A DNA stretch of 64,000 nucleotides from an uncultured Eubacteriales bacterium (GTDB lineage: Bacteria > Bacillota > Clostridia > Peptostreptococcales > Anaerovoracaceae), in the NCBI GenBank assembly GCA_900315125.1, contig OMXT01000001.1, forward strand, positions 17,747 through 81,746. Reading direction: 5' to 3'. Shown here piece after piece: positions 1-64,000 of this stretch. Position 1 is the stretch's first letter, and every line of letters begins with the position of its first letter. The notes under the pieces were generated by a model, which was not told the DNA's origin, searched no databases, and saw only the letters and a program-made list of their open reading frames with translations. Position numbers and translations under genes: made by a program.

Positions 1-956
1 CCGGCACGGACTATCTGACCTACATCATGGCTGTGGAAGAGCTCTCAAAGGTCGACGCGTCCCACGGCGTTATCGTGCAGACCCACAATGCGCTGTGCTG
101 CTGGCCTATTTACACCTACGGGACAGAGGAGCAGAAGAGAAAGTATCTGCCGGATCTTTTGTCAGGAAAGAAGATTGGCGCTTTTGGACTGACAGAGCCT
201 AACGCGGGAACGGATGCCGCAGGAACGCAGACGAAGGCGAAGGACGCCGGAGACCACTGGGTGCTGAACGGATCCAAGATTTTTATCTCCGGCGGCGGTA
301 TTGCGGATGTCTATGTTATATTCGCCATGACAGATAAGAGTCAGGGCACAAGAGGCATCAGCGCCTTTATCGTAGAAAAGGGCACGCCGGGATTCACATC
401 CCCCAAGAAGGAGAACAAGATGGGTATCCGGGCCAGCATTGCGGCGGAGCTGGTGTTTGAAGACTGCTGCATCCCGAAAGAAAATCTGCTGGGACAGCTG
501 GGCAAGGGCTTTAAGATCGCCATGTCCGCTCTGGATGTGGGACGTCTCGGCATAGCGGCCCAGGCTCTGGGAATCGCCCAGGGGGCCTTTGATAAGACCG
601 TTGAATACATGAAACAGAGAAAACAGTTCGGCAAGACACTGGATAAGTTCCAGGCCCTTGCTTTTGAGATGGCGGAGATGAAGACGAAGATCGACGGATC
701 CCGCTATCTCCTTTATGATGCCGCAAACCGCAGAGACCGGGGAGAGCCCGCGTCCGTTGCAGCGGCGGAGGCGAAGCTTGCCTGCTCGACAACAGCAATG
801 TATGTTACGGAGAAAGCTGTCCAGTTCCACGGCGGCTATGGATATATCAAGGATTATCCGGTAGAGCGCATGATGAGAGACGCCAAGATCACAGAGATCT
901 ATGAGGGCACATCAGAAGTCATGAAGATGGTCATGGACAGAGAGATTTTCAAGTAG
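1..956 (+). CDS. Acyl-CoA dehydrogenase (butyryl-CoA dehydrogenase type), 5' end cut off
   Basis: The reading frame is open from base 3, before the first internal ATG at 27, so the gene starts outside the window and about 317 codons remain of the usual 380. Seen: FAD/substrate-domain stretches such as FGLTEPNAGTDA and the C-terminal IYEGTSEV, whose Glu is the catalytic base position of the family. It is followed after 18 bases by etfB and etfA, the classical partner arrangement of electron-bifurcating butyryl-CoA dehydrogenase. Expected role: reduction of crotonyl-CoA (or a related 2-enoyl-CoA) to the saturated acyl-CoA in the cytoplasm. Substrate is inferred from the thiolase/Hbd/crotonase neighbours; another short-chain enoyl-CoA is possible. 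Confidence 0.9.
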   Translation, partial: GTDYLTYIMAVEELSKVDASHGVIVQTHNALCCWPIYTYGTEEQKRKYLPDLLSGKKIGAFGLTEPNAGTDAAGTQTKAKDAGDHWVLNGSKIFISGGGIADVYVIFAMTDKSQGTRGISAFIVEKGTPGFTSPKKENKMGIRASIAAELVFEDCCIPKENLLGQLGKGFKIAMSALDVGRLGIAAQALGIAQGAFDKTVEYMKQRKQFGKTLDKFQALAFEMAEMKTKIDGSRYLLYDAANRRDRGEPASVAAAEAKLACSTTAMYVTEKAVQFHGGYGYIKDYPVERMMRDAKITEIYEGTSEVMKMVMDREIFK

Positions 957-974
957 TCGGGGAGGAAAGAGAAC

Positions 975-1763
975 ATGAAGATCATCGTATGCGTAAAGCA
1001 GGTTCCGAATACGAACCAGATAAAAATCAATCCGGAAACCGGAACGCTGATCCGAGAAGGCGTACCGGCGATCCTTAACCCGGATGACGCCAACGCTCTG
1101 GAGGAAGCTCTGGAGATCAAGGACGCCGATCCGGATACCACCGTGACTGTTATTACTATGGGACCGCCCCAGGCGAAGGAAATGCTGCAGGAGTGCATCG
1201 CCATGGGCGCCGATGACGCGATACTGCTGTCTGACCGGGCGCTGGGCGGATCGGACACCTGGGCTACATCCAACGCTGTTGCCGCAGGCATCCGAAAGAT
1301 CGGTGAATATGACCTGATCTTCGCCGGAAGACAGGCGATCGACGGGGATACCGCGCAGGTAGGACCGCAGATCGCGGAGAAGCTGGGCATTCCCCAGGTG
1401 ACCTATGCGACGGAGCTTCAGCTTGAAGACGGAAGTGTCGTTGTGAAGAGAGCGCTGGAAGACGGCTACGAAAAACTCAGGGTCAAGACTCCATGCCTCA
1501 TCACGGCAATCAAAGAGCTGAACAAACCGAGATACATGACGATCCGCGGCATCCTCCGGGGAGCAAAGCATGAGATCAAGGTGTGGAGCGCAGAAGACAT
1601 CGGCGTGGACAGAAGCGTCGTCGGTCTTAAGGCCTCTCCGACCAATGTATTCCGTTCATTTACACCAAAACCAAAGGGAGCGGGGATCACAGTAGAAGGC
1701 GACACACCGAAAGAAAAGGCAGCATATCTCATGGCGGATATGAAGGCGAAGCACATCATTTAG
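975..1763 (+). CDS. etfB: Electron transfer flavoprotein subunit beta
   Basis: 262 residues, normal length for EtfB. The N-terminus ([12 protein letters not shown]), the central [19 protein letters not shown] segment and [15 protein letters not shown] near residue 185 are typical of EtfB. An RBS (GGGAGG) lies at 959-964. With EtfA it forms the FAD heterodimer that passes electrons between NADH, ferredoxin and the preceding acyl-CoA dehydrogenase. Whether this pair bifurcates is inferred from the clostridial context, not proven by a residue visible here. Confidence 0.95.
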
Positions 1764-1777
1764 GAGGATACGCGGCG

Positions 1778-2857
1778 ATGAAGGATTTTTCGGATTACAA
1801 AAATATATGGGTATTCGCTGAGCAGCGCCAGGGCAAGCTCGTCAATGTGGCGCTGGAACTGATCGGCGAAGGAAGAAAGCTGGCGGCGGAGATCGGCGGA
1901 GATACCAAGCTCTGCGCAGCGCTTCTGGGAAGCGATGTGGACGGTCTAATAGACGAACTGTATGAGTACGGCGCAGACCGGGTCTATGTCATGGAACATC
2001 CGCTGCTCAAGCAGTATACGACGGACGGCTACGCCAAGGTGCTGACCGACGCGATCAATGAATACAAGCCGGAGATCGTACTCTACGGCGCGACACATAT
2101 TGGAAGAGACCTGGCGCCCCGGGTCGCGGCGAGACTGAATACCGGTCTTACGGCAGACTGCACCCGGCTGGACGTGAACATGTCCAATTACATGGATTAC
2201 CTGGAGGAAAAGACCACCGCTTCTACGAAGGGGCTGGACAGAAATGATCCGGGCACAGGTCTGAAGCAGACGAGACCGGCCTTCGGAGGCAACCTGATGG
2301 CGACCATCGTTACCCCGAACACAAGGCCTCAGATGGCAACCGTGCGCCCCGGCGTGATGGATAAGCGCGAGAGGGAAGAGGGAGCCAGAGGAGAACGGAT
2401 CGATGTGGACGTGAAGCTGGATGCTTCCGATATCCACGTAGAGGTTCTGGAAGTGGTCAAGGCTGCGAAGGAAATTGTTTCTCTTACGGACGCGTCCATT
2501 ATCTGCTCCGGCGGACGAGGACTGGGAGACGCCTCCGGATTTGAACTGATCCGGGCATTCGCCGATAAGGTCGGCGGCGTGGTGGGAGCTTCCCGTGCCG
2601 CGGTAGACGCCGGATGGATCGATCAGAGCCATCAGGTTGGGCAGACTGGAACGACCGTTAAACCGCATATATATTTTGCCTGCGGGATCTCAGGCGCGAT
2701 TCAGCATCTGGCAGGAATGCAGACGTCGGATATTATTGTTGCTATCAATAAAGACCCCGAATGCCCGATGATGCAGCTTGCGGATTATGCAATCGAGGGA
2801 GATCTGAAGAAGGTGATTCCGGAGATCATGGATCTTTGGGATACTGCGGAAGTATAG
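1778..2857 (+). CDS. etfA: Electron transfer flavoprotein subunit alpha
   Basis: 359 residues. The C-terminal FAD domain is clear: [15 protein letters not shown], the [10 protein letters not shown] segment, an [14 protein letters not shown] stretch and the [19 protein letters not shown] tail. It begins 15 bases after etfB behind a GGAGG-type site. It partners EtfB and the acyl-CoA dehydrogenase. There is no N-terminal ferredoxin domain, unlike some lactate-dehydrogenase-linked EtfA proteins. Confidence 0.95.
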
Positions 2858-2871
2858 AGAGAGGTGGAATC

Positions 2872-4071
2872 ATGAGAGAAGTAGTAATTGTAGATGGAGC
2901 CCGTACTGCATTTGGCAGAAGAGGGGGCGTATTCCGCGTTTTCACACCGTCGGACCTGGCAGGAAAGACCATCCGCGGACTCTGTGACAAGACGGGGATC
3001 CTGGACAAAGACAAAGTAGACGCTGTTTTCGCAGGCTGTGCCTGGGGAGATGTGGACTGCAATAACTTTGCCAGATACTCTACGCTAAAGGCGGGACTGC
3101 CCTACGAAACGTCATCGACATTTATAGAGATGCAGTGCGGCTCTTCTATCGCGTGCATCAACAATGCGGCGCTGCAGATCGCGGCAGGCGTCATCGACGT
3201 GGCGATCGCAGGCGGAGCAGAGACCCACAGCAGAACGGCATTCAAGTTCTCTACCTGCGTAACGCCCTTTAAGGAGCAGCCGCCTGTGGCTGCCAAGATG
3301 CGTCTGGCGCCGACGGATGAAGATGACATCTCAATGATCGATATTGCGGACGGTATGGCGAAGCGCTGGGGCATTACCCGTGAGGAATGCGACCAGTTTG
3401 CCTATGACAGCCAGATGAGAGCCAAGGCGGCGATCGAGAAGGGATACTTTAAAGATGAGATCCTTCCGATCGAAGTAAAATACAGCCGCAAGAGTGATCC
3501 CGTCGTAATAACGGAAGATGAGCATCCCCGTCCCAATACTACACTGGAAGGCCTGGCCAAGATGCGTCCGGTCATGCCCGGCGGCGTTACGACGGCAGGC
3601 AATGCGTCCGGTCTGAATGACGGAGCATCCTTCGTTCTCATGATGACGAAAGAAAAGGCAGAGGAGCTGGGTTACAAACCCCTGGCACGCTGGATGGGCG
3701 GCAAGGATGTAGGCGTAGATCCCAAGGTAATGGGCATCGGACCGGCATATTCAAACATGGATCTGCTGGGACGCTTTGGACTGAAGGTATCAGATATGGA
3801 CGTCATAGAATGCAATGAGGCATTTGCGGCGCAGAATCTGAGCGTCATCAAGCAGATGGAGGAAATGAGCGGTGAGAAAATCGACCGCAGCAAGTGGAAT
3901 CCTCTGGGTGGCGCCATCGCCTTCGGTCACCCCAACGGCGCATCCGGCGGCCGGCTCTGTCTGTTCACCATGAAGGAACTGATCCGCCGCAAGGGCAAGT
4001 ACGGACTGTTCTCCGCATGCTGCGGAGGAGGCCTGGGTGTTTCCACACTGATCGAAAACATCTATGAATAA
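2872..4071 (+). CDS. Thiolase (acetyl-CoA C-acetyltransferase family)
   Basis: 399 residues from the ATG at 2872, chosen because GAGAGGTGG lies just before it; the open frame runs 37 codons further up but through the end of etfA. Thiolase marks: the nucleophile Cys region MQCGSSIAC near residue 90, GHPNGASGG with the catalytic His, and the CCGGG C-terminus. It condenses two acetyl-CoA to acetoacetyl-CoA, or cleaves a 3-ketoacyl-CoA. The Hbd and crotonase genes follow directly. A second thiolase lies at 43100-44278; the two are clearly related but not identical. Confidence 0.93.
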   Translation: MREVVIVDGARTAFGRRGGVFRVFTPSDLAGKTIRGLCDKTGILDKDKVDAVFAGCAWGDVDCNNFARYSTLKAGLPYETSSTFIEMQCGSSIACINNAALQIAAGVIDVAIAGGAETHSRTAFKFSTCVTPFKEQPPVAAKMRLAPTDEDDISMIDIADGMAKRWGITREECDQFAYDSQMRAKAAIEKGYFKDEILPIEVKYSRKSDPVVITEDEHPRPNTTLEGLAKMRPVMPGGVTTAGNASGLNDGASFVLMMTKEKAEELGYKPLARWMGGKDVGVDPKVMGIGPAYSNMDLLGRFGLKVSDMDVIECNEAFAAQNLSVIKQMEEMSGEKIDRSKWNPLGGAIAFGHPNGASGGRLCLFTMKELIRRKGKYGLFSACCGGGLGVSTLIENIYE

Positions 4072-4120
4072 TATCGTTTAACCGAAAAATGGAAATATGA
4101 GTATAGCAGGAGGAGAAGTC

Positions 4121-4981
4121 ATGATTCAGAAGGTAGGCGTTGTGGGCGCAGGAATGATGGGCGCGGAGATCGCCCTTTGTTTCGCCCGCGAAGGATATGA
4201 AACATATCTGAATGACATAAAACTGGAAATCGCCGAGAACGGCAAGAAGAAGGAAGCTGCCGTTCTGGACAAGAATATCAAAAAAGGCAGGATCACAGAA
4301 GAGGATAAGGTCAATACACTGGCGAAGGTTCATCCCACCGGCGATATCAAGGATCTGGCGGACTGCGACCTGGTCATCGAGGCGGTCCTGGAGGTCTGGG
4401 ACGTGAAGAAGAGCGTCCATGAGAATCTGGACAAATACTGCAAGGCCAGCACGATCATCGCGTCTAATACCTCCTCTATCTCCATTTCCAAGCTGGCTTC
4501 CTGCGTGGGAAAAGACAGAAAGGGACAGTTCATCGGAACTCATTTCAACTCCCCGGCCAGTGTCATGAAACTGGTAGAAGTCATTCCGGGACTGCTGACT
4601 GAGGAATCGACCGTTACAGAGGTAACGGAACTTCTTGAGAAAATCGACAAGGTTCCTGTCCGGGTCAAGGACGTGGTGGGATTCGGCCTGAACCGGATTT
4701 TCCACTGCATGTACGGCGAGGCCATGCGCCTTGTAGAAGAGGGCGTCTGCTCCGTAGAGGATGTGGACAAGATCTGCAAGTACGGACTGGGTCATCCCAT
4801 GGGGATCTTCAAACTGCTGGATATCACGGGCCACGACCTGAACCTGGAAGTGGACGAGATCCTGTTCGACGCTTACGGCGACCGGTTCCGTCCGAGCCCC
4901 CAGCTGAAGCGCCTGGTGGATTCCGGACGCCTGGGAAGAAAGACAGGGGCTGGATTCTATGATTATGAGGAGAAGAAATAA
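4121..4981 (+). CDS. hbd: 3-hydroxyacyl-CoA (3-hydroxybutyryl-CoA) dehydrogenase
   Basis: 286 residues from the ATG at 4121, preceded by AGGAGGAG; an in-frame ATG at 4097 lacks an RBS. The Rossmann [10 protein letters not shown] motif is at residues 9-18, and the [17 protein letters not shown] stretch carries the catalytic His of the Hbd family. The [14 protein letters not shown] end is typical. Reduces acetoacetyl-CoA to 3-hydroxybutyryl-CoA (or the reverse). Its stop overlaps the crotonase start by one base (TAATG), showing translational coupling. Confidence 0.95.
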
Positions 4982-5748
4982 TGGCACAGGTTACATTAAA
5001 AGCTGCGGAAGGCATCGCTGTACTCAGCGTTGACCGTCCGGAGGCGCTGAACGCGCTGAACAGAGAAATCGTAGACCAGATGGACGAGCTCATCGACCAG
5101 GTTGCAGCGGATGATTCTGTTCGCTGCCTGGTCATCCACAGCGATAAGAACTTCGCTGCGGGGGCGGACATCAAAGCCATGGCTGAGTGTGATGAAGAAG
5201 GGGCCAAGGTCTTTGCTTTCTCGCCGACCTATAACAAGATAACAAAATTAAGTGTACCTACCATCGCTGCTATCGAGGGCTATGCCCTCGGGGGCGGCAT
5301 GGAACTGGCGCTGACTGCGGATATCCGTATCGCCGGAAAGAGTGCTAAAATGGGATTCCCCGAGGTCACCCTGGGCATATTCCCTGGAGCAGGCGGGACT
5401 ATCCGTGCTCCCAAGCTGATCGGACCGGCTCTCGCAAAGGAAATGATATTTACCGGGGACGCCATCAAGGCGGACCGGGCTCTGGCTATCGGCCTTGTAA
5501 ACCGGGTCGTAGAAGACGATCAGGTGCTGGAAGAAGCCATGAAGCTTGCGAAGAGGATCGCAAAGAGGGGTCCTGTGGCCGTTCGCATGGTAAAAGATGT
5601 TATAAACCGGGGACTTGAGGAACCGGATGTTATAAAGGGTACTGAAATCGAAGCAGAGCAGTGGGCGAAGCTGTTCAATACCTATGATCAAAAGGAAGGA
5701 ATGAAGGCATTCATGGAAAAGAGAAAGCCGACGTTCCAGAACAGGTAA
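4981..5748 (+). CDS. crt: Enoyl-CoA hydratase / 3-hydroxybutyryl-CoA dehydratase (crotonase)
   Basis: 255 residues, the family's usual length. The oxyanion-hole/CoA motif FAAGADIKAMAE is near residue 60. Both catalytic Glu sites are present: GGGMELALTADIR near residue 105 and FPEVTLGIFPGAGGT near 125. Hydrates crotonyl-CoA or dehydrates 3-hydroxybutyryl-CoA. Coupled to hbd by a one-base overlap, and 17 bases before the 2-hydroxyacyl-CoA dehydratase genes. Confidence 0.94.
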   Translation: MAQVTLKAAEGIAVLSVDRPEALNALNREIVDQMDELIDQVAADDSVRCLVIHSDKNFAAGADIKAMAECDEEGAKVFAFSPTYNKITKLSVPTIAAIEGYALGGGMELALTADIRIAGKSAKMGFPEVTLGIFPGAGGTIRAPKLIGPALAKEMIFTGDAIKADRALAIGLVNRVVEDDQVLEEAMKLAKRIAKRGPVAVRMVKDVINRGLEEPDVIKGTEIEAEQWAKLFNTYDQKEGMKAFMEKRKPTFQNR

Positions 5749-5765
5749 TTGCAGGAGGAGAGCAA

Positions 5766-7001
5766 ATGGCAGAGGAAGAAAAGAGAACTTCAAAACAGCT
5801 GCTGAAGGACATCCAGGACGGAACATATGCCCGGGCCTGGGAAGCGAAAGAGAAGGGTGAGCCGGTGGTCTGGGCTACATCCATCTGTCCCGATGAGCTG
5901 CTGAACGCCATGGATCTGGTCACGGTTTACCCGGAGAACCAGGCCGGCGTTATCGGCGCCCGCAAGGAAGCCATGAAATTTATCGACCAGGCAGAAGGCG
6001 TGGGATACGGTCCGGACACCTGTTCCTACGCGAGAGTCAATATGGGTTATGTGGATCTGCAGCAGTCCGATTCACAGGATGTGCCCCTTCCGGACATCAT
6101 ATTCTCCAGCACCAACATCTGCTATACCGTGCAGAAGTGGTATGAGAATCTGTCCAAGAAGCTGAACATTCCGCTGATCCTGTTCGACATGCCCTTCAAC
6201 CACGAGTATGAGGTGACGGACAGCGCCGTAGCCTACATCCGTGGACAGCTGGAGCACGCCATAGAGCAGCTGGAGGAATTCACGGGACGGAAGATGGACT
6301 ACGACAAGCTGGCCCACGCCATGGACGTGAACAACGAGACCTGCGAATGGTGGAAGAAGGCGACAGACGAAGGCAAGTACCGTCCGTCTCCGCTGGACGG
6401 ATTTAAGATCTTCAACTACATGGCGCTGATGGTAGCGAACCGGAGTTTTGAAGACAGCCGGGACTGCTTCCGCCTGTGGTATGAGGAGCTGGAGCAGCGT
6501 CACGCGGAAGGACAGGGCCCCTGGAGCAGCTCGGAAGAGAAGTACCGGATCATCTGGGACGGCATCGCCTGCTGGCCCCACCTGTCCACCACATATAAAC
6601 TGCTGAAGAAGTACGGCATCAACATGGTCACATCCACCTATCCCCAGAGCTGGTATAAGGTCTATGAGACCAACGACCTGGACGGCATGGCCCGGGCCTA
6701 CACCGGAAACTACGCCAACCGGAACCTGGATTTCGGTGAGGACAACATGGAAACGCTGATCCGCGATTTTGACATCGACGGCGTGCTGTTCCATACGAAC
6801 CGGAGCTGCAAGCTCATGGACTTCCGTACCTTTGAGGTACAGCGCAGGATCAAGGATACCACCGGATGTCCTTCTGTTGTATTCGACGGGGACCAGACCG
6901 ATCCCAGATTATTCTCCGACGCCCAGTATGAGACGAGAGTCCAGGCACTGATGGAAATGATGGACGAATACAAAGAACAGAAGAGAAAGGGGGATCTGTA
7001 A
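5766..7001 (+). CDS. 2-hydroxyacyl-CoA dehydratase, alpha-type subunit (HgdA/HadB/FldB/LcdA family)
   Basis: 411 residues. Three Cys in the expected places for binding a [4Fe-4S] cluster are C41 (SICPDELL), C86 (DTCSYAR) and C119 (TNICYTVQKWYE). This family removes water from (R)-2-hydroxyacyl-CoA by a ketyl-radical mechanism after one-electron, ATP-dependent activation. The stop overlaps the next subunit's ATG by one base. The sequence alone does not tell whether lactoyl-, 2-hydroxybutyryl-, 2-hydroxyglutaryl-, 2-hydroxyisocaproyl- or phenyllactyl-CoA is used. The operon (Hbd, crotonase, 4-hydroxybutyryl-CoA dehydratase) favours a C4 substrate; this is inference. Confidence 0.9.
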   Translation: MAEEEKRTSKQLLKDIQDGTYARAWEAKEKGEPVVWATSICPDELLNAMDLVTVYPENQAGVIGARKEAMKFIDQAEGVGYGPDTCSYARVNMGYVDLQQSDSQDVPLPDIIFSSTNICYTVQKWYENLSKKLNIPLILFDMPFNHEYEVTDSAVAYIRGQLEHAIEQLEEFTGRKMDYDKLAHAMDVNNETCEWWKKATDEGKYRPSPLDGFKIFNYMALMVANRSFEDSRDCFRLWYEELEQRHAEGQGPWSSSEEKYRIIWDGIACWPHLSTTYKLLKKYGINMVTSTYPQSWYKVYETNDLDGMARAYTGNYANRNLDFGEDNMETLIRDFDIDGVLFHTNRSCKLMDFRTFEVQRRIKDTTGCPSVVFDGDQTDPRLFSDAQYETRVQALMEMMDEYKEQKRKGDL

Positions 7002-8134
7002 TGAGTTATCTTGATACCATAGAAGAACTGGTTCAGGCAGGACTGCATCCCGCCAAGACATGCGCGCAGACCAAGGCGTCCACAGGGAAACAGCTGATCG
7101 GATGCGTGCCCTATCATACCCCCGACGAGGTGATCTACGCCGGAAACTGCATCCCAGTAGGGCTGTGGGGCGGAAATCCGGAGTTCAAGCTGGCAGACAC
7201 CTATCTGCAGGGATTCTGTTGCGGACTGCTGCGGGCTGTCATGGAATACGCCATGGACGGGACATATAACATTCTGTCAGGCATCGTCTGTCCCACATTC
7301 TGCGACTCCATGAAATGCACACTGGAGGACCTGAAGGTGGCCACACCGGAGAGTATCCCGGTCATCGGCATGTCCTACGGCCAGCAGAGAAAGATCAAGG
7401 CCGGCAGAGACTTCACCATAAGAGAGTACAAGCGAGTCCGTCATGAGATCGAAAAGATCGCGAAGACTGCCATCACCGACGAGAAAGTGGAGGCTGCTTA
7501 TCAGATCTACGAGGATTACCGGGCGGCTATGCGGGCCTTTGAGACGGCAGCAGCGGAGCATCCGGAGATTATCACGTCCAAAAAGCGCATGATGATCATC
7601 AAGGCGGGACTTTACATGGACAAGGCGGAATATACGCCGAAGATCAGGGAGATCACAGAAGGCCTGAAGGCAGCGCCGGCGTCAGATTATGACGGCAAAC
7701 GGATCATCATCACGGGCATCATGGCAGAGCCGGCAGCGATCCTGGACATCTTCGATGAGAACGGACTGGCTGTGGTAGCCGATGAGATGTCCCTGGGATC
7801 CAGGCTGTGGCGTTCTAAGGGCCGTGACGATGTGGAAGACGTCTATGAGAAGATGGCTTACCGCTACGCCGATACCAAGGCGGATTGCTTCATGTACGAG
7901 CCGGAAAAGCTGAGAGGCCAGTACATGATGGAGCTGAAGGACAAGTATGACGCGGACGCCATCGTCATCATGATGGAGAAGTTCTGCGATCCGGAGGAAT
8001 ACGACTACCCGATCTACAAGGCGGAGCTGGAAGAAGCGGAAGTTCCCATGCTGTACATGGAAGTGGATCAGCAGACCACCGGGTTCGAGCAGATCCGCAC
8101 GAGAGTCCAGAGCTTCCGTGAGATGCTGGATTAA
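7001..8134 (+). CDS. 2-hydroxyacyl-CoA dehydratase, beta-type subunit (HgdB/HadC/FldC/LcdB family)
   Basis: 377 residues, translationally coupled to the alpha subunit (ATG shares the last A of the preceding TAA). Cys residues that can hold a second cluster include C35 and C50 (QLIGCVPYHT and AGNCIPVGLWGG), C73/C74 (GFCCGLLRA) and C97/C101/C106 (VCPTFCDSMKC). Forms the heterodimer with the preceding gene product. The ATPase activator gene follows 39 bases downstream, completing a three-gene set. Confidence 0.9.
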   Translation: MSYLDTIEELVQAGLHPAKTCAQTKASTGKQLIGCVPYHTPDEVIYAGNCIPVGLWGGNPEFKLADTYLQGFCCGLLRAVMEYAMDGTYNILSGIVCPTFCDSMKCTLEDLKVATPESIPVIGMSYGQQRKIKAGRDFTIREYKRVRHEIEKIAKTAITDEKVEAAYQIYEDYRAAMRAFETAAAEHPEIITSKKRMMIIKAGLYMDKAEYTPKIREITEGLKAAPASDYDGKRIIITGIMAEPAAILDIFDENGLAVVADEMSLGSRLWRSKGRDDVEDVYEKMAYRYADTKADCFMYEPEKLRGQYMMELKDKYDADAIVIMMEKFCDPEEYDYPIYKAELEEAEVPMLYMEVDQQTTGFEQIRTRVQSFREMLD

Positions 8135-8173
8135 GCGGTAACTTATAACAGAGAGAAAGCAAAGGAGAAGAGC

Positions 8174-8968
8174 GTGTATCTAGGAATTGACATTGGATCC
8201 TCTTCCTCTAAAGTAGCGCTGATCAATGACCGGAAGGAGATCGCGGCGATCTCCATCATCAACCGGGGGACCGGGACGGACGCTCCGGCCCGGGCTCTGG
8301 CGGATGCCATGGAGAAGGCCGGCGTAACGGAAGAGGATATCGACTATACAGTGGCCACGGGCTACGGACGGATCACCTACGAAGGGGCGGACAAGCAGAT
8401 CACGGAGATCACATGCCATGCCAAGGGCGTGAGCTATCTGGATCCGGGCGCCCGGACCATCATCGACATCGGCGGGCAGGACGCCAAGGTGATCAAGCTG
8501 AGCCCCAAGGGCCATGTGGAGAACTTCGTCATGAATGAGAAGTGCGCCGCGGGAACGGGCCGCTTCCTGGAGGTCATGGCGCGGGTCCTGGGCTGCACGC
8601 TGGAGGAACTTTCTCCTTTGGCGGACCAGTCCACGAAGGACGTGGCGATCAGCAGCGTATGCACCGTCTTCGCGGAGAGCGAAGTGATCTCCCGGCTGGC
8701 CGCCGGGGAGACGCTGCCGGACGTGGCACGGGGCGCCCACATCTCTGTTGCCCATCGGGTAACAGGGCTTTGTAACAGAGTAGGCTGCGAACCGAAGGTC
8801 GTGATGACTGGAGGCGTGGCGCTGAACAGCAACATGGTGGACGCGCTGTCCAAGGAGCTGGGCTGCATGGTGGAGGTCGTACCGAACTGCCAGGCGGCAG
8901 GCGCGGTGGGCGCGGCGCTGTTCGCTTACGAGGCAGGCACAAAGGCTGCTGCGAAGGAGAAAAAATAA
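8174..8968 (+). CDS. 2-hydroxyacyl-CoA dehydratase activator ATPase (HgdC/HadI family)
   Basis: 264 residues, starting at GTG 8174 with AAGGAG at 8162-8167. ASKHA ATPase fold: GIDIGSSSSK at residues 4-13 and DIGGQDAKVI near 100. The two Cys that bridge the homodimer's [4Fe-4S] cluster are in NEKCAAGTGRF and SSVCTVFAESEV. Injects one high-energy electron, at the cost of ATP, into the dehydratase dimer. The terminal TAATG overlaps the FabZ-like gene by one base. Confidence 0.94.
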   Translation: MYLGIDIGSSSSKVALINDRKEIAAISIINRGTGTDAPARALADAMEKAGVTEEDIDYTVATGYGRITYEGADKQITEITCHAKGVSYLDPGARTIIDIGGQDAKVIKLSPKGHVENFVMNEKCAAGTGRFLEVMARVLGCTLEELSPLADQSTKDVAISSVCTVFAESEVISRLAAGETLPDVARGAHISVAHRVTGLCNRVGCEPKVVMTGGVALNSNMVDALSKELGCMVEVVPNCQAAGAVGAALFAYEAGTKAAAKEKK

Positions 8969-9405
8969 TGAGTATATCTATGGACCGGGAAGGGATCATG
9001 AAGGTGATCCCGCACCGGGATCCCATGCTCCTGGTAGACGAAGTCGTCTCTATGGAGCCGGAGAAAGAAATCAATACGAAGTTCTACGTAGGACCGGAGC
9101 GGGAGATCTTCAAGGGGCATTTCCCTGGAGATCCCGTACTCCCCGGCGTCTACACGGTGGAGATCATGGCACAGTCATCGGATATACTGATCCTTTCCAT
9201 GGATCGGTATGCTGGAAAGACGCCGCTTTTCATCGGAATAAATAACGTAAAATTCAAGAGCCCGATCCGCCCCGGCGATACGCTGGAGATCCATTCGGCG
9301 ATCACCTATGAGAGGGAAGAGAAGGCAATCGTAACCTGCAGCGCAGAAGTCTATGACGCCGGTACGTTGGCATGTACCGGAGATGTGACGCTTGCCATGC
9401 GGTAA
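8968..9405 (+). CDS. FabZ-like hot-dog fold 3-hydroxyacyl dehydratase
   Basis: 145 residues. FabZ hallmarks: IPHRDPMLLVDEV near residue 15, FKGHFPGDPVLPGVYTVEIM near residues 50-70 with the catalytic His (GHFPG) and Glu (VEIMAQ) both kept. FabZ normally acts on acyl-ACP in fatty acid synthesis. Here the gene is coupled to the activator ATPase inside a CoA-ester operon with no fab genes nearby. An acyl-CoA dehydratase/hydratase role is likely but inferred; it could instead be a thioesterase-like relative. Confidence 0.8.
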   Translation: MSISMDREGIMKVIPHRDPMLLVDEVVSMEPEKEINTKFYVGPEREIFKGHFPGDPVLPGVYTVEIMAQSSDILILSMDRYAGKTPLFIGINNVKFKSPIRPGDTLEIHSAITYEREEKAIVTCSAEVYDAGTLACTGDVTLAMR

Positions 9406-9465
9406 GAGCACAGCTGCGTAATAGGATACATCAATTCAGCTGACATTATTTTGGAGGTAACAAAA

Positions 9466-10812
9466 ATGGGATGGCAGGAAACCTATAAAGAAAGATGCGT
9501 ATCAGCGGAGGAAGCGCTGAGTCATATTAAGGATGGAGAGATGCTGGTACCGGCACATAACTCGGCGGAGCCGAAGTACCTGTTCCAGAAGCTCTGTGAG
9601 ATGAAGGACAACTGGAACCAGCTGGGCATTCTGCAGGGACTGAACATCGGCGATGCTCCCTATGCTCAGGACGACATGTACCCCACATTCATCGACTGGT
9701 CCTTCTTCCCAGGCAGCAAGAACAGAAACTACGTCAACACCGGAAGGGGCCAGATGATCCCCATGCATTTCTACGCTCAGCCCAAGGCAATGAGAGAAGG
9801 AAATGTACCTGTAGATGTGGGATTCCTGCAGGTAACGCCGCCGGATGAGGACGGATATGTCTGGATGGGCACATCCTGTGACCAGGTCCGGGTGATTCTG
9901 GACAAAGCCCGCATCAATATCGCACAGGTCAACAGCAATCTGCCCCACGTTATGGGTGAAACGAAGATTCCAGTGGAGGACATCGACTACTACGTAGAAT
10001 ATGATGAGCCGATCTATGAAATGGCCAAGATCCCCGAGGGAGACGAAGTGGCCATGAAGATCGGCAAGAATATCGCGGGACTCATCGAGGACGGCGCATG
10101 CCTGCAGATGGGTCAGGGCAAGATCCCCAACGCGATCCTGCCTTATCTGGAGGATAAGAAGGATCTGGGCATCCATACGGAAGTATTCTCCGACAATCTG
10201 CTGCCCCTGATCGAAAAAGGCGTCATCACCTGTGCCAGAAAGAACATCGATACGGGTAAGATCGTCGCCACATTCGTTCAGGGCAGCCCGGAATTCTACA
10301 AGTATGTTGACTACAATCCTTTCGTCAAGCTCATGCCTGTAGAATATACCAACGCAGTCCGGACCATCGCGCAGATCGACAATATGGTAGCCATCAACTC
10401 TGCAATAGAGGTGGACGCCATGGGGCAGGTTGTTGCTGATTCCATCGGACCCAAAATGTTCTCCGGCGTCGGCGGACAGCAGGACTTCATCCGGGGCGCG
10501 GAAGAATCCAACGGAGGAAAGGCCATTATCGCTCTGCCCTCCACGACAAAGCATGATACCATCTCTAAGATCGTAGGCGTCCTGAAACCGGGCACACCGG
10601 TAACAACAACGAGAAACGACGTGCATTATGTCGTTACGGAATACGGCGTGGCTGACCTGTTCGGCAAGTCTCTTGACCAGCGCTGCAAAGCTCTGGTGGA
10701 GATTGCGCACCCCAAGTTCCGTGAGCAGATCGAAAGAGATTATTACGAATACCGGAAGGCTGCCGGGCAGATTTATTTCTGGCATATCGGCCCGTTCGAT
10801 CCGGAGGAGTAA
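9466..10812 (+). CDS. abfT: 4-hydroxybutyrate-type CoA-transferase (acetyl-CoA hydrolase/transferase family)
   Basis: 448 residues from ATG 9466; GGAGG at 9453-9457 selects this start over the in-frame TTG at 9451. The family's glutamyl-CoA nucleophile is E239 in GIHTEVFSD, almost the same number as E238 known in the Clostridium aminobutyricum enzyme. The MGQGKIPNAIL loop before it is typical. Moves CoA from acetyl-CoA or butyryl-CoA to 4-hydroxybutyrate. Position directly before abfD supports that substrate; other short hydroxyacids are possible. Confidence 0.85.
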   Translation: MGWQETYKERCVSAEEALSHIKDGEMLVPAHNSAEPKYLFQKLCEMKDNWNQLGILQGLNIGDAPYAQDDMYPTFIDWSFFPGSKNRNYVNTGRGQMIPMHFYAQPKAMREGNVPVDVGFLQVTPPDEDGYVWMGTSCDQVRVILDKARINIAQVNSNLPHVMGETKIPVEDIDYYVEYDEPIYEMAKIPEGDEVAMKIGKNIAGLIEDGACLQMGQGKIPNAILPYLEDKKDLGIHTEVFSDNLLPLIEKGVITCARKNIDTGKIVATFVQGSPEFYKYVDYNPFVKLMPVEYTNAVRTIAQIDNMVAINSAIEVDAMGQVVADSIGPKMFSGVGGQQDFIRGAEESNGGKAIIALPSTTKHDTISKIVGVLKPGTPVTTTRNDVHYVVTEYGVADLFGKSLDQRCKALVEIAHPKFREQIERDYYEYRKAAGQIYFWHIGPFDPEE

Positions 10813-10827
10813 GGAAGGAGCTAAATA

Positions 10828-12303
10828 ATGGCTTTAATGACAGCAGAACAGTATATAGAAAGTCTGCGCAAAATGAAAACAAGAGTGTATATGTTCGGCG
10901 AGCAGATCGAGAACTGGGTAGATCATCCCATGATCCGCCCTTCCATCAACAGCGTCGCCATGACATATCAGCTGGCACAGGATCCCCAGTACGAGGACCT
11001 GATGACAGCGACCTCCCACCTGACCGGTGAGAAGGTAAACCGTTTCGCTCATATCCACCAGAGTTCGGAGGACCTTAAGAAGAAGGTCAAGATGCAGCGT
11101 CTCCTGGGTCAGAAGACCGCGAGCTGCTTTCAGCGCTGCGTAGGTATGGACGCTCTGAATGCAGAGTATTCCACTACCTATGAGATCGACAAGAAGTACG
11201 ACACCCATTATCACGAAAATCTGAAAAACTTCCTGATCTACATTCAGAAAAATGACCTGATCGTCGACGGCGCCATGACAGACCCCAAGGGCAACCGCAG
11301 CAAAGCGCCTCATGCCCAGGATGATGCTGACCTCTTCGTACGGATCAAAGAACGCAGAGAAGACGGGATCGTCGTCCGCGGCGCCAAGGTTCATCAGACC
11401 GGATCCGTCAACTCCCACTGGCACATTGTCATGCCTACTATCTCCATGGGACCCGACGACAAGGACTATGCTGTTTCCTTCGCATGCCCCAGCGACGCAG
11501 AGGGAATGTTCATGGTCTACGGACGTCAGTCCTGCGATACCAGAAAACTGGAGGAGAATGCGGACATCGATCTGGGCAACGCCAAGTTCGGCGGGCAGGA
11601 AGCTCTGGTAGTATTCGATGACGTGTTCATTCCCAATGAATATATCTTCATGTGCGGAGAATATGATTTCGCAGGCATGCTCGTTGAGCGCTTCGCGGGT
11701 TATCACCGCCAGTCCTACGGCGGCTGCAAGGTCGGCGTAGGCGACGTTGTGATCGGCGCGGCTGCTCTGGCAGCGGAATACAACGGCTGCGAGAAGGCTT
11801 CTGCGATCAAGGATAAGCTGATCGAGATGACTCACCTGAACGAGACGCTGTACTGCTGCGGTCTGGCATGTTCCACAGAGGGACATCCCACCGAATCCGG
11901 CGCCTATATCATCGACCTGCTCCTTGCCAACGTCTGCAAGCAGAACGTGACGAGATTCCCATACGAGATCGTAAGACTGGCAGAGGACATTGCGGGAGGA
12001 ATCATGGTAACCATGCCTTCCCAGAAGGACTTCGAATCGGATCTGCCTGTAGGTAGAAACGGCGAGACCATCGGAGACTTCTGTCAGAAGTTCTTCGTGG
12101 GCAACGGAAACTGCACGACGGAAGAGAGAATGCGGGTCATGCGTTTCCTGGAGAACATGTGCCTCGGCGCAGCTGCCGTTGGCTACAGGACAGAGTCCAT
12201 GCACGGCGCAGGTTCACCGCAGGCGCAGCGCATCATGATCGCCCGTCAGGGCAACATCCAGGCGAAGAAACAGCTGGCTAAGGATATCGCCGGCATTAAA
12301 TAA
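10828..12303 (+). CDS. abfD: 4-hydroxybutyryl-CoA dehydratase / vinylacetyl-CoA isomerase
   Basis: 491 residues. All four [4Fe-4S] ligands known for this enzyme are visible at the expected spacing: C100 and C104 (SCFQRC) and H293 and C300 (YHRQSYGGC), each shifted by one from the published C99/C103/H292/C299. FAD-fold segments include HQTGSVNSHWHIVMPT. Converts 4-hydroxybutyryl-CoA to crotonyl-CoA by a radical route. Last gene of the operon; a hairpin follows the stop. The intact ligand set separates it from the flavin monooxygenases of the same superfamily. Confidence 0.95.
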   Translation: MALMTAEQYIESLRKMKTRVYMFGEQIENWVDHPMIRPSINSVAMTYQLAQDPQYEDLMTATSHLTGEKVNRFAHIHQSSEDLKKKVKMQRLLGQKTASCFQRCVGMDALNAEYSTTYEIDKKYDTHYHENLKNFLIYIQKNDLIVDGAMTDPKGNRSKAPHAQDDADLFVRIKERREDGIVVRGAKVHQTGSVNSHWHIVMPTISMGPDDKDYAVSFACPSDAEGMFMVYGRQSCDTRKLEENADIDLGNAKFGGQEALVVFDDVFIPNEYIFMCGEYDFAGMLVERFAGYHRQSYGGCKVGVGDVVIGAAALAAEYNGCEKASAIKDKLIEMTHLNETLYCCGLACSTEGHPTESGAYIIDLLLANVCKQNVTRFPYEIVRLAEDIAGGIMVTMPSQKDFESDLPVGRNGETIGDFCQKFFVGNGNCTTEERMRVMRFLENMCLGAAAVGYRTESMHGAGSPQAQRIMIARQGNIQAKKQLAKDIAGIK

Positions 12304-12325
12304 TAGAAGAATCGCCAATTCCTTT

Positions 12326-12362
12326 CTGGGGCAGGTCTTTGGTTTTCCATGGCCTGCCCCAG
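12326..12362 (+). terminator. Probable rho-independent terminator after abfD
   Basis: Ten-base perfect stem CTGGGGCAGG / CCTGCCCCAG (12326-12335 and 12353-12362) with a 17-base loop, 22 bases after the abfD stop. The T-tract is poor (GTCTTTCT), so termination may be partial. Confidence 0.5.
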
Positions 12363-12437
12363 GTCTTTCTGGAGACATCCGGGCAGATGGATGAGAGGGT
12401 CTGACAGGCGGAGAAAGAGTTTGGGAGGGTTACGGTT

Positions 12438-14183
12438 ATGACGAACGAGAAATATCAGAAGAAAGAAAAACAGAACGCATCCTGGGTCCGCTGGATCTGG
12501 CCCCAGAGTGATGCATTGCGCCTGGGCATGGGCTGGGATGAAGAAGATGTAAATAAACCCTACATACTGGTGGAGGATGTCTACGGCGATTCTCACCCGG
12601 GCAGCATCCACCTGAACCGTCTGGCGTCCCAGGTTCGCGAAGGCATTACGGCTTCCGGGGGCAAGGCGGCGGGATATCATGTAACGGATATCTGTGACGG
12701 CTGCGCCCAGGGCCACGACGGTATGAACTATATCCTGACGCAGAGAGAAGCAATAGCCGACATGGTACAGATCCACGGCAGCGTCCATCCATGGGACGGT
12801 CTGGTCCTCATATCCTCCTGCGATAAGTCGGTGCCGGCCCACCTTATGGCGGCAGCCCGCCTGGATCTTCCCACGGTTTTCGTGCCCGGCGGATCCATGA
12901 GACCAGGACCGTACCTGACGGACGCGGGAAGAGGCGGCGGCGTTGCCCTTGGGCGGCGCCAGGGAACCATGGATGAGTTTGAAGTCCTGCAGTACGTGCG
13001 CACTGGATGTCCTTCCTGCGGCGCCTGCCAGTTCATGGGTACCGCCAGCACCATGCAGTGCATGACGGAGGCGCTGGGTCTGGCACTGCCGGGAACAGCC
13101 TTATCACCAGCGACCATGAATGATATCAACCGCTCTGCAAGGGCTGCAGGCCATATGGTCATGGAGCTTGCCCGCCAGGGGATCCGTGCCAGCGATATTT
13201 TAACAAAGGCATCGCTGCGGAACGCAATCATCATTCACGCCGCTATCGGGGGTTCCACAAACGGTTTTCTCCATCTTCCGGCGCTGGCACACGAGCTGGG
13301 CATCCGTCTGGATATCAGCGAATTCGACGAGATCAACCGGAAGGTGCCCCATATATGCAATATTGCCCCCAGCGGGAAATATCCGTCGGAACTGTTCTGG
13401 TTCGCCGGGGGCATACCGAAGGTGCAGGAGATGCTTTCGGATATGCTGGATCTGGACGTCATGACGGTCACAGGCAAGACTCTGGGTGAGAACCTGAAGG
13501 TCATTCGGGGCAGCGGATTCTATGAGAGAGGGTTGGGATATCTGGCCAATTACGGCGTGGATCCGGAGGATGTGATGATCCCCGTGGATAAATGTAAAGT
13601 CATCGGCTCTGTCGCCGTGCTGAAGGGCAATATCGCTCCGGAAGGGTCTGTGGTCAAATATTCTGCGGTGGCGGAGGATATGCAGCAGCATACAGGACCG
13701 GCGCGGGTGTTCGACAGCGAGGAAGCCTGCAACAAGGCGGTGGTGGACCAGACCATCGAGCCCGGTTCGGTGCTGATCATCCGATATGAAGGACCCCGGG
13801 GCTCCGGGATGCCGGAGATGTTCATGACGACAGAAGCGATCATGAACGATGAGAAGCTCAGTTCTTCTACGGTGCTGCTGACGGACGGCAGGTTTTCCGG
13901 CGCTACGAGAGGCCCCTGTGTCGGCCATATCTCACCGGAAGCTCAGGCAGGCGGTCCCATAGCCTTCGTGGAAGACGGGGATCTGATCGAACTGGATATC
14001 CCGAACCGATCGATCAATGTCGTGGGTATCCAGGGCGAGTACTGCTCGCCGGAGGAGGCAGCGCGGGTGCTGAAAGAGCGGAGCCAGGGCTTTGTCCCAA
14101 AAGAGCACAGGGGACGCAGAGGCATATTCCGCCGCTACACGGAGCGGGCCGCTTCCGCTATCGAGGGCGCGTATATGAAATAA
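12438..14183 (+). CDS. IlvD/Edd-family sugar-acid dehydratase
   Basis: 581 residues, start ATG 12438 with GGGAGG at 12423-12428. Fe-S ligand regions of the family are recognisable but drifted from IlvD: ICDGCAQGHDGM near residue 90 (IlvD has CDGIAMGHEGM), SSCDKSVPAH near 125 and GCPSCGACQFMGTASTM near 195. The C-terminal TDGRFSGATRGPCVGHISPEA is well kept. Members dehydrate aldonic or dihydroxy acids to 2-keto-3-deoxy acids. No branched-chain amino acid genes are near; UxaA-type, TRAP and KduD-like genes follow, so a sugar acid substrate is more likely. The exact acid is unknown. Confidence 0.82.
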   Translation: MTNEKYQKKEKQNASWVRWIWPQSDALRLGMGWDEEDVNKPYILVEDVYGDSHPGSIHLNRLASQVREGITASGGKAAGYHVTDICDGCAQGHDGMNYILTQREAIADMVQIHGSVHPWDGLVLISSCDKSVPAHLMAAARLDLPTVFVPGGSMRPGPYLTDAGRGGGVALGRRQGTMDEFEVLQYVRTGCPSCGACQFMGTASTMQCMTEALGLALPGTALSPATMNDINRSARAAGHMVMELARQGIRASDILTKASLRNAIIIHAAIGGSTNGFLHLPALAHELGIRLDISEFDEINRKVPHICNIAPSGKYPSELFWFAGGIPKVQEMLSDMLDLDVMTVTGKTLGENLKVIRGSGFYERGLGYLANYGVDPEDVMIPVDKCKVIGSVAVLKGNIAPEGSVVKYSAVAEDMQQHTGPARVFDSEEACNKAVVDQTIEPGSVLIIRYEGPRGSGMPEMFMTTEAIMNDEKLSSSTVLLTDGRFSGATRGPCVGHISPEAQAGGPIAFVEDGDLIELDIPNRSINVVGIQGEYCSPEEAARVLKERSQGFVPKEHRGRRGIFRRYTERAASAIEGAYMK

Positions 14184-14257
14184 TAATTGAATGAAAATAC
14201 ACCTATGTGGATAAAAGACAGAAAATTACAAGAAGTCTGCAGGAGAGGATAGTTATT

Positions 14258-15751
14258 ATGAAAGTAATGAAGTTATATCCCCGGGACACGGTGGCACTGG
14301 CGGTGGAGGAACTGAAAAAGGGCGATCGCGTAACCATCGACGGGCAGGAGATCGAGGTGCTGGACAATATTCCCCAGGCTCACAAGATCGCGCTGAAGGA
14401 TTTCGCGGAAGGCGAGGGGATCCGCAAATACGACAATATCATCGGCAACGCGTCCCGTCCGATCCGCAGAGGCGAGTGGGTCCACAGCCATAATGAAGTG
14501 ACCACGCTGGGAAAGGAAAGGGAATATTGCTACGAACCGGTGGAGGACGCTGTGTACCCCGGCGAGTCGGACCGGACGTTCATGGGATACGAGCGGAGCA
14601 ACGGGACATGCGGTATCCGTAATTATGTGGCTGTCATTTCTACTGTGTTCTGCGCAAACGGCCCCCTTGCCCGCATCGCGTCGGAGGCGCGGAAGAAGTA
14701 TGAGCCGAATGATCATTTCGACGGATTCGTGGCGCTGGATCAGGAATTCGGCTGCAGCCAGACCGGCGAGGATCTTGTGACAACGGAGAAGATCATCGCG
14801 AACATCGCCCGTTCCGCGAACTTCGGCGGCGTACTGCTGGTCAGCCTGGGATGTGAGATGGCCATACCCTCAGAACTTACTCAGTATATGACGGATCTGG
14901 ACCCAGCCCGGATCCAGGTGATCACTCTGCAGGAGAGCCCTGATGAAATCGGCGAAGCCATGGAGAAGATCGATCTGCTGATGAAGGAGATCGATAAGGA
15001 CAGGCGGCAGCCTCAGCCCTTCAGCAAGCTCCATATCGCTGTGAACTGCGGGGGCTCCGACGGCTACTCCGGCATTACGGCAAACACCATGCTGGGCACG
15101 CTCTGCGATCGGCTCGTGTCAGAAGGAGCTACGGTCAATATGACCGAGGTGCCGGAGATGATGGGGGCGGAGCACATCCTGATGAACCGGGCGAAGGACG
15201 AAGAGACATTTCAGAAAATCGTCTGGATGATCCGAGAATATAACACGTATTTCGACCGCTATGGCGAGAAGGCGGCGGATAATCCCACCCAGGGCAATAA
15301 GGCCGGCGGCCTGACCACATTGGAGGAGAAGTCTCTGGGCTGCATTCAGAAGGGCGGTCACTGCGCAGTCATGGGCGTCTATGATTACGGTGAGGCGGTG
15401 GATACCAGAGGGTACGTGCTGGTCAGCGGTCCGGGGAACGACCTGGCAGGCGTCAGCGGGCAGATCGCGGCAGGTGCGGTGCTCACCCTGTTTACTACCG
15501 GCCGGGGAACGCCATGTGGATTTGCAGGGCCTACATTCCGCCTGTCATCCAACAGCGCACTGGCGGAGCGGAAGCCGGGGTGGATCGACTATGACGCGGG
15601 GCGTTTTCTGGGTGCTTCTGAGGATACAAAGGCCAGGCTGGACCAGGAACTCTACGACCAGGTCATGGCGTGTCTTGACGGTGCACAAACCTGCAATGAA
15701 AAAAACGGATATTTCCAGATGGGCGCGCTGAAAGACGGTGTAACGCTGTAG
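14258..15751 (+). CDS. UxaA-family altronate/sugar-acid dehydratase (first copy)
   Basis: 497 residues from ATG 14258 with AGGAGAGG at 14241-14248; an in-frame ATG at 14207 has no RBS. N-terminal SAF-like domain (residues 1-90, AHKIALKDFAEGEGIRKY) and C-terminal catalytic domain with DQEFGCSQTGED, CGGSDGYSGITAN and GGLTTLEEKSLGCIQKGG. Dehydrates D-altronate or a similar aldonate to the 2-keto-3-deoxy acid. A second UxaA lies at 26443-27909 in the AT-rich island. Since that copy sits with uxaB and uxaC, this one probably serves another acid (galactarate-, threonate- or galactonate-like); not determinable here. Confidence 0.85.
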   Translation: MKVMKLYPRDTVALAVEELKKGDRVTIDGQEIEVLDNIPQAHKIALKDFAEGEGIRKYDNIIGNASRPIRRGEWVHSHNEVTTLGKEREYCYEPVEDAVYPGESDRTFMGYERSNGTCGIRNYVAVISTVFCANGPLARIASEARKKYEPNDHFDGFVALDQEFGCSQTGEDLVTTEKIIANIARSANFGGVLLVSLGCEMAIPSELTQYMTDLDPARIQVITLQESPDEIGEAMEKIDLLMKEIDKDRRQPQPFSKLHIAVNCGGSDGYSGITANTMLGTLCDRLVSEGATVNMTEVPEMMGAEHILMNRAKDEETFQKIVWMIREYNTYFDRYGEKAADNPTQGNKAGGLTTLEEKSLGCIQKGGHCAVMGVYDYGEAVDTRGYVLVSGPGNDLAGVSGQIAAGAVLTLFTTGRGTPCGFAGPTFRLSSNSALAERKPGWIDYDAGRFLGASEDTKARLDQELYDQVMACLDGAQTCNEKNGYFQMGALKDGVTL

Positions 15752-15820
15752 CGTCATAGAGCAGACGGTGTATCCCGGCGGATTCAACGGCATTCGGCGG
15801 CATTTGAGAGGAGGAATGGG

Positions 15821-16300
15821 ATGGATAAAGATGATAAAGAACGGATGGATATTCAAACGGAAGAGACTGAAACAGATGCAGAAGAACTGATGGAGAACGC
15901 GGCGCAGCCGGAGGAAGACGAGGGCGCCCGGGCTTCCCGGATGATGTTCAACTGGAAGGTGATCGGCACGGTAGTGATCATCGTGCTCGGTGCCATGTTC
16001 TGTCTGCACAGCTGGGATTCCGACGGATCGTATCCGGTAAATCTGAAGTCGGAGAAGGGCGCTGCCTGGCAATGTGTCAGCGTTCAGCAGGAACGTATAG
16101 AGGTCAGCCCCGTTAAGGGTAAAGACGGAAAAGACTCCTTCGAACTGACAGGAAAGGAACTGGGGAAATGCAAAGTGGTATTTCAGCTTCAGGAAAGCGG
16201 GAACCCGTCCAGCGTGCGGAAAACTGTGGAATATTATTTCGAAGTCATGAAGGGAAACCAGATCCGCTTCCTGAAAATGCAGCGCCATGAAGGTGCATAA
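15821..16300 (+). CDS. Single-pass membrane protein of unknown function
   Basis: 159 residues, start ATG 15821 behind GAGAGGAGG. No family recognised. Residues 1-42 are very acidic, with runs of Glu/Asp. One membrane helix lies at about residues 46-63 (WKVIGTVVIIVLGAMFC). The rest is a small domain, presumably outside the cell, with alternating strand-like segments (WQCVSVQQERIEVSP, KCKVVFQLQE, VEYYFEVM), possibly an inhibitor- or protease-domain-like beta fold. It stands between the UxaA-type dehydratase and the TRAP binding protein, in the same direction. Confidence 0.7.
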   Translation: MDKDDKERMDIQTEETETDAEELMENAAQPEEDEGARASRMMFNWKVIGTVVIIVLGAMFCLHSWDSDGSYPVNLKSEKGAAWQCVSVQQERIEVSPVKGKDGKDSFELTGKELGKCKVVFQLQESGNPSSVRKTVEYYFEVMKGNQIRFLKMQRHEGA

Positions 16301-16311
16301 AAATGTATAAA

Positions 16312-16459
16312 GATGCAAATGTGCATCAGGCAAGGCAATATTGCATCGGAATACTTAAAATTTTCGGAATATATAAACGGTCGACCATCCTGAAACGGTT
16401 GAATTTTACAGCATTTAACCATGGGTTCTGAAATTTTGAACATTGGCACATCACTTGCA
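16312..16459 (+). promoter_or_regulatory. Sigma-54 promoter of dctP with candidate activator sites
   Basis: The 245 bases between 16300 and 16546 hold no gene. TGGCAC at 16444-16449 and TTGCA at 16455-16459 have the exact spacing of a sigma-54 -24/-12 promoter. Upstream are a palindrome GATGCA-N4-TGCATC (16312-16327), a further TTGCATC near 16341, and a direct repeat AAACGGTCGA / AAACGGTTGA at 16375-16384 and 16393-16402, one of which may be the enhancer site. The nearest activator gene of the right class is at 41504-42883. Confidence 0.8.
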
Positions 16460-16545
16460 TTAACTTTAAGTGGGTTTATTATTGGTAGCTTTATTAAAGA
16501 CTTTATCAGTTGGAGTTCATGCAGAGGTAAGAAAGGTAGTTAATT

Positions 16546-17619
16546 ATGAAGAAAGCATTAGTAGTTGTATTGTCGGCTATCATGGTCCTCACCATGAGCG
16601 TAGTGCTGACCGGCTGCGGCGGAAGCAGCAGCAGCGGCGGTAGTGCATCAGGAAACAGCGGAAGCAAGGTAACGATCCACTTCGGAGCAACCACCGCAAC
16701 AAACCACGCATGGTATAAAGATGCTAAGAAGTTTAAGGAAACAGTTGAGAAGGATTCCGATGGATCCATCTCCGTAGCACTGGAGTTCGGCGGTGTCAAC
16801 GGTTCTGATAAAGACTACGCAGAAGGCGTACAGAACGGCACCATCGACATGTACATCGGTTCTACCGTAGGATTCGATACTATGGTACCGAAGATTGACT
16901 ATGTAAACCTGCCCTACTTCATCGATTCCTATGAGACAGCGGACAAGCTGATCTACGGCGAAGACGGAACAGGAACAGGCTGGGTTGGCGAAAACATCAA
17001 GAAGAACGCGGAAGAAGCCGGCTATCACTGGCTGGGCATCACAGACTGCGACTTCCGTTGGATCTCCGACTCCAAGAGACCGATCAAGAGCGCTGCTGAC
17101 ATGAAGGGCATGAAGCTGAGAGTTCCTGAAGCTCCGATGTTCCTCGAGTTCTTCAAGAACCTGGGCGCTACACCGACAGCAATGGGAATTACAGAAGTAG
17201 CATCTGCTCTGCAGCAGAAGACCATCGACGGCCAGGACAACGGTCCGATCCTCAGCTACTATGGATTTGGATTCTCCCAGTTCAACAAGTATTTCACCAA
17301 GACAAACCACTCCTTCGCACCGGCTGTTGTCGTTATGAGCACCAAGTGCTGGGACAGCCTGTCTGAGGACCAGCAGAAGATCGTTCAGGATGCTGCTACC
17401 ACATACTGCGAGCAGGTTAAGACAGACCTGAGAAAAGACGTAAAGACTGCTGAAAAGGAAATGACTGAAAAGGATGGATGCAAGGTTATCGAGGCGACTC
17501 CGCAGCTGAAGAAGGATATGCAGAAGGCAGCATACAAGGTATGGCAGGACAAGAAGGTTACTAAGACATTTGACCAGGATGCCGTTGCCAAGATGCTGAA
17601 GGACGCAAACCTTGATTAG
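16546..17619 (+). CDS. dctP: TRAP transporter substrate-binding lipoprotein DctP
   Basis: 357 residues. Lipoprotein signal peptide with lipobox LTGC, Cys at residue 24, followed by a Ser/Gly linker. The DctP/SiaP fold is seen in TTATNHAWYKDAKKFKETVE, DMKGMKLRVPEAPMFLEFFKNLGA (the conserved Arg that clamps the substrate carboxylate is in LRVPEAP) and QKTIDGQDNGP. Binds a carboxylate, probably a sugar acid given the neighbouring dehydratases, and hands it to DctQM. Expressed from the sigma-54 promoter just upstream. Confidence 0.93.
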   Translation: MKKALVVVLSAIMVLTMSVVLTGCGGSSSSGGSASGNSGSKVTIHFGATTATNHAWYKDAKKFKETVEKDSDGSISVALEFGGVNGSDKDYAEGVQNGTIDMYIGSTVGFDTMVPKIDYVNLPYFIDSYETADKLIYGEDGTGTGWVGENIKKNAEEAGYHWLGITDCDFRWISDSKRPIKSAADMKGMKLRVPEAPMFLEFFKNLGATPTAMGITEVASALQQKTIDGQDNGPILSYYGFGFSQFNKYFTKTNHSFAPAVVVMSTKCWDSLSEDQQKIVQDAATTYCEQVKTDLRKDVKTAEKEMTEKDGCKVIEATPQLKKDMQKAAYKVWQDKKVTKTFDQDAVAKMLKDANLD

Positions 17620-17657
17620 TTATGGGTTGTAACAAACCGATAATAAACTAGATGAGG

Positions 17658-17693
17658 AGGAAGCCGGTGTGGTTCCCATGCCGGCTTCCTTTT
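17658..17693 (+). terminator. Intra-operon hairpin between dctP and dctQ
   Basis: Ten-base perfect stem AGGAAGCCGG / CCGGCTTCCT (17658-17667 and 17681-17690) and a short T-run. Its place directly after the binding-protein gene suits partial termination or 3'-end protection giving more DctP than DctQM. The following stretch to 17853 is AT-rich and shows no gene. Confidence 0.65.
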
Positions 17694-17853
17694 CCAGAAA
17701 TATGTAAGTTCAATTCGTTATTTCTATCTATGTGCAAATATCATCATCAATTCATCAGTTAAAGGGAAACGAATCAGTAAATTAAACAAATTATCAGAGG
17801 GATTCATCAACTATTGGAATTATGCATTATTTTGAGGGGGGAGTGAGGTTTAT

Positions 17854-18393
17854 ATGGGAAACACGATTGGTAAAATCAGCCACACGTTAGGCAGTATCGA
17901 AAGAGCGATCACATTCGTCGTCTTTCTGATCATGCTGGCACTGCTCCTGATCCAGGTGTTCTGCCGTTATGTGTTCAACCTGCCCCTGGCATGGGCAGAT
18001 GAGCTCGTACGTTACGTATATGTATGGGTCAGCTTCTTCGGAGCATGTATCGCAGCAGAGGAGAACAGTCACATTTCGATCAACATTCTTCCGGCGCTGC
18101 TGAGCAAAATTCAGGACGAAAATAAGAAACAGCTTGTTATCCGCTGTTTTGATCTGTTTGCAGCCGTCGTAGTAACGATATTCTTTATCTTTATTTCGAA
18201 ATGGCTCTTGGAGTATAACCAGTCACTAAAGTTATCGGGTCAGTTCACCACCAGTAATCAGTGGCCCATGTGGCTCATGTGCGCGCCTATGACCGTATCA
18301 TGTATCATCATTGCAATTCAGTACATACTGAATGCGCTGCTGGCTCTGTTTGACATCGCGGGTTATTCTCATAAGAAAGGAGCTGCAGCATGA
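17854..18393 (+). CDS. dctQ: TRAP transporter small membrane subunit DctQ
   Basis: 179 residues with four hydrophobic segments (about residues 20-42, 52-70, 92-116 and 138-162). The family pattern VFCRYVFNLPLAWADELVRYVYVWVSFFGA is present near residues 33-62. RBS is GGGGGGAGTGAGG. The gene overlaps dctM by four bases (ATGA), so the two are co-translated. Confidence 0.93.
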   Translation: MGNTIGKISHTLGSIERAITFVVFLIMLALLLIQVFCRYVFNLPLAWADELVRYVYVWVSFFGACIAAEENSHISINILPALLSKIQDENKKQLVIRCFDLFAAVVVTIFFIFISKWLLEYNQSLKLSGQFTTSNQWPMWLMCAPMTVSCIIIAIQYILNALLALFDIAGYSHKKGAAA

Positions 18394-19703
18394 TCTATCT
18401 CGTAATATTCTTGGTCGTATTCCTGCTTCTGGCATTCTGCAAGGTGCCAGTGCCGTTTGCGATGGGTATCGGCGCGATCGTGACCATGATCTACGCCGGC
18501 GGTTCCACGGCTGCCATTCCGACATCCATGTTCCGTTCCATCAACGTATTTACATTCCTTGCTATTCCGGCATTCATCTTCGCCGGAGACCTGATGTCTG
18601 CAGCAGGTATTTCTGCAGCTATCATGAAATTCGCTAAATCACTGGTCGGCAAAGCACGTGCCGCAGAAGGTGCTGTAACCGTTATCACCTGTGCCCTGTT
18701 CGGAGCGATCACCGGTTCTTCCATGGCGACCATCACAGGTATCGGGGGCATGATGCTTCCAGAGCTTGTCAAAGCCGGTTATGATAAGAGATATGCCACA
18801 GCGCTCATCAGTGTCTGCGGTTTTCTGGGGATCCTGATCCCGCCCAGCATCCCGGGCATTCTTTACGCTATGATGGCAGGCGAGAACATCATGAAGGTCT
18901 GGCTGTGTACCGTAGGTCCGGCGCTGATCCTGGTAGTCCTTTACTGCATCATCAACTTCTACAGAAACGGCAAGGGACAGCCTAAAGATCCGGAGCCCTT
19001 TAAGGCAGGGATTTACTTCGGCAACATTGGTAAGACATTTATAGAATCTCTGGTAGCTCTGATGATGCCGCTGATTATCTTCGTAGGAATCTACGGAGGC
19101 GTATTCACACCGACAGAAGCAGGAGCCGTAGCTGTAGCCTATGGACTTCTCGTAGGATGGGTCATCCAGCCGGCGATCGGAAAAGCAAAGGGCAAACCCT
19201 TCCATATGGAAGCGAAGTTCTACCCGATGGTTACAAACAGCGCCATCACTTCTTCTACTATCGCTATGCTGAATGTATTCGCGACAGTAGCAGGAACCAT
19301 GATCACTTACACCAGAATCCCGGACATGCTGACACAGGCCATGTTCAGCCTGACAGATAATAAATATATCTTCCTGCTGATCATCAACCTGGTACTCATC
19401 GTCGTCGGAATGTTCATGGAAACAAACAGCAGTATCCTGCTGTTCGGACCGATCCTGATCCCGGTAGCACAGTCCTATGGAGTCGATACGATCCATTTCG
19501 CAGGCATCATGCTTCTGAACCTGGAAATCGGAATGATCACACCGCCGTTTGCAGCAAACATCTTCGTCGGATGCCGTGTTGCAAGACTGGACATGACAGA
19601 CGTACTGCACGATATGTGGCCGTTCTTCGGAGCATGCATCATAGTCCTGATCATTACGACATACTGCCCGGCTGTAGTAACCTGGCTGCCGAATCTGATT
19701 TAG
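18390..19703 (+). CDS. dctM: TRAP transporter large permease subunit DctM
   Basis: 437 residues with about 12 membrane segments. Family marks: GSSMATITGIGGMMLPELVKAGYD near residue 112, LIPPSIPGILYAMM near 150, and GGVFTPTEAGAVAVAYG near 235. Drives ion-coupled uptake of the DctP ligand. Followed by a strong terminator, so dctPQM is one unit. Confidence 0.95.
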   Translation: MIYLVIFLVVFLLLAFCKVPVPFAMGIGAIVTMIYAGGSTAAIPTSMFRSINVFTFLAIPAFIFAGDLMSAAGISAAIMKFAKSLVGKARAAEGAVTVITCALFGAITGSSMATITGIGGMMLPELVKAGYDKRYATALISVCGFLGILIPPSIPGILYAMMAGENIMKVWLCTVGPALILVVLYCIINFYRNGKGQPKDPEPFKAGIYFGNIGKTFIESLVALMMPLIIFVGIYGGVFTPTEAGAVAVAYGLLVGWVIQPAIGKAKGKPFHMEAKFYPMVTNSAITSSTIAMLNVFATVAGTMITYTRIPDMLTQAMFSLTDNKYIFLLIINLVLIVVGMFMETNSSILLFGPILIPVAQSYGVDTIHFAGIMLLNLEIGMITPPFAANIFVGCRVARLDMTDVLHDMWPFFGACIIVLIITTYCPAVVTWLPNLI

Positions 19704-19750
19704 TCTATGAGGCATAAGATAAAAGTAAATAATGATCAATTAGTAAGTGT

Positions 19751-19780
19751 GGGGTCAGCGGAAGCTGGCCCCTTCTTTTT
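19751..19780 (+). terminator. Rho-independent terminator of the TRAP operon
   Basis: Stem GGGGTCAGC / GCTGGCCCC (one wobble pair) with a GGAA loop and TTCTTTTT at 19773-19780, 47 bases after dctM. Confidence 0.88.
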
Positions 19781-19798
19781 AACAAAGCCCTGACCGGC
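19781..19798 (+). repeat. Dispersed 18-base intergenic repeat, copy 1
   Basis: AACAAAGCCCTGACCGGC. The identical 18-mer recurs at 41409-41426, and a 16/18 match lies on the other strand at 46071-46088. All copies are between genes. Confidence 0.7.
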
Positions 19799-19820
19799 TG
19801 GATTTTGGAGAGAACAGGTA

Positions 19821-20840
19821 ATGAAAGCACTTGTATATAAAGGACCGGAAAAGGCGGAAGTCTGCGATGTGCCGCAGGCGACCCTGCTGCCCGGACAAGC
19901 AAGAATAAAGGTAAGTTACTGCGGCGTCTGCGGTTCGGATATCGGCATATATTCTGGAAAGCATCCAAGAGCGAAAGCTCCTCTAATTATGGGTCACGAA
20001 TTCGTCGGTGTGATTGAGGAAACAATGGGAGAAACCGGCGGATTCAAACCAGGCGACCGGGTGGCAGCCTTCCCGCTGATTTCCTGCGGGAAGTGCCTCC
20101 CCTGCCGCACGGGACGCAGCCATATCTGTAATTCGCTGAAACTGATCGGAATAGATCTGGACGGAGGAATGGCTCAGTACGTGAACTGCAGCAGCGATGT
20201 ATTGTTTCTTCTGCCCGATAATGTAGATGACCGAATCTGCAGCATCATCGAGCCTCTTGCCGTAGCTGTCCACAGTGTTCACCGTTCTGGTTTTCGCCCC
20301 CTGGATACCTGCGCGGTCATCGGTGCTGGTCCGATCGGTCTTCTGGTTGGCATTGTGTTAAAGGACTCCGGGGCATCCAGAGTTATTATCTCGGACATAT
20401 CGCAGCCCCGACTTGACCTGTGCCGGGAACTTGGATTTGAAACAGTAAACAGCAGGGAGCAGAGCCTGGCGGATTATGTAATGGAAGCAACGAGTGGAGA
20501 CGGTGCGAACGTCGTCTATGAATGTTCCGGAGCAGCAGCCGGAGCAGCTGAAATGACATATCCTGTATGCGCTGACGGCATGATAACACTTGTGGGTGTG
20601 CATAAGGAACCGAGACAGGTTGTTCTGGGCGATATGCATTTTCGGGAGCTGAACATGACGGCTACCCGGGTGTATACGAAAGAGGAGTTCGGGCAGACCG
20701 TCAGGTATACGCAAAAGCTGAAGCATGAGCTGGACAAAGTGATCACTCATGCGGTACCCCTTGAGGAAAGTGAACGGGTATTCGACATCATTGCAGATCC
20801 GGCGGAGAAGGCAATGAAAGTTGTTATTAAATGCAATTGA
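19821..20840 (+). CDS. Zinc-dependent alcohol/polyol dehydrogenase (MDR family)
   Basis: 339 residues. Catalytic zinc region: CGVCGSD (C34/C37) and GHEFVGVIEE. Structural zinc Cys set: CGKCLPCRTGRSHIC near residues 92-106. NAD(P) Rossmann motif is GAGPIGLLVG near residue 172. Close to the sorbitol, threonine and L-galactonate/L-idonate dehydrogenase group. Next to a KduD-like reductase and behind sugar-acid transport genes, so oxidation of an aldonate or polyol hydroxyl is the likely task (inference). Confidence 0.85.
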   Translation: MKALVYKGPEKAEVCDVPQATLLPGQARIKVSYCGVCGSDIGIYSGKHPRAKAPLIMGHEFVGVIEETMGETGGFKPGDRVAAFPLISCGKCLPCRTGRSHICNSLKLIGIDLDGGMAQYVNCSSDVLFLLPDNVDDRICSIIEPLAVAVHSVHRSGFRPLDTCAVIGAGPIGLLVGIVLKDSGASRVIISDISQPRLDLCRELGFETVNSREQSLADYVMEATSGDGANVVYECSGAAAGAAEMTYPVCADGMITLVGVHKEPRQVVLGDMHFRELNMTATRVYTKEEFGQTVRYTQKLKHELDKVITHAVPLEESERVFDIIADPAEKAMKVVIKCN

Positions 20841-20854
20841 GGAGGACTGTAATT

Positions 20855-21619
20855 ATGGATCTGTTTGACATCAGCGGCAGCAGAGTGATCGTGACCGGCG
20901 GAAGCCGGGGACTGGGCAAAGGCATGGCAGAGGGATTCCTGGAAGCGGGCTGCCATGTTGTGATATTCGGAAGCTCGGACAAAGTGGCGGATGCAGAGCG
21001 GGAATTCCGCGGCTGCGGCTATGACTGTACAGGGATCCGGGTGGATCTGAGAAAGGAAGAGGAACGCGTCTGGGCTTATAAACAGGCGACTGATATTCTC
21101 GGCGGTCTTGATGTGCTGGTAAACTGCGCCGGGATCCAGCGGCGCCATCCTGCAGAAGAATTCCCGCTTAATGACTGGGAGGATATTCTGCAGGTGAACC
21201 TGACGGCGGCATTTCGGCTCAGCCAGATGGCAGCAAAAACATATCTGGCAAAAGATAAGCCATATGGTAAGATCATCAATATAGCGTCCATGCTCAGTTT
21301 CTTCGGCGGATATACTGTGCCTGCCTATGCAGCCTCTAAGGGCGGCATGGCTCAGATGACCAAGGCATTCTGCAATGAGCTGGCCGGCAGGGGAATCAAC
21401 GTGAATGCCCTGGCCCCGGGATACATGGCAACGGAACTGAACACAGCGCTGATGGATCCGGAGAATCCGCGGTACCAGACTATTACAGACCGGATCCCGA
21501 CTCATCGCTGGGGAACCGGAGACGATATGAAAGGCGCGGTGATTTTCCTTGCTTCTCATGCGTCGGATTATATCAATGGGGCAGTCATTCCGGTAGACGG
21601 CGGGTATCTGGTCAGATAG
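20855..21619 (+). CDS. kduD: SDR oxidoreductase, KduD-like (2-dehydro-3-deoxy-D-gluconate 5-dehydrogenase type)
   Basis: 254 residues from ATG 20855; GGAGG at 20841-20845 overlaps the end of the previous gene's stop and rules out the earlier in-frame start. SDR motifs: TGGSRGLGKG near residue 15, NCAGIQRR, IASMLSF with the catalytic Ser, and YAASKGG (YxxxK). The segments APGYMATELN, DRIPTHRWG and ASDYINGAVIPVDGGYLVR match the KduD/gluconate-5-dehydrogenase branch. Role inferred: interconversion of 3-deoxy-2,5-diketo acids and KDG, or a related keto acid. Confidence 0.75.
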   Translation: MDLFDISGSRVIVTGGSRGLGKGMAEGFLEAGCHVVIFGSSDKVADAEREFRGCGYDCTGIRVDLRKEEERVWAYKQATDILGGLDVLVNCAGIQRRHPAEEFPLNDWEDILQVNLTAAFRLSQMAAKTYLAKDKPYGKIINIASMLSFFGGYTVPAYAASKGGMAQMTKAFCNELAGRGINVNALAPGYMATELNTALMDPENPRYQTITDRIPTHRWGTGDDMKGAVIFLASHASDYINGAVIPVDGGYLVR

Positions 21620-21671
21620 TAATTTTATCTACGGGTATCTTCTATTAGGGAAATCATTTATCAATCTGCCC

Positions 21672-23461
21672 TCCCGTTAGTTTATACCAAGGTGTTGGTA
21701 TAGGCTAAGAACCATATGCCCTGTAACTGTTGCAATTAGATGGTTTTGAGCGAATAGTAATCATAGTTTTAGCTTCAAATCACTTGATTTTCAGTTCAAT
21801 ACATGGTATAATTATACCAAGGAGGACAGCTATGAAAGTCAAAATTGACGCACCCTGGATCACGGAGAAAATCCGTTGCCAGAATGGCTATGTTTACATC
21901 GACAGACCGTTCTGGAATGCCGAAAAGAAACAAGCGGGTCATAAACGCCAATATATCGGGAAACTTGACGGCGACAAATTTCTGCCAAACAAGACTTTCC
22001 GTATGCTTCAGGCGGCTGCTGAGCAGAAACCAGGGAAACGAGGCCCGGTACCTGCGGAAGAATGCCTTCGTACTTTTTACGGAGCGACCTATCTCCTGTC
22101 AGAGATCGCTGACAGAACCGGAATCTCCGCTGATTTGAAATCCTGTTTTCCGGTTTTCCATAAGGAACTGCTTTCCATGGCATTTTATCTTGTGCTTGAG
22201 GAAGGCCAGCCGATGTACCGCTTCCATAAATGGAGCCATACTCATTGGCATCCCTGCGGTACAGATATCCCTTCACAACGGAGCAGCGATCTCTTTGGCG
22301 CGATCCTCGAGGAACAGAAAATGGATTACTTCCGCAGGCAGGCTGCCCGGCGCTGCGAGAAGGAATACCTGGCCTTTGACACGACCTCGATCTCTTCGTA
22401 TTCCACACTGATCAAGCAGGCGAAATACGGCAGGAACAAGGAAGGCGACCACCTTCCGCAGATCAATCTGGCGCTGCTTTATGGAGAAGATTCCAGACTT
22501 CCGGTGTATTATCGCAAGCTTCCGGGAAATATCACCGATGTCACAACGGTTGAGAACCTCATCAAGGATGTTGATTTCCTCGATCTTGTCAAGCTCTGTC
22601 TGGTCATGGACCGGGGGTTTTACAGCGAGAAGAACATCAACGGTCTGTACAAACATCATCATAAGTTCCTGATCGGCGCAAGACTTTCATTGAAGCTGAT
22701 CAGCAGTCATCTGGATCAGATCCGGGATGACTTCGTAACAAGGGCAAACTACAATTCTGAGCTTCATCTGTATGTGCGCAGCTTTACTGATGAATGGGAT
22801 TACACCGAAGAAAAGCCGCGTCTGGGTACGGTCGTAGAAGCGAAACGACGCATCTATGTCCATATCTATTACAACGATCAGAAGGCAGCCGATGACAAGG
22901 ACCGCTTTAATCATCTGCTCGATCAATACGAGGAAGAGCTGCGCAGCGGCAAACGTAAGCCAGAGCATGAAAAGGACTATGCCAAATATTTTGAGCTTCA
23001 CGAGACACCAGTGCGCGGTCTTAAGATTTCCTACAAGGAAGATGCGATCCGGAAAGCGGAGCGCAACTACGGTTACTTCGCGTTGATTTCCAACGGAGTC
23101 AAAGACCCTGTGGATGCGTTGCGAATCTATCGGGCAAAGGACCTCATCGAAAAGTCATTTGGAAATCTCAAGGAACGCCTGAGTATGCGACGCATGTCAG
23201 TTGCTTCCGAAGAGAACTTCGAAGGCAAGCTGTTTGTGCAGTTCGTTGCCTTAGAACTGCTTTCATACATCAAGAAGCAGATGGATGATAACAATTTGTT
23301 CAAGAACTACACGATGCAGTCACTGCTCGATGAACTCGATGTAATCGAGTATTATCAGCAGCCGGGAAAAGAATATCACCTTTCTGAGATCACTGCAAAA
23401 CAGCGTAAAATATATGAGCTGATGAACATTGATGTCCCAACCTAGGTATAATTTGACGGGA
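21672..23461 (+). mobile_element. Intact IS1634-type (IS4 superfamily) insertion sequence
   Basis: About 1.79 kb. Imperfect terminal inverted repeats: left end TCCCGTTAGTTTATACCAAG from 21672, right end the reverse complement of TCCCGTCAAATTATACCTAG ending at 23461 (15 of 20 positions equal). It contains one full-length transposase. The 8-mer TTATCAAT occurs outside both ends, at 21658-21665 and 23469-23476, six and seven bases away from the ends as drawn, so either the true ends lie slightly further out or the match is chance. It sits on the left border of the AT-rich uronate island. Confidence 0.85.
21832..23445 (+). CDS. IS1634-family DDE transposase
   Basis: 537 residues from ATG 21832 with AAGGAGG directly before; the open frame extends 34 codons further up without an RBS. 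DDE catalytic triad candidates are the Asp in AFDTTSISSYST, the Asp in LVMDRGFYSEKN, and the Glu in RAKDLIEKSFGNLKERLSMR, the last being the usual IS4-superfamily YREK-like region. No frameshift or stop interrupts it, so it may be active. Confidence 0.92.
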   Translation: MKVKIDAPWITEKIRCQNGYVYIDRPFWNAEKKQAGHKRQYIGKLDGDKFLPNKTFRMLQAAAEQKPGKRGPVPAEECLRTFYGATYLLSEIADRTGISADLKSCFPVFHKELLSMAFYLVLEEGQPMYRFHKWSHTHWHPCGTDIPSQRSSDLFGAILEEQKMDYFRRQAARRCEKEYLAFDTTSISSYSTLIKQAKYGRNKEGDHLPQINLALLYGEDSRLPVYYRKLPGNITDVTTVENLIKDVDFLDLVKLCLVMDRGFYSEKNINGLYKHHHKFLIGARLSLKLISSHLDQIRDDFVTRANYNSELHLYVRSFTDEWDYTEEKPRLGTVVEAKRRIYVHIYYNDQKAADDKDRFNHLLDQYEEELRSGKRKPEHEKDYAKYFELHETPVRGLKISYKEDAIRKAERNYGYFALISNGVKDPVDALRIYRAKDLIEKSFGNLKERLSMRRMSVASEENFEGKLFVQFVALELLSYIKKQMDDNNLFKNYTMQSLLDELDVIEYYQQPGKEYHLSEITAKQRKIYELMNIDVPT

Positions 23462-23744
23462 CTTCAGGTTATCAATGGAACTATTTAAGAAAGTTTAGGC
23501 AGTATCTTCCACAAACATGTGTGTTTCTTGTTATGTGAATTCACGTATATGAACAGTTCAGATGATTAGGAGTGTAGTGCTACGTCAACAAACAAAAATA
23601 AACCAAGGTAAATCAGGAGCCTAATCCCAAGGAGCGCAGTCATATTAAAATGAATTACTGGATGATCATGAGCTTCTCATGCACAGACAGAAATGAGTGC
23701 TATTACTATCGTTGATTCTGGCCTAGAAATTAGGTACTGTTAAA
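23462..23744. other. Gene-free spacer between the IS and the LacI-type gene
   Basis: About 280 AT-rich bases. No open frame of note, no RNA gene and no clear terminator. It is the 3' flank of the minus-strand regulator and the start of the low-GC region. Confidence 0.6.
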
Positions 23745-24779
23745 TCAGGGCTTTCTGAAGTCTGTTGTGCCGCGTTCTACGAGCTTACATGATACCATGG
23801 TTTTTCCTGGAGCCTTCTGGCCATCTAAAATCTGCATAAGCGCATTTACTATGTCAATGCAAAGTATTTCGCACATATTGTCGATAGTAGTGAGCTCTGG
23901 TTCGCAACTAATAGAAAGGACAGAGTTATTGCAACCGATTAGCGAGACTTGCTCGGGTATTTGAATTTTAAGTTCCTGGAGACATTTCAAGGCTCCGATT
24001 GCAAGTTCGTCATCACACGCTAAAATGGCATCAGGCTGTGCGCTGCTATCTTCGAAGAATGGTTTGATATCGTCTTTTACATAGCGGATTGTGTTTCTTG
24101 AGCGTACAAACAATGCGTTTTCGATAGAGACGCCCGAGTCGTTTAGAGCACGCACAAAACCATTATACTTATGTGTTTCAGAGTAAGTACGCTCTCTGTA
24201 CAGGAACATAATACGTTTCCGTCCACTTGAAAGTAGAAGAGAAGTAGCGTCATAAAATGCATTCTCATCTTCAGATAATACGCCATATATATTATCGTCA
24301 TCAAGGTATCCGTTTTGAAGCATGACAGGAATCCTTCGAGCTGTTTCACGGATGTATTCATTTTTTTTATTACTGCTCTCTATATAGTGTGAGCCAACCA
24401 TAATTACAGCTGCAACCTTACGGGCTTCCATAGCGCGTATACTTTTAACTTGCTGCTCGTAGTTATAACCAGTACAGTGAAGGACTGTATCAAAATTGTT
24501 TTTTCTTAATTCTCTTTCAAGAAAAGAAACTGATGCTGCAAGATAAATATCAGACACATCGGCGCAAAGGATTCCGATTGTTTTCATAGATCCCAGCCCA
24601 AGTCCTCTTGCGAATACATTTGGTTCGTAGTTGCTTTCAGAAATTATTCGCAGAACACGGTCCCTGGTATCGGGGCTAACCTTTGAACTGCCATTTAATA
24701 CTCTTGATACCGTTGCGATGGAAACACCAGCTAGCTTAGATATGTCATATATTGTTGTTTGTTTCTTATTATCGCCCAT
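23745..24779 (-). CDS. LacI-family transcriptional regulator of the uronate island
   Basis: 344 residues from the ATG at 24779 (AGAGGT a few bases before it); an upstream in-frame Met at 24842 is less likely because the conserved helix-turn-helix begins about ten residues after the chosen start. HTH: TIYDISKLAGVSIATVSRVLNG, with the hinge SPDTRDRVL. The effector domain resembles periplasmic sugar-binding proteins (ILACDDELAIGALKCLQE). Transcribed away from uxaB. Four LacI-type palindromes in and downstream of the divergent intergenic region are its probable targets; the inducer is presumably a uronate or KDG-type intermediate. Confidence 0.9.
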   Translation of the reverse strand: MGDNKKQTTIYDISKLAGVSIATVSRVLNGSSKVSPDTRDRVLRIISESNYEPNVFARGLGLGSMKTIGILCADVSDIYLAASVSFLERELRKNNFDTVLHCTGYNYEQQVKSIRAMEARKVAAVIMVGSHYIESSNKKNEYIRETARRIPVMLQNGYLDDDNIYGVLSEDENAFYDATSLLLSSGRKRIMFLYRERTYSETHKYNGFVRALNDSGVSIENALFVRSRNTIRYVKDDIKPFFEDSSAQPDAILACDDELAIGALKCLQELKIQIPEQVSLIGCNNSVLSISCEPELTTIDNMCEILCIDIVNALMQILDGQKAPGKTMVSCKLVERGTTDFRKP

Positions 24780-24967
24780 GTTATTTACCTCTAAAGGATC
24801 TTTTGTATGCTTAATTTTACTGCAGCCAGCTCGAAACCGCAAGTTATAACGTCTTTAGATGACTAGATTATTCAAAAAGGAATTACTGAATTATTGAAGT
24901 CATACACGCATATGCGAAAATGCCAAAGAATAGTCAGGAATATGCATAGTGTATAAATAATAGCTGA

Positions 24968-24981
24968 TGTAAAAGCTTACA
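24968..24981. promoter_or_regulatory. LacI-type operator O1
   Basis: TGTAAAAGCTTACA, dyad TGTAA-N4-TTACA. It lies between the regulator and uxaB and shares arms with the three other sites. Possible autoregulation or looping partner. Confidence 0.75.
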
Positions 24982-25061
24982 ATTAGGTTGCAATAATGTA
25001 CATCGACAATGCTTAATGTTAGATTTTGATTACATTTGCGAGAGAAAATTTGCGAAAATCA

Positions 25062-25109
25062 TTGACTTTAAAAGCGCTAAAGATTATAGTGAAAATGTAA
25101 GCGGTTACA
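25062..25109 (+). promoter_or_regulatory. uxaB promoter with overlapping operator O2
   Basis: -35 TTGACT (25062-25067), 17-base spacer, -10 TATAGT (25085-25090). The palindrome TGTAAGCGGTTACA at 25096-25109 covers the expected transcription start, a repressing position. RBS GGAGGG at 25115-25120 follows. Confidence 0.82.
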
Positions 25110-25124
25110 TAATTGGAGGGATTT

Positions 25125-26456
25125 ATGAGTAAAGTGATCAAAATAGTTCAGTTTGGTGAAGGACGTTTTCTGAGGGCTTTTGCGGATGTATTTTTTGAGG
25201 AAGTCAGCCAATCTGTGAATGACACACTTAAAGTTGTTATGATTTCTCCTCGTGGTCGAAAATCAGAGGGTGTTGTTAAAGAGTTCCGGGAACAAGAATG
25301 CCGATATACAGTATGTATACAAGGCTTGCGGAATGGAAAATATGTTGAAGAATTTCGTGTGGTTAATTGCATAGAGAACTTATTGGATCCTGTTCGAGAA
25401 TATGATCGTTATATACATGAATCAGAGGATCCGGATTTAGAATTAATTCTTTCGAATACCACTGAAAACGGAATACGATATGATCCGGAAGATAGAATGA
25501 ATGATATGCCGCAAAAAAGTTATCCAGCCAAGCTTACAGCTTTCCTCTATCATCGATTTTGCACGTTTGAAGGAGATCCAAACAAGGCGCCGATAATATT
25601 GGCAAGCGAATTAATTGACAACAATGCTGAACTTTTAAAGAAAATAGTGAAAAAGTATTGTGCGGACTGGAATCTTCCTCCTGATTATTTAAAATGGTTG
25701 GATGCGTGTTCGTTTTGCAGCTCATTGGTGGATAGAATTGTCGTTGGGTATCCGGATAATCCGGAACAGTATTTTGATAAAATGGGGTATCAGGATCGTT
25801 TTTTGGATGTTGCTGAACCGTTTTCATTATGGGCAATAAAGGATAATGATAAACGGCTGAAAGGACTTTTTCCTTGGGATTGCTTAAATTTACCGGTAGT
25901 GTTTACGGACGAATTGCAAGCATATACGGAAAGAAAGGTTGGTATATTAAATGCTTCTCACATATTGATTGCGCATGTCGGTATTCAATTGGGGTACTCG
26001 CTTGTTAGAGAGGCAATTGAAGATAATGAAGTGAAGAAATATATCTTGAGATATATGTATACGGAAGTAATACCTTTCTTGTCATTAGATGAGTCTGAGA
26101 CTACGCAATTTGCGATGGAAACGATAGAACGTTTTTCAAATCCATACATTGATCATAAACTAAGTGAAATTGCAAAGAATAGTCTGTTGAAGTGGAAAAT
26201 CAGATGTTGGCCTCGAGTAATTAAATATCATCAGCAGTTTGGAAGAGTCCCGGAGTATGCGGCATTTGGTTTTGCGTCCATGCTAAGGAATCTAGACGAG
26301 CCAGGGAATAGTAAATGGGTAAAAGTTGATCCGATAAGCGATGATGCTCTGGAAAAAGAATTTATTGAACTAACGAAATTATATGGTGAATTGATTGAAA
26401 AGAAAGGAATGAAACAGGCGTTAGAAGTCTTGCTGGAAAAAAATGAAGTACATTAA
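25125..26456 (+). CDS. uxaB: Tagaturonate reductase (altronate oxidoreductase)
   Basis: 443 residues from ATG 25125; GGAGGG at 25115-25120 selects it over an in-frame TTG at 25113. Mannitol-dehydrogenase superfamily: QFGEGRFLRAFADVFFEE near residue 8 (dinucleotide site), ELIDNNAELLKKIV and SFCSSLVDRIVVGYP in the middle, and KVGILNASHILIAHVG near residue 275, matching the catalytic Lys/Asn/His region. Reduces D-tagaturonate to D-altronate with NADH. The next gene, uxaA, starts 14 bases before its stop. Confidence 0.92.
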   Translation: MSKVIKIVQFGEGRFLRAFADVFFEEVSQSVNDTLKVVMISPRGRKSEGVVKEFREQECRYTVCIQGLRNGKYVEEFRVVNCIENLLDPVREYDRYIHESEDPDLELILSNTTENGIRYDPEDRMNDMPQKSYPAKLTAFLYHRFCTFEGDPNKAPIILASELIDNNAELLKKIVKKYCADWNLPPDYLKWLDACSFCSSLVDRIVVGYPDNPEQYFDKMGYQDRFLDVAEPFSLWAIKDNDKRLKGLFPWDCLNLPVVFTDELQAYTERKVGILNASHILIAHVGIQLGYSLVREAIEDNEVKKYILRYMYTEVIPFLSLDESETTQFAMETIERFSNPYIDHKLSEIAKNSLLKWKIRCWPRVIKYHQQFGRVPEYAAFGFASMLRNLDEPGNSKWVKVDPISDDALEKEFIELTKLYGELIEKKGMKQALEVLLEKNEVH

Positions 26457-27909
26457 GATTAACGAAAAAGATAACGTTGCAATAGTTGTTTGTGCTCCAA
26501 ATGGTGAGACCCATATACCTAATGGTCACAAGATTGCACTGCGAGATATAGCTGAGGGTGAAAATGTTATTAAATATGGTCATAGCATAGGTGTTGCGAC
26601 TAAGCAGATTGTAAAAGGTGATCATGTACATGTCCATAATTTAAAATCTACCATAGATGGAAAAGAAACCTTCGATTACAAAAAAGAACGGAATCCATTG
26701 ATAAAAAAGGAAAATACACAATATTTCTCTGGCTATTCACGACGGGTTGGATTAGCTGGGACTAGAAATGAAATCTGGATTTTACCGACTGTGGGATGCG
26801 TTTCTGGAGTTGCGGAGAAGATTGCCAGCCTCGCTGTTAGGAAAATATTGCCTAAAAAGAATATTGATGCAATCCGTTGCTTTAAGCACTCATATGGCTG
26901 TTCGCAATTAAGCGATGATCGCGACCGTACTGAAAAAATATTAGGGGATTTGGCGATACATCCGAATGTTGGCGGTGCATTGATTGTCGGTTTAGGATGT
27001 GAAAATAGCGGTATCGAGAAAATAAAAGAACAAATACCCGCGGAGTATTTATATAAGGTGCGCTTTATAAAACTTCAGGATTGTGTAGATGAATTGGAAG
27101 AGGGATTAGGTTATGTGAGAGAATTGGCGATTCAAGCCGATTCTTGCACAAGGAGCCTAATACCTGTAAATGAACTTACGATAGGGTTGAAATGCGGGGG
27201 ATCAGATGGATACTCGGGTTTGACAGCGAATCCTCTTATTGGAGTTTGCACGGATAAGCATGTCTCTACAGGTGGTAGGGCGATTTTGACTGAGATTCCA
27301 GAGATGTTCGGTGCGGAAGAAATCTTGTTAAAACGGTGCGATTTAAGAGAAACATTTGATAAAGTTATGAAGACGCTGTACGAATTTAAACAGTACTATA
27401 TCTCGCATGGGGAGAAGCCATACGAAAATCCTTCCCCGGGAAATAAAGAAGGGGGGATAACGACTTTGGAGGAGAAGTCGCTGGGGTGCATTAAAAAAGG
27501 AGGAACTTCTAGCATAGTTGATGTATTAGACTATGGACAGAGAATAAGTAAGAGCGGTCTCAACATACTCAGTGCTCCAGGGAATGATCTGGTGTCAACA
27601 ACAGCTCTTGCAGCAAGTGGTGCGCAGATCATATGCTTCTCTACAGGCAGAGGGACTCCTTTTGGAGGTCCGGTACCAACCATAAAAATAAGCAGCAACA
27701 CTGATTTAAAAAATAGAAGAGGCAATTGGATAGATTATGATGCAGGGTCACTAATTAAGTTAGATAAAGAAAAATATAGGGATTCCTTGGATGCTTCTGG
27801 CGATGAACTCTATTCATTGATTCTTGAAGTCGCCTCAGGAAGAAGGACACTGGCAGAGCGTAACGAATATGCAGACATAGCTATATGGAAAACGGGTGTA
27901 ACTTTATAA
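26443..27909 (+). CDS. uxaA: Altronate dehydratase (second UxaA copy)
   Basis: 488 residues, starting inside the end of uxaB (14-base overlap, other frame), so translation is probably coupled. N-terminal SAF-like domain (IPNGHKIALRDIAEGENVIKY) and catalytic domain with CFKHSYGCSQLSDDRD, KCGGSDGYSGLTANPLIG and GGITTLEEKSLGCIKKGG. Dehydrates D-altronate to 2-keto-3-deoxygluconate. Markedly more AT-rich in codon choice than the other UxaA at 14258-15751. Confidence 0.93.
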   Translation: MKYIKINEKDNVAIVVCAPNGETHIPNGHKIALRDIAEGENVIKYGHSIGVATKQIVKGDHVHVHNLKSTIDGKETFDYKKERNPLIKKENTQYFSGYSRRVGLAGTRNEIWILPTVGCVSGVAEKIASLAVRKILPKKNIDAIRCFKHSYGCSQLSDDRDRTEKILGDLAIHPNVGGALIVGLGCENSGIEKIKEQIPAEYLYKVRFIKLQDCVDELEEGLGYVRELAIQADSCTRSLIPVNELTIGLKCGGSDGYSGLTANPLIGVCTDKHVSTGGRAILTEIPEMFGAEEILLKRCDLRETFDKVMKTLYEFKQYYISHGEKPYENPSPGNKEGGITTLEEKSLGCIKKGGTSSIVDVLDYGQRISKSGLNILSAPGNDLVSTTALAASGAQIICFSTGRGTPFGGPVPTIKISSNTDLKNRRGNWIDYDAGSLIKLDKEKYRDSLDASGDELYSLILEVASGRRTLAERNEYADIAIWKTGVTL

Positions 27910-27930
27910 CTTGCTAAAACGAAATCTATA

Positions 27931-27944
27931 TGTAAACGTTTACA
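27931..27944. promoter_or_regulatory. LacI-type operator O3
   Basis: TGTAAACGTTTACA, a perfect 14-base palindrome 21 bases after the uxaA stop. It lies about 40 bases upstream of the uxaC -35 box and about 80 bases from O4. Confidence 0.85.
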
Positions 27945-27983
27945 AAAAATATCGAATTAATCAGACAAAGATGAGTTAATTAG

Positions 27984-28040
27984 TTGACATAGCGTGATAA
28001 TAATTGTAATATTATAAATAATTAAATGTAAGCACTTACA
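27984..28040 (+). promoter_or_regulatory. uxaC promoter with downstream operator O4
   Basis: TTGACA at 27984-27989, 17-base spacer, TAATAT at 28007-28012: near-consensus sigma-A promoter. The palindrome TGTAAGCACTTACA at 28027-28040 lies just after the expected start site, before the RBS GGAG (28045-28048). A second, separately repressed transcription start within the island. Confidence 0.88.
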
Positions 28041-28053
28041 AAATGGAGACGAA

Positions 28054-29472
28054 ATGTTTAATAATAATGATTACATGCTCGGTAATAAAACAGCTAAATA
28101 CTTATATCATAGATATTGTGAGAATTTACCGATTATTGACTACCATTGTCACGTAAGTCCAAGAGAGATTTGCGAAGACACGGAATTTGAGAATATTACT
28201 CAGGTTTGGTTGTATCATGACCATTATAAATGGAGGATTATGCGAGCTTGTGGGGTTGATGAACGATATATTACGGGTAATGCCACGGATTACGAAAAGT
28301 TTTTAAAATATGCTGAGGCATTGGAGATGGCTATCGGAAATCCGGTGTATATTTGGAGTCATATGGAGCTTGAAAAGTACTTTGGAGTTAAAGAACCTCT
28401 TAATCCAAGAACAGCAGATAGTATATGGCATAAATGTAACGCGATTATTAGAGATGAACACTTGTCTGCCAGAAAAATTATTCGTGACTCGGATGTGGAG
28501 CTCATCTGTACTACTGACGATCCTTGCGATGATTTGAGATGGCACAGAGAAATAGAACAAGATCGCGACTTTCATACGCGGGTTATACCAACTTGGAGGC
28601 CTGACCGTTTTTTGAATATCGAGAATAATCAATTCTCAGATGCTGTTAAGGAATTGGAAGGTGTCAGTGGAAAAGAAATTAATAGTTATAATGATTTTAT
28701 TCATGCATTGCAGGAAAGAATGCGTTTCTTTAATTCAAATGGCACATGCATAGCGGACCACGGTATTGATACGGTTCCATTTCGAAAAATTTCAAATGAG
28801 GAAGTTAATACGATATTTAAGAAAAGGTTACGCGGACAGCCTGTGAACGGAGAGGAAGCTGAAGCGTATAAAACACAGTTACTGATTTCTTTAGCAGAAA
28901 GCTACAATGAATTTGATTGGGCGATGCAGATTCATTATGGATGTGAGAGGAATGTCAACACTCGCATGTATCGTAAACTAGGACCTGATACAGGATATGA
29001 TGTGATATTGGATGAAAATAACGGAAGAAAACTGACGGCTCTCCTTGATCAAATTGAACAAACGAGCAAATTGCCTAGGATAATTCTGTATTCTCTGAAC
29101 CCGGCGGACGATGCTCTTATTGATAGTATTATTGGGGCATTTCAAAATGGTACAACAGGTACATTGATGCAGCACGGATCTGCATGGTGGTTTAACGATA
29201 ATAAAGTTGGAATTGAGCATATGCTTGATTCACTAGCGGCTAGGGGCGTTTTAGGTGAGTTTATTGGAATGCTCACTGATTCGCGAAGTTTTTTATCTTA
29301 CACGCGACATGATTATTTTAGAAGACTCTTGTGCAATCGTGTTGGAAAATGGGTTGAGGATGGATCATATCCTTACGACGAAGAGAGTTTGAAAGAGATA
29401 GTCGTAGGAATTTCGTATAGTAATGCAAAAAAATATTTTGGATTTGAAGGGGGTGCAACCGTTGGATCATGA
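28054..29472 (+). CDS. uxaC: Uronate (glucuronate/galacturonate) isomerase
   Basis: 472 residues. Amidohydrolase-like fold with the metal-binding [13 protein letters not shown] near residue 28. Family segments include [27 protein letters not shown] and [21 protein letters not shown] near the C-terminus. Interconverts D-glucuronate and D-fructuronate, and D-galacturonate and D-tagaturonate, the entry step for both branches encoded here. Its end overlaps the ABC ATPase start. Confidence 0.95.
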
Positions 29473-30211
29473 AGAAAATGATATTTTCCTAAGTGTTAGA
29501 GAGTTGAAGAAAAGTTTTGGAAATAATCAGGTATTAAAGGGTATCGATCTTGATGTTAAGAAAGGAGAAGTTATTGCTATCATAGGCCCATCGGGTTGCG
29601 GCAAGAGTACATTTATCCGAAGCCTTATCTTCCTTGAAATTCCGGACAGTGGAAAGATTGTCTTAAAAGGAAAAGATTTGATGACCATGAATAAAAAAGA
29701 AAGGGCATCAGCATTAAAACCGGTTGGCATGGTATTTCAGCAGTTTAATCTTTTTCCACATAAGACTGTGATAGATAATTTGACTATGGCACCAATGTTG
29801 GTTCAAAAAATGTCAAAAGATAAGGCAACAGAAAAGGGCCTACAGTATTTGGAAAAAGTAAAATTATTGGATAAGAAAGATTCTTATCCAGCAAATCTAT
29901 CTGGAGGACAACAACAGCGTGTATCCATCGCAAGAACGTTATGTATGGAACCAGAACTGATTCTGTTTGATGAACCAACATCAGCATTAGATCCTGAAAT
30001 GGTTGGTGAGGTTCTCGATGTAATGAAGAATCTGGCGGAAGCGGGACAGACAATGATTGTAGTTACTCATGAGATGGCATTTGCAAGAGAGGTAGCTGAT
30101 AGGGTTGTATTTATTAATGAGGGTGTAATCCAGGAAAACACCACACCAGAGAATTTCTTTGATAATCCGCACAATGAACGTCTGAAAGAGTTTCTTTCTA
30201 AGATGCTTTGA
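29462..30211 (+). CDS. ABC importer ATP-binding protein, polar amino acid (PAAT) type
   Basis: About 249 residues if translation begins at TTG 29462, which has AGGGGG eight bases upstream; an ATG at 29423 in the same frame is deeper inside uxaC. Walker A is GPSGCGKST, the Q-loop [16 protein letters not shown], the signature [13 protein letters not shown], Walker [21 protein letters not shown], and the switch His is in VTHEM. Family: GlnQ/HisP-like. Its partners, binding protein (33503) and permease (34501), lie 3-4 kb downstream in the same run of genes. Confidence 0.92.
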
Positions 30212-30260
30212 TGTATCTATTAATTGTAAATTATTGCTTTAATGATGAGGAGGTTTGAGA

Positions 30261-31013
30261 ATGGGATTGATTAAGATCTCAAAAAGAAAAGATGTGCACT
30301 TTGAATACACAGATGGTTACAGTGAAGTCAAGGCATTACCCGGGGAGTGTGAGGAGGCTACAATTACAAGGTGTTCTTTATTACCAGGCAAATCAATAAA
30401 ACCGAATGTTTATTCGACGGTGGAACACACACAAGTATTTATGTTCCTTACGGGCAAGGGTTATGTTGTCACTCCTAGAAAAGGGTTCAATGTAAAAAAT
30501 GAATTTGCGATCTTTGTACCAGATTATGATACTGAGAATTTTGAGATTGTTTGTTCCACAGATAGCAAGACGCCGCTTGAATATCTTCACATAGTGACAA
30601 AACTGAATGATTATGATAAGCATGCTTTATGGAATTCTAAGATGAGACTGCCGAGATTCAGGACATTAGACGATGGCTGGAGTTATTATGAATCATTCAA
30701 GAAAGAAAATATTACTTCAAAAATGCTCTTGGAGCATAGAAATCTCGGGAGAGTATCGTGTGGAGCGGTATTAGGAGAAGGGCCTTGTGAGGTTGGGCAG
30801 CATATTCATACTGATATTCTTCAATGGTACATAGTATTACCCGGTTCCAGGATTCAATATACAGCAGGTGATGAGTCCGTTGTTCTTGAGGGAGGTGACA
30901 TAAGTTATACGCCTTGTGGATACTATCATGGGACGAAGGTGGAGAATGGAGATGCTCTCGATTATATATGGTTTGAAATGGTAAAGGACTTATATCCTGG
31001 TGAAATTGACTGA
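30261..31013 (+). CDS. Two-domain cupin protein, first tandem copy
   Basis: 250 residues from ATG 30261; GAGGAGG at 30247-30253 is seven bases before it. Two cupin-like halves (about residues 25-125 and 150-245). The second half carries a metal-site pattern: HIHTDILQWYIVLPG (His-x-His, then Gln where Glu is usual) and GDISYTPCGYYHG. Function not established; bicupins in uronate operons may isomerise keto-deoxy or unsaturated uronates, as KduI and KdgF (also cupins) do, but the similarity here is only at fold level. The neighbour at 31026 is a clear paralogue. Confidence 0.7.
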   Translation: MGLIKISKRKDVHFEYTDGYSEVKALPGECEEATITRCSLLPGKSIKPNVYSTVEHTQVFMFLTGKGYVVTPRKGFNVKNEFAIFVPDYDTENFEIVCSTDSKTPLEYLHIVTKLNDYDKHALWNSKMRLPRFRTLDDGWSYYESFKKENITSKMLLEHRNLGRVSCGAVLGEGPCEVGQHIHTDILQWYIVLPGSRIQYTAGDESVVLEGGDISYTPCGYYHGTKVENGDALDYIWFEMVKDLYPGEID

Positions 31014-31025
31014 TGGGGGTTATTT

Positions 31026-31790
31026 ATGTCATTGGTAAAAGTATCTAGATTAAAAGATGTAGTGTTTGAATATGATAATAATGGATTAGCAAGAACACCA
31101 ATTCTGACTGGCGAATGCAAGGACTGCGAAATAGAGAGGGTATCGTTAAAACCAGGATGCGATTGGACACCGGACTTATACAAGTTGGAGGAGCATAATC
31201 AAGTTTTCCTGTTCATGGACGGTGAAGGATATGTGAGAACCCCGCGCGAAGTGTTCAATATTGATGAGCAGGCTGTGTTTGTACCGGAATTTGATAAAGA
31301 ACAATTCACAATACATTGTTCCCCTAAATCAAAAAAGCCGCTTATGATTATGCATGCCGTATCAGAAATTAATGATTATGATCTTAATTGTCTTAGAAAT
31401 GCACGTATGGCATTACCGCGTTTCAGGAGATTATCAGAGGCATGGTTATATAAAGAACATAATACCGCTGAAAATGTTCAACAACTTACACTTCTGGAGC
31501 ACAGAAATCTTGGGCGGTTGTCAATGGGCGGGACAATTGATCAGGGGCCAACTGAGGTTGGGTCTCATATTCATAATGAACTGGAACAATGGTATATTGC
31601 ACTCCCAGGATCAAAGTTCACTTATTTTGCAGAAAAAGATGGTGTGAGAGAAGAAATTGAAATTAGAGAAGGCGATATCACGTTTACTGCTCATAGTACG
31701 CATCATGGATCATGGTGCAAAGAAGGTGAAGCTTATAAGTACATTTGGTTTGAGTTATGTACAAACGGGTATCCTGGTGATTTAGCATGA
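31026..31790 (+). CDS. Two-domain cupin protein, second tandem copy
   Basis: 254 residues; GGGGG a few bases before the ATG. Same architecture as the preceding gene, with shared blocks such as LLEHRNLGR, EVGxHIH and YIWFE. Its second cupin has the full motif HIHNELEQWYIALPG (His-x-His-x3-Glu) and GDITFTAHSTHHGS. The Glu is present here and replaced by Gln at the matching place in the first copy, which suggests divided tasks or a hetero-oligomer. Overlaps the next gene by four bases (ATGA). Confidence 0.7.
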   Translation: MSLVKVSRLKDVVFEYDNNGLARTPILTGECKDCEIERVSLKPGCDWTPDLYKLEEHNQVFLFMDGEGYVRTPREVFNIDEQAVFVPEFDKEQFTIHCSPKSKKPLMIMHAVSEINDYDLNCLRNARMALPRFRRLSEAWLYKEHNTAENVQQLTLLEHRNLGRLSMGGTIDQGPTEVGSHIHNELEQWYIALPGSKFTYFAEKDGVREEIEIREGDITFTAHSTHHGSWCKEGEAYKYIWFELCTNGYPGDLA

Positions 31791-32629
31791 TAACAAATCG
31801 CTTATTGACAAGCAACAGTACGTTCTTGAAGTTGCCATTTTCTGATTTTGTATATTCCACAGAGAAAGTTGGTATAAATGAAATCGATTTAGCACTTGCG
31901 GCGCCACATGTATATATTGATAGCAAAGAATGTCTTGATATAAGCGGTATTCGAGAATACCGAAGGAGTGGACGATTAACCGTAAAGTCGGCTAGCGTTT
32001 GCGCATATAGATATTCTATTTGTGCAGACAGCAGTACTATGCAGGGGAAGAAGAGCCTTGAGTATTATAAACGCTGTATAGAGTTTGCTTCCTTGGTTGG
32101 CGCTGATATGTTACAAATTAATGCATCAGGTGCATGCTTCGATTATGAGAAAGACAGATTATTATCAAATGCAGCGCGGATGCTGAACCAATTAGTTATA
32201 ACTGCGAAAAATCAAAATGTTGTTTTGCTATTAGGGACTGTTCTAGGAAAGGAGAGCGATAGAAACCAAACTACACCAGTATTAACGGGACTTAATGATA
32301 TAAAAGCCATGATAGGGTATATCGATAATATATTTTTGGATGCGTACCTTGATACAGAAGCTGTTTATGTGGCTGGTGAATCCATAAGCGACTGGGTACA
32401 TGCATTAGGGACGAAAGTAAGACTAATCCGTTTCGCAGATGGAAATTACAATGGATATCGTATCTGGGGAGACGGTTGCTTGCCTGTAAATAAAATGATG
32501 AATGAAATAAAAGAAAATATGTATATGGGTTATCTGTCGACAGCTTTGCCAGGGGAATATTATCTCGCTTCTCCAGAAATACCTTTCGCGAAAAATATTG
32601 CGGCACTTCAGGAGGTAATGGGAATTTAA
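31787..32629 (+). CDS. TIM-barrel isomerase-like protein lacking the usual metal ligands
   Basis: 280 residues. Aligns by eye along its C-terminal half with the next gene (shared ESxxDW, FADGN/FLDGN, IWGxG, GYL), which is a xylose-isomerase-like (AP endonuclease 2 superfamily) protein. At the four metal positions of that neighbour (E154, D187, H213, E251) this protein has G150, D185, R215 and A253, so three of four ligands are gone. Probably non-catalytic or changed in function. Translation is coupled to the cupin before it (ATGA) and the isomerase after it (one base gap). Confidence 0.75.
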   Translation: MITNRLLTSNSTFLKLPFSDFVYSTEKVGINEIDLALAAPHVYIDSKECLDISGIREYRRSGRLTVKSASVCAYRYSICADSSTMQGKKSLEYYKRCIEFASLVGADMLQINASGACFDYEKDRLLSNAARMLNQLVITAKNQNVVLLLGTVLGKESDRNQTTPVLTGLNDIKAMIGYIDNIFLDAYLDTEAVYVAGESISDWVHALGTKVRLIRFADGNYNGYRIWGDGCLPVNKMMNEIKENMYMGYLSTALPGEYYLASPEIPFAKNIAALQEVMGI

Positions 32630-32630
32630 T

Positions 32631-33464
32631 ATGGCGATCATAGATGAAAAACAGATTGTAGCGATGAACCAGCATTATAAGCGTTTCAGCCTTGATTATT
32701 TCTTAGACTGCCAGCAACGAGTAGGATACAAAAATATCGAGTTTTGGCTGGGTGCTTCCCACTTTTTTATCGATGCAAATAGTTATGAAGATACAGGTCC
32801 AATTAAAAGAAAATTTAGAGATCACGGTCTCCAAATCGTATCTGTGACCACACCTAGCATGGCATATCAGTATCAATATGCAGCTCCAAATAAGGAGTTA
32901 CTGGAGAAAAGTTACAATTATTTTATAAATGGGCTGCATGCTGCATATGATTTTGGGGCAAAGATAATTGTTATAAATTCCGGGTGGGGTTACCTGAATG
33001 AATCAAACTATGATATGAAAATGCGATTGCAGGAGGGTTTGTATTATTTACTAGAGGAAGCTAAAGGTCTAGGGATAATCTGTGCAATGGAAACATTGAG
33101 GAATGATGAAACGAATATCGTTAATAATCTGGAGAAATTGAAGGGGTTTTATGAAGAAATGAATCACCCTAATCTGAAGGTGATGATCGATACGATCGCA
33201 ACTGGAGCGGCGGGTGAAAGTCTAGACGATTGGTTTAAAACCTTTGGAAAAAGTGTTGTACATATGCATTTTTTAGATGGCAACCCATATGTTCATAACA
33301 TATGGGGGGAAGGCAATACATCTCTACAGCGGCAATTGGATACACTAACAAAGTATAATTATGATGGATATTTAGTTCAGGAAGTTGCTGATGAAAAGTA
33401 TTTCACCGATCCATATGCGGCTGATGTGAAAAATTTCAGAGTATTGCATAGGTTCGTGAGATAA
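32631..33464 (+). CDS. Sugar-phosphate isomerase/epimerase (xylose-isomerase-like TIM barrel)
   Basis: 277 residues. Metal-site residues of the family are intact: E154 (CAMETL), D187 (VMIDT), H213 (VHMHFLDGN) and E251 (YLVQEVAD). The layout resembles FrlC and tagatose/psicose 3-epimerases. Likely epimerises or isomerises a keto sugar or keto acid at C3; substrate unknown. Sits in the uronate operon between its degenerate twin and the ABC binding protein. Confidence 0.8.
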   Translation: MAIIDEKQIVAMNQHYKRFSLDYFLDCQQRVGYKNIEFWLGASHFFIDANSYEDTGPIKRKFRDHGLQIVSVTTPSMAYQYQYAAPNKELLEKSYNYFINGLHAAYDFGAKIIVINSGWGYLNESNYDMKMRLQEGLYYLLEEAKGLGIICAMETLRNDETNIVNNLEKLKGFYEEMNHPNLKVMIDTIATGAAGESLDDWFKTFGKSVVHMHFLDGNPYVHNIWGEGNTSLQRQLDTLTKYNYDGYLVQEVADEKYFTDPYAADVKNFRVLHRFVR

Positions 33465-33502
33465 AAAATTGAATCTTTGAGTCTAAAGAGGAGGAATTTA
33501 CA

Positions 33503-34354
33503 ATGAAAAGAAAGCAAAAAAGTTTAGTGGCGCTATTATTGGTCGTTGCATGCGCTGTGTTTATGACTACAGCGTGCGGAAAGTCAGAAAGTGAACCGAG
33601 TAGCAGTACTGCAAAAGACACATCTCTTTCAGATGTAATGGATCGTGGAGTCTTAAATGTAGCAGCGGAAGGAAATTGGACTCCTTATGTATATAAAGAT
33701 CCTAAATCCGGAAAATTGGTTGGTTTTGAAGTAGAGGTTGCAAAGGAGATAGGAAAGAGACTAGGCGTAAAGGTTAAGGAAGTGCCTGCGGATTCTTGGG
33801 ATTCCGCTATGGCTGGTTTGGATAACGGGATGTATGATGTCCTTATATGCGGAGCCGGTCCTACTCCAGAAAGAAAGAAAATATATGAGGTCGGTAAGCC
33901 TTATGGTGAACAGGTTATTGGATTAGCGGTAGCTAAGGATAATGATTCTATTAAGGATTGGAAGGATCTTAAGGGAAAGACATCAGCTAATTCGCTGAGT
34001 TCATCTTCTGGAAAAATTGCAAGAAAATATGGTGCGGATTTAGTTGAAGCCTCCCTGGATGAAGGTATGAAACTTATTAAGCGAGGCGATGCAGATTGTA
34101 CTGTCAACGATGTATATGCTTTGAACCAGTATATTAAAGCGAATCCGAATTGTGGTATTGAAGTCAGACTTATCTATAAACCTGATCACGCATATGAGAT
34201 TCAGTCTGCACCACTCTTGCCAAAGGGATCCAAAGCTCTGTGTAATAAGATAGACGAGATAACACAGGAGATGATTAAAGACGGAACCTGCTACAAGTTA
34301 TGTAAGAAATATTTCGGCAAAGATTTTGCAGATAATGTAACGTTATATAAATAG
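33503..34354 (+). CDS. ABC importer substrate-binding lipoprotein, PAAT family
   Basis: 283 residues. Signal peptide with Lys/Arg-rich start and lipobox TTAC, Cys at residue 25. Family-3 binding protein: DRGVLNVAAEGNWTPYVYKDPKSG, LVGFEVEVAKEIGKRLGVKV, the ligand loop PTPERKKIYEVGKPYG and NDVYALNQYI. RBS GAGGAGGAA. Homologues bind amino acids or opines; the setting inside a uronate operon suggests a uronate or a glycosylated/amidated uronate instead (inference). Confidence 0.9.
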   Translation: MKRKQKSLVALLLVVACAVFMTTACGKSESEPSSSTAKDTSLSDVMDRGVLNVAAEGNWTPYVYKDPKSGKLVGFEVEVAKEIGKRLGVKVKEVPADSWDSAMAGLDNGMYDVLICGAGPTPERKKIYEVGKPYGEQVIGLAVAKDNDSIKDWKDLKGKTSANSLSSSSGKIARKYGADLVEASLDEGMKLIKRGDADCTVNDVYALNQYIKANPNCGIEVRLIYKPDHAYEIQSAPLLPKGSKALCNKIDEITQEMIKDGTCYKLCKKYFGKDFADNVTLYK

Positions 34355-34399
34355 ATAATAATTGAATGATGTTATTGCAGTGAGTGTTCCTAATTAACT

Positions 34400-34475
34400 A
34401 TTGTGGTGTCATCGGTTAATTGATCGATTGCAAATGACCAGTTTATCGATCTTTAATAATCAATGACACCGCAAT
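34400..34475 (+). promoter_or_regulatory. Large stem-loop between binding protein and permease genes
   Basis: Thirteen-base outer stem ATTGTGGTGTCAT / ATGACACCGCAAT (34400-34412 and 34463-34475, one wobble), with ATCGAT on each side inside. No T-run follows. Likely an mRNA-stabilising or processing hairpin that lets the binding protein outnumber the permease. Confidence 0.72.
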
Positions 34476-34500
34476 TTATATGTAGAAAGAGGGTGAAAAT

Positions 34501-35217
34501 ATGGTAGAATACGCAACTATGGGCAATTTTCCCTTGTTTACTATGTCTTTCTGGCCAATGGTCAAAGCAGGAATTTTATATTCAATTCCCATGATGCTCT
34601 TATCCTATGGCTTAGGTTTGGTTGTGGCATTATTTGTGGCACTAGGAAGAATGAGCAAGTTCAAACCTTTGTCACTAGTATGTGCTTTCTATGTATGGGT
34701 GATAAGAGGAACTCCTTTACTCGTGCAGCTTTTTATTATTTTTTATGGATTTCCTACAATAGGAATTAAATGGTCGCCATTTACATCCGCAATTGTGGGG
34801 CTGACAATAAGCCAGGGCGCATATAATTCCGAGGTGATCAGAGGAGCATTAATAGGTATTCCTAAGGGTCAACATGAAGCTCCGCAATCATTAGGCATGA
34901 CGAAGTGGCAAACGCTAATCCACGTGATAATACCGCAAGCCGCATTAACCGCGGTTCCGGCATTAGGAAATTCCTTTATCAGTTTGTTAAAGGATACATC
35001 TCTAACATCTACTCTAACAGTACAGGAAATCTTTATGGCAGCTAGACAGATTAATGCGGTTGCTTATAGACCGATACTGTTATATTGTGAAGCTGCGTTA
35101 GTATATCTGATATTTAGTACGTTTTTAACGTTCTTGCAGAATAAAGTGGAAAAGAGACTTGGCAGACATCTGCAGCCTGAAAACAAGGAAACGAAGAAAA
35201 AGCATGCTAAGGTTTAA
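34501..35217 (+). CDS. ABC importer permease, PAAT family
   Basis: 238 residues, about five membrane segments. Family signature: YVWVIRGTPLLVQLFIIFYG near residue 63 and the EAA-like loop APQSLGMTKWQTLIHVIIPQA near 123. It is the only permease, so it probably works as a homodimer with the ATPase at 29462 and the binding protein at 33503. Stop TAA shares its last base with an ATG (TAATG) at 35217. Confidence 0.92.
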   Translation: MVEYATMGNFPLFTMSFWPMVKAGILYSIPMMLLSYGLGLVVALFVALGRMSKFKPLSLVCAFYVWVIRGTPLLVQLFIIFYGFPTIGIKWSPFTSAIVGLTISQGAYNSEVIRGALIGIPKGQHEAPQSLGMTKWQTLIHVIIPQAALTAVPALGNSFISLLKDTSLTSTLTVQEIFMAARQINAVAYRPILLYCEAALVYLIFSTFLTFLQNKVEKRLGRHLQPENKETKKKHAKV

Positions 35218-35228
35218 TGAGGTGGAAT

Positions 35229-36302
35229 ATGAAAATGACCTTTCGATGGTATGGACCTGAAATGGATTCGATACCACTAAGATATATCAAGCAAATACCT
35301 GGAATGAATGGTGTAGTATCATCGCTGATGGAAATGCAGGCTGGTGCTGATTGGCCTGAAGACAAGATTCAGTCATTAAAAAAACAGGTAAATGATGCGG
35401 GGTTATCATTAGAGGTTATTGAGAGTGTTAATGTGCATGAGGATATAAAACTCGGTCGGTCGACTAGAGATAAATATATTCAGAATTACATCAATACTAT
35501 TCATAAACTAGGGAGAATTGGAGTCAAAGTAATTTGCTACAATTTCATGCCGGTTTTCGATTGGACTAGAACTGATCTAGCTTACTGCTTGCCTGATGGA
35601 TCTACAACAATGCGTTATCAACAAAGCGTAGTCGATCAGATAAAGGATCCCCAACAGTTCGCTAATGAGATACAAAAAAGGACTCAAGGATATGAGATGG
35701 CTGGCTGGGAACCAGAAAGAATGGCAGAGATTAAATCGTTACTTCGAGCATACAAAGAGGTTAGTCATCAAGACTTGTTTAATAATCTCATCTATTTTCT
35801 TAAAGCGATAATGCCAGCATGCCATGAAGCGGAAATTAAAATGGCTATACACCCAGATGATCCGGGTTGGGATATTTTCGGCTTACCTCGCGTTGTGAAC
35901 TCAGCAGAAGGGATTAGGAAACTTTTGGATACAGTAAATGATCCATGTAATTGTTTGACATTTTGCACCGGCTCCTTGGGATCTCGGGCAGACAACGATT
36001 TGCCTGCTATAGCGAGGGAGTTTTGTAGCCGGGGACGAATACCATTTGCTCATATAAGAAATCTAAAGAAAATCGACGGAGAAAATGACTTTTTTGAATC
36101 AGCCCATGTAAGTAGCTGTGGGAGTTTTGATATGTTTGAAATTGTTAAGGCCCTGTATGAATCTGGATTTGACGGATATATTCGTCCGGATCATGGTAGA
36201 ATGATTTGGGACGAACAAGGGCGTGCTGGGTACGGTCTTTATGATAGAGCTTTAGGGGCGGTTTATATAAATGGGCTCTGGGAAGCCATAGAAAAAGGCT
36301 GA
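35229..36302 (+). CDS. uxuA: Mannonate dehydratase
   Basis: 357 residues from ATG 35229; ATGs at 35217 (overlapping the permease stop) and 35235 are also possible, and AGGTGG at 35220-35225 fits 35229/35235 best. UxuA marks: TFRWYGPEMDSIPLRYI at the start, the FxWTRTDLAY segment near residue 115, and the C-terminal FDGYIRPDHGRMI. Also CHEAEIKMAIHPDDPGW with metal-binding residues. Dehydrates D-mannonate to KDG in the glucuronate branch. Confidence 0.93.
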   Translation: MKMTFRWYGPEMDSIPLRYIKQIPGMNGVVSSLMEMQAGADWPEDKIQSLKKQVNDAGLSLEVIESVNVHEDIKLGRSTRDKYIQNYINTIHKLGRIGVKVICYNFMPVFDWTRTDLAYCLPDGSTTMRYQQSVVDQIKDPQQFANEIQKRTQGYEMAGWEPERMAEIKSLLRAYKEVSHQDLFNNLIYFLKAIMPACHEAEIKMAIHPDDPGWDIFGLPRVVNSAEGIRKLLDTVNDPCNCLTFCTGSLGSRADNDLPAIAREFCSRGRIPFAHIRNLKKIDGENDFFESAHVSSCGSFDMFEIVKALYESGFDGYIRPDHGRMIWDEQGRAGYGLYDRALGAVYINGLWEAIEKG

Positions 36303-36315
36303 AGGAGATGATGGC

Positions 36316-37839
36316 TTGAAATTATGTTTGAGTGATTTAAATTTAATCAGAGAGTCTGGGTGTGCTGCTGTTCCGGAGTATTCATTGGAGAATATGAAGA
36401 AGAATACGGAATCCAATCCAGTTTGGATTCACTTCGGCGGCGGTAACATTTTCCGGGGATTTATTGCAGGCATTCAGGATGCTTTATTGAATCAAGGATT
36501 TGAAAAGAGTGGTATTATTGTTGGAGAAGGATATGATTCGGAAGTAATTAGTCGAATATATCAGCCTTTTGACAAATTGGCTTTGCGAATTCTTATGTAT
36601 GCCGATGGATCGGTTGATCGTCGAGTGATAGGAGGAATAGGTGCTGCCATTAGCTGTGTTGCTGGAGATCTCGACGGACAGGGAAAGTTATTGATAGATG
36701 CAGTTAAGAAGGATTCTCTCCAACTCATTTCTTTCACTATTACTGAGAAGGGATATACAGCTGACGAGCATGGCATCGTAAATACTGCATGTTTGCTGTT
36801 GATGGCTCGTTACAAAAGCGGAGGAGCACCTATTGCTATGGTAAGTATGGATAATTGTTCTCGCAATGGCGAGTTGTTAAGAAACAAGGCTGCTAGCTGT
36901 TGTAAAAGAATGATTGCAGAAGGAAAGGTAGATGCTGGGTTTTATGATTATGTTTTTCTATCGGGCAAAGTCTCCTTTCCATGGACTATGATAGACAAAA
37001 TCACCCCTAGGCCTTCGCCAATAATTCAAAGAGATCTAGAGGATTTAGGATTCGAAGATATGGGCATTTTGGAAACGGCTAAACATACTTATATTGCTCC
37101 TTTTGTTAACACGGAATCGGCGGAATATCTAATTGTTGAGGATAATTTCCCTAATGGGAGACCAGCTATGGAAAGGGCAGGTGTGACATTTACTGATAGG
37201 GAGACGGTTGGTAAGGCTGAACGAATGAAAGTTATGACTTGCCTAAATCCACTGCATACCGCGATGGCTATCGCTGGCTGCCTTTTAGGGTACAAGAAAA
37301 TCAGTGATGAGATGGAGGATTCACAGATTGTCGGTTTGATTAAAGGCGTAGCTAGAGAGGGTATGAAAGTGGTTACAGATCCGGGAATAATATCTCCAGA
37401 AGACTTTTTAAACGAAGTAATAACAGAACGCCTGCCTAATCCTAATATACCCGATACCCCTCAACGCATAGTTACCGACACTTCGCAGAAAATACCGGTG
37501 CGTTATGGCATGACTTTACAAGCATATGAAAGCAAATGGCCGGGCTCCGTATCGAAACTCAAATTTATTCCATTTGTATTCGCGTTATGGCTTAGGTATC
37601 TGTATGGGAAAGATGATCAGGGCGCCGATTTGCCTTTGAGTTCGGATCCTCGTTTAGAGGAGCTTACTGGATTGGTGCATGGAGAGGTGGGTCAACTGGA
37701 GCAGATACTTGAAGATAGAACAATTTTTGGATTAGATTTGAAAGATGTTGGACTATCAAACTTGGTTCTATCATTCTATAAAGATATGTGTTCAGGACCC
37801 GGGTCTGTCCGTCGGGCATTGAAAAGGATTACCTGTTAA
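36316..37839 (+). CDS. uxuB: Fructuronate reductase (mannonate oxidoreductase)
   Basis: 507 residues from TTG 36316; AGGAG lies about nine bases upstream and no in-frame ATG is near. Mannitol-dehydrogenase superfamily: VWIHFGGGNIFRGFIAGIQD near residue 36, SFPWTMIDKITPRPS near 215 and KVMTCLNPLHTAMAIAG near 310 (catalytic Lys/Asn/His region). Reduces D-fructuronate to D-mannonate. Follows uxuA by 13 bases. Confidence 0.92.
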   Translation: MKLCLSDLNLIRESGCAAVPEYSLENMKKNTESNPVWIHFGGGNIFRGFIAGIQDALLNQGFEKSGIIVGEGYDSEVISRIYQPFDKLALRILMYADGSVDRRVIGGIGAAISCVAGDLDGQGKLLIDAVKKDSLQLISFTITEKGYTADEHGIVNTACLLLMARYKSGGAPIAMVSMDNCSRNGELLRNKAASCCKRMIAEGKVDAGFYDYVFLSGKVSFPWTMIDKITPRPSPIIQRDLEDLGFEDMGILETAKHTYIAPFVNTESAEYLIVEDNFPNGRPAMERAGVTFTDRETVGKAERMKVMTCLNPLHTAMAIAGCLLGYKKISDEMEDSQIVGLIKGVAREGMKVVTDPGIISPEDFLNEVITERLPNPNIPDTPQRIVTDTSQKIPVRYGMTLQAYESKWPGSVSKLKFIPFVFALWLRYLYGKDDQGADLPLSSDPRLEELTGLVHGEVGQLEQILEDRTIFGLDLKDVGLSNLVLSFYKDMCSGPGSVRRALKRITC

Positions 37840-37854
37840 TTATGAGGAGGCAAA

Positions 37855-38505
37855 ATGAACGAAATAATTAATGCTTTAGAAAAACTTCGCATATTGCCGG
37901 TTATTGCATTAGATGACAGTAAAGACGCGATCCCTGTTATGCAGGCACTTATTGATGGAGGCTTGCCGTGTGCAGAAATTACGTTTAGAACTGATGCTGC
38001 GGAGGATTCTATTAGAATTATAGGAAGGGAGTTCCCAAATGTTGTGTTAGGAGCGGGCACTGTCATGACGATAGAACAAGTCGAAAAGGCCCTAGAGGCG
38101 GGTGCTAGTTTCATCGTTACCCCTGGACTGAATGAGCCGGTTGTTGACTATTGTATAAGCCGTGATGTTACCGTATTTCCTGGGTGCATGGATACTTATG
38201 CTATAGAGAAAGCTATTGCCAGAGGATTGGAGATTGTTAAGTTCTTTCCTGCAGAGCCGATGGGGGGCATGAAGATGATTAATGCACTCGCAGGACCGTA
38301 TAACAAGCTGAAATTCATGCCTACAGGTGGCATAAATCCTTCTAATCTTAGTGAATATATGAAAAGTGATAAGATTTTCTCTGTAGGCGGTAGTTGGATG
38401 GTAAAAAAAGCTCTAATTAATGAAAGACGTTTTGATGAAATATCAAGTCTTGCACATGAAGCTGTAGAAATAAGAGATAAAGCGGGTGATCATGATGGGA
38501 AATAA
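37855..38505 (+). CDS. eda: KDPG (2-keto-3-deoxy-6-phosphogluconate) aldolase
   Basis: 216 residues, GAGGAGG before the ATG. Class I aldolase motifs: AEITFRTDAA with the catalytic Glu near residue 43, GAGTVMTIEQ near 70, and EIVKFFPAEPMGG with the Schiff-base Lys near 129. Splits KDPG to pyruvate and glyceraldehyde-3-phosphate, the end step for all uronates here. Overlaps the KDG kinase start by 11 bases. Confidence 0.95.
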   Translation: MNEIINALEKLRILPVIALDDSKDAIPVMQALIDGGLPCAEITFRTDAAEDSIRIIGREFPNVVLGAGTVMTIEQVEKALEAGASFIVTPGLNEPVVDYCISRDVTVFPGCMDTYAIEKAIARGLEIVKFFPAEPMGGMKMINALAGPYNKLKFMPTGGINPSNLSEYMKSDKIFSVGGSWMVKKALINERRFDEISSLAHEAVEIRDKAGDHDGK

Positions 38506-39520
38506 AGTCGTAACCTTTGGAGAAATTATGCTTAGATTAGCGCCGCAGGGATATTACAGATTCTTACAAGCGGATAGTTATGGCGCCACGTATGGAGGAG
38601 GTGAGGCTAACGTTGCAGTTTCTCTGGCTAATTATGGTATGGATGTAAAATATGTTACAAAACTACCCGAACACGAGATTGGCCAGGCGGGAGTAAATGC
38701 ACTGAGAAGATATGGAGTTGATACTACCTGTATCGTAAGAGGGGGCAACCGTGTTGGGATATATTATCTAGAAAAGGGTGCATCTCAAAGACCCTCAAAG
38801 GTCATTTATGATCGTGCGGGCTCTGCAATTGCGGAGGCAGATCCTGAGGAATTTGATTGGAACAAAATTTTTCAAGATGTTGGATGGTTTCATTTTACTG
38901 GAATCACGCCAGCTTTGTCAGATAAAGCCGCGCAAATTTGTGAGCAAGCATGTAAAGTCGCTAAGGAAAAGGGAATTACAATTTCTTGCGATCTAAATTA
39001 CAGAAAGCGTTTGTGGAGTCGTGATAAGGCGCAGGAGGTGATGACCCGACTGTGCCATTATGTGGATGTTTGTATAGCGAATGAAGAGGATGCAGAAGAT
39101 GTATTTGGAATTCGTGCTACAGATAGTGACGTAAATAAGGGAAATCTCGATAAACTTGGATACGTAGAGGTTGCTGAAAAATTATCAGAGCGTTTTGGCT
39201 TTAAGGAAGTGGCAATCACGCTAAGAGAGTCTATTTCAGCCAGCAATAATAATTGGTCTGCAATGCTTTATTGTGGAGGAGAGGTCTATAATAGTAATAA
39301 GTATTCTATGACGATTGTTGATCGAGTTGGCGGTGGAGACAGTTTTGGGGCGGGCTTGATTTACGGTGAGATGAATGGATATAGTCCACAAGATAGGTTA
39401 GAATTTGCGGTTGCTGCGTCCTGTCTTAAGCATAGTGTAGAGGGTGACTTTAACATGGTAAATGCTGATGAGGTCAGAAATCTAATGAATGGGGATGCGT
39501 CTGGTAGAGTTAAGCGGTAA
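38495..39520 (+). CDS. kdgK: 2-keto-3-deoxygluconate kinase (PfkB family)
   Basis: 341 residues from ATG 38495 (38492 equally possible; both overlap eda). PfkB features: TFGEIMLRLAPQGYYRFLQAD at the start, GGGEANVAVSLANYG near residue 33, and the ATP/catalytic motif VDRVGGGDSFGAGLIYG near residue 275 with the catalytic Asp. Phosphorylates KDG to KDPG. Last gene of the island; the terminator is 150 bases on. Confidence 0.93.
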   Translation: MGNKVVTFGEIMLRLAPQGYYRFLQADSYGATYGGGEANVAVSLANYGMDVKYVTKLPEHEIGQAGVNALRRYGVDTTCIVRGGNRVGIYYLEKGASQRPSKVIYDRAGSAIAEADPEEFDWNKIFQDVGWFHFTGITPALSDKAAQICEQACKVAKEKGITISCDLNYRKRLWSRDKAQEVMTRLCHYVDVCIANEEDAEDVFGIRATDSDVNKGNLDKLGYVEVAEKLSERFGFKEVAITLRESISASNNNWSAMLYCGGEVYNSNKYSMTIVDRVGGGDSFGAGLIYGEMNGYSPQDRLEFAVAASCLKHSVEGDFNMVNADEVRNLMNGDASGRVKR

Positions 39521-39670
39521 TTAATAGATTCTGCACGACGTGGGGTTGTAAGAGAGCGATAATTGTATATTTGTAGACAGCAGGATATGTGTGAGGAAGC
39601 AGTCCGTTGTATACGTGGGGAAGCTTACCGGTACCCGGTGAATTAATAGAAATAATATGCATAATTTATG

Positions 39671-39709
39671 CAATGCTTTTGGAATTATATTCCAAAAGCA
39701 TTGTTTTTT
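39671..39709 (+). terminator. Strong rho-independent terminator closing the uronate island
   Basis: Perfect 14-base stem CAATGCTTTTGGAA / TTCCAAAAGCATTG with a five-base loop and TTTTTT at 39704-39709. The preceding bases 39521-39670 hold no gene. Confidence 0.93.
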
Positions 39710-39729
39710 ATGCAGAAATGGGTTATAAT
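39701..39729 (+). promoter_or_regulatory. Putative promoter of the NifU-like gene
   Basis: TTGTTT (39701-39706), 17 bases, TATAAT (39724-39729). It partly overlaps the terminator's T-run. RBS AAGGGG precedes the ATG at 39791. Confidence 0.55.
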
Positions 39730-39790
39730 TCCACAGAAAGTAGTTTGTTTAGATGAACATTTGCCAGAAAGAAAAAGGGGTAAAAGTTAT

Positions 39791-40126
39791 ATGGAACAGA
39801 CAAAAGAGACGGTCAGGATCCAGAAGATCATCGCCGAGAAGGTCAATCCGCTGCTGGAGAAGCACCTGGGGGGCATGGTCCTGCAGGATTATGCGGACGG
39901 CGTGATGACCGTGAAGTTCACGGGAGCATGCCGGGCGTGCTACGCGGCGGAGGATACGCTGGACAACGTGGTGAAGGATATTTTCAGCCGGGAAATGCCG
40001 GAGGTGAAGGATATCCTGCTGGATAATTCCGTAGATGATGATCTGCTGGATTTCGCCCGTTCGCTGATGCGCGGCGGCGGGAGCAGGGATGGAAAACCCT
40101 CTGATGCGAGCGGATCGGAGAGATGA
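39791..40126 (+). CDS. NifU C-terminal-domain protein (Fe-S cluster scaffold/carrier type)
   Basis: 111 residues from ATG 39791; the frame is open back to 39668 but that stretch is the terminator. NifU-C fold: EKVNPLLEKHLGGMVLQDYADGVMTVKFTGACRACYAAEDTLDNVVKDIF, with the CRAC pair that carries a [4Fe-4S] cluster. C-terminal tail rich in Gly/Ser. Might serve the Fe-S dehydratases and hydrogenase of this window (inference). Confidence 0.85.
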   Translation: MEQTKETVRIQKIIAEKVNPLLEKHLGGMVLQDYADGVMTVKFTGACRACYAAEDTLDNVVKDIFSREMPEVKDILLDNSVDDDLLDFARSLMRGGGSRDGKPSDASGSER

Positions 40127-40135
40127 GGAATAGAT

Positions 40136-40378
40136 ATGAATATTGGAGTCAAGTTCTGCGGCGGCTGCAATCCGCGGTATGACCGGGGAGAATTCTACAG
40201 GAATTTTCTGCGGGAGCACGGGGAGCAGCATATAGAGACGGCGTCGCCGGACGCGCTCTATGACCTGCTGCTTGTCATCTGCGGCTGCCCCAGTGCCTGC
40301 GCGGATATATCCGGGCTGCAGTATCGCAGGAAGCTGGTGATCGACGACGGGAGCATGCCCGGGGATCTGCAGTCGTAG
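40136..40378 (+). CDS. Small Cys-rich protein with CGGCNPRYDR motif
   Basis: 80 residues, nine bases after the NifU-like gene and surely in the same transcript. Not assigned to a characterised family. Four Cys in two groups: FCGGCNPRYDR at residues 7-17 and ICGCPSACADI near residues 48-58 (CxC-x3-C), suggesting metal or Fe-S binding. No signal peptide. Pairing with a NifU-type scaffold points to Fe-S handling (inference). Confidence 0.65.
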   Translation: MNIGVKFCGGCNPRYDRGEFYRNFLREHGEQHIETASPDALYDLLLVICGCPSACADISGLQYRRKLVIDDGSMPGDLQS

Positions 40379-40424
40379 ACGGGAGCATGCCAAAACAACC
40401 CGAAGCCATACAAGCGGCGGCAGA

Positions 40425-41375
40425 CTAGAGATAGTAAGACATGAGGAATGCCGCAGCCAGAGGTATGGTTACGATGGATACCAGCGTGCTCAGGGAGACG
40501 ATCTCCGCCAGGCAGAGGCTGTTTTTATTGTACTGCTCCGCGATGGGCACGACCATGACTGCTGTAGGCAGCACGGACATGAAGACCAGGGTCAGCTTGA
40601 CGCCGGCACTGAGGAAGGGCATGGGATTGACCACAAGGAACGTGATCACGGGAATGATCGCCATGGCGATGACGGTGGTGGTCACATTCTTCCTGTTCAG
40701 CAGGTGATGGAAGTCGCTGGAACCCAGTTGCATGCCCACGAGAATCATGGAGATGGGGATCGTCGCGTCGGACAGCATCTGGACGATGTCATCGATGATG
40801 GCGGGCGGGCGGACGCCGAGAACCAGCATGACCAGGCCAACTGCGATAGAAAGCATGAGAATATTGCATATGGATTTCAGGAACTGGCGGAGGCTCGTTC
40901 TCACCTTGGTGCCCACGTTCATGACGCTGGGCGAGATTCCCATCATAAACACGTTGAGGATGACGTTGCTCATGGCCATGAGATAGAGGAAATCATTGCC
41001 AAACACAGCCTTTGTTATAGGGAATCCCATGAACCCGCTGTTCGTAGCGACAACAGCGACGATGAGTGCGCCGTGATCCTCCTTCGGCTTCAGCCGGAAC
41101 AGGCGGATCAGCACGTAGGCGGCCAGACCGCCGGCAGCGTAGAATATGGCTGTACCGACCCAGGTCTGTATGGTATCCATCATGACGTCACGGGACAGTG
41201 TCTTGGAATAGATGGAACTCGCCAGCATGCAGGGGGCTGTGATGTACATCATGAGATTCGTGATCACCGGTATGGCGGAATTGGAAAGGATATCCATTCG
41301 ATTGGCGATGTAGCCGATCAAAATCAGTGAAAATATAGATATGACCTTACCGATAACAACAAACATAACTGACAT
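40425..41375 (-). CDS. AEC (auxin efflux carrier) family transporter
   Basis: 316 residues, start ATG 41375 with AAGGAGGA upstream on the minus strand. About ten membrane segments; typical GFMGFPITKAVFGND near residue 115 and MILVGMQLG near 215. AEC members export or exchange organic acids such as malate or malonate. Divergent from the sigma-54 activator gene. Confidence 0.87.
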   Translation of the reverse strand: MSVMFVVIGKVISIFSLILIGYIANRMDILSNSAIPVITNLMMYITAPCMLASSIYSKTLSRDVMMDTIQTWVGTAIFYAAGGLAAYVLIRLFRLKPKEDHGALIVAVVATNSGFMGFPITKAVFGNDFLYLMAMSNVILNVFMMGISPSVMNVGTKVRTSLRQFLKSICNILMLSIAVGLVMLVLGVRPPAIIDDIVQMLSDATIPISMILVGMQLGSSDFHHLLNRKNVTTTVIAMAIIPVITFLVVNPMPFLSAGVKLTLVFMSVLPTAVMVVPIAEQYNKNSLCLAEIVSLSTLVSIVTIPLAAAFLMSYYL

Positions 41376-41408
41376 CCTCCTTCAAAAAGCAACATATAAT
41401 CAATATAT

Positions 41409-41426
41409 AACAAAGCCCTGACCGGC
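41409..41426 (+). repeat. Dispersed 18-base intergenic repeat, copy 2
   Basis: Identical to the 18-mer at 19781-19798. Lies between the divergent AEC and activator genes. Confidence 0.7.
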
Positions 41427-41503
41427 GCAATCCTAAAACTGAATTTTTATGCACGTGAATAGGGTGTATACACTTTATTAATGAGAATATACAGGGGACA
41501 TAT

Positions 41504-42883
41504 ATGAGTGAATCACATAGGACAAAAGAAGAAAATCAGCTGAAGGAGCTGGAAGAGATCCTGGAGGCCTCCTTTGACGGGATCATGGTCACCGACAAGG
41601 ACGGCAACTGCATCATGGCCAACTCCTCTTATACGAGAAATACAGGGATTCAGCACGACGAGATCGTGGGACATAATGTGAGGGAGCTCCTCAATCCCGT
41701 GTGGATGAAGGATTCCATCGCTCTGGAGGTAATTAGGAAACTGGAACCGATGGCTATGGAACACGATACCCAGAACGGCAATCATATCGTCGTGACGGGC
41801 ACGCCCATATTTGATGAAGACGGAAATCTGAAGCGGGTCGTGGTAAACACCCGTGATAATTCGGAGATCAGCCACCTGAAGATGAAACTGAGCGAGGCGG
41901 AATCCATGGAACGGATCTACCTGAAAAACATCGGTCTCCACAAGGAACTGGTGAATATCAATAATGATACCGTCGTTGTCAACAACCGGATGCGTGATAT
42001 CTATGAGGTAGCCCGCCGGGTCAGTTCCTATAATACCACTGTACTGATCACAGGAGAGTCCGGAACGGGGAAAGAACTGGTGGCCAGGTATATCCATAAT
42101 GAAGATAAGAACCGCAGAGATAAGCCCTTCGTCGTAATAAACTGCGGCGCCATCCCGCCGAATCTGATGGAATCCGAACTGTTCGGCTATACGGAAGGGT
42201 CCTTTACCGGCGCCATCAAGGGCGGCAAGAAAGGACTGTTCGAGGAAGCGGAGGGCGGCGTCATCTTTCTGGACGAGATCGGCGAGATGGATCTCTCCAT
42301 GCAGGTCAAGCTGCTCCGCGTCCTGGAAAACCGGTCCGTCCGCCGGATCGGCAGCCAGACAGAGGTTCCTATCAATGTCCGCATCGTTGCTGCTACAAAC
42401 AGAGATCTAGAGAAGGAGGTCAGGGAGGGACACTTCCGGGATGATCTCTATTACCGTCTGAACGTTGTTTCGCTGCGGGTGCCTCCGCTGAGAGAGCGGA
42501 AGGATGAGATCCTGCCCCTTGCCACCAAGTTTATCAATAATTTTAATCACCTTTACGGACAGCATAAGAAACTGACCTTCGACCTGGTGCAGGCTCTGGA
42601 AAATTACCACTGGTCCGGTAATATACGGGAACTGAAGAATGTCATAGAAAACCTGGTGGTCACGACGGACGGGGACTATATCTACAGCAGCGACCTGCCC
42701 TGGGTGAAGAGCAGGGCGCCGGAGACAAAAGGAATGCCTACGCTGAAGGAAGCGGTAGACGGGTTCGAGAAGGACTTCCTCAGCAAAGCCAAGCAGCGTT
42801 GGAAGACCACGGACAAAATTGCCCGCATGCTGGACGTCAACCAGTCGACCATATCGAGGAAGCTTCGCAAGTACGGCATTTGA
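41504..42883 (+). CDS. PAS-domain sigma-54 enhancer-binding activator
   Basis: 459 residues. PAS sensor at about 18-120, AAA+ domain at about 155-390 with Walker A GESGTGK at 184-190, the sigma-54 contact loop GSFTGA ([13 protein letters not shown]), Walker [13 protein letters not shown], and a Fis-type HTH at the C-terminus ([25 protein letters not shown]). No receiver domain, so it senses a ligand through PAS. A perfect sigma-54 promoter lies 131 bases after its stop, before thiolase; another precedes dctP. Confidence 0.95.
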
Positions 42884-42964
42884 TGCAAAAACGAATAATT
42901 GGGGCATTCTGACAATGCGATAATGCATATTCTGAAGCCTCAGAAATGACAGAAAAAATCGCAG

Positions 42965-43009
42965 CGCGATAAAGAGTGTTGAATTTTCAACGTTCTTTAT
43001 CGCGTTTTT
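42965..43009 (+). terminator. Rho-independent terminator of the activator gene
   Basis: Stem CGCGATAAAGA / TCTTTATCGCG (42965-42975 and 42994-43004), an inner GTTGA/TCAAC pairing, and TTTTT at 43005-43009. Ends just before the sigma-54 promoter. Confidence 0.92.
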
Positions 43010-43013
43010 ACAT

Positions 43014-43030
43014 TTGGCACACGGGTTGCA
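43014..43030 (+). promoter_or_regulatory. Sigma-54 promoter of the thiolase/CoA-transferase unit
   Basis: TTGGCAC-N5-TTGCA with exact -24/-12 spacing (TGGCAC 43015-43020, TTGCA 43026-43030). It lies 70 bases before the ATG. TGATGCAAAAA near 42882 and AATGCATA near 42922 recall the TGCATC elements before the dctP promoter. Confidence 0.9.
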
Positions 43031-43099
43031 TTATACTATGGCAGCCAAAGAGTTTATGAAAGAGTTCAGATAGAACCCTTGAAAGGAGAGCAAAATAAG

Positions 43100-44278
43100 A
43101 TGAGAAATGTAGTAATCGTGGCAGGCTGCAGAACTCCTATAGGGAAGATCAATGGAATGTTCCATACGATCACATCGCTGGATCTGTCCATTCCGGTCAT
43201 GCAGAATCTCGTAAAGAGAGCAGGCATCGATCCGGAGATCATTGACGATGTCATCTGGGGCTGCAACTATCAGAGAACGTATAAAGAAAATAATCTGGCG
43301 AGAGTAGCTGCTGTCAAGGCGGGACTGCCGGTAACCGTTCCGGGGATCACCATCCACAGAAACTGCACTTCGTCCATGTCATCCATCCAGTTTGGATATT
43401 ACCAGATCAAAGCAGGCGAAGCGGACTGCATCATGGCAGGCGGAGCAGATTCCATGAGTACCGCGCCTCACATGCTGTTCGGCGCGCGGGACGGAATCAA
43501 GTTTGGAGACATGCAGCTCCATGATTCTATGTGGGATTCCCTGACGAACCTGGGCGTTGGCCCGGCCATGGGCATCACCGCAGAGAATGTTGCAGAGGAG
43601 TACAATGTGACCCGTGAGCAGATGGACCGCTACTCCCTCCGCTCCCAGCAGAGAGCATGCGCAGCCATCGACGCCGGAAAGTTCAAGGATGAGATCGTTC
43701 CTGTAACCGTACACGGCAAGAAGGGCGATACCACATATGATACCGATGAGGGTCCGAGAAGGGATTCCACTTATGAGAAGCTGGCTAAGCTGAAGCCCAC
43801 ATTCAAGCAGGACGGGACCGTAACCGCAGGCAATGCATCCGGCATGAACGATGCGGCATCCGGCGTCATCCTGATGAGCGAGGACAAGGCAAAGGAACTG
43901 GGCGTTCCTATCATGGCGAGGATCGTGTCCACAGCAACGACAGGCGTACCTCCTGAGGTCATGGGCATCGGACCGATCAGTTCTTCTCAGAAGGCTCTGG
44001 CCAAGGCGGGACTGACCATAGACGATATGGATCTGGTTGAGATCAACGAAGCCTTCGCCGCGCAGTGCCTGGCATGCCAGAAGACACTGGGGATCCCCGA
44101 TGACAAGCTGAACGTCAACGGCAGCGGCATTTCACTGGGACACCCGGTAGGCGCTACCGGTTCCCGCCTGGTCATCGCCCTGATGTATGAGCTGAAGAGA
44201 AGAGGACAGAAGTACGGACTTGCTACTCTGTGCGCAGGCGGCGGCATGGGGACCGCAGTCATCATAGAGATGGTATAG
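43100..44278 (+). CDS. Acetyl-CoA acetyltransferase (second thiolase)
   Basis: 392 residues from ATG 43100, with AAAGGAG at 43082-43088. Catalytic residues: Cys in HRNCTSSMSS near residue 87, His in SLGHPVGATGS near 345, Cys in CAGGGMG near 377. Closer to the classical biosynthetic thiolase pattern than the copy at 2872. Under the sigma-54 promoter with the CoA-transferase after it; acetoacetyl-CoA formation or cleavage. Confidence 0.93.
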   Translation: MRNVVIVAGCRTPIGKINGMFHTITSLDLSIPVMQNLVKRAGIDPEIIDDVIWGCNYQRTYKENNLARVAAVKAGLPVTVPGITIHRNCTSSMSSIQFGYYQIKAGEADCIMAGGADSMSTAPHMLFGARDGIKFGDMQLHDSMWDSLTNLGVGPAMGITAENVAEEYNVTREQMDRYSLRSQQRACAAIDAGKFKDEIVPVTVHGKKGDTTYDTDEGPRRDSTYEKLAKLKPTFKQDGTVTAGNASGMNDAASGVILMSEDKAKELGVPIMARIVSTATTGVPPEVMGIGPISSSQKALAKAGLTIDDMDLVEINEAFAAQCLACQKTLGIPDDKLNVNGSGISLGHPVGATGSRLVIALMYELKRRGQKYGLATLCAGGGMGTAVIIEMV

Positions 44279-44307
44279 AACGAAAAGATTACAAAGAGCG
44301 AACATTC

Positions 44308-44486
44308 GGGGTATTGAGAGTCTTTGGGGTATTGAGGACGAAGAGATCAGGGCCTGGGGAGGTCCGGAAACGAAAAGAGATTAGAAACAGAAGGGATCTG
44401 TTTGGAGATTAGGGATTAAGCCTTCGGGCTTAGAGATTAAATTCAGTGAGTAATTGGAGATTAGAAGATAAAGCAAAAGTGATTAG
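44308..44486 (+). repeat. Direct-repeat leader before the CoA-transferase gene
   Basis: The 224-base gap after thiolase is purine-rich. GGGGTATTGAG occurs at 44308-44318 and 44326-44336. GAGATTAG occurs at 44377, 44405 and 44457, with GAGATTAA at 44433 and GTGATTAG at 44479; the first three of the series are exactly 28 bases apart. A small AGCC-TTCG-GGCT hairpin is at 44419-44430. Function unknown. Confidence 0.6.
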
Positions 44487-44502
44487 ACAGGAGATGTGAG
44501 AT

Positions 44503-45891
44503 ATGAGTTTACCGAAATTATTTACACCGATGGGTCAGGTTCAGGAAGAATACAAGAGCAAGCTGATGACTGCAGAAGAAGCCGCAGGCCAGGTTGAATC
44601 CGGCATGCAGATTCATATCGGACTGATGAACGGCGTTGTCGTAGATATCCAGAACGCCCTGGCTAAGAGAGCCGAGGAACTGAAGGATGTTACCGTAGTA
44701 GCTACCATGTGGAGCTATCCGGACATCCCGCCGATCCTTCAGGCTGATCCCAAGGCAGAGCACTTCCATTACTGCAGTACACATCTGACCAGGTCAGAGA
44801 GGGCAGCCAACAAGCAGGGCAACTGCTGGTTCCTGCCTGTACAGTTCCGTGAGAACCCCAAGCTTCATGAGACATGCCGTCCGGAATACGATATCGCATT
44901 CCTGCAGGTAGCGCCCATGGACAAGTCCGGAAACTTCAACCTCGGACCTACAGTCGCTGAGTACTGGGGCATTTTCAAGAACTGCAAGAAGATCATCGTA
45001 GAGGTAAATGAGAACCTGTGTCTGACACACGGACTGCAGAACTACATCAATATCAACCAGGTAGACGGTATCGTAGAAGGATCCAACACACCGATGCCCA
45101 CCATCGCAGCGAAGGAAGCGACAGACGTTGAGAAGAAGATGGCGGAGAACATCGTAGACCTGATCGAAGACGGAAGCACCGTCCAGATCGGTACCGGCGG
45201 GTTCCCCAACTATGTCGGCAAGCTGATCGCTGAATCCGACATCAAGGATCTGGGATGCCATACCGAGATGTTCGTAGACGCTTATCTGGCTCTGTACAAG
45301 GCCGGCAAGCTGACAAACATGAATAAGAAGATCAACAAGGGCAAGATGACATTCACCTTCGCCCAGGGGTCTGAGGAACTGTATGACTGGATCGATGACA
45401 ACCCGATGATGCAGTCCGGACCTGTAGAATATGTAAACAACGTAGACGTTATCGCATCCTGCGGCCAGGTCGTTTCCATCAACAGCTGCCTGCAGGTAGA
45501 CCTGTTCGGTCAGGTCAACTCCGAGTCTTCCGGACTGCAGCACATCGGCGGCACCGGCGGTCAGCTGGACTTCGTCATGGGCGCATTCCAGTCCGAAGGC
45601 GGCAAGAGCTTCCTGTGCACACCGTCTACACGATTCAATAAGACGACGGGCAAGACAGAATCCCTGATCATGCCCACACTGCCTAACGGTTCCATCGTAT
45701 CCACACCGAGAAGTGCGGTACATTACATCGTAACCGAGTACGGCGCAGTAAACCTGAAGGGCAAGAACACCTACGAGAGAGCAGAACTCCTCGTATCCGT
45801 CGCGCATCCTGACTTCAGAGAAGAACTGATCCACCAGGCTGAGAAGATGGGCATCTGGAGAACAAGCAGCAAGGTCGTTAAGCCCAGATAA
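44503..45891 (+). CDS. Acyl-CoA:carboxylate CoA-transferase (acetyl-CoA hydrolase/transferase family)
   Basis: 462 residues; RBS CAGGAGATG. Nucleophile Glu is E255 in GCHTEMFVDAY. QIGTGGFPNYVGKLI precedes it and the C-terminal VHYIVTEYGAVNLKGK is typical. Related to but distinct from abfT at 9466. With a thiolase and butyrate genes in the window, butyryl-CoA:acetate or a similar CoA exchange is plausible. The substrate cannot be read from the sequence. Confidence 0.87.
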   Translation: MSLPKLFTPMGQVQEEYKSKLMTAEEAAGQVESGMQIHIGLMNGVVVDIQNALAKRAEELKDVTVVATMWSYPDIPPILQADPKAEHFHYCSTHLTRSERAANKQGNCWFLPVQFRENPKLHETCRPEYDIAFLQVAPMDKSGNFNLGPTVAEYWGIFKNCKKIIVEVNENLCLTHGLQNYININQVDGIVEGSNTPMPTIAAKEATDVEKKMAENIVDLIEDGSTVQIGTGGFPNYVGKLIAESDIKDLGCHTEMFVDAYLALYKAGKLTNMNKKINKGKMTFTFAQGSEELYDWIDDNPMMQSGPVEYVNNVDVIASCGQVVSINSCLQVDLFGQVNSESSGLQHIGGTGGQLDFVMGAFQSEGGKSFLCTPSTRFNKTTGKTESLIMPTLPNGSIVSTPRSAVHYIVTEYGAVNLKGKNTYERAELLVSVAHPDFREELIHQAEKMGIWRTSSKVVKPR

Positions 45892-45964
45892 GATGAGTGC
45901 CTGATGAGCACATGATGAATTTGCTATCCTATTTTGTTTCCTCAATAATAAATGCATAGCCGAG

Positions 45965-46004
45965 ATGAGAGATGATCCGCCAAGTCATCTCTCATTTTGG
46001 TTTT
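45965..46004 (+). terminator. Terminator after the CoA-transferase
   Basis: Perfect 11-base stem ATGAGAGATGA / TCATCTCTCAT, nine-base loop, then TTTTGGTTTTT. Confidence 0.87.
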
Positions 46005-46044
46005 TGAATGGTTATTTTTTCAACTGTTTGCGGTTACTTTTTTC

Positions 46045-46088
46045 ACAAAGTCCCGACTGGCCGGGTTTCGGCCGGTCGGGACTTTGTT
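46045..46088. repeat. Long GC-rich hairpin containing the dispersed repeat (copy 3)
   Basis: Eighteen-base arms at 46045-46062 and 46070-46087 with one wobble pair. The right arm read on the minus strand is AACAAAGTCCCGACCGGC, two changes from the copies at 19781 and 41409. It could act as a terminator, but the AT-rich run after it is not a T-tract. The remaining bases to 46388 are AT-rich and gene-free and should hold the promoter of the MFS gene. Confidence 0.7.
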
Positions 46089-46388
46089 GGTAAAATTAAC
46101 AAATAAAGCAATAAAAAGTTGATTTTGTTTGATAAATATCTATCAAATTGAACGAATTTTGTATACACATAGGTAGTTTGAGAAACGAAAAAGGGCGTTT
46201 TTGCATCGATTTCATCAAAATATATGTAAAAAGTGAGAAAATAACGATTGTTTTTGCAGTAAAGTGACAATTACTTTTTTGAACCTCCATGCTACAATCT
46301 GTGTACAGTAAAAAGTACAATGACTGCCGGACCGAACATGGGAGAATAGACAGAAAGGGGACGGCGGCTGTAAGAGGAGGTATGTTTT

Positions 46389-47606
46389 ATGAGTAATGCG
46401 AAATCCGGAGCCGGAGGTCAGGCCTGGGCGATCGTGATTTTCTTCACACTGTTCATGGTGACCATGACGTTCAACCTGATCGTCTATCCGGCATGCGCTG
46501 CAGATACGATGCAGCTCTATGGGATCACACAGGCAGGTCTGACGACGCTGTCATCGGTAACATCTGTAGTAGGACTGTTTGCCGGATTTATCTTCGGGCC
46601 GATCCTGGACAAGAAAGGATCAAGAAATACGATTCTGATCGGTCTTCTGATCGGCGCGATCCTGTTCTACATGAGGGCATTCGTGGGAAGCTATGTGCTG
46701 GCGATCATCCTGACGTTCCTGGCGTCCTTCTTCGTAGGCGTCTGCCAGATCGCAGCATCTAAGGTCCTGGCTACATGGTTCACACCGGAGACCGTATCCG
46801 TCGCTTATTCCTTCCAGGCAGCAGGCGCTGGATTTGGATCTGCCGGAGCTTTCGCCATCGGCGCGGCACTGGGTCTGAAGGGTTCCCTGCTTCTTGTCGC
46901 TGCTGCTTACACGGTCCTGCTCATCTACTGGCTGATCGCCGGTAAGGAAGGACCGATCAAGGCTCAGGGCGCAGGCGCCCCGCCGGAGGGCGCCAAGAGC
47001 ACCGGCGTCTGGAAGAGCAAGACGCTGTGGCTTATGTCTGTTGCGGCGGCCTGCGCTGTCGGCTCCACACTGCTGATCAACAGCTACTGCATCAACGCCT
47101 TCGTTGGAAAAGGCATGGATCCCAAGCAGGCAGCAGGCATCGGAACAGTTCTGAATCTGTCACTGCTGGTAGGCGGATATCTGGGCACATTCCTGATGAG
47201 CGTCATCAAGCGGTATAACGTCGTTACACTGATCTGCTTCATCGGCGGCGCCATCGGCTATCTGCTGGGATGGTTCTCACCTCTCGGCGCCATGACATGG
47301 GTATGGCTCGTTGTGGGCGGCCTGTTCATGGGCGGCACCGTAGGTCTGACAAACGGCAGAACGGCACTGATCCCGCTGACAGGAGAGTTCCCGCCGGAGG
47401 CCATCGGAAGCGCAGGCGGCGCGCTGGAGGCGATCAAGGGTGTCATCACATTCGTATTCCCCATCGTTATCGCAAATATCTTCGCAACGAACTTCAACGC
47501 GATATTCATCACATTTGGTGTACTGTGCGTCATTGGATTCCTGACCGGCGGTGTATTCGTTCCGGAACTGGGACCCAAGGGCAAACTGCAGCAGAAGGCA
47601 AACTGA
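46389..47606 (+). CDS. MFS transporter (oxalate/formate antiporter-like)
   Basis: 405 residues with 12 hydrophobic segments. The segment GFIFGPILDKKGSRNTILIG near residue 60 is the MFS loop 2-3 motif. Monocarboxylate-type MFS by general resemblance. It precedes an SDR and a Fe-S aldo-keto reductase in the same direction, so uptake of their substrate is plausible. RBS AGAGGAGG. Confidence 0.85.
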   Translation: MSNAKSGAGGQAWAIVIFFTLFMVTMTFNLIVYPACAADTMQLYGITQAGLTTLSSVTSVVGLFAGFIFGPILDKKGSRNTILIGLLIGAILFYMRAFVGSYVLAIILTFLASFFVGVCQIAASKVLATWFTPETVSVAYSFQAAGAGFGSAGAFAIGAALGLKGSLLLVAAAYTVLLIYWLIAGKEGPIKAQGAGAPPEGAKSTGVWKSKTLWLMSVAAACAVGSTLLINSYCINAFVGKGMDPKQAAGIGTVLNLSLLVGGYLGTFLMSVIKRYNVVTLICFIGGAIGYLLGWFSPLGAMTWVWLVVGGLFMGGTVGLTNGRTALIPLTGEFPPEAIGSAGGALEAIKGVITFVFPIVIANIFATNFNAIFITFGVLCVIGFLTGGVFVPELGPKGKLQQKAN

Positions 47607-47707
47607 CAGCTGCCCCGCCGATAAACAGCAATAGTAAGTCTAATGGCTGCCTGCCCCGGCGGGCTGCCGCAAGATAAAAAAGTATATGTAACAGGAGGCT
47701 AAGTAAA

Positions 47708-48535
47708 ATGAAGGATATGTTAAAGGATCAGGTCGCTATCGTTACCGGAGGCGGCTCCGGAATGGGAGAAGCTACAGCCAAGCTGTACGCTAAAGAAGGC
47801 GCCAAGGTCATTGTCGCTGACTTTAATGAGGCAAACGCGAAGAAAGTCGTCGACGATATCACAGCGGACGGCGGCTATGCCAAGTTTTATAAACCCACAG
47901 ATGTATCAGACAGAGCCCAGGTAGACGAACTGGCGAAGATGACCTATGATGAGTTTGGAAAGATCGATATCCTGGCTGCTTATGCGGGTGGAACATTCGA
48001 CGGCAATCCGAATATGACGCAGCAGGAAGTACTGGAGAAGACCACTGCCGTTAACCAGTGGGGCATGTACTACACATGCTTCGCCGTGGTACCCTATATG
48101 AAGAAGGCGAAGAGCGGCAAGATCATTATCTGCTCCTCCAACGGCGCGTTCAACCCGACGGCTCCTGCCTATGAATATCACATGGCAAAGGGCGCCTGCG
48201 AATCGCTGACGGTCAACCTGGCTATGGATCTGGCCAAGTTCGGTATCCGCGTAAACTGCGTCAAGCCCGGCCCCATCGTTACAAGATTCTGGGATGAGCT
48301 GATGGAAGACGGTCCGGAACGCCAGGCAATGCTGAAGGGCATCGCGGACATCGAAGTACCTCTCGGCCGCACAGGAACTGCGGAAGATGTAGCAGGACCG
48401 GCTCTGTTCTTCGCATCCGATCTGTCCCAGTATGTTACAGGACTCTGCATGTACGTTGCCGGCGGCATGGGCTATGTCTATGCATTCGGTCAGTCTTCTA
48501 TCGCCCATGCAGGCGTAGGCAGAAGCGACCTGTAA
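47708..48535 (+). CDS. SDR-family oxidoreductase
   Basis: 275 residues. NAD(P) motif TGGGSGMGEA near residue 14. The usual NNAG is AAYAGG here, a deviation. Catalytic Ser is in ICSSNGAF and Tyr/Lys in YHMAKGA. C-terminal third: GRTGTAEDVAGPALFFASD, typical. RBS CAGGAGG. Substrate unknown. Followed by a hairpin. Confidence 0.88.
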   Translation: MKDMLKDQVAIVTGGGSGMGEATAKLYAKEGAKVIVADFNEANAKKVVDDITADGGYAKFYKPTDVSDRAQVDELAKMTYDEFGKIDILAAYAGGTFDGNPNMTQQEVLEKTTAVNQWGMYYTCFAVVPYMKKAKSGKIIICSSNGAFNPTAPAYEYHMAKGACESLTVNLAMDLAKFGIRVNCVKPGPIVTRFWDELMEDGPERQAMLKGIADIEVPLGRTGTAEDVAGPALFFASDLSQYVTGLCMYVAGGMGYVYAFGQSSIAHAGVGRSDL

Positions 48536-48589
48536 GGGGCACGGATCTGTCCATTCGATGCGGATAATGTGAGCTTGTTTTCAGGAGGA

Positions 48590-48627
48590 TCCGCCGCCCC
48601 GAGACCTCTGCAGGCGGCGGACTCTTT
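48590..48627 (+). terminator. Probable terminator between SDR and aldo-keto reductase
   Basis: Nine-base stem TCCGCCGCC / GGCGGCGGA (48590-48598, 48613-48621), then CTCTTTCT. Weak T-run, so possibly only partial. Confidence 0.6.
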
Positions 48628-48650
48628 CTGGATATTTGTGGAGGATTACT

Positions 48651-49877
48651 ATGAAGAAGGAAATTGATTTCGGAAAACGGCTGGCTTACGGCTGTCTGCG
48701 TCTCCCCATCATCGATCAGGGCTTTGTTGCTCCCGGATTCAGAGATGACTCCAAGGTGGACGAAGAAGCATGGCAGAAGATCGTAGACCGGGGCATGGCC
48801 AACGGTTATAACTACTTCGATACGTCCTGGTTCTATCACAGCGGAAATTCCGAGCGGGCTATTGGACACTGCGTAGCGGATAAATATCCAAGGGATTCTT
48901 TCATCCTGTCCGATAAGATGCCCGTCAAGTTCATGAAGAACGGGTCGGAGATGGAGCCCATATTCGAGGAGCAGCTGAAGAAGTGCCACGTAGATTACTT
49001 TGATTTCTACCTGATCCACGCCATCAGTTCTGAAACGTATGAGAAGTGGACCAAGGAGGGTCTGTTCGAATTTCTTGTTCAGAAGAGGAAAGAGGGAAAA
49101 TACAGAGAGTTCGGTATGTCGCTCCATGAGACGCCGGAATTTATGGATAAAATCCTGACGGAGCATCCGGAAGTAGACTTCGTCATGCTTCAGATCAACT
49201 ATCTGGACTGGGATTCCCCGGCGATCCGTTCCCGGGAGATGTATGAGACGGCCGTAAAACACGGCAAGCCCATCGTCGTTATGGAGCCCTGCAAGGGCGG
49301 AACGCTGGCTAATCCGCCGGAGGAAGCAGTGAAGCTGATGAAGGAGTACAATCCGGACGCTTCCATTGCATCCTGGGCTTACCGGTTCGTTGCTTCCCTG
49401 CCCGGCGTCCGTGTTGTATCCGTAGGAATGCCCAAGATGGAATTCCTGGAAGATAACATGAAGACGTTCGATAACTATATGCCGCTGAACGATGAAGAGC
49501 GGGCGATCCTGGACAAGGTCGTTAAGATCATCAATGAAAAGACCGCCATCGCCTGCACGAACTGCAGATACTGTGAGGAAGCATGTCCTCTGGACATCCC
49601 TTCCGGCGATTACTTCCAGCTGTTCAACGACTACTACCGCATGACCGAATCGTCAGATTACAATGACGTCTGCACACCGGCCATCACCTATGGATTTATG
49701 AAGGAGCGCAGGAACGGCGCGGATAAATGCGTAGGATGCGGCAAGTGCGAGAAGGTCTGCCCTCAGCATCTGCCGATCATAGAACTGCTGAAGGATAAGA
49801 TCGCAGGCGAACTGTACTCGAAGAACCCGGATTCCATGCTGACGGATAAGACCGACGAGATGGGAACGCCGGAGTAA
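48651..49877 (+). CDS. Aldo-keto reductase with C-terminal ferredoxin-like 4Fe-4S domain
   Basis: 408 residues from ATG 48651; GGAGG at 48640-48644 excludes the GTG at 48636. AKR barrel with DTSWFYHSGNSE (catalytic Asp/Tyr), LSDKMP (Lys) and YLIHAIS (His). At the C-terminus CTNCRYCEEACPLDIP and CVGCGKCEKVCPQHLP give two [4Fe-4S] sites. Such fusions may link a carbonyl/alcohol conversion to ferredoxin. Substrate unknown; the MFS and SDR genes before it may belong to the same pathway. Confidence 0.9.
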   Translation: MKKEIDFGKRLAYGCLRLPIIDQGFVAPGFRDDSKVDEEAWQKIVDRGMANGYNYFDTSWFYHSGNSERAIGHCVADKYPRDSFILSDKMPVKFMKNGSEMEPIFEEQLKKCHVDYFDFYLIHAISSETYEKWTKEGLFEFLVQKRKEGKYREFGMSLHETPEFMDKILTEHPEVDFVMLQINYLDWDSPAIRSREMYETAVKHGKPIVVMEPCKGGTLANPPEEAVKLMKEYNPDASIASWAYRFVASLPGVRVVSVGMPKMEFLEDNMKTFDNYMPLNDEERAILDKVVKIINEKTAIACTNCRYCEEACPLDIPSGDYFQLFNDYYRMTESSDYNDVCTPAITYGFMKERRNGADKCVGCGKCEKVCPQHLPIIELLKDKIAGELYSKNPDSMLTDKTDEMGTPE

Positions 49878-49945
49878 AATATGTGAGTAAAAAACATATA
49901 GTTTATCTGGTTTATCTCCTGACGCCGTCAGGCTTCAGGATCAGG

Positions 49946-49977
49946 TCCTGCAGACTCTGTCTGCGGGATCTATTTTT
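49946..49977. terminator. Terminator between convergent genes
   Basis: Stem TCCTGCAGAC / GTCTGCGGGA (one wobble), loop TCT, then TCTATTTTT on the + strand. It overlaps the last codons of the convergent PucR-type gene. Confidence 0.75.
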
Positions 49978-51520
49978 CTTCCTGATATTCGTCCATGACG
50001 AACAGGCAGGACACCAGGATCTGCATGGTCTCATTGCTGTCTAGCTCGTCGAAGTCAAGATTTAATATGTCTTCCGCCGTCTGGATCCGGTATTTCAGGG
50101 TATTTCTGTGGATGTACATTTCACGGGCGGCGATGCTCATGTTCCGTCCGGTGAGAAGGTAGACCCGAATGCTGTCGATCAGCTCGAACCGGTTTTTGTT
50201 CTCGCTGCGGCTGAGTTCCAAAATCCGTGGATCGCAGAGGACTGCGGGGTTCTGAGTGCGGCGGAGACTGTCAAGAAGAAAGCTTACGTAGTGACTTGTA
50301 AATGAACATACCCGGCTGCCGCTTGGAATGCGCCAGCGTTCTTTCAGGATCTCGCTGGCCTGGAGATAATAGGTATGCAGCTGCATAAAATCATGAAAGC
50401 AGTTGCTCACGCCGCAGTACATGAGATTGGCTTCGCAGAAATCTTCCAGTCGCTGAAGCTCCTCCTGCCCTGACATATCGTTATCCTGATGCCGCAGTAC
50501 TGCGAGTATCAGCGTATCAAAATAAAGGATCTGTGCTGCCGGGAACTGCCGGTGGATCCGCATGTGGTAGGAATGTCCGTCCTTTGCGATGGTGAACCCG
50601 TCAGCCATCTGAAAAGCCAGCATATAATAGCTGTCGTTTACGGTCCATCCCTGCTGCCGGAGATGCTGGTCTACCATCCGTTCATCCACGTTCATGCCCG
50701 CGGCCAGTTCCTTCAGGTAGTAGGCGTCATAGTGATTCATGCCCAGACGGATCCGGGTCTTGAAAATATAGCCCAGGAGTTGGGCGATGCGGCGGCAGAG
50801 TTGGACCTGCCCCTCCGTGATCGGATTTACGATGTCTGTCATTCCGATGGATCCGGTCTGCTTCCCGTTGGGCAGCCGGATAACGCCCAGGAGATAGGTA
50901 TGTTCAGGATCCCGTTTTGGATTGATCAGGACTGGCGTATCCGACGCCAGAAACTCCCTGTTGGAGTATTCTATTTCTTCTCTGGTGAAAAAATTCAGGG
51001 AAGGATATGTTTCATTAAGAGTCTGCTCCCAGATCGTGCCCGCAGCCTGTTCTTTTGTAATAGGGGAATGATAGATCAGGGACTGGGCGGCGTCATAAAC
51101 GCCAAAGGGATTGTGCAGTTTCCTCACGGCGATCTCCATGAATGCAGCGAGTTCGTCTTCCCTCATGACGGAATCGCACATTTCTGCGTCCCAGGCGCTG
51201 TAATCCTCGCATACCGCGGCTGCGGTCTGAAACAGTTCATCGGGAGTCTTTTCCGACCGGACTGCCAGGAAGTTCGCAGAATAATTTTTTTTCAGCTCGG
51301 GCAAAGTCCTGCTTGAACAGAAGATCAGATTCGATGGGATGGTTTCCGCCTTTTTCAGATCCTTCTCATCTGCGATGTATATATAACGGTCATCGCCTGA
51401 TCCGACCTCCGGCGCCCACTGGCGAATGCCCTGGGTCCCTGCACTCTGAGGTTTAAGTTCCGCATAGTCGGCGGTCACTCCCTTCAGTTCATCCTGGATC
51501 ATGGTCAAATACATCAGCAT
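49970..51520 (-). CDS. PucR/CdaR-type transcriptional regulator
   Basis: 516 residues, start ATG 51520 behind AAGGGGGGGG on the minus strand. N-terminal sensor region without a recognised domain, then a GGDEF-like/PucR middle. The C-terminal HTH is MSIAAREMYIHRNTLKYRI followed by AEDILNLDFDELDSNETM, the PucR HTH_30 pattern. Faces the MFS/nitrilase genes upstream on the same strand and may control them. Autoregulation is likely but no site is assigned. Confidence 0.88.
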   Translation of the reverse strand: MLMYLTMIQDELKGVTADYAELKPQSAGTQGIRQWAPEVGSGDDRYIYIADEKDLKKAETIPSNLIFCSSRTLPELKKNYSANFLAVRSEKTPDELFQTAAAVCEDYSAWDAEMCDSVMREDELAAFMEIAVRKLHNPFGVYDAAQSLIYHSPITKEQAAGTIWEQTLNETYPSLNFFTREEIEYSNREFLASDTPVLINPKRDPEHTYLLGVIRLPNGKQTGSIGMTDIVNPITEGQVQLCRRIAQLLGYIFKTRIRLGMNHYDAYYLKELAAGMNVDERMVDQHLRQQGWTVNDSYYMLAFQMADGFTIAKDGHSYHMRIHRQFPAAQILYFDTLILAVLRHQDNDMSGQEELQRLEDFCEANLMYCGVSNCFHDFMQLHTYYLQASEILKERWRIPSGSRVCSFTSHYVSFLLDSLRRTQNPAVLCDPRILELSRSENKNRFELIDSIRVYLLTGRNMSIAAREMYIHRNTLKYRIQTAEDILNLDFDELDSNETMQILVSCLFVMDEYQEEK

Positions 51521-51626
51521 TGCGCGGCCCCCCCTTACGCTGCGGTTTGTTATACCCGATCAAAAATAATTATACTTTCGGGCTGAACACATTGTCAACT
51601 GCGGGAATCACTTATCGTGCGGGCGA

Positions 51627-52844
51627 TCACTTCTCGCTGATGCGGAGGCTCATAATAGAAGCGAAACTGCAGAGCAGGATATCTGCCGTCCAGATAATGG
51701 TATAATCTCCGGTCATTTCGAAAAACACGCCTCCCAGCCAGGCGCTGAGAAAGGCGCCGATCTGGTGGCAGAGGAACAGAAAGCCGATAAGAGTGGCCAC
51801 CTGACTAAGCCGGAAGTTCTGGTTGACCAGGCCGGAGGTGGGGGAGACGGTGGCGTCTCCGGTCAGTCCCAGGCCTACGGAGAAAACAAAGGCTGTAATG
51901 ATGTTCTTTGGCATCAGCAGCAGATAGCTGATGACCCACACAGCGCGGAAACCGTAGTAGAAACCCAGGAGATGGCCTTTGTGCACCCGGGTGCTGAGAT
52001 AACCGGACAGCAGCGCTCCCAGGATCGTCGATACCCCGTAGAAGTAAAATGCCCAGCTGGCGGACGTCTCGGAAATGCCGTAGTGTACATACTGAGAAAA
52101 CAGATGTGATTCTATGATCACCATATGGAAACCGCAGGTGGAAAAGCCGGCTACCAGCAGTCGGAATGTCCGGTTCCGGAACGCGTGCTTCAGGAGGGCG
52201 AGACCGTTTATGTCATTTTCCTCTGCTTTTGGTTTATCCTGCTTCGCGCGGATCCCTTTCTGCGGATCCCGGGATGTGATAAAGAACGTAATGGGGATCA
52301 GCGCGGCAGCCAGGACTGCGAGGAATGTCAGAGTCAGTGTCAGTCCGAAATGGCTCAGCATGTTCTGCATCAGAGGAGCCAGAAGGAAGCTGATCATGCC
52401 GGAGGCGGCGTTCAGCAGGCCGGACAGAGTCATGGCGTGTTCGCGGCCGGTGAAATAAATGGCAGAGGTCAGAACCATGCCGAAGGCGATGGCGCCGCCG
52501 CCTGCGCCGAAGAGGAGACCCAGCGAAAGAAGGAGCATGGGGAAGGAGCGGGCGGTCATCATTCCTGCGATGCTGAGAATCAGCAGGATGGAACCTGCGG
52601 TGAGTACGAACCGGTTTGATGTGCGGGAGGCCAGTGTGCCGAAGAAGGGCTGGCTGGCGCCGAATGTCAGGTTCATTACGGCAATGCAGAAGCTGACCTG
52701 ATCGTAGGGCAGGTCGGTCTGGGTTCCCAGGGGATTCAGCAGTATTCCGATGTTTGTTCTTATCGCGGCGCCGACGCCGTAGAGAACGCAGGATACCAGA
52801 CCGATCATGATGACGGCGAAGAGGCTTCTGTTTTTGGTCATCAT
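51627..52844 (-). CDS. MFS transporter, second
   Basis: 405 residues, 12 membrane segments, loop 2-3 motif GTLASRTSNRFVLTAGS near residue 65. Its ATG shares one base with the nitrilase stop (TAATG on the minus strand), so the two are one operon. Likely imports the substrate of the nitrilase-family enzyme or exports its product. Confidence 0.85.
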   Translation of the reverse strand: MMTKNRSLFAVIMIGLVSCVLYGVGAAIRTNIGILLNPLGTQTDLPYDQVSFCIAVMNLTFGASQPFFGTLASRTSNRFVLTAGSILLILSIAGMMTARSFPMLLLSLGLLFGAGGGAIAFGMVLTSAIYFTGREHAMTLSGLLNAASGMISFLLAPLMQNMLSHFGLTLTLTFLAVLAAALIPITFFITSRDPQKGIRAKQDKPKAEENDINGLALLKHAFRNRTFRLLVAGFSTCGFHMVIIESHLFSQYVHYGISETSASWAFYFYGVSTILGALLSGYLSTRVHKGHLLGFYYGFRAVWVISYLLLMPKNIITAFVFSVGLGLTGDATVSPTSGLVNQNFRLSQVATLIGFLFLCHQIGAFLSAWLGGVFFEMTGDYTIIWTADILLCSFASIMSLRISEK

Positions 52845-53674
52845 TATTTCCTTCTTAATGTGTATAGATCGTCTCTGCGGGCAGAAAGCAGAGGCAGCTG
52901 CCGGCGGATCCGGTCGACCTGAGCCAGGTCGATCTCCGTTACGCGGGCATCCGGGTTCTCATCCATTTCGCTGATCACAGTGCCCCAGGGATCCACGATC
53001 ATGGAATGCCCCCAGGCGTGGTAGCTGGCGTTCATATCCCGGGCGTCTGACGTTCCGACGACAAACATCTGGTCATCCACGGCACGGCTGCGGAACATCA
53101 GCTCCCAGTGTGCAGGTCCTGTGGTCATGTTAAACGCGGCAGGCACGAGGAAGAGCTGAGCGCCCTCGAGAGAAGCGATGCGGGCCATCTCCGGAAAGCG
53201 GCAGTCGAAGCAGATACAAAGGCCAATCCGGCAGAATTCTGTATCGAACACGGTGATCTGGTCCCCGGCGGTCAGCGTATCGGATTCCCGGAAGCTCTGG
53301 CCGCCTTCCACGTCAATATCAAACAGGTGGACTTTCCGGTGTTTTGCGATCTGCCTGCCGCGGGGATCGAATACATAGGCGGTGTTGTAGATCCGTCCCT
53401 GTTCGTCACGCTCCGGCACGGTTCCTGCCTGCAGGTATACGCCGAATTCCCGGGCGTATGCGCTGAGGCGCTGCCATGCGGCAGCGCCTTCCGGCTCCGC
53501 ATACTTCGGAAAGCAGCTGTTATCGTAGGGACAGCAGAACATCTCACCGGCTGTGACAAGATCCGGTTTGCTGCTGCTTACCTTGTTCAGATATTCTCCC
53601 AGCGTTTCAAGATTCTTTTCCTTATCATCGCAGACCGGGGTCTGCAGCTGTGCGATTTTGATTTTGTCCTTCAT
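52844..53674 (-). CDS. Nitrilase-superfamily carbon-nitrogen hydrolase (omega-amidase type)
   Basis: 276 residues. Catalytic triad visible: E44 (TAGEMF), K114 (KHRKVHLFDID) and C155 (LCICFDCRFPE). Length and the CRFPE pattern fit the omega-amidase/Nit2 branch: release of ammonia from 2-ketoglutaramate-like or other amides. Co-transcribed with the MFS gene. Upstream on its strand lies the palindrome array at 53751-54070. Confidence 0.88.
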   Translation of the reverse strand: MKDKIKIAQLQTPVCDDKEKNLETLGEYLNKVSSSKPDLVTAGEMFCCPYDNSCFPKYAEPEGAAAWQRLSAYAREFGVYLQAGTVPERDEQGRIYNTAYVFDPRGRQIAKHRKVHLFDIDVEGGQSFRESDTLTAGDQITVFDTEFCRIGLCICFDCRFPEMARIASLEGAQLFLVPAAFNMTTGPAHWELMFRSRAVDDQMFVVGTSDARDMNASYHAWGHSMIVDPWGTVISEMDENPDARVTEIDLAQVDRIRRQLPLLSARRDDLYTLRRK

Positions 53675-53750
53675 TCTGGTTCCTCACTGGTTCCTCATTT
53701 TTTTATGTGGAAGTCACCGAATTGCGAATTGGCACAAATCGGATCAAAAA

Positions 53751-54070
53751 GTCTATTTTTATTGTCTAAACCATCGATTTGATAGAACTATCAACACTCG
53801 TAAAAGTAACTTATTCTATCAGGTTGACTGATCCGGTGAGCTTGATAGAATTATTGCCGCAGCCAGGGCTTTGTTCCAGAATAAAAAGTATATCGTTTGG
53901 TGCTTTCAAGGTCATTTGATAGAACTTTTGCCATATCAGAAGGCTTGCAACGTAATAAAATTCTATTTTTTTGCGTGCGCCGGCACTTTTAATAGAACTT
54001 TTGCCTCCGTCGTTTCTGGAAAATTCTATCACGTTGACATCTTTGGCCTGGTTGATAGAACTTTTGCCCC
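53751..54070. repeat. Array of five interrupted palindromes, TTCTATC-N23-GATAGAA
   Basis: Units of exactly 37 bases at 53751-53787, 53814-53850, 53888-53924, 53961-53997 and 54024-54060, separated by 26, 37, 36 and 26 bases. Units 2 and 5 have TTCTATCA/TGATAGAA arms; unit 4 has TTCTATT/AATAGAA, a compensated change; units 1 and 3 keep the right arm and a worn left arm. The last four are followed by TTTTGCC or TATTGCC. The whole 421-base gap 53675-54095 has no convincing gene. Confidence 0.8.
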
Positions 54071-54095
54071 TTGCGAGAATTAAATCCGGCGCAGT

Positions 54096-55199
54096 TTATG
54101 GATTGCAGTTCTGGCAGGGGGAATAGCCCTGTTTGATCAGACTGCTTCTCGTGCTTTTTACTTTCTTCTTATTCGCGTCGGACATTCGGTCTACGCTGCT
54201 GCAGCTCGGCAGGTGGAATTTTCCTGTGTTTACATTAATAATGTAGGTCTTTTTATTGCTCTTCTTCGGCTTACTGCTATTTTTGCTTCCGGAGGAGCCG
54301 GCTTTGCTGCTGCTTCCGGTGGCATAGTTGATCTTGATTCCCGGCTGGACGTTATAGCAGTAAACGCAGAATTCTATGTCGTCGTCCTCGACGGAGCGGG
54401 CTTCCATCAGGACGCCCCGGGCGACGAGCTCGCTGCCCTTGAATATGGGGGTTACCCGGTACAGGACATGGTGGTCCGTCTCTTTTACATAATCGGCAAC
54501 CATGTTCTCAAAGGGCTCCATGCCTTCGATGTTCATGTAGCGGGTGCCGGTGATCAGGTTCTTTTCGTTGGCATTTTCGCCGGCGAGCTGGTATCCGATC
54601 AGATGGCAGCGGTTGTAAAGATACTTTCCGGATATGGTGCTGTACTTTACCGTGTGCCAGCCCGTAGGCTTGACCATGCCGATGGATTCCCGCTCACCCT
54701 CGGGCATGATCTTCTCGCACACATTGGCGAATGCGGTGCCGCATCGTCCTTCGCTGTCCAGTTTGGAATAGAGTTCAAAGGCCTTTCTGGTCAGGTAGCT
54801 TTTTCCAAAGTACGGTTTGTTGTTATGGACAGCCACGTAGGGATCGCCGCTGTATTTCGGCACATTCTTCAGATGGAATCCCTTTGGCGCGGCTGCTTTC
54901 TTCGGAATGATACTGCCGGCGCTGGCAGCGGCAGCACTGGTATCATTTTTTGAATCGCTGTCGGCGGCGCTTCCTTCCTCGGCTGCGGCGCTGCCCTGCG
55001 ATGCGCTGCTTTCCGAGGAACTGCTTTCCTCGGAAACGGCGGCGCTGCTCTGTCCGCTTCCATTGCCGCTCGCCGCGTTTGCCCCGCAGCCGGAGAGTGC
55101 GGCGGGGAACAGGGTCAGACTGAGCGCAAGGAGCAGCGCGGTGATTTTTCTGTGTCTTTTCATTTGCCTGTTCGTGATATGGTCTTGCTTTTTCTGCAT
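54096..55199 (-). CDS. Secreted lipoprotein DNA/RNA non-specific endonuclease
   Basis: 367 residues from ATG 55199 (AAGGAG at 55213-55208). Lipoprotein signal KITALLLALSLTLFPAALSGC, then a long low-complexity Ser/Glu/Ala linker. Nuclease domain of the DUF/EndA-like type: WHTVKYSTISGKYLYNRCHL, LAGENANEKNLITGTRYMN, HHVLYRVTPIFKG. The C-terminal YIINVNTGKFHLPSCSSV...CQNCNP is an extra Cys-containing wall/metal module often attached to these nucleases. Digests extracellular nucleic acid, tethered to the membrane. Overlap with the next gene's end if an earlier start (55229) is used. Confidence 0.87.
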   Translation of the reverse strand: MQKKQDHITNRQMKRHRKITALLLALSLTLFPAALSGCGANAASGNGSGQSSAAVSEESSSSESSASQGSAAAEEGSAADSDSKNDTSAAAASAGSIIPKKAAAPKGFHLKNVPKYSGDPYVAVHNNKPYFGKSYLTRKAFELYSKLDSEGRCGTAFANVCEKIMPEGERESIGMVKPTGWHTVKYSTISGKYLYNRCHLIGYQLAGENANEKNLITGTRYMNIEGMEPFENMVADYVKETDHHVLYRVTPIFKGSELVARGVLMEARSVEDDDIEFCVYCYNVQPGIKINYATGSSSKAGSSGSKNSSKPKKSNKKTYIINVNTGKFHLPSCSSVDRMSDANKKKVKSTRSSLIKQGYSPCQNCNP

Positions 55200-55212
55200 C
55201 AGGTGTTCTCCT

Positions 55213-55692
55213 TTATTCTGACGGGACATAGATCTCCCGGGTTATTTTCTCGTGAGAAAAGCCGGAAAATTCTGTAGTTTGCAGGAGCTTCCAGTTTCCA
55301 AGGTCTATGTCGAATTTCAGGTCGCCAGGGTATTTCCGGTTCCAGTGATAGATAACCAATTCGTCTGCCTGCTCTGCATATTCTGAAGGCGGTTGATCTT
55401 CCAGGAATACATAATCCTGGTCTCCGGCTGATGACAGACCATCTGAAATTTTCAGAAACGCCTGTCCCTTAAGTTCTTCTTCCTCAAACTGGCTGGCGGT
55501 GTATTGGTTCATCCACAGTTGTGCTTTACATGCTTCCTCAGTTTGCGCTGCTCCGTCCGCGTCACTTTCTTGATCTGCGCCAGCGCCGGCAGCAAGAGTC
55601 AGAATATTTTTCCGCAGTTCCCGGTCTTTGCTTTGTCTTCTATGGTTGAACATCATCCCGCCGTTGTCATCGATCACACAAATTAATTTCAA
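55213..55692 (-). CDS. Conserved hypothetical protein next to the nuclease
   Basis: 159 residues. Not assigned. N-terminus MKLICVIDDNGGMMFNHRRQSKDREL, an acidic middle, and a C-terminal part with ITREIYVPSE. No signal peptide or membrane segment. It ends 14 bases before the nuclease ATG on the same strand, with the nuclease RBS lying inside its tail, so the two form an operon. Confidence 0.72.
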   Translation of the reverse strand: MKLICVIDDNGGMMFNHRRQSKDRELRKNILTLAAGAGADQESDADGAAQTEEACKAQLWMNQYTASQFEEEELKGQAFLKISDGLSSAGDQDYVFLEDQPPSEYAEQADELVIYHWNRKYPGDLKFDIDLGNWKLLQTTEFSGFSHEKITREIYVPSE

Positions 55693-55883
55693 AAGTGCCT
55701 CCTGAATTCTGCTGTTTGTTCTTTCTGGTCAGTGCCATTATTTGAATTGTCATTTGATCGAAATAGAGTAAAATAATACTCTGTATATTTTAACACGGAG
55801 TACGCGATAAGGGTATGGTTTTCATGTTTTCGTTTGCTTAACTGATGGGATGCATAAATGTAACCGGGCATACATGCAAATTT

Positions 55884-56181
55884 CACCGTGCGGCGCTCGG
55901 AATTCGGTGGTGACTTTTGTTTTTTCCGATTTGCACCGAAGAATTCTCAGAGATAATTCGGTGTTATCGCAGTTATTCTGCAATTTCACCGAAGGGCTGT
56001 TTGCCCTTTAAGACCTGTCTGGATTCCAGATCAGGAATATGGATAATATCGAATGAAAACGCGTGAAATAAGGAACAATTATCTGTCAATTTCATGGAAA
56101 ATGCGAGAATAAATATACATTTTTTCGAATGGCGCAGATGACGTTCGGTGAAATGTTTGAGAACACGGCTATACCACCGAA
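55884..56181. repeat. Array of alternating CACCGAA / TTCGGTG motifs
   Basis: Seven copies that alternate strictly in direction: CACCG 55884, TTCGGTG 55903, CACCGAA 55934, TTCGGTG 55957, CACCGAA 55987, TTCGGTG 56144, CACCGAA 56175. TTTCACCGAA (55984-55993) and TTCGGTGAAA (56144-56153) form a ten-base inverted repeat around a 150-base AT-rich loop. The whole stretch 55693-56405 contains no gene I can support. Confidence 0.72.
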
Positions 56182-56206
56182 ACCAGCGTAAGATCCCTGC
56201 AAAACC

Positions 56207-56242
56207 ACCAAAGTCAGCGCGGGCACCAAAGTCAGCGCGGGC
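56207..56242 (+). repeat. Perfect 18-base tandem duplication
   Basis: ACCAAAGTCAGCGCGGGC twice without a gap (56207-56224 and 56225-56242), directly after the CACCGAA array. Confidence 0.9.
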
Positions 56243-56405
56243 ATCTCGAACCAGCCGATGGCGAAGTTCGGAGGTTTTCAATGGATCGACGCCGAAACTG
56301 TCCCAGTGATAACTGTGCCCTAAATATATTGCGGCGCGCAGGACGACTAAGGCGTATAATATATCCCGTATAGCAGCTATGCAGCCAGAACAGAAAGGTA
56401 CAGGA

Positions 56406-56999
56406 ATGGACAAGAAGATAAACAACAATAGAATAGCCGTGGTGTTTCCGGGCATCGGGTACCACGGAGACAAGCCGCTGCTTTATTATTCGGCTCGGAT
56501 GGCAAGGCTGGAATATGGTTACGAGATCGTAACAGTGAAATATTCGGAATATAAGGACGGCAATATCAAAGGCGATCCTGCAAAGATGAAGGAGGCGGCG
56601 GAGCTGTATCTGGAGGATGCGGTGCGCTGTCTGAAAGAGGCAGGGGTAGAGGAACAAAGAACGGTCAGGACTTTGTTCCTGGCGAAGAGCATCGGGACGG
56701 TCGTCGCGGGAGCATGCGCACAAAAAATGGGTATCAATGCTGGCTGTGTGTATTACACGCCTCTGGCGGAGACGTTCCAGGCGGCGGAGCAGGGAAGCGG
56801 CATCGCCTTTCACGGTACTGCGGATCCCTGGGCGGAGACGGAGCAGATCCGGCGGCTTGCGGAGGAGAAAAATATACCGCTCTATATAACGGAAGGGGCG
56901 AATCATTCCCTGGAGACCGGGGATACGCTGACGGACATCCGAAATCTCGAAAAAATTATGAATATTACAAAGAATTATATGGAAGATTATACGGTATAA
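56406..56999 (+). CDS. Small alpha/beta hydrolase
   Basis: 197 residues from ATG 56406 (AGAAAGG upstream); an in-frame ATG at 56379 lies in the palindrome region. Candidate triad: Ser in LAKSIGTVVAG, Asp in HGTADPWAET, His in EGANHSLETGD. Starts with AVVFPGIGYHGDKPLLYY. Substrate unknown. It precedes the hydrogenase pair but has its own spacing of 124 bases to it. Confidence 0.78.
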   Translation: MDKKINNNRIAVVFPGIGYHGDKPLLYYSARMARLEYGYEIVTVKYSEYKDGNIKGDPAKMKEAAELYLEDAVRCLKEAGVEEQRTVRTLFLAKSIGTVVAGACAQKMGINAGCVYYTPLAETFQAAEQGSGIAFHGTADPWAETEQIRRLAEEKNIPLYITEGANHSLETGDTLTDIRNLEKIMNITKNYMEDYTV

Positions 57000-57123
57000 T
57001 GGCTCTTTTATGTGGAAAAACGAATAACCTGATAATATTTTGTGAAAAAAAATATTAATTATTGCAGATGATGCATAATTATAATAAAATATAAGATAAA
57101 GATTCACAATAGGAGGCTATCAT

Positions 57124-58962
57124 ATGGAAAGACTCGTTATAGAGACGCCGGAACACGGCCAAAAGGTACTGGCCGACATCGGGCGTAAATTCAGAAAGAG
57201 AATCAGCGCGAGCCCGCTGGGACTCTGTCCTGTGGATATTCTTCTCAATTACCTGAGGTTATGCCACGCTCAGTCCTGTGGTAAGTGCTCCCCCTGCCGT
57301 ATCGGTCTTTGGCATCTGACCGAGATGCTGGAAGAGATCCGCAATGGTACCGGAACGATGGAGACCATCGATCTGCTGGAGAAAACAGCGACTATTATCC
57401 GCGCCACTGCAGACTGCGCCATCGGTTATGAGGCTGCAAACATGACGCTGGAAGGGCTGGAAGGATTCCGCAATGATATGGAAGAGCATATCAAGAGAGG
57501 ACGCTGTCTCTATGGTATAGAGCAGGCGATCCCCTGTACGGCGGTATGTCCGGCTCACGTAGACGTTCCGGGTTACATTGCTCTTGTTAAAGCAGGAAGG
57601 TATAAAGATGCAGTGAAACTCATCCGGAAGGACAATCCGTTCCCGTCGGTATGCGGTTATGTCTGCGAGCATCCCTGTGAGGCACGCTGCCGCCGCCAGA
57701 TGGTAGATGACGCGGTGAACATCTGCGGTATCAAGCGTTATGCGGTAGATCACGCAGGAGATATTCCCGTTCCTCAGTGCGCAGAGCCCACGGGCAAGCA
57801 CGTTGCTGTTGTTGGCGGAGGTCCTGGAGGACTGACAGCTGCCTACTTCCTTACGGTCATGGGACATACGGTCACGGTTTATGAGCAGAGACACCATCTG
57901 GGCGGCATGCTCCGCTATGGTATTCCTGATTACCGTCTGCCCATCGATATCCTCGATAAGGATATTCAGTACATTCTGGATACCGGCGTCAACGTATGTC
58001 TTGATACGAACATCGGCGAAGATGTATCACTGGATGAGCTGAAAGAAAAATATGACGCGGTTTACGTTTCTATCGGCGCCCATGATGATAAGAAGCTCCG
58101 CCTGAAGGGCGAAGATGCTCCCAACGTACTCAGTGCTGTTGAGATGCTCCGGGATATCGGCGAGGGTAATCCGCCGGATATGAAGGGCAAGAATGTTCTG
58201 ATCGTCGGCGGCGGAAACGTTGCCATGGACGCCACCAGATCCAGCATTCGTCTGGGCGCAAAGAAGTCAACCTGCATTTACCGCCGTCGTGTGGATGATA
58301 TGACGGCGCTGCCGGAAGAGATCGAGGCGACGCAGGCTGAGGGCGGAAAGATCCGTACACTGCTTGCTCCGGATCACATCGAGCTGGACAAGGAGACTGG
58401 TCTGGCCAAGGCTCTGTGGGTTCAGCCTATGCTGATCAACCTGATCGAGCCCAACGGCAGAACATCCGTTATCAAGGCGGAAGAGGATCCGTTCCCGATC
58501 CCCTGCGACTATATCGTCGTAGCTATCGGACAGTCCATTCATTCCCAGCCCTTTGAGAAGAGCAGCCTCAAGTTTGTCAATGGCGTTATCGCGGCGGAGA
58601 GCTCCAGTTTCGTACCGGGCAGCGGCAACATGTTTGCTGGCGGAGACGCGGTATCCGGACCGGCGACCGTCATCCGCGCTGTGGCAGCGGGCAAGGTAGC
58701 AGCGAACAATATCGACTATTTCCTCGGGTATTATCACGTGGTCGGTTCTGATGTAGAGGTGCCGATCCCGCAGATGACCAACAATCCTCCCTGCGGACGC
58801 GTCAATCTGACCATCCGCGAAATGGATGATCTGGAAGGTAATTTTGACCTGGTAAGTGAAGGAATGACGCCGCAGGGCGTCCGTCAGGAATGCGGACGGT
58901 GCCTGCGCTGTGACCACTTCGGACTTGGAAGCTTCCGCGGAGGGAGGAAAATTCAATGGTAA
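57124..58962 (+). CDS. NuoF-type Fe-S / GltD-type NAD(P)H oxidoreductase, hydrogenase partner
   Basis: 612 residues. Residues 50-100 carry a NuoF C-terminal type [4Fe-4S] site (SCGKCSPCRIG plus C98). Then come GltD-like N-terminal clusters (CTAVCPAHVDVPGY, CGYVCEHPCEARCRR), an FAD site (VVGGGPGGLTAAYF) and an NAD(P)H site (LIVGGGNVAMDATR). The C-terminus adds CGRCLRCDH. It overlaps the hydrogenase gene by seven bases. This GltD-like pairing is known for group A2-type [FeFe] hydrogenases. Likely passes electrons between NAD(P)H, ferredoxin and H2. Confidence 0.9.
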   Translation: MERLVIETPEHGQKVLADIGRKFRKRISASPLGLCPVDILLNYLRLCHAQSCGKCSPCRIGLWHLTEMLEEIRNGTGTMETIDLLEKTATIIRATADCAIGYEAANMTLEGLEGFRNDMEEHIKRGRCLYGIEQAIPCTAVCPAHVDVPGYIALVKAGRYKDAVKLIRKDNPFPSVCGYVCEHPCEARCRRQMVDDAVNICGIKRYAVDHAGDIPVPQCAEPTGKHVAVVGGGPGGLTAAYFLTVMGHTVTVYEQRHHLGGMLRYGIPDYRLPIDILDKDIQYILDTGVNVCLDTNIGEDVSLDELKEKYDAVYVSIGAHDDKKLRLKGEDAPNVLSAVEMLRDIGEGNPPDMKGKNVLIVGGGNVAMDATRSSIRLGAKKSTCIYRRRVDDMTALPEEIEATQAEGGKIRTLLAPDHIELDKETGLAKALWVQPMLINLIEPNGRTSVIKAEEDPFPIPCDYIVVAIGQSIHSQPFEKSSLKFVNGVIAAESSSFVPGSGNMFAGGDAVSGPATVIRAVAAGKVAANNIDYFLGYYHVVGSDVEVPIPQMTNNPPCGRVNLTIREMDDLEGNFDLVSEGMTPQGVRQECGRCLRCDHFGLGSFRGGRKIQW

Positions 58963-60758
58963 AGTTAACAATAAACAATATGCCGGTGGCTGTGGACGAC
59001 GGGACGACGATCCTGGAAGCAGCCAAGACGGTAGGAATCATGATCCCTCATCTGTGTTACCTGAAGGGGATCAACAATATCGGCGCATGCAGGATCTGCT
59101 CTGTAGAGGTGGAAGGCGAACTGTCACTGGTGCCTTCCTGCAATACGGTTGTAAGAGAAGGAATGAAGGTCACCACCAATTCCGCCCTTGTCCGTTCCGC
59201 ATGCCGTACCAACCTGATGCTGATCATGTCCCAGCATGAAGGCCGCTGCTCGCTCTGCGACCGAAGCGGAACATGTCAGCTGCAGAAACTGACAAACGAC
59301 TATGACTTCTTCGAGAATCTGTATGTTACAGATCTTCCGGAGGAAAGGGACAGAATGTGGGTCAAGGATTTCCCGCTGTTCCGCGATCCGGCTAAGTGCA
59401 TCAAGTGCATGCGCTGCATCCAGGTCTGCGATAAGATCCAGAAACTGGGCATCTGGGAGATGACTTCTACAGGAGGCCGTTCCAGAGTTGACGTATCACA
59501 GCACAGAAGGATCGATGAATCCCAGTGCAGCCTCTGCGGCCAGTGTATCGTTCACTGTCCTACCGGCGCGCTTCGTGAACGGAAAGACGCAACCAAGGTC
59601 ATGGATGCCATAGATGATCCGGAAATCATCACGGTAGCACAGGTAGCGCCGGCTGTAAGAACAGCCTGGGGCGAGGAACTGGGCATGCCTCCGGATGTGG
59701 CGACGGTCAACAAGCTGGCTGGTGCGCTGAAGCAGATGGGATTTGACTATGTATTTGATACCAGTTTCTCCGCGGACCTGACCATCATGGAGGAAGCTTC
59801 GGAATTCCTTGCCCGCTGGCAGAAGGGTGATCTGGAGAAATACCCCATGTTCACCAGCTGCTGCCCGGCATGGGTCCGCTTCTGCAAGAGCCGTTATCCG
59901 GAGCTGGTGGAGCAGCTCTCCACATCCAAGAGTCCTCAGCAGATGTTCGGCGCCGTTGTTAAGAGCTACTTCGCGTCTAAGATCGGCGTACCGCCTGAGA
60001 AGATCTGCTGCGTATCCATCATGCCCTGCGTATCCAAGAAGGCGGAATGTGAACTGCCTACCATGAGGGATGAAAAGGGCGTTAAGGATGTAGACTATGC
60101 CCTGACTACAAGAGAGATCGTCCACATGCTCCGTATCTGCGATGTGGCGCCGGCGGATATCAAGGAACAGCCCTTCGACCGGATCATGCAGGACTATACG
60201 GGTGCAGGCGTTATCTTCGGTACGACCGGCGGCGTTCTGGAGGCAGCCCTCCGTACCGCAAGCTACATGGTAACAGGAAAGAATCCGTCAACGGGAGCAT
60301 TTGGCTTTGTACGCACGGATACAAGGTTCCTTCCGGAGGACAAGCCCTGGCAGGAAGCGACATATACTATTGCCGGAAACAAGTTCCATGTTGCTGTCGC
60401 CAGCGGCCTGGCCAATGCGGATAAGCTGTGCAAGGCGTTGACGCGAGGACAGGTGAAGTATGATTTCGTTGAGATCATGGCATGTCCGACCGGATGCTCC
60501 GGCGGCGGCGGACAGCCATTCCACAGAGACGATGTGGAGCGGGGCGCGGCCCGCGGCAAAGTCCTGCGCAACATAGACGAGAACATGAAGATCCGTTTCA
60601 GCCACGAGAATGTGGACGTTCAGCGGCTCTATGATGAGATGTTGGGCGAGCCCCTCAGCGAGAAGGCGGAAGAGATCCTTCATACGGATCACTTCGGTTG
60701 GACCATGCCGGATGAACATCCGGTACACGGACCGGTCCGTGAGCAGAAGGAATTCTGA
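58956..60758 (+). CDS. hydA: [FeFe] hydrogenase, catalytic subunit
   Basis: 600 residues. N-terminal [2Fe-2S] Cys C34/C45/C48/C62; His-ligated cluster H94, C98, C101, C107; two [4Fe-4S] sets C148/151/154/158 and C191/194/197/201. H-cluster motifs: L1 TSCCPAW (C302, C303), L2 MPCVSKKAE (C358), L3 EIMACPTGCSGGGGQP (C510, C514). L1 has Ala for the common Gly, and L3 has Thr in place of the first Gly of ACPGGC. All ligands are intact. Produces or takes up H2 with the preceding oxidoreductase. Maturases HydEFG are not in the window. Confidence 0.95.
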   Translation: MVKLTINNMPVAVDDGTTILEAAKTVGIMIPHLCYLKGINNIGACRICSVEVEGELSLVPSCNTVVREGMKVTTNSALVRSACRTNLMLIMSQHEGRCSLCDRSGTCQLQKLTNDYDFFENLYVTDLPEERDRMWVKDFPLFRDPAKCIKCMRCIQVCDKIQKLGIWEMTSTGGRSRVDVSQHRRIDESQCSLCGQCIVHCPTGALRERKDATKVMDAIDDPEIITVAQVAPAVRTAWGEELGMPPDVATVNKLAGALKQMGFDYVFDTSFSADLTIMEEASEFLARWQKGDLEKYPMFTSCCPAWVRFCKSRYPELVEQLSTSKSPQQMFGAVVKSYFASKIGVPPEKICCVSIMPCVSKKAECELPTMRDEKGVKDVDYALTTREIVHMLRICDVAPADIKEQPFDRIMQDYTGAGVIFGTTGGVLEAALRTASYMVTGKNPSTGAFGFVRTDTRFLPEDKPWQEATYTIAGNKFHVAVASGLANADKLCKALTRGQVKYDFVEIMACPTGCSGGGGQPFHRDDVERGAARGKVLRNIDENMKIRFSHENVDVQRLYDEMLGEPLSEKAEEILHTDHFGWTMPDEHPVHGPVREQKEF

Positions 60759-60786
60759 TCGACAGATCATTGATTTGCAGAAATCG

Positions 60787-60819
60787 GCGGATGTCTGGAA
60801 ACAGGCATCCGCTGTTTTT
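60787..60819 (+). terminator. Terminator after the hydrogenase operon
   Basis: Stem GCGGATG / CATCCGC with a nested CTG/CAG pair and TTTTT at 60815-60819. Confidence 0.85.
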
Positions 60820-60877
60820 GTGGAAACAGGCAGCCTATCTATGGTAAAATGGGAATCAGAATGGAGGAATTTAACTC

Positions 60878-61522
60878 ATGAAAGTGAAACGTTTTACATG
60901 CGGGCCGATCGTGGCCAATGGGTACGTCATATATCAGGCAGACGGCGGAGAATGCATGATCATCGACCCTGGTTACGAGCCCCAGGGCTATATAGACTTT
61001 GTGAAAGAACATCAGCTGCGCGTCACCCGGATCCTGCTCACTCATCTTCATTATGATCACACCGATGAAGCGGAGCATGTGCAGCAGGCCCTGGGCGGCG
61101 AGATCTGCATGCACGAGGCGGATGCGGCGGTATATAAAGGGAGAGTGGATGTGATCCTTCACGACGGAGATATAGTGGAACTGGATGGAGAGAAAATACA
61201 GGTTCTCTCCACGCCGGGCCACACCAAGGGCAGCGTCTGTTTCTATGCAAAGCAGAGCGGCATCTGCTTTACCGGCGATACCCTGTTCGACACGGACCTG
61301 GGGCGGACGGATCTGGCAGGCGGCAGTTCGGAGGACATGATCCGGTCGATACAGAATGTATGCAGCACATGGCCGGATGGGGTAATCATTTATCCGGGAC
61401 ATGACAGAAGCGAGAACATGAAGTTTGTCCGGAAGTATAATCTGGAGTATAACGCGTGTATGATGCGGCCCCGGGGAATCGCGGAAGAGAAAGGCAACCG
61501 CAGCTGCCGCAAGAAAGGCTAG
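60878..61522 (+). CDS. MBL-fold metallo-hydrolase (glyoxalase II-like)
   Basis: 214 residues, GAGGAA before the ATG. Zinc motif THLHYDHTDEA near residue 55, the second Asp in FTGDTLFDTDLGRTD, His in TPGHTKGS and the last His in YPGHD. Typical of small hydroxyacylglutathione-hydrolase-like thioesterases. Clostridia often lack glutathione, so the real substrate is uncertain. Confidence 0.9.
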   Translation: MKVKRFTCGPIVANGYVIYQADGGECMIIDPGYEPQGYIDFVKEHQLRVTRILLTHLHYDHTDEAEHVQQALGGEICMHEADAAVYKGRVDVILHDGDIVELDGEKIQVLSTPGHTKGSVCFYAKQSGICFTGDTLFDTDLGRTDLAGGSSEDMIRSIQNVCSTWPDGVIIYPGHDRSENMKFVRKYNLEYNACMMRPRGIAEEKGNRSCRKKG

Positions 61523-61558
61523 ATTCTGTCAATTTTACCAGATAGGAGGACTGGACCT

Positions 61559-62413
61559 GTGATTACTGATTCTTTTGATCCTGTATCTGAGGAGATCCTG
61601 AAGGCTTCTGAAGTGCCGGGATACGCGGGCGGACCGTCGAACGTGCAAGGGAGGAACTTCCCGGAAACGGTAATTATGACCTTCTCCGAGCGGGCGGAGA
61701 ACCTGGTCCGTGAGAAGTACAGCAGCGGTGTGATCTGCAGTCTCATGCCGGAAACGCGGATCCCGGTCTATGAAGTGAGCATCCCCGATGAACTGGTTCC
61801 CTATGAACGGAAGTCGGGAGCATCCGGGAGCAGCAGACCTGAGCGCGCCGGCGGAACGGAAAGCCCGACGGCATTTTTCCGGACGGGGATCGGTGCTCCC
61901 TATGCAGCGTCTATGCTGGAAGAGATCATTGCAAGAGGCGGGCGGAAGTTTATCGTCTTCGGTTCCTGCGGCGTTTTGGACGATGTAGCGGAAGGACATA
62001 TCATCGCTCCGACGGAAAGCTACCGGGACGAAGGGACGAGCTACCATTACGCGGCGCCGGCGGATTATATTACAATACGGAATGCCCACAGGGTCGCGGC
62101 AGTTATGGGTGAGCTGAGCGTCCCTTGCATCCAGGGCAGGATCTGGACCACGGACGGGCTGTACCGGGAGACCCGGCGGAATGCCCAGGCCCGCCGGAGC
62201 GAAGGCTGCATTGCTGTGGACATGGAATGTTCGGTGCTCCAGGCGGTGTGCGACCTGCGGGACTGCGAGCTCTATCAGTTTGTCTATGCGGAGGACAGCC
62301 TGGCGGGCGGACTTTCCGGGGGCATCTGGGATCCCCGGGGCATGGGGCAGGGCACATCGGAAACCATGGATATCTATGTGAGAATCGCGCTGGCGCTGGC
62401 TGTGCGGGTTTAG
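61559..62413 (+). CDS. Nucleoside phosphorylase (uridine phosphorylase-like)
   Basis: 284 residues from GTG 61559 with TAGGAGGA at 61543-61550. PNP/UDP family pattern: TGIGAPYAASMLEEIIARG near residue 105, FGSCGVLDD, APTESYRDEGTSYHY and VDMECSVLQAVCD near residue 220 with the Glu that binds ribose. Cleaves a nucleoside with phosphate. The neighbouring macrodomain and HD genes suit nucleotide/ADP-ribose turnover. Confidence 0.87.
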   Translation: MITDSFDPVSEEILKASEVPGYAGGPSNVQGRNFPETVIMTFSERAENLVREKYSSGVICSLMPETRIPVYEVSIPDELVPYERKSGASGSSRPERAGGTESPTAFFRTGIGAPYAASMLEEIIARGGRKFIVFGSCGVLDDVAEGHIIAPTESYRDEGTSYHYAAPADYITIRNAHRVAAVMGELSVPCIQGRIWTTDGLYRETRRNAQARRSEGCIAVDMECSVLQAVCDLRDCELYQFVYAEDSLAGGLSGGIWDPRGMGQGTSETMDIYVRIALALAVRV

Positions 62414-62419
62414 CAGGAA

Positions 62420-62441
62420 CAAAGGCCCGGCCGGGGCTTTG
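62420..62441. repeat. Short GC-rich palindrome, possible relative of the dispersed repeat
   Basis: CAAAGGCCC...GGGGCTTTG type dyad between the phosphorylase stop and the macrodomain gene. It starts with AACAAAG like the repeat at 19781 and 41409, but the rest is only loosely similar. Confidence 0.45.
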
Positions 62442-62455
62442 CTTCGGAGGTTGAT

Positions 62456-63364
62456 ATGAATCAGAAAGAAAAAAGAATATATTTGATAGAAAAGCTCCTG
62501 GCGGAGCATCCGGAATTCACCGGGACGGAGATCCCATCGGATGAAATGGAGCAGCGAAGTCTGCTCCGGGGGCTGATGAATATACGGATGCCGGGACCGG
62601 TGGACCGGGAGGTGCTCCGGGTCCAGGATGAGTATCTGCAGCAGGTAAACCGGGAACGGGGTATCGTTCATGTCTCTACTCTGAAACCCTTGCGGCGGAT
62701 CGACCGGCGCAGAGGACTGATGAATGTGGAGAGTGTGCGCAGACTGAAAGAGACGGATGCTCCCGCTTCAGACGCTGGCTCTGGTGCTGCAGGGCATACA
62801 GAGGGTGACGAAGGATTTTCGGATCACGGCGATATGATCCTCTGGCGCGGGGACATCACCCGTTTGGACGCAGACGCCATCGTCAACGCGGCGAACAGCG
62901 GGATGACCGGCTGCTATCAGCCGAACCATTCCTGTATCGATAACTGTATCCATACTTATGCGGGGATGCAGCTGCGGCTGAAGTGCGCGGAAATCATGCG
63001 CCGTCAGGGAACGGAAGAGAAGACGGGAAGAGCGAAGATCACGCCGGCGTATAATCTTCCGAGCAGCCATGTGATCCATACGGTAGGACCGATCATCACC
63101 GGCTGGGTCACGAAGAAAGACAGGGAACTGCTCGCCAGCTGCTACCGTTCCTGTCTGCGGGTCGCAGCCCTGAGGGGGCTCCACAGCATCGCATTCTGCT
63201 GCATTTCTACGGGCGTATTCCATTTTCCAAATGAGGCAGCGGCAGAGATCGCGGTCAGAGAAGTGGAAAGGTTCCTGGAACTGGACACCAGTGTGGACCG
63301 GGTGATTTTCAATGTCTTCAAGGCAGAGGACGAGGAGATCTACCGGCGGCTGCTGGCGGAATAG
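62456..63364 (+). CDS. Macrodomain protein (protein-ADP-ribose hydrolase type)
   Basis: 302 residues; CGGAGG before the ATG. Residues 1-120 form a helical, charged N-terminal region. The macrodomain covers about 120-300: LWRGDITRLDADAIVNAANSG, the zinc-type segment GCYQPNHSCIDNCIHTYAGMQLR (extra Cys/His as in zinc-containing macrodomains of Gram-positive bacteria), HVIHTVGPI and ISTGVFHFPNEAAAEIA. Removes ADP-ribose from proteins or binds it. Confidence 0.9.
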   Translation: MNQKEKRIYLIEKLLAEHPEFTGTEIPSDEMEQRSLLRGLMNIRMPGPVDREVLRVQDEYLQQVNRERGIVHVSTLKPLRRIDRRRGLMNVESVRRLKETDAPASDAGSGAAGHTEGDEGFSDHGDMILWRGDITRLDADAIVNAANSGMTGCYQPNHSCIDNCIHTYAGMQLRLKCAEIMRRQGTEEKTGRAKITPAYNLPSSHVIHTVGPIITGWVTKKDRELLASCYRSCLRVAALRGLHSIAFCCISTGVFHFPNEAAAEIAVREVERFLELDTSVDRVIFNVFKAEDEEIYRRLLAE

Positions 63365-63374
63365 GAGGCGTGGA

Positions 63375-63875
63375 ATGGAAATGATTACAGCAGAAGTTAT
63401 GGAAAAGATGATTGCCTTTTCTCATTCCGACGGGGCAACTCTGGATGAAATCAATCATTTTCTGAAAGTGTTTTCTCTTGCGTCGACCATCGGCCGCTGT
63501 GAAGGACTGAGTCCGGAGGAGCAGCAGACTCTGGAGATTGCAGCGATCCTTCATGATATCGGCTGTCCGTACTGCCGGCAGAACTTTGGCCACACCAAAG
63601 GACTGTATCAGCAGCGGGAGGGCGCCCGCATCGGAAAGGAGTTCCTGGCAGACGTTGATATTCCGGAAGATATGAAGAAGGAAATCGTGGATCTGATCGC
63701 CTGCCACCACACGTTTCACAGAGTGAAGAGCCGAGTACATCAGGTGCTTCTGGAAGCAGACTTCCTCGTCAATGCCGGGGAAGGCGAGAAGTATCACAGG
63801 GTCATCGGCGGATTCCGGAAGAATGTCTTTCGCACAGAAACCGGGCTGGCACTGCTGGAGCAGATGTACGGGTGA
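63375..63875 (+). CDS. HD-domain phosphohydrolase
   Basis: 166 residues from ATG 63375 with AGGAGG at 63363-63368. HD motif HDIGCPYCRQNFGH near residue 55, a later CHHTFHRVKS and the C-terminal EADFLVNAGEG. Ten bases after the macrodomain gene, so in one operon with it. Probably a nucleotide or small phosphoester hydrolase; substrate unknown. After it, 63876-64000 is AT-rich with no gene visible. Confidence 0.85.
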   Translation: MEMITAEVMEKMIAFSHSDGATLDEINHFLKVFSLASTIGRCEGLSPEEQQTLEIAAILHDIGCPYCRQNFGHTKGLYQQREGARIGKEFLADVDIPEDMKKEIVDLIACHHTFHRVKSRVHQVLLEADFLVNAGEGEKYHRVIGGFRKNVFRTETGLALLEQMYG

Positions 63876-64000
63876 AGTAAGGTGTAAACCGGAAGCAGAA
63901 ACAGTTAGTCTTTATCTGAACTTCTCGGGTAATTAACACTCGAATTTCAACCAAACAATTTGAAATCGAAAAATTGTTGAAATTTCAATGTGAATTAGCA

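Follow-up and report, generated by a model that had tools for sequence, protein, structure and literature searches.

Gene content of the locus

The window, i.e. the whole analysed stretch of 64,000 nucleotides, opens inside an acyl-CoA dehydrogenase gene, which is followed by further genes on the same strand (Table 1). Between 5766 and 12303 the ORF list gives six open frames without stops, with intergenic gaps of -1 to 57 bases. Family searches assign to them the domains HGD-D (twice), BcrAD_BadFG, FabA-like, acetyl-CoA hydrolase/transferase and HpaB_N with HpaB. Upstream of hadB the order is sigma54 activator-acd-etfBA-thl-hbd-crt. Frames and family matches thus confirm the operon set out in a preliminary description of this DNA: a 2-hydroxyacyl-CoA dehydratase set, a FabZ-like protein, a CoA-transferase and AbfD with complete ligands, with Bcd/Etf upstream. 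The crotonase that it placed in the same interval exists, but lies just outside it.

Table 1. Features of the operon and of the adjoining sugar-acid genes (window coordinates).
Feature	Coordinates	Strand	Basis or remark
acd, acyl-CoA dehydrogenase	27..956	+	start upstream of window; complete (379 aa) in L003:17563-18702
etfB (name presumed from family features)	975..1763	+	frame, conserved gene order
etfA (name presumed likewise)	1778..2857	+	frame, conserved gene order
thl, divergent-type thiolase	2872..4071	+	ORF listed from 2761
hbd, 3-hydroxyacyl-CoA dehydrogenase, altered active-site motif	4121..4981	+	ORF listed from 4097
crt, divergent-type crotonase	4981..5748	+	PRK05809 match
hadB, 2-hydroxyacyl-CoA dehydratase alpha subunit	5766..7001	+	HGD-D, NCBIfam, 3o3m
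hadC, 2-hydroxyacyl-CoA dehydratase beta subunit	7001..8134	+	HGD-D, NCBIfam, 3o3m
hadI, ATP-dependent activator	8174..8968	+	CoA_E_activ 271 bits (cut-off 125)
FabZ-like hotdog dehydratase/hydratase	8968..9405	+	PRK00006, TIGR01750 matches
CoA-transferase, 4-hydroxybutyrate CoA-transferase group	9463..10812	+	PDB matches; ORF listed from TTG at 9451
abfD, predicted 4-hydroxybutyryl-CoA dehydratase, full [4Fe-4S] ligand set	10828..12303	+	1u8v match
9-bp inverted repeat in the abfD-ilvD spacer	12328..12362		read by eye; no clean T run
IlvD/EDD-family dehydratase	12438..14183	+	family searches
UxaA/GarD-family dehydratase, hadBC-linked group	14249..15751	+	ORF listed from 14207
hyp159, small conserved ORF before TRAP genes	15821..16300	+	frame, conserved order
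sigma54 -24/-12 element TGGCACATCACTTGCA, upstream of dctP	16444..16459	+	no mismatch
dctP, TRAP solute-binding protein	16546..17619	+	family search
dctQ-like TRAP small membrane subunit (name presumed)	17854..18393	+	conserved order
dctM-like TRAP large membrane subunit (name presumed)	18390..19703	+	conserved order
Zn-dependent alcohol dehydrogenase, Tdh/L-idonate DH-like	19821..20840	+	similarity
SDR dehydrogenase, KduD/gluconate 5-DH-like	20855..21619	+	ORF listed from 20831

The two radical dehydratases

For both HadB and HadC the best PDB match is 3o3m (43% identity between HadB and 3o3m_A), and among NCBIfam models the HadB/HadC equivalogs NF052455/NF052456 score highest. With 470.9 bits for a cut-off of 750 (HadB) and 374.9 for 700 (HadC), both stay below the curated cut-offs for (R)-2-hydroxyisocaproyl-CoA dehydratase. 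C86, C119 and C348 of HadB are invariant in an alignment of 13 sequences, and C74, C101 and C329 of HadC line up with Cys of 3o3m_B; the clusters of 2-hydroxyacyl-CoA dehydratases have three Cys each, according to PMC8473912. Each of the two HGD-D subunits thus has three conserved cluster cysteines. The linked BcrAD/BadFG-type activator, HadI, has two Cys, C124 and C163, which we take to be cluster ligands. HadBC/HadI is therefore predicted to act as an ATP-activated (R)-2-hydroxyacyl-CoA dehydratase.

The Clostridioides difficile HadBC/HadI system (3o3m) has the same composition, i.e. two HGD-D subunits with conserved Cys positions and an ATP-dependent activator, but HadB of the window falls in a separate, well supported clade. 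The class III CoA-transferase gene hadA is found at none of the 21 rows of the window HadB set, against 16 of the 67 other rows. Unlike the C. difficile system, window-type loci carry a 4-hydroxybutyrate-type CoA-transferase and thl/hbd/crt, often with TRAP, SDR or UxaA genes.

AbfD matches that of Clostridium aminobutyricum (1u8v) with 924 bits across 489 residues and keeps the four cluster ligands, C100, C104, H293 and C300. Its predicted reaction is 4-hydroxybutyryl-CoA to crotonyl-CoA. Since the AbfD substrate is a C4 4-hydroxyacyl-CoA, the chain length would be fixed if AbfD acts in series with the other enzymes. The CoA-transferase matches 3eh7 best (409 bits), then 9vag and 3gk7. The FabZ-like protein passes PRK00006 (125.6 bits, cut-off 113) and stays under TIGR01750 (117 bits, cut-off 155). 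AbfD and a related CoA-transferase are shared with the GABA/4-hydroxybutyrate pathway of C. aminobutyricum (AbfD-AbfT-AbfH). In that organism, however, the abfD-coaT-FeADH set (L160), which we take as the classic one, is a locus apart from the hadBCI operon, and the latter has its own abfD behind hadBCI, 66% to that of the window.

The Hbd motif is HFNSPAS in the window, and in 15 of 16 operon-type proteins, instead of the HFFNP usual in a canonical butyrate module; this hints at hydroxylated intermediates. The operon crotonase scores 280 bits to PRK05809 versus 367 for a second, more canonical copy outside the operon; crotonases were under the cut-off (394) in all nine genomes searched.

Conservation of the operon

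G007, Emergencia, L057 and C. aminobutyricum keep the gene order of the operon, apart from a transposase-like gene that stands between acd and etfB in G007; this rules out a chance arrangement. At 6 of the 8 HadB loci that are closest within the family, abfD belongs to the operon or is its immediate neighbour. Among 80 named HadB loci, the flanks that were fetched contain abfD in only 4 cases. AbfD itself was found in 156 of the 349 genomes of the family, with many different gene surroundings.

Five genomes were compared: that of the window, G007, Emergencia (timonensis), C. aminobutyricum and Sinanaerobacter. All five have, by the operon, genes for TRAP import, for a distinct dehydratase of the UxaA type, for a KduD-like SDR and for a dehydrogenase of either Zn or GldA type. 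An orthologous D-2-hydroxyacid dehydrogenase (U0a) lies nearby in four, all but the window genome, where four of nine PF02826 matches were compared and reached at most 32%; a sigma54-preceded pair (hbd-like and D-lactate-dehydrogenase-like, C38) might replace it there. In C. aminobutyricum U0a, a sigma54 activator, uxaA, dctPQM, a permease, gldA-sdr and acd..hadBCI-fabZ-coaT-abfD lie inside about 25 kb. The Sinanaerobacter locus has dctPQM, overlapping uxaA and U0a frames and acd..hadBCI-fabZ-coaT-gldA-sdr; it is without abfD, two copies of which lie elsewhere in that genome.

In the HadB tree, with neighbour labels whose thresholds were set on the window proteins, 21 rows form the set that includes the window; in-locus SDR, gldA and uxaA genes occur at 9, 5 and 5 of these, versus 1, 0 and 0 for the 67 other rows. 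Outside the set TRAP genes occur at 11 and 2-hydroxyacid dehydrogenases at 15 of 67 rows.

Sugar-acid genes and regulatory elements

The IlvD protein is nearest to dihydroxy-acid dehydratases, which act on small substrates, and farther from named sugar-acid dehydratases; another IlvD-family gene lies at C33. The window SDR is 45-72% to SDRs at ten other hadBC-type loci. The linked UxaAs, together with one from L064, are 49-78% among themselves and 36-41% to the UxaA of the window hexuronate island, and by sequence appear to be a group apart. That island, with uxaB/uxaC/kdgA/kdgK-type genes at 24.8-39.5 kb, looks like a separate low-GC unit. The neighbouring IlvD, UxaA and TRAP genes, earlier suggested as suppliers of the operon, are by contrast its conserved partners. 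hyp159 had no Pfam match at E<=0.001.

The window genome has sigma54 elements before acd (one mismatch) and before dctP. Elements of this type were not in excess in the window at up to two mismatches, and shuffled sequence matched the observed count in three of four segments. In Emergencia they precede uxaA/hyp159, dctP, dctQ, thl2 and U0a-sdr-adh, in a genome generally rich in them (70 versus 8 in the control); neither Emergencia nor C. aminobutyricum has a site with at most one mismatch before acd. The inverted repeat behind abfD, not listed by the terminator scan, is a possible attenuator.

A proposed route from tetronates

In our leading, still tentative reading the operon supplies the CoA-dependent core of a fermentation that is under sigma54 control and uses a short sugar acid taken up from outside, most probably a C4 tetronate (threonate/erythronate). 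Gene content, order, conservation and conserved ligand positions are observed; the reactions, substrates, chain length and step order are those that we infer. The sugar acid would enter by the TRAP importer, and SDR and Zn-ADH (GldA elsewhere) would adjust the hydroxyl beside the terminal CH2OH. Loss of the C3 hydroxyl via IlvD/UxaA would give 4-hydroxy-2-oxobutyrate, which the D-2-hydroxyacid dehydrogenase (U0a in relatives) would reduce to (R)-2,4-dihydroxybutyrate, and the CoA-transferase would form the CoA ester. HadBC with HadI could then remove the C2 hydroxyl by a ketyl-radical mechanism, yielding 4-hydroxycrotonyl-CoA; reduction by Acd/EtfBA would give 4-hydroxybutyryl-CoA, from which AbfD would remove the C4 hydroxyl. 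The resulting crotonyl-CoA may go on to butyryl-CoA by reduction, or be split through crt-hbd-thl. The stripping of 2,4-dihydroxybutyryl-CoA at C2, then, after reduction, at C4 had been suggested before; recurrent UxaA, TRAP and SDR/ADH genes, U0a in four of the five genomes and the distribution of KDPG aldolase now speak for it.

A search for KDPG aldolase as family PF01081 found none in Emergencia, Sinanaerobacter and C. aminobutyricum, and a sole copy, in the low-GC island, in the window genome; a 2-keto-3-deoxy product would therefore be without that sink. G007 and G069 (the genome of L064) do have the aldolase. In L060 the UxaA frame overlaps a 2-hydroxyacid dehydrogenase, an arrangement that would be understandable if a 2-hydroxy acid is required in the following step. 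Hexonate pathways use the same enzyme families for uptake and first steps (UxaA/IlvD dehydratases, IdnD/IdnO-type dehydrogenases); here, in contrast, three of five genomes lack the aldolase, and the product would instead be converted, after reduction, to a CoA ester. The acrylate/threonine route of Anaerotignum propionicum (Lcd, 2-hydroxybutyryl-CoA) likewise has a radical dehydration of a short 2-hydroxyacyl-CoA followed by Acd/Etf. The window differs from it in gene content, joining AbfD, thl/hbd/crt and sugar-acid genes.

Against the tetronate route count the lack of a U0a ortholog among the proteins compared in the window genome, the Sinanaerobacter locus without abfD, the many contexts of AbfD, the TRAP and 2-hydroxyacid dehydrogenase genes outside the HadB set and the sigma54 counts given above; it also leaves the FabZ-like protein without clear role. 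It is rather improbable that 4-hydroxycrotonyl-CoA is the true branch point, with FabZ/Crt hydration to 3,4-dihydroxybutyryl-CoA, oxidation by the altered Hbd to 4-hydroxyacetoacetyl-CoA and cleavage by the divergent thiolase to acetyl-CoA and glycolyl-CoA, besides the Acd/Etf-AbfD branch; this would be redox-balanced (C4H8O5 = acetate + glycolate).

On this tentative reading the cluster would let a gut-type anaerobe import a short sugar acid, remove its hydroxyls stepwise by two unusual radical enzymes and form butyrate-type products. The enzyme families are all known; the pathway itself would be new, and none like it was found in the searchable literature. To our knowledge radical 2-hydroxyacyl-CoA dehydratases have so far been linked to amino-acid, lactate and related fermentations; if the route is true they serve sugar acids too, and both C. 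aminobutyricum, the textbook AbfD organism, and the human gut E. timonensis use tetronates as electron acceptors in an undescribed way, with butyrate-type products. The whole cluster is present in cultured strains, so the question is directly testable.

Alternative readings

A crotonyl-CoA hub fed by separate 2-, 3- and 4-hydroxybutyryl-CoA inputs, the other option of the preliminary description, agrees with the C4 type of both AbfD and the CoA-transferase. HadBC would act on (R)-2-hydroxybutyryl-CoA (from 2-oxobutyrate, or from 2,3-dihydroxybutyrate via IlvD/UxaA), FabZ on (R)-3-hydroxybutyryl-CoA and AbfD on 4-hydroxybutyryl-CoA. It is weakened, and we hold it unlikely: to make crotonyl-CoA, a divergent thl/hbd/crt of its own with altered Hbd motif would be needless beside the genome's more canonical crotonase, crt being the gene of which second copies were sought, and the SDR with GldA or Zn-ADH, whose families are known from the turnover of sugar acids and vicinal diols, stays unexplained.

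We rate slightly lower still the reading that the two groups of genes are mere neighbours, Zn-ADH/SDR working as IdnD/IdnO, IlvD and UxaA making KDG and KdgK/KdgA cleaving it, while HadBC and AbfD ferment hydroxy acids derived from amino acids. SDR and ADH do resemble KduD/gluconate 5-DH and Tdh/L-idonate DH, and in G007 aminotransferase genes (named by eye) stand beside both U0a-type genes. G007 also has KDG kinase/KDPG aldolase-like genes, which stand between its U0a and adh, and the window hexuronate island has kdgA/kdgK-type genes; both leave room for a hexonate reading and count against the tetronate route. Three of the five genomes with linked UxaA nevertheless lack KDPG aldolase of family PF01081, the linked UxaAs group apart from that of the island, and the same gene company recurs over distinct genera.

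Lastly, a lactate route (HadBC as lactoyl-CoA dehydratase and Acd as acryloyl-CoA reductase, from pyruvate via (R)-lactate to propionate, with AbfD for another input) is very improbable: a D-2-hydroxyacid dehydrogenase is often nearby and the best NCBIfam model of Acd is AcrC, the C. propionicum acryloyl-CoA reductase, but the score (517 bits) is under the cut-off of 640, crt-hbd-thl would have no role on acryloyl-CoA, and the highly similar Acd/Etf set directly behind abfD without hadBC in Emergencia (L157, acd 86%) fits crotonyl-CoA.

The two dehydratases in one operon

The preliminary description had read a 2-hydroxyacyl-CoA dehydratase set, a crotonase, a FabZ-like protein, a CoA-transferase and AbfD in one operon of the window. 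The open frames together with family and PDB searches bear this out, the quoted interval holding hadB, hadC, hadI, a fabZ-like gene, the gene for a CoA-transferase (coaT) and abfD. Upstream of hadB and in the same direction lie genes for a sigma54-type activator, acd, etfB, etfA, thl, hbd and crt. Gene names are backed by family and PDB searches with the exception of etfB, etfA, dctQ and dctM, which are presumed from general features of the families. AbfD matches the solved enzyme of C. aminobutyricum with 924 bits over its full length and keeps all the cluster ligands (Cys, Cys, His, Cys); HadB and HadC each have three conserved cysteines. The solved structures nearest to the operon CoA-transferase are 4-hydroxybutyrate CoA-transferases, and the PDB matches of the TRAP solute-binding protein encoded downstream pointed to no specific ligand. 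The window covers contig positions 17747-81746 of a draft genome of 2.3 Mb, 98% complete.

Coordinates of the features discussed (positions without prefix are those of the window; L-numbers are fetched loci, L003 being the window locus with its upstream flank)
Feature	Location	Remark
hadB, hadC, hadI, fabZ-like, coaT, abfD	5766-12303	six genes, one strand, gaps of at most 57 bases
Sigma54-type activator gene	L003:15903-17378	upstream of acd, operon direction; named from its own sequence, holds GAFTGA
Sigma54 site before acd	L003:17483	one mismatch
Sigma54 site before dctP	16444	exact TGGCACN5TTGC
Sigma54 site before thl2	43015	exact TGGCACN5TTGC
hyp159, window copy	15821-16300	no Pfam match
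hyp159, second copy	L056:18267-18677	
hyp159, third copy	L155:9171-9698	
hyp159, fourth copy	L165:14818-15276	
Transposase-like gene	21730-23445	before the low-GC stretch
Low-GC stretch	24800-39520	38-43% GC
Second sigma54 unit	40425-45891	
hadBCI-abfD of genome G339	L262:12078-16746	contiguous
Incomplete locus, same genus	L049 (G002:C28) 11228-15586	hadB and 5' part of hadC missing
Transposase-like gene in an operon copy of genome G007	L043:17506-18717	between acd and etfB; by eye
Second abfD of the window genome	L004:12960-14438 (G000:C67)	80% identical
Unit holding the second abfD	L004:10995-18080	

Distribution of the pairing

HadB reached E<=1e-100 in 57 of the 349 family genomes that were scanned, and the rows were assigned to loci through contig coordinates. 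Only eight HadB loci, from seven genomes and including that of the window, are at least 65% identical. At six of these abfD lies in or beside the operon: inside it in the window, in G007 (twice), in Emergencia and in locus L057, and directly before the activator gene of the operon in G034. In G296 it is on another contig, adjoining TRAP genes, and in G172 elsewhere in the genome. C. aminobutyricum, whose HadB is 63% identical, likewise has abfD in the operon. Among the 80 named HadB loci, about 10 kb on both sides being available for only 37, the fetched flanks hold abfD in four (L056, L057, L061 and L070). The hadBC-abfD pairing is thus real but restricted.

A maximum-likelihood tree of HadB (89 rows) places the window protein in nested sets of 3, 6, 13 and 21 rows (support 100/100, 100/100, 99/98 and 97/87 respectively), apart from C. 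difficile HadB, which groups with the hadA-linked loci. Clade-specific columns exist in the alignment, e.g. His at 272 where C. difficile has Tyr. The loci of the 21-row set differ in content from the 67 other loci rows: fabZ is found in 13 vs 1, the KduD-like SDR in 9 vs 1, abfD in 7 vs 1, gldA and uxaA each in 5 vs 0, TRAP genes in 8 vs 11, a D-2-hydroxyacid dehydrogenase in 5 vs 15, a class III aminotransferase in 0 vs 9 and hadA in 0 vs 16. The labels reflect similarity to window proteins, and the loci differ in length; an absence is therefore soft evidence, and rows that are related do not count as independent.

At the genome level AbfD occurs in 30 of 35 genomes with HadB at E<=1e-150 and in 126 of the 314 others (Fisher p 3e-7, from counts made by hand and with genomes treated as independent, kinship ignored). 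It was found anywhere in the genome in 16 of 17 selected genomes, three of the 17 lying outside the 21-row set; within that set the figure is 13 of 14, the miss being the genome of locus L064. Across the family it is present in 156 of 349 genomes, at a threshold stricter than that used for the 17.

Several further arrangements were seen. In G339, where HadB is only 58% identical, hadBCI-abfD follows TRAP genes and a gene resembling the beta-keto acid cleavage enzyme family (by eye), possibly an independent joining of the two dehydratases. The incomplete locus of the same genus keeps hadI, abfD and an Fe-alcohol dehydrogenase gene. The second abfD of the window genome belongs to a sigma54-preceded unit with cyclase-like and Hbd-like genes, followed by 2-oxoacid:ferredoxin oxidoreductase-like genes (by eye). 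Cyclase-hbdL-abfD also occurs in Emergencia (L158), and in G331 (L268) TRAP genes are followed by cyclase-hbdL-thl2-(one gene)-abfD. In all three places names other than abfD were given by eye. The sister HadB groups comprise nine loci (L048, L069, L074, L075, L087, L089, L091, L098 and L105, L048 and L089 being the same place) with hadBCI-hbd-crt-thl-coaT and a class III-type aminotransferase, an Fe-type alcohol dehydrogenase in eight of nine, and some directly behind argC-argJ-argB-like genes. This looks like an undescribed amino-acid fermentation.

Sugar-acid genes around the operon

In G007 the operon runs on through ilvD, uxaA and dctPQM with 18 bases between abfD and ilvD. In the window the two genes are 134 bases apart, and the spacer includes a 9-bp inverted repeat that lacks a clean T run, so that co-transcription is there only possible. 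Behind abfD, Emergencia has uxaA (opposite strand), hyp159, dctPQM, a second sigma54-type activator, thl2 and coaT2 (the second thiolase and CoA-transferase), and 3.5 kb behind coaT2 starts U0a-sdr-adh. U0a belongs to the D-2-hydroxyacid dehydrogenase family, and its copies in six genomes are 46-70% alike. Of the nine PF02826 matches in the window genome, four were compared with U0a and reach at most 32%. C. aminobutyricum carries U0a, an activator, uxaA, dctPQM, an AEC-type permease (by eye) and gldA-sdr before acd, the cluster spanning about 25 kb. In Sinanaerobacter an uninterrupted run leads from dctPQM through uxaA, which overlaps U0a, and the operon to gldA-sdr. In G007 a stretch of some 14 kb downstream of dctM holds sdr, U0a and adh, the last two being separated by genes that resemble KDG kinase and KDPG aldolase. 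The linked UxaA proteins share 49-78% identity within the group and 36-41% with the UxaA of the low-GC stretch of the window. A reading of the GldA-like protein (U6) as a 2-oxoacid reductase was dropped when it proved to be of the glycerol dehydrogenase type. Four genomes have the small frame hyp159 next to their TRAP genes; it is poorly conserved (24-32% identity) and, judged by eye, probably has one membrane segment.

A proposed chain for a C4 sugar acid

The simplest chain giving nearly every conserved gene a step starts from a C4 sugar acid. IlvD/UxaA would remove its C3-hydroxyl, U0a would reduce C2, the CoA-transferase would activate the product to a CoA ester, and HadBC with HadI would remove the C2-hydroxyl; after reduction by Acd/Etf, AbfD would remove the C4-hydroxyl and give entry into crotonyl-CoA metabolism. 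For the SDR and its partner, Zn-ADH or GldA, redox at the carbon beside a terminal CH2OH is suggested, which in a tetronate would be C3. The FabZ-like protein has no step in this chain. Least secure is the chain length: it rests on AbfD, and abfD is missing from loci of the wider set. By our bookkeeping the route to crotonyl-CoA would use two reductant pairs per tetronate and would therefore run as an electron sink alongside another substrate; this would not hold if 4-hydroxycrotonyl-CoA were also oxidised to acetyl-CoA and glycolyl-CoA.

Were UxaA/IlvD making 2-keto-3-deoxygluconate instead, a KDPG aldolase would be expected. A search of 15 genomes with PF01081, the KDPG aldolase family alone, gave no match in five (Emergencia, Sinanaerobacter, C. 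aminobutyricum, G034 and G072), a single match under the cut-off in G063, and matches above it in nine, including G007 and the genome of L064. The only copy of the window genome is inside the low-GC stretch. That stretch reads as a hexuronate island (uxaB, uxaA, uxaC, an ABC transporter, epimerase-like genes, kdgA and kdgK; kdgA and uxaA backed by family matches, the remaining names by eye) behind a transposase-like gene; as it has a low GC content and its own uxaA, its genes were set aside as suppliers of the operon. Glutamate fermentation via 2-hydroxyglutaryl-CoA was set aside too, no glutaconyl-CoA decarboxylase or Gct-type genes being noticed in the neighbourhoods read by eye, as was a lactoyl-CoA/acrylate reading.

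Lactyl-CoA dehydratase is known to dehydrate 2-hydroxybutyryl-CoA (PMC8473912, PMC10053330), and AbfD is known from a butyrate pathway that starts from 4-aminobutyrate (PMC5715108). Searches by terms and listings of the open full-text literature (few subscription papers, no bioRxiv) returned nothing on dehydration of 2,4-dihydroxybutyryl-CoA or on sugar-acid degradation that involves a radical dehydratase, and the same literature gave no mention of 4-hydroxycrotonyl-CoA. Nor did open full texts bring together 4-hydroxybutyryl-CoA dehydratase with 2-hydroxyisocaproyl-CoA dehydratase, 2-hydroxyacyl-CoA dehydratase with altronate dehydratase, threonate with dehydratase and 4-hydroxy-2-oxobutanoate, or dihydroxybutyr- terms with acyl-CoA dehydratase; in these searches dihydroxybutyryl-CoA turned up only in a polyester context.

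Divergence of Thl, Hbd and Crt

All nine genomes searched contain a crotonase with 350-374 bits against PRK05809, short of the cut-off of 394. Operon crotonases of the window type score 257-281 bits in eight of the nine, and that in the Sinanaerobacter locus 328 bits. In Hbd the motif that follows the catalytic His is HFNSPAS in 15 of 16 operon-type proteins (at least 58% identical to that of the window, within the 21-row set) and HFFSPAS in L065. Of 32 other Hbd-like proteins, 30 carry Phe at the first changed position and 29 carry Asn at the second, where Ser is seen as well in an in-locus Hbd paralog of Sinanaerobacter and in one of L055. The altered motif would fit a substrate other than plain 3-hydroxybutyryl-CoA, without naming one. 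Comparison of operon-type with other proteins gave six fixed differences for Thl and none for Crt.

Sigma54 elements

The exact element occurs twice in the window, with about 0.03 expected per 64 kb by our arithmetic at equal base frequencies; when up to two mismatches are allowed, the counts do not exceed expectation (44 found vs 55 expected in the window, 13 vs 16 in L003). With at most one mismatch, Emergencia has sites before uxaA/hyp159 (divergent), dctP, dctQ, thl2 and U0a-sdr-adh, and C. aminobutyricum before dctP and gldA-sdr; if gene starts are set as in relatives, U0a, uxaA and the activator of the latter are preceded by sites too. Neither has such a site before acd. Compared with 100 shuffles, the segments contain 6 sites in Emergencia (mean 1.5, largest 6), 8 in C. 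aminobutyricum (0.7, 4), 4 in Sinanaerobacter (0.5, 4) and 4 in the window region (1.2, 4); of these, 3/8, 2/4 and 2/4 lie inside genes in the last three respectively. A private regulon was dropped as a reading, the sites numbering 17 genome-wide in the window genome (4 in the control) and 70 in Emergencia (8 in the control). The second sigma54 unit of the window consists of an AEC-like permease, an activator, a thiolase and a butyrate-type CoA-transferase with one of the exact elements; relatives directly follow the TRAP genes of Emergencia (L156).
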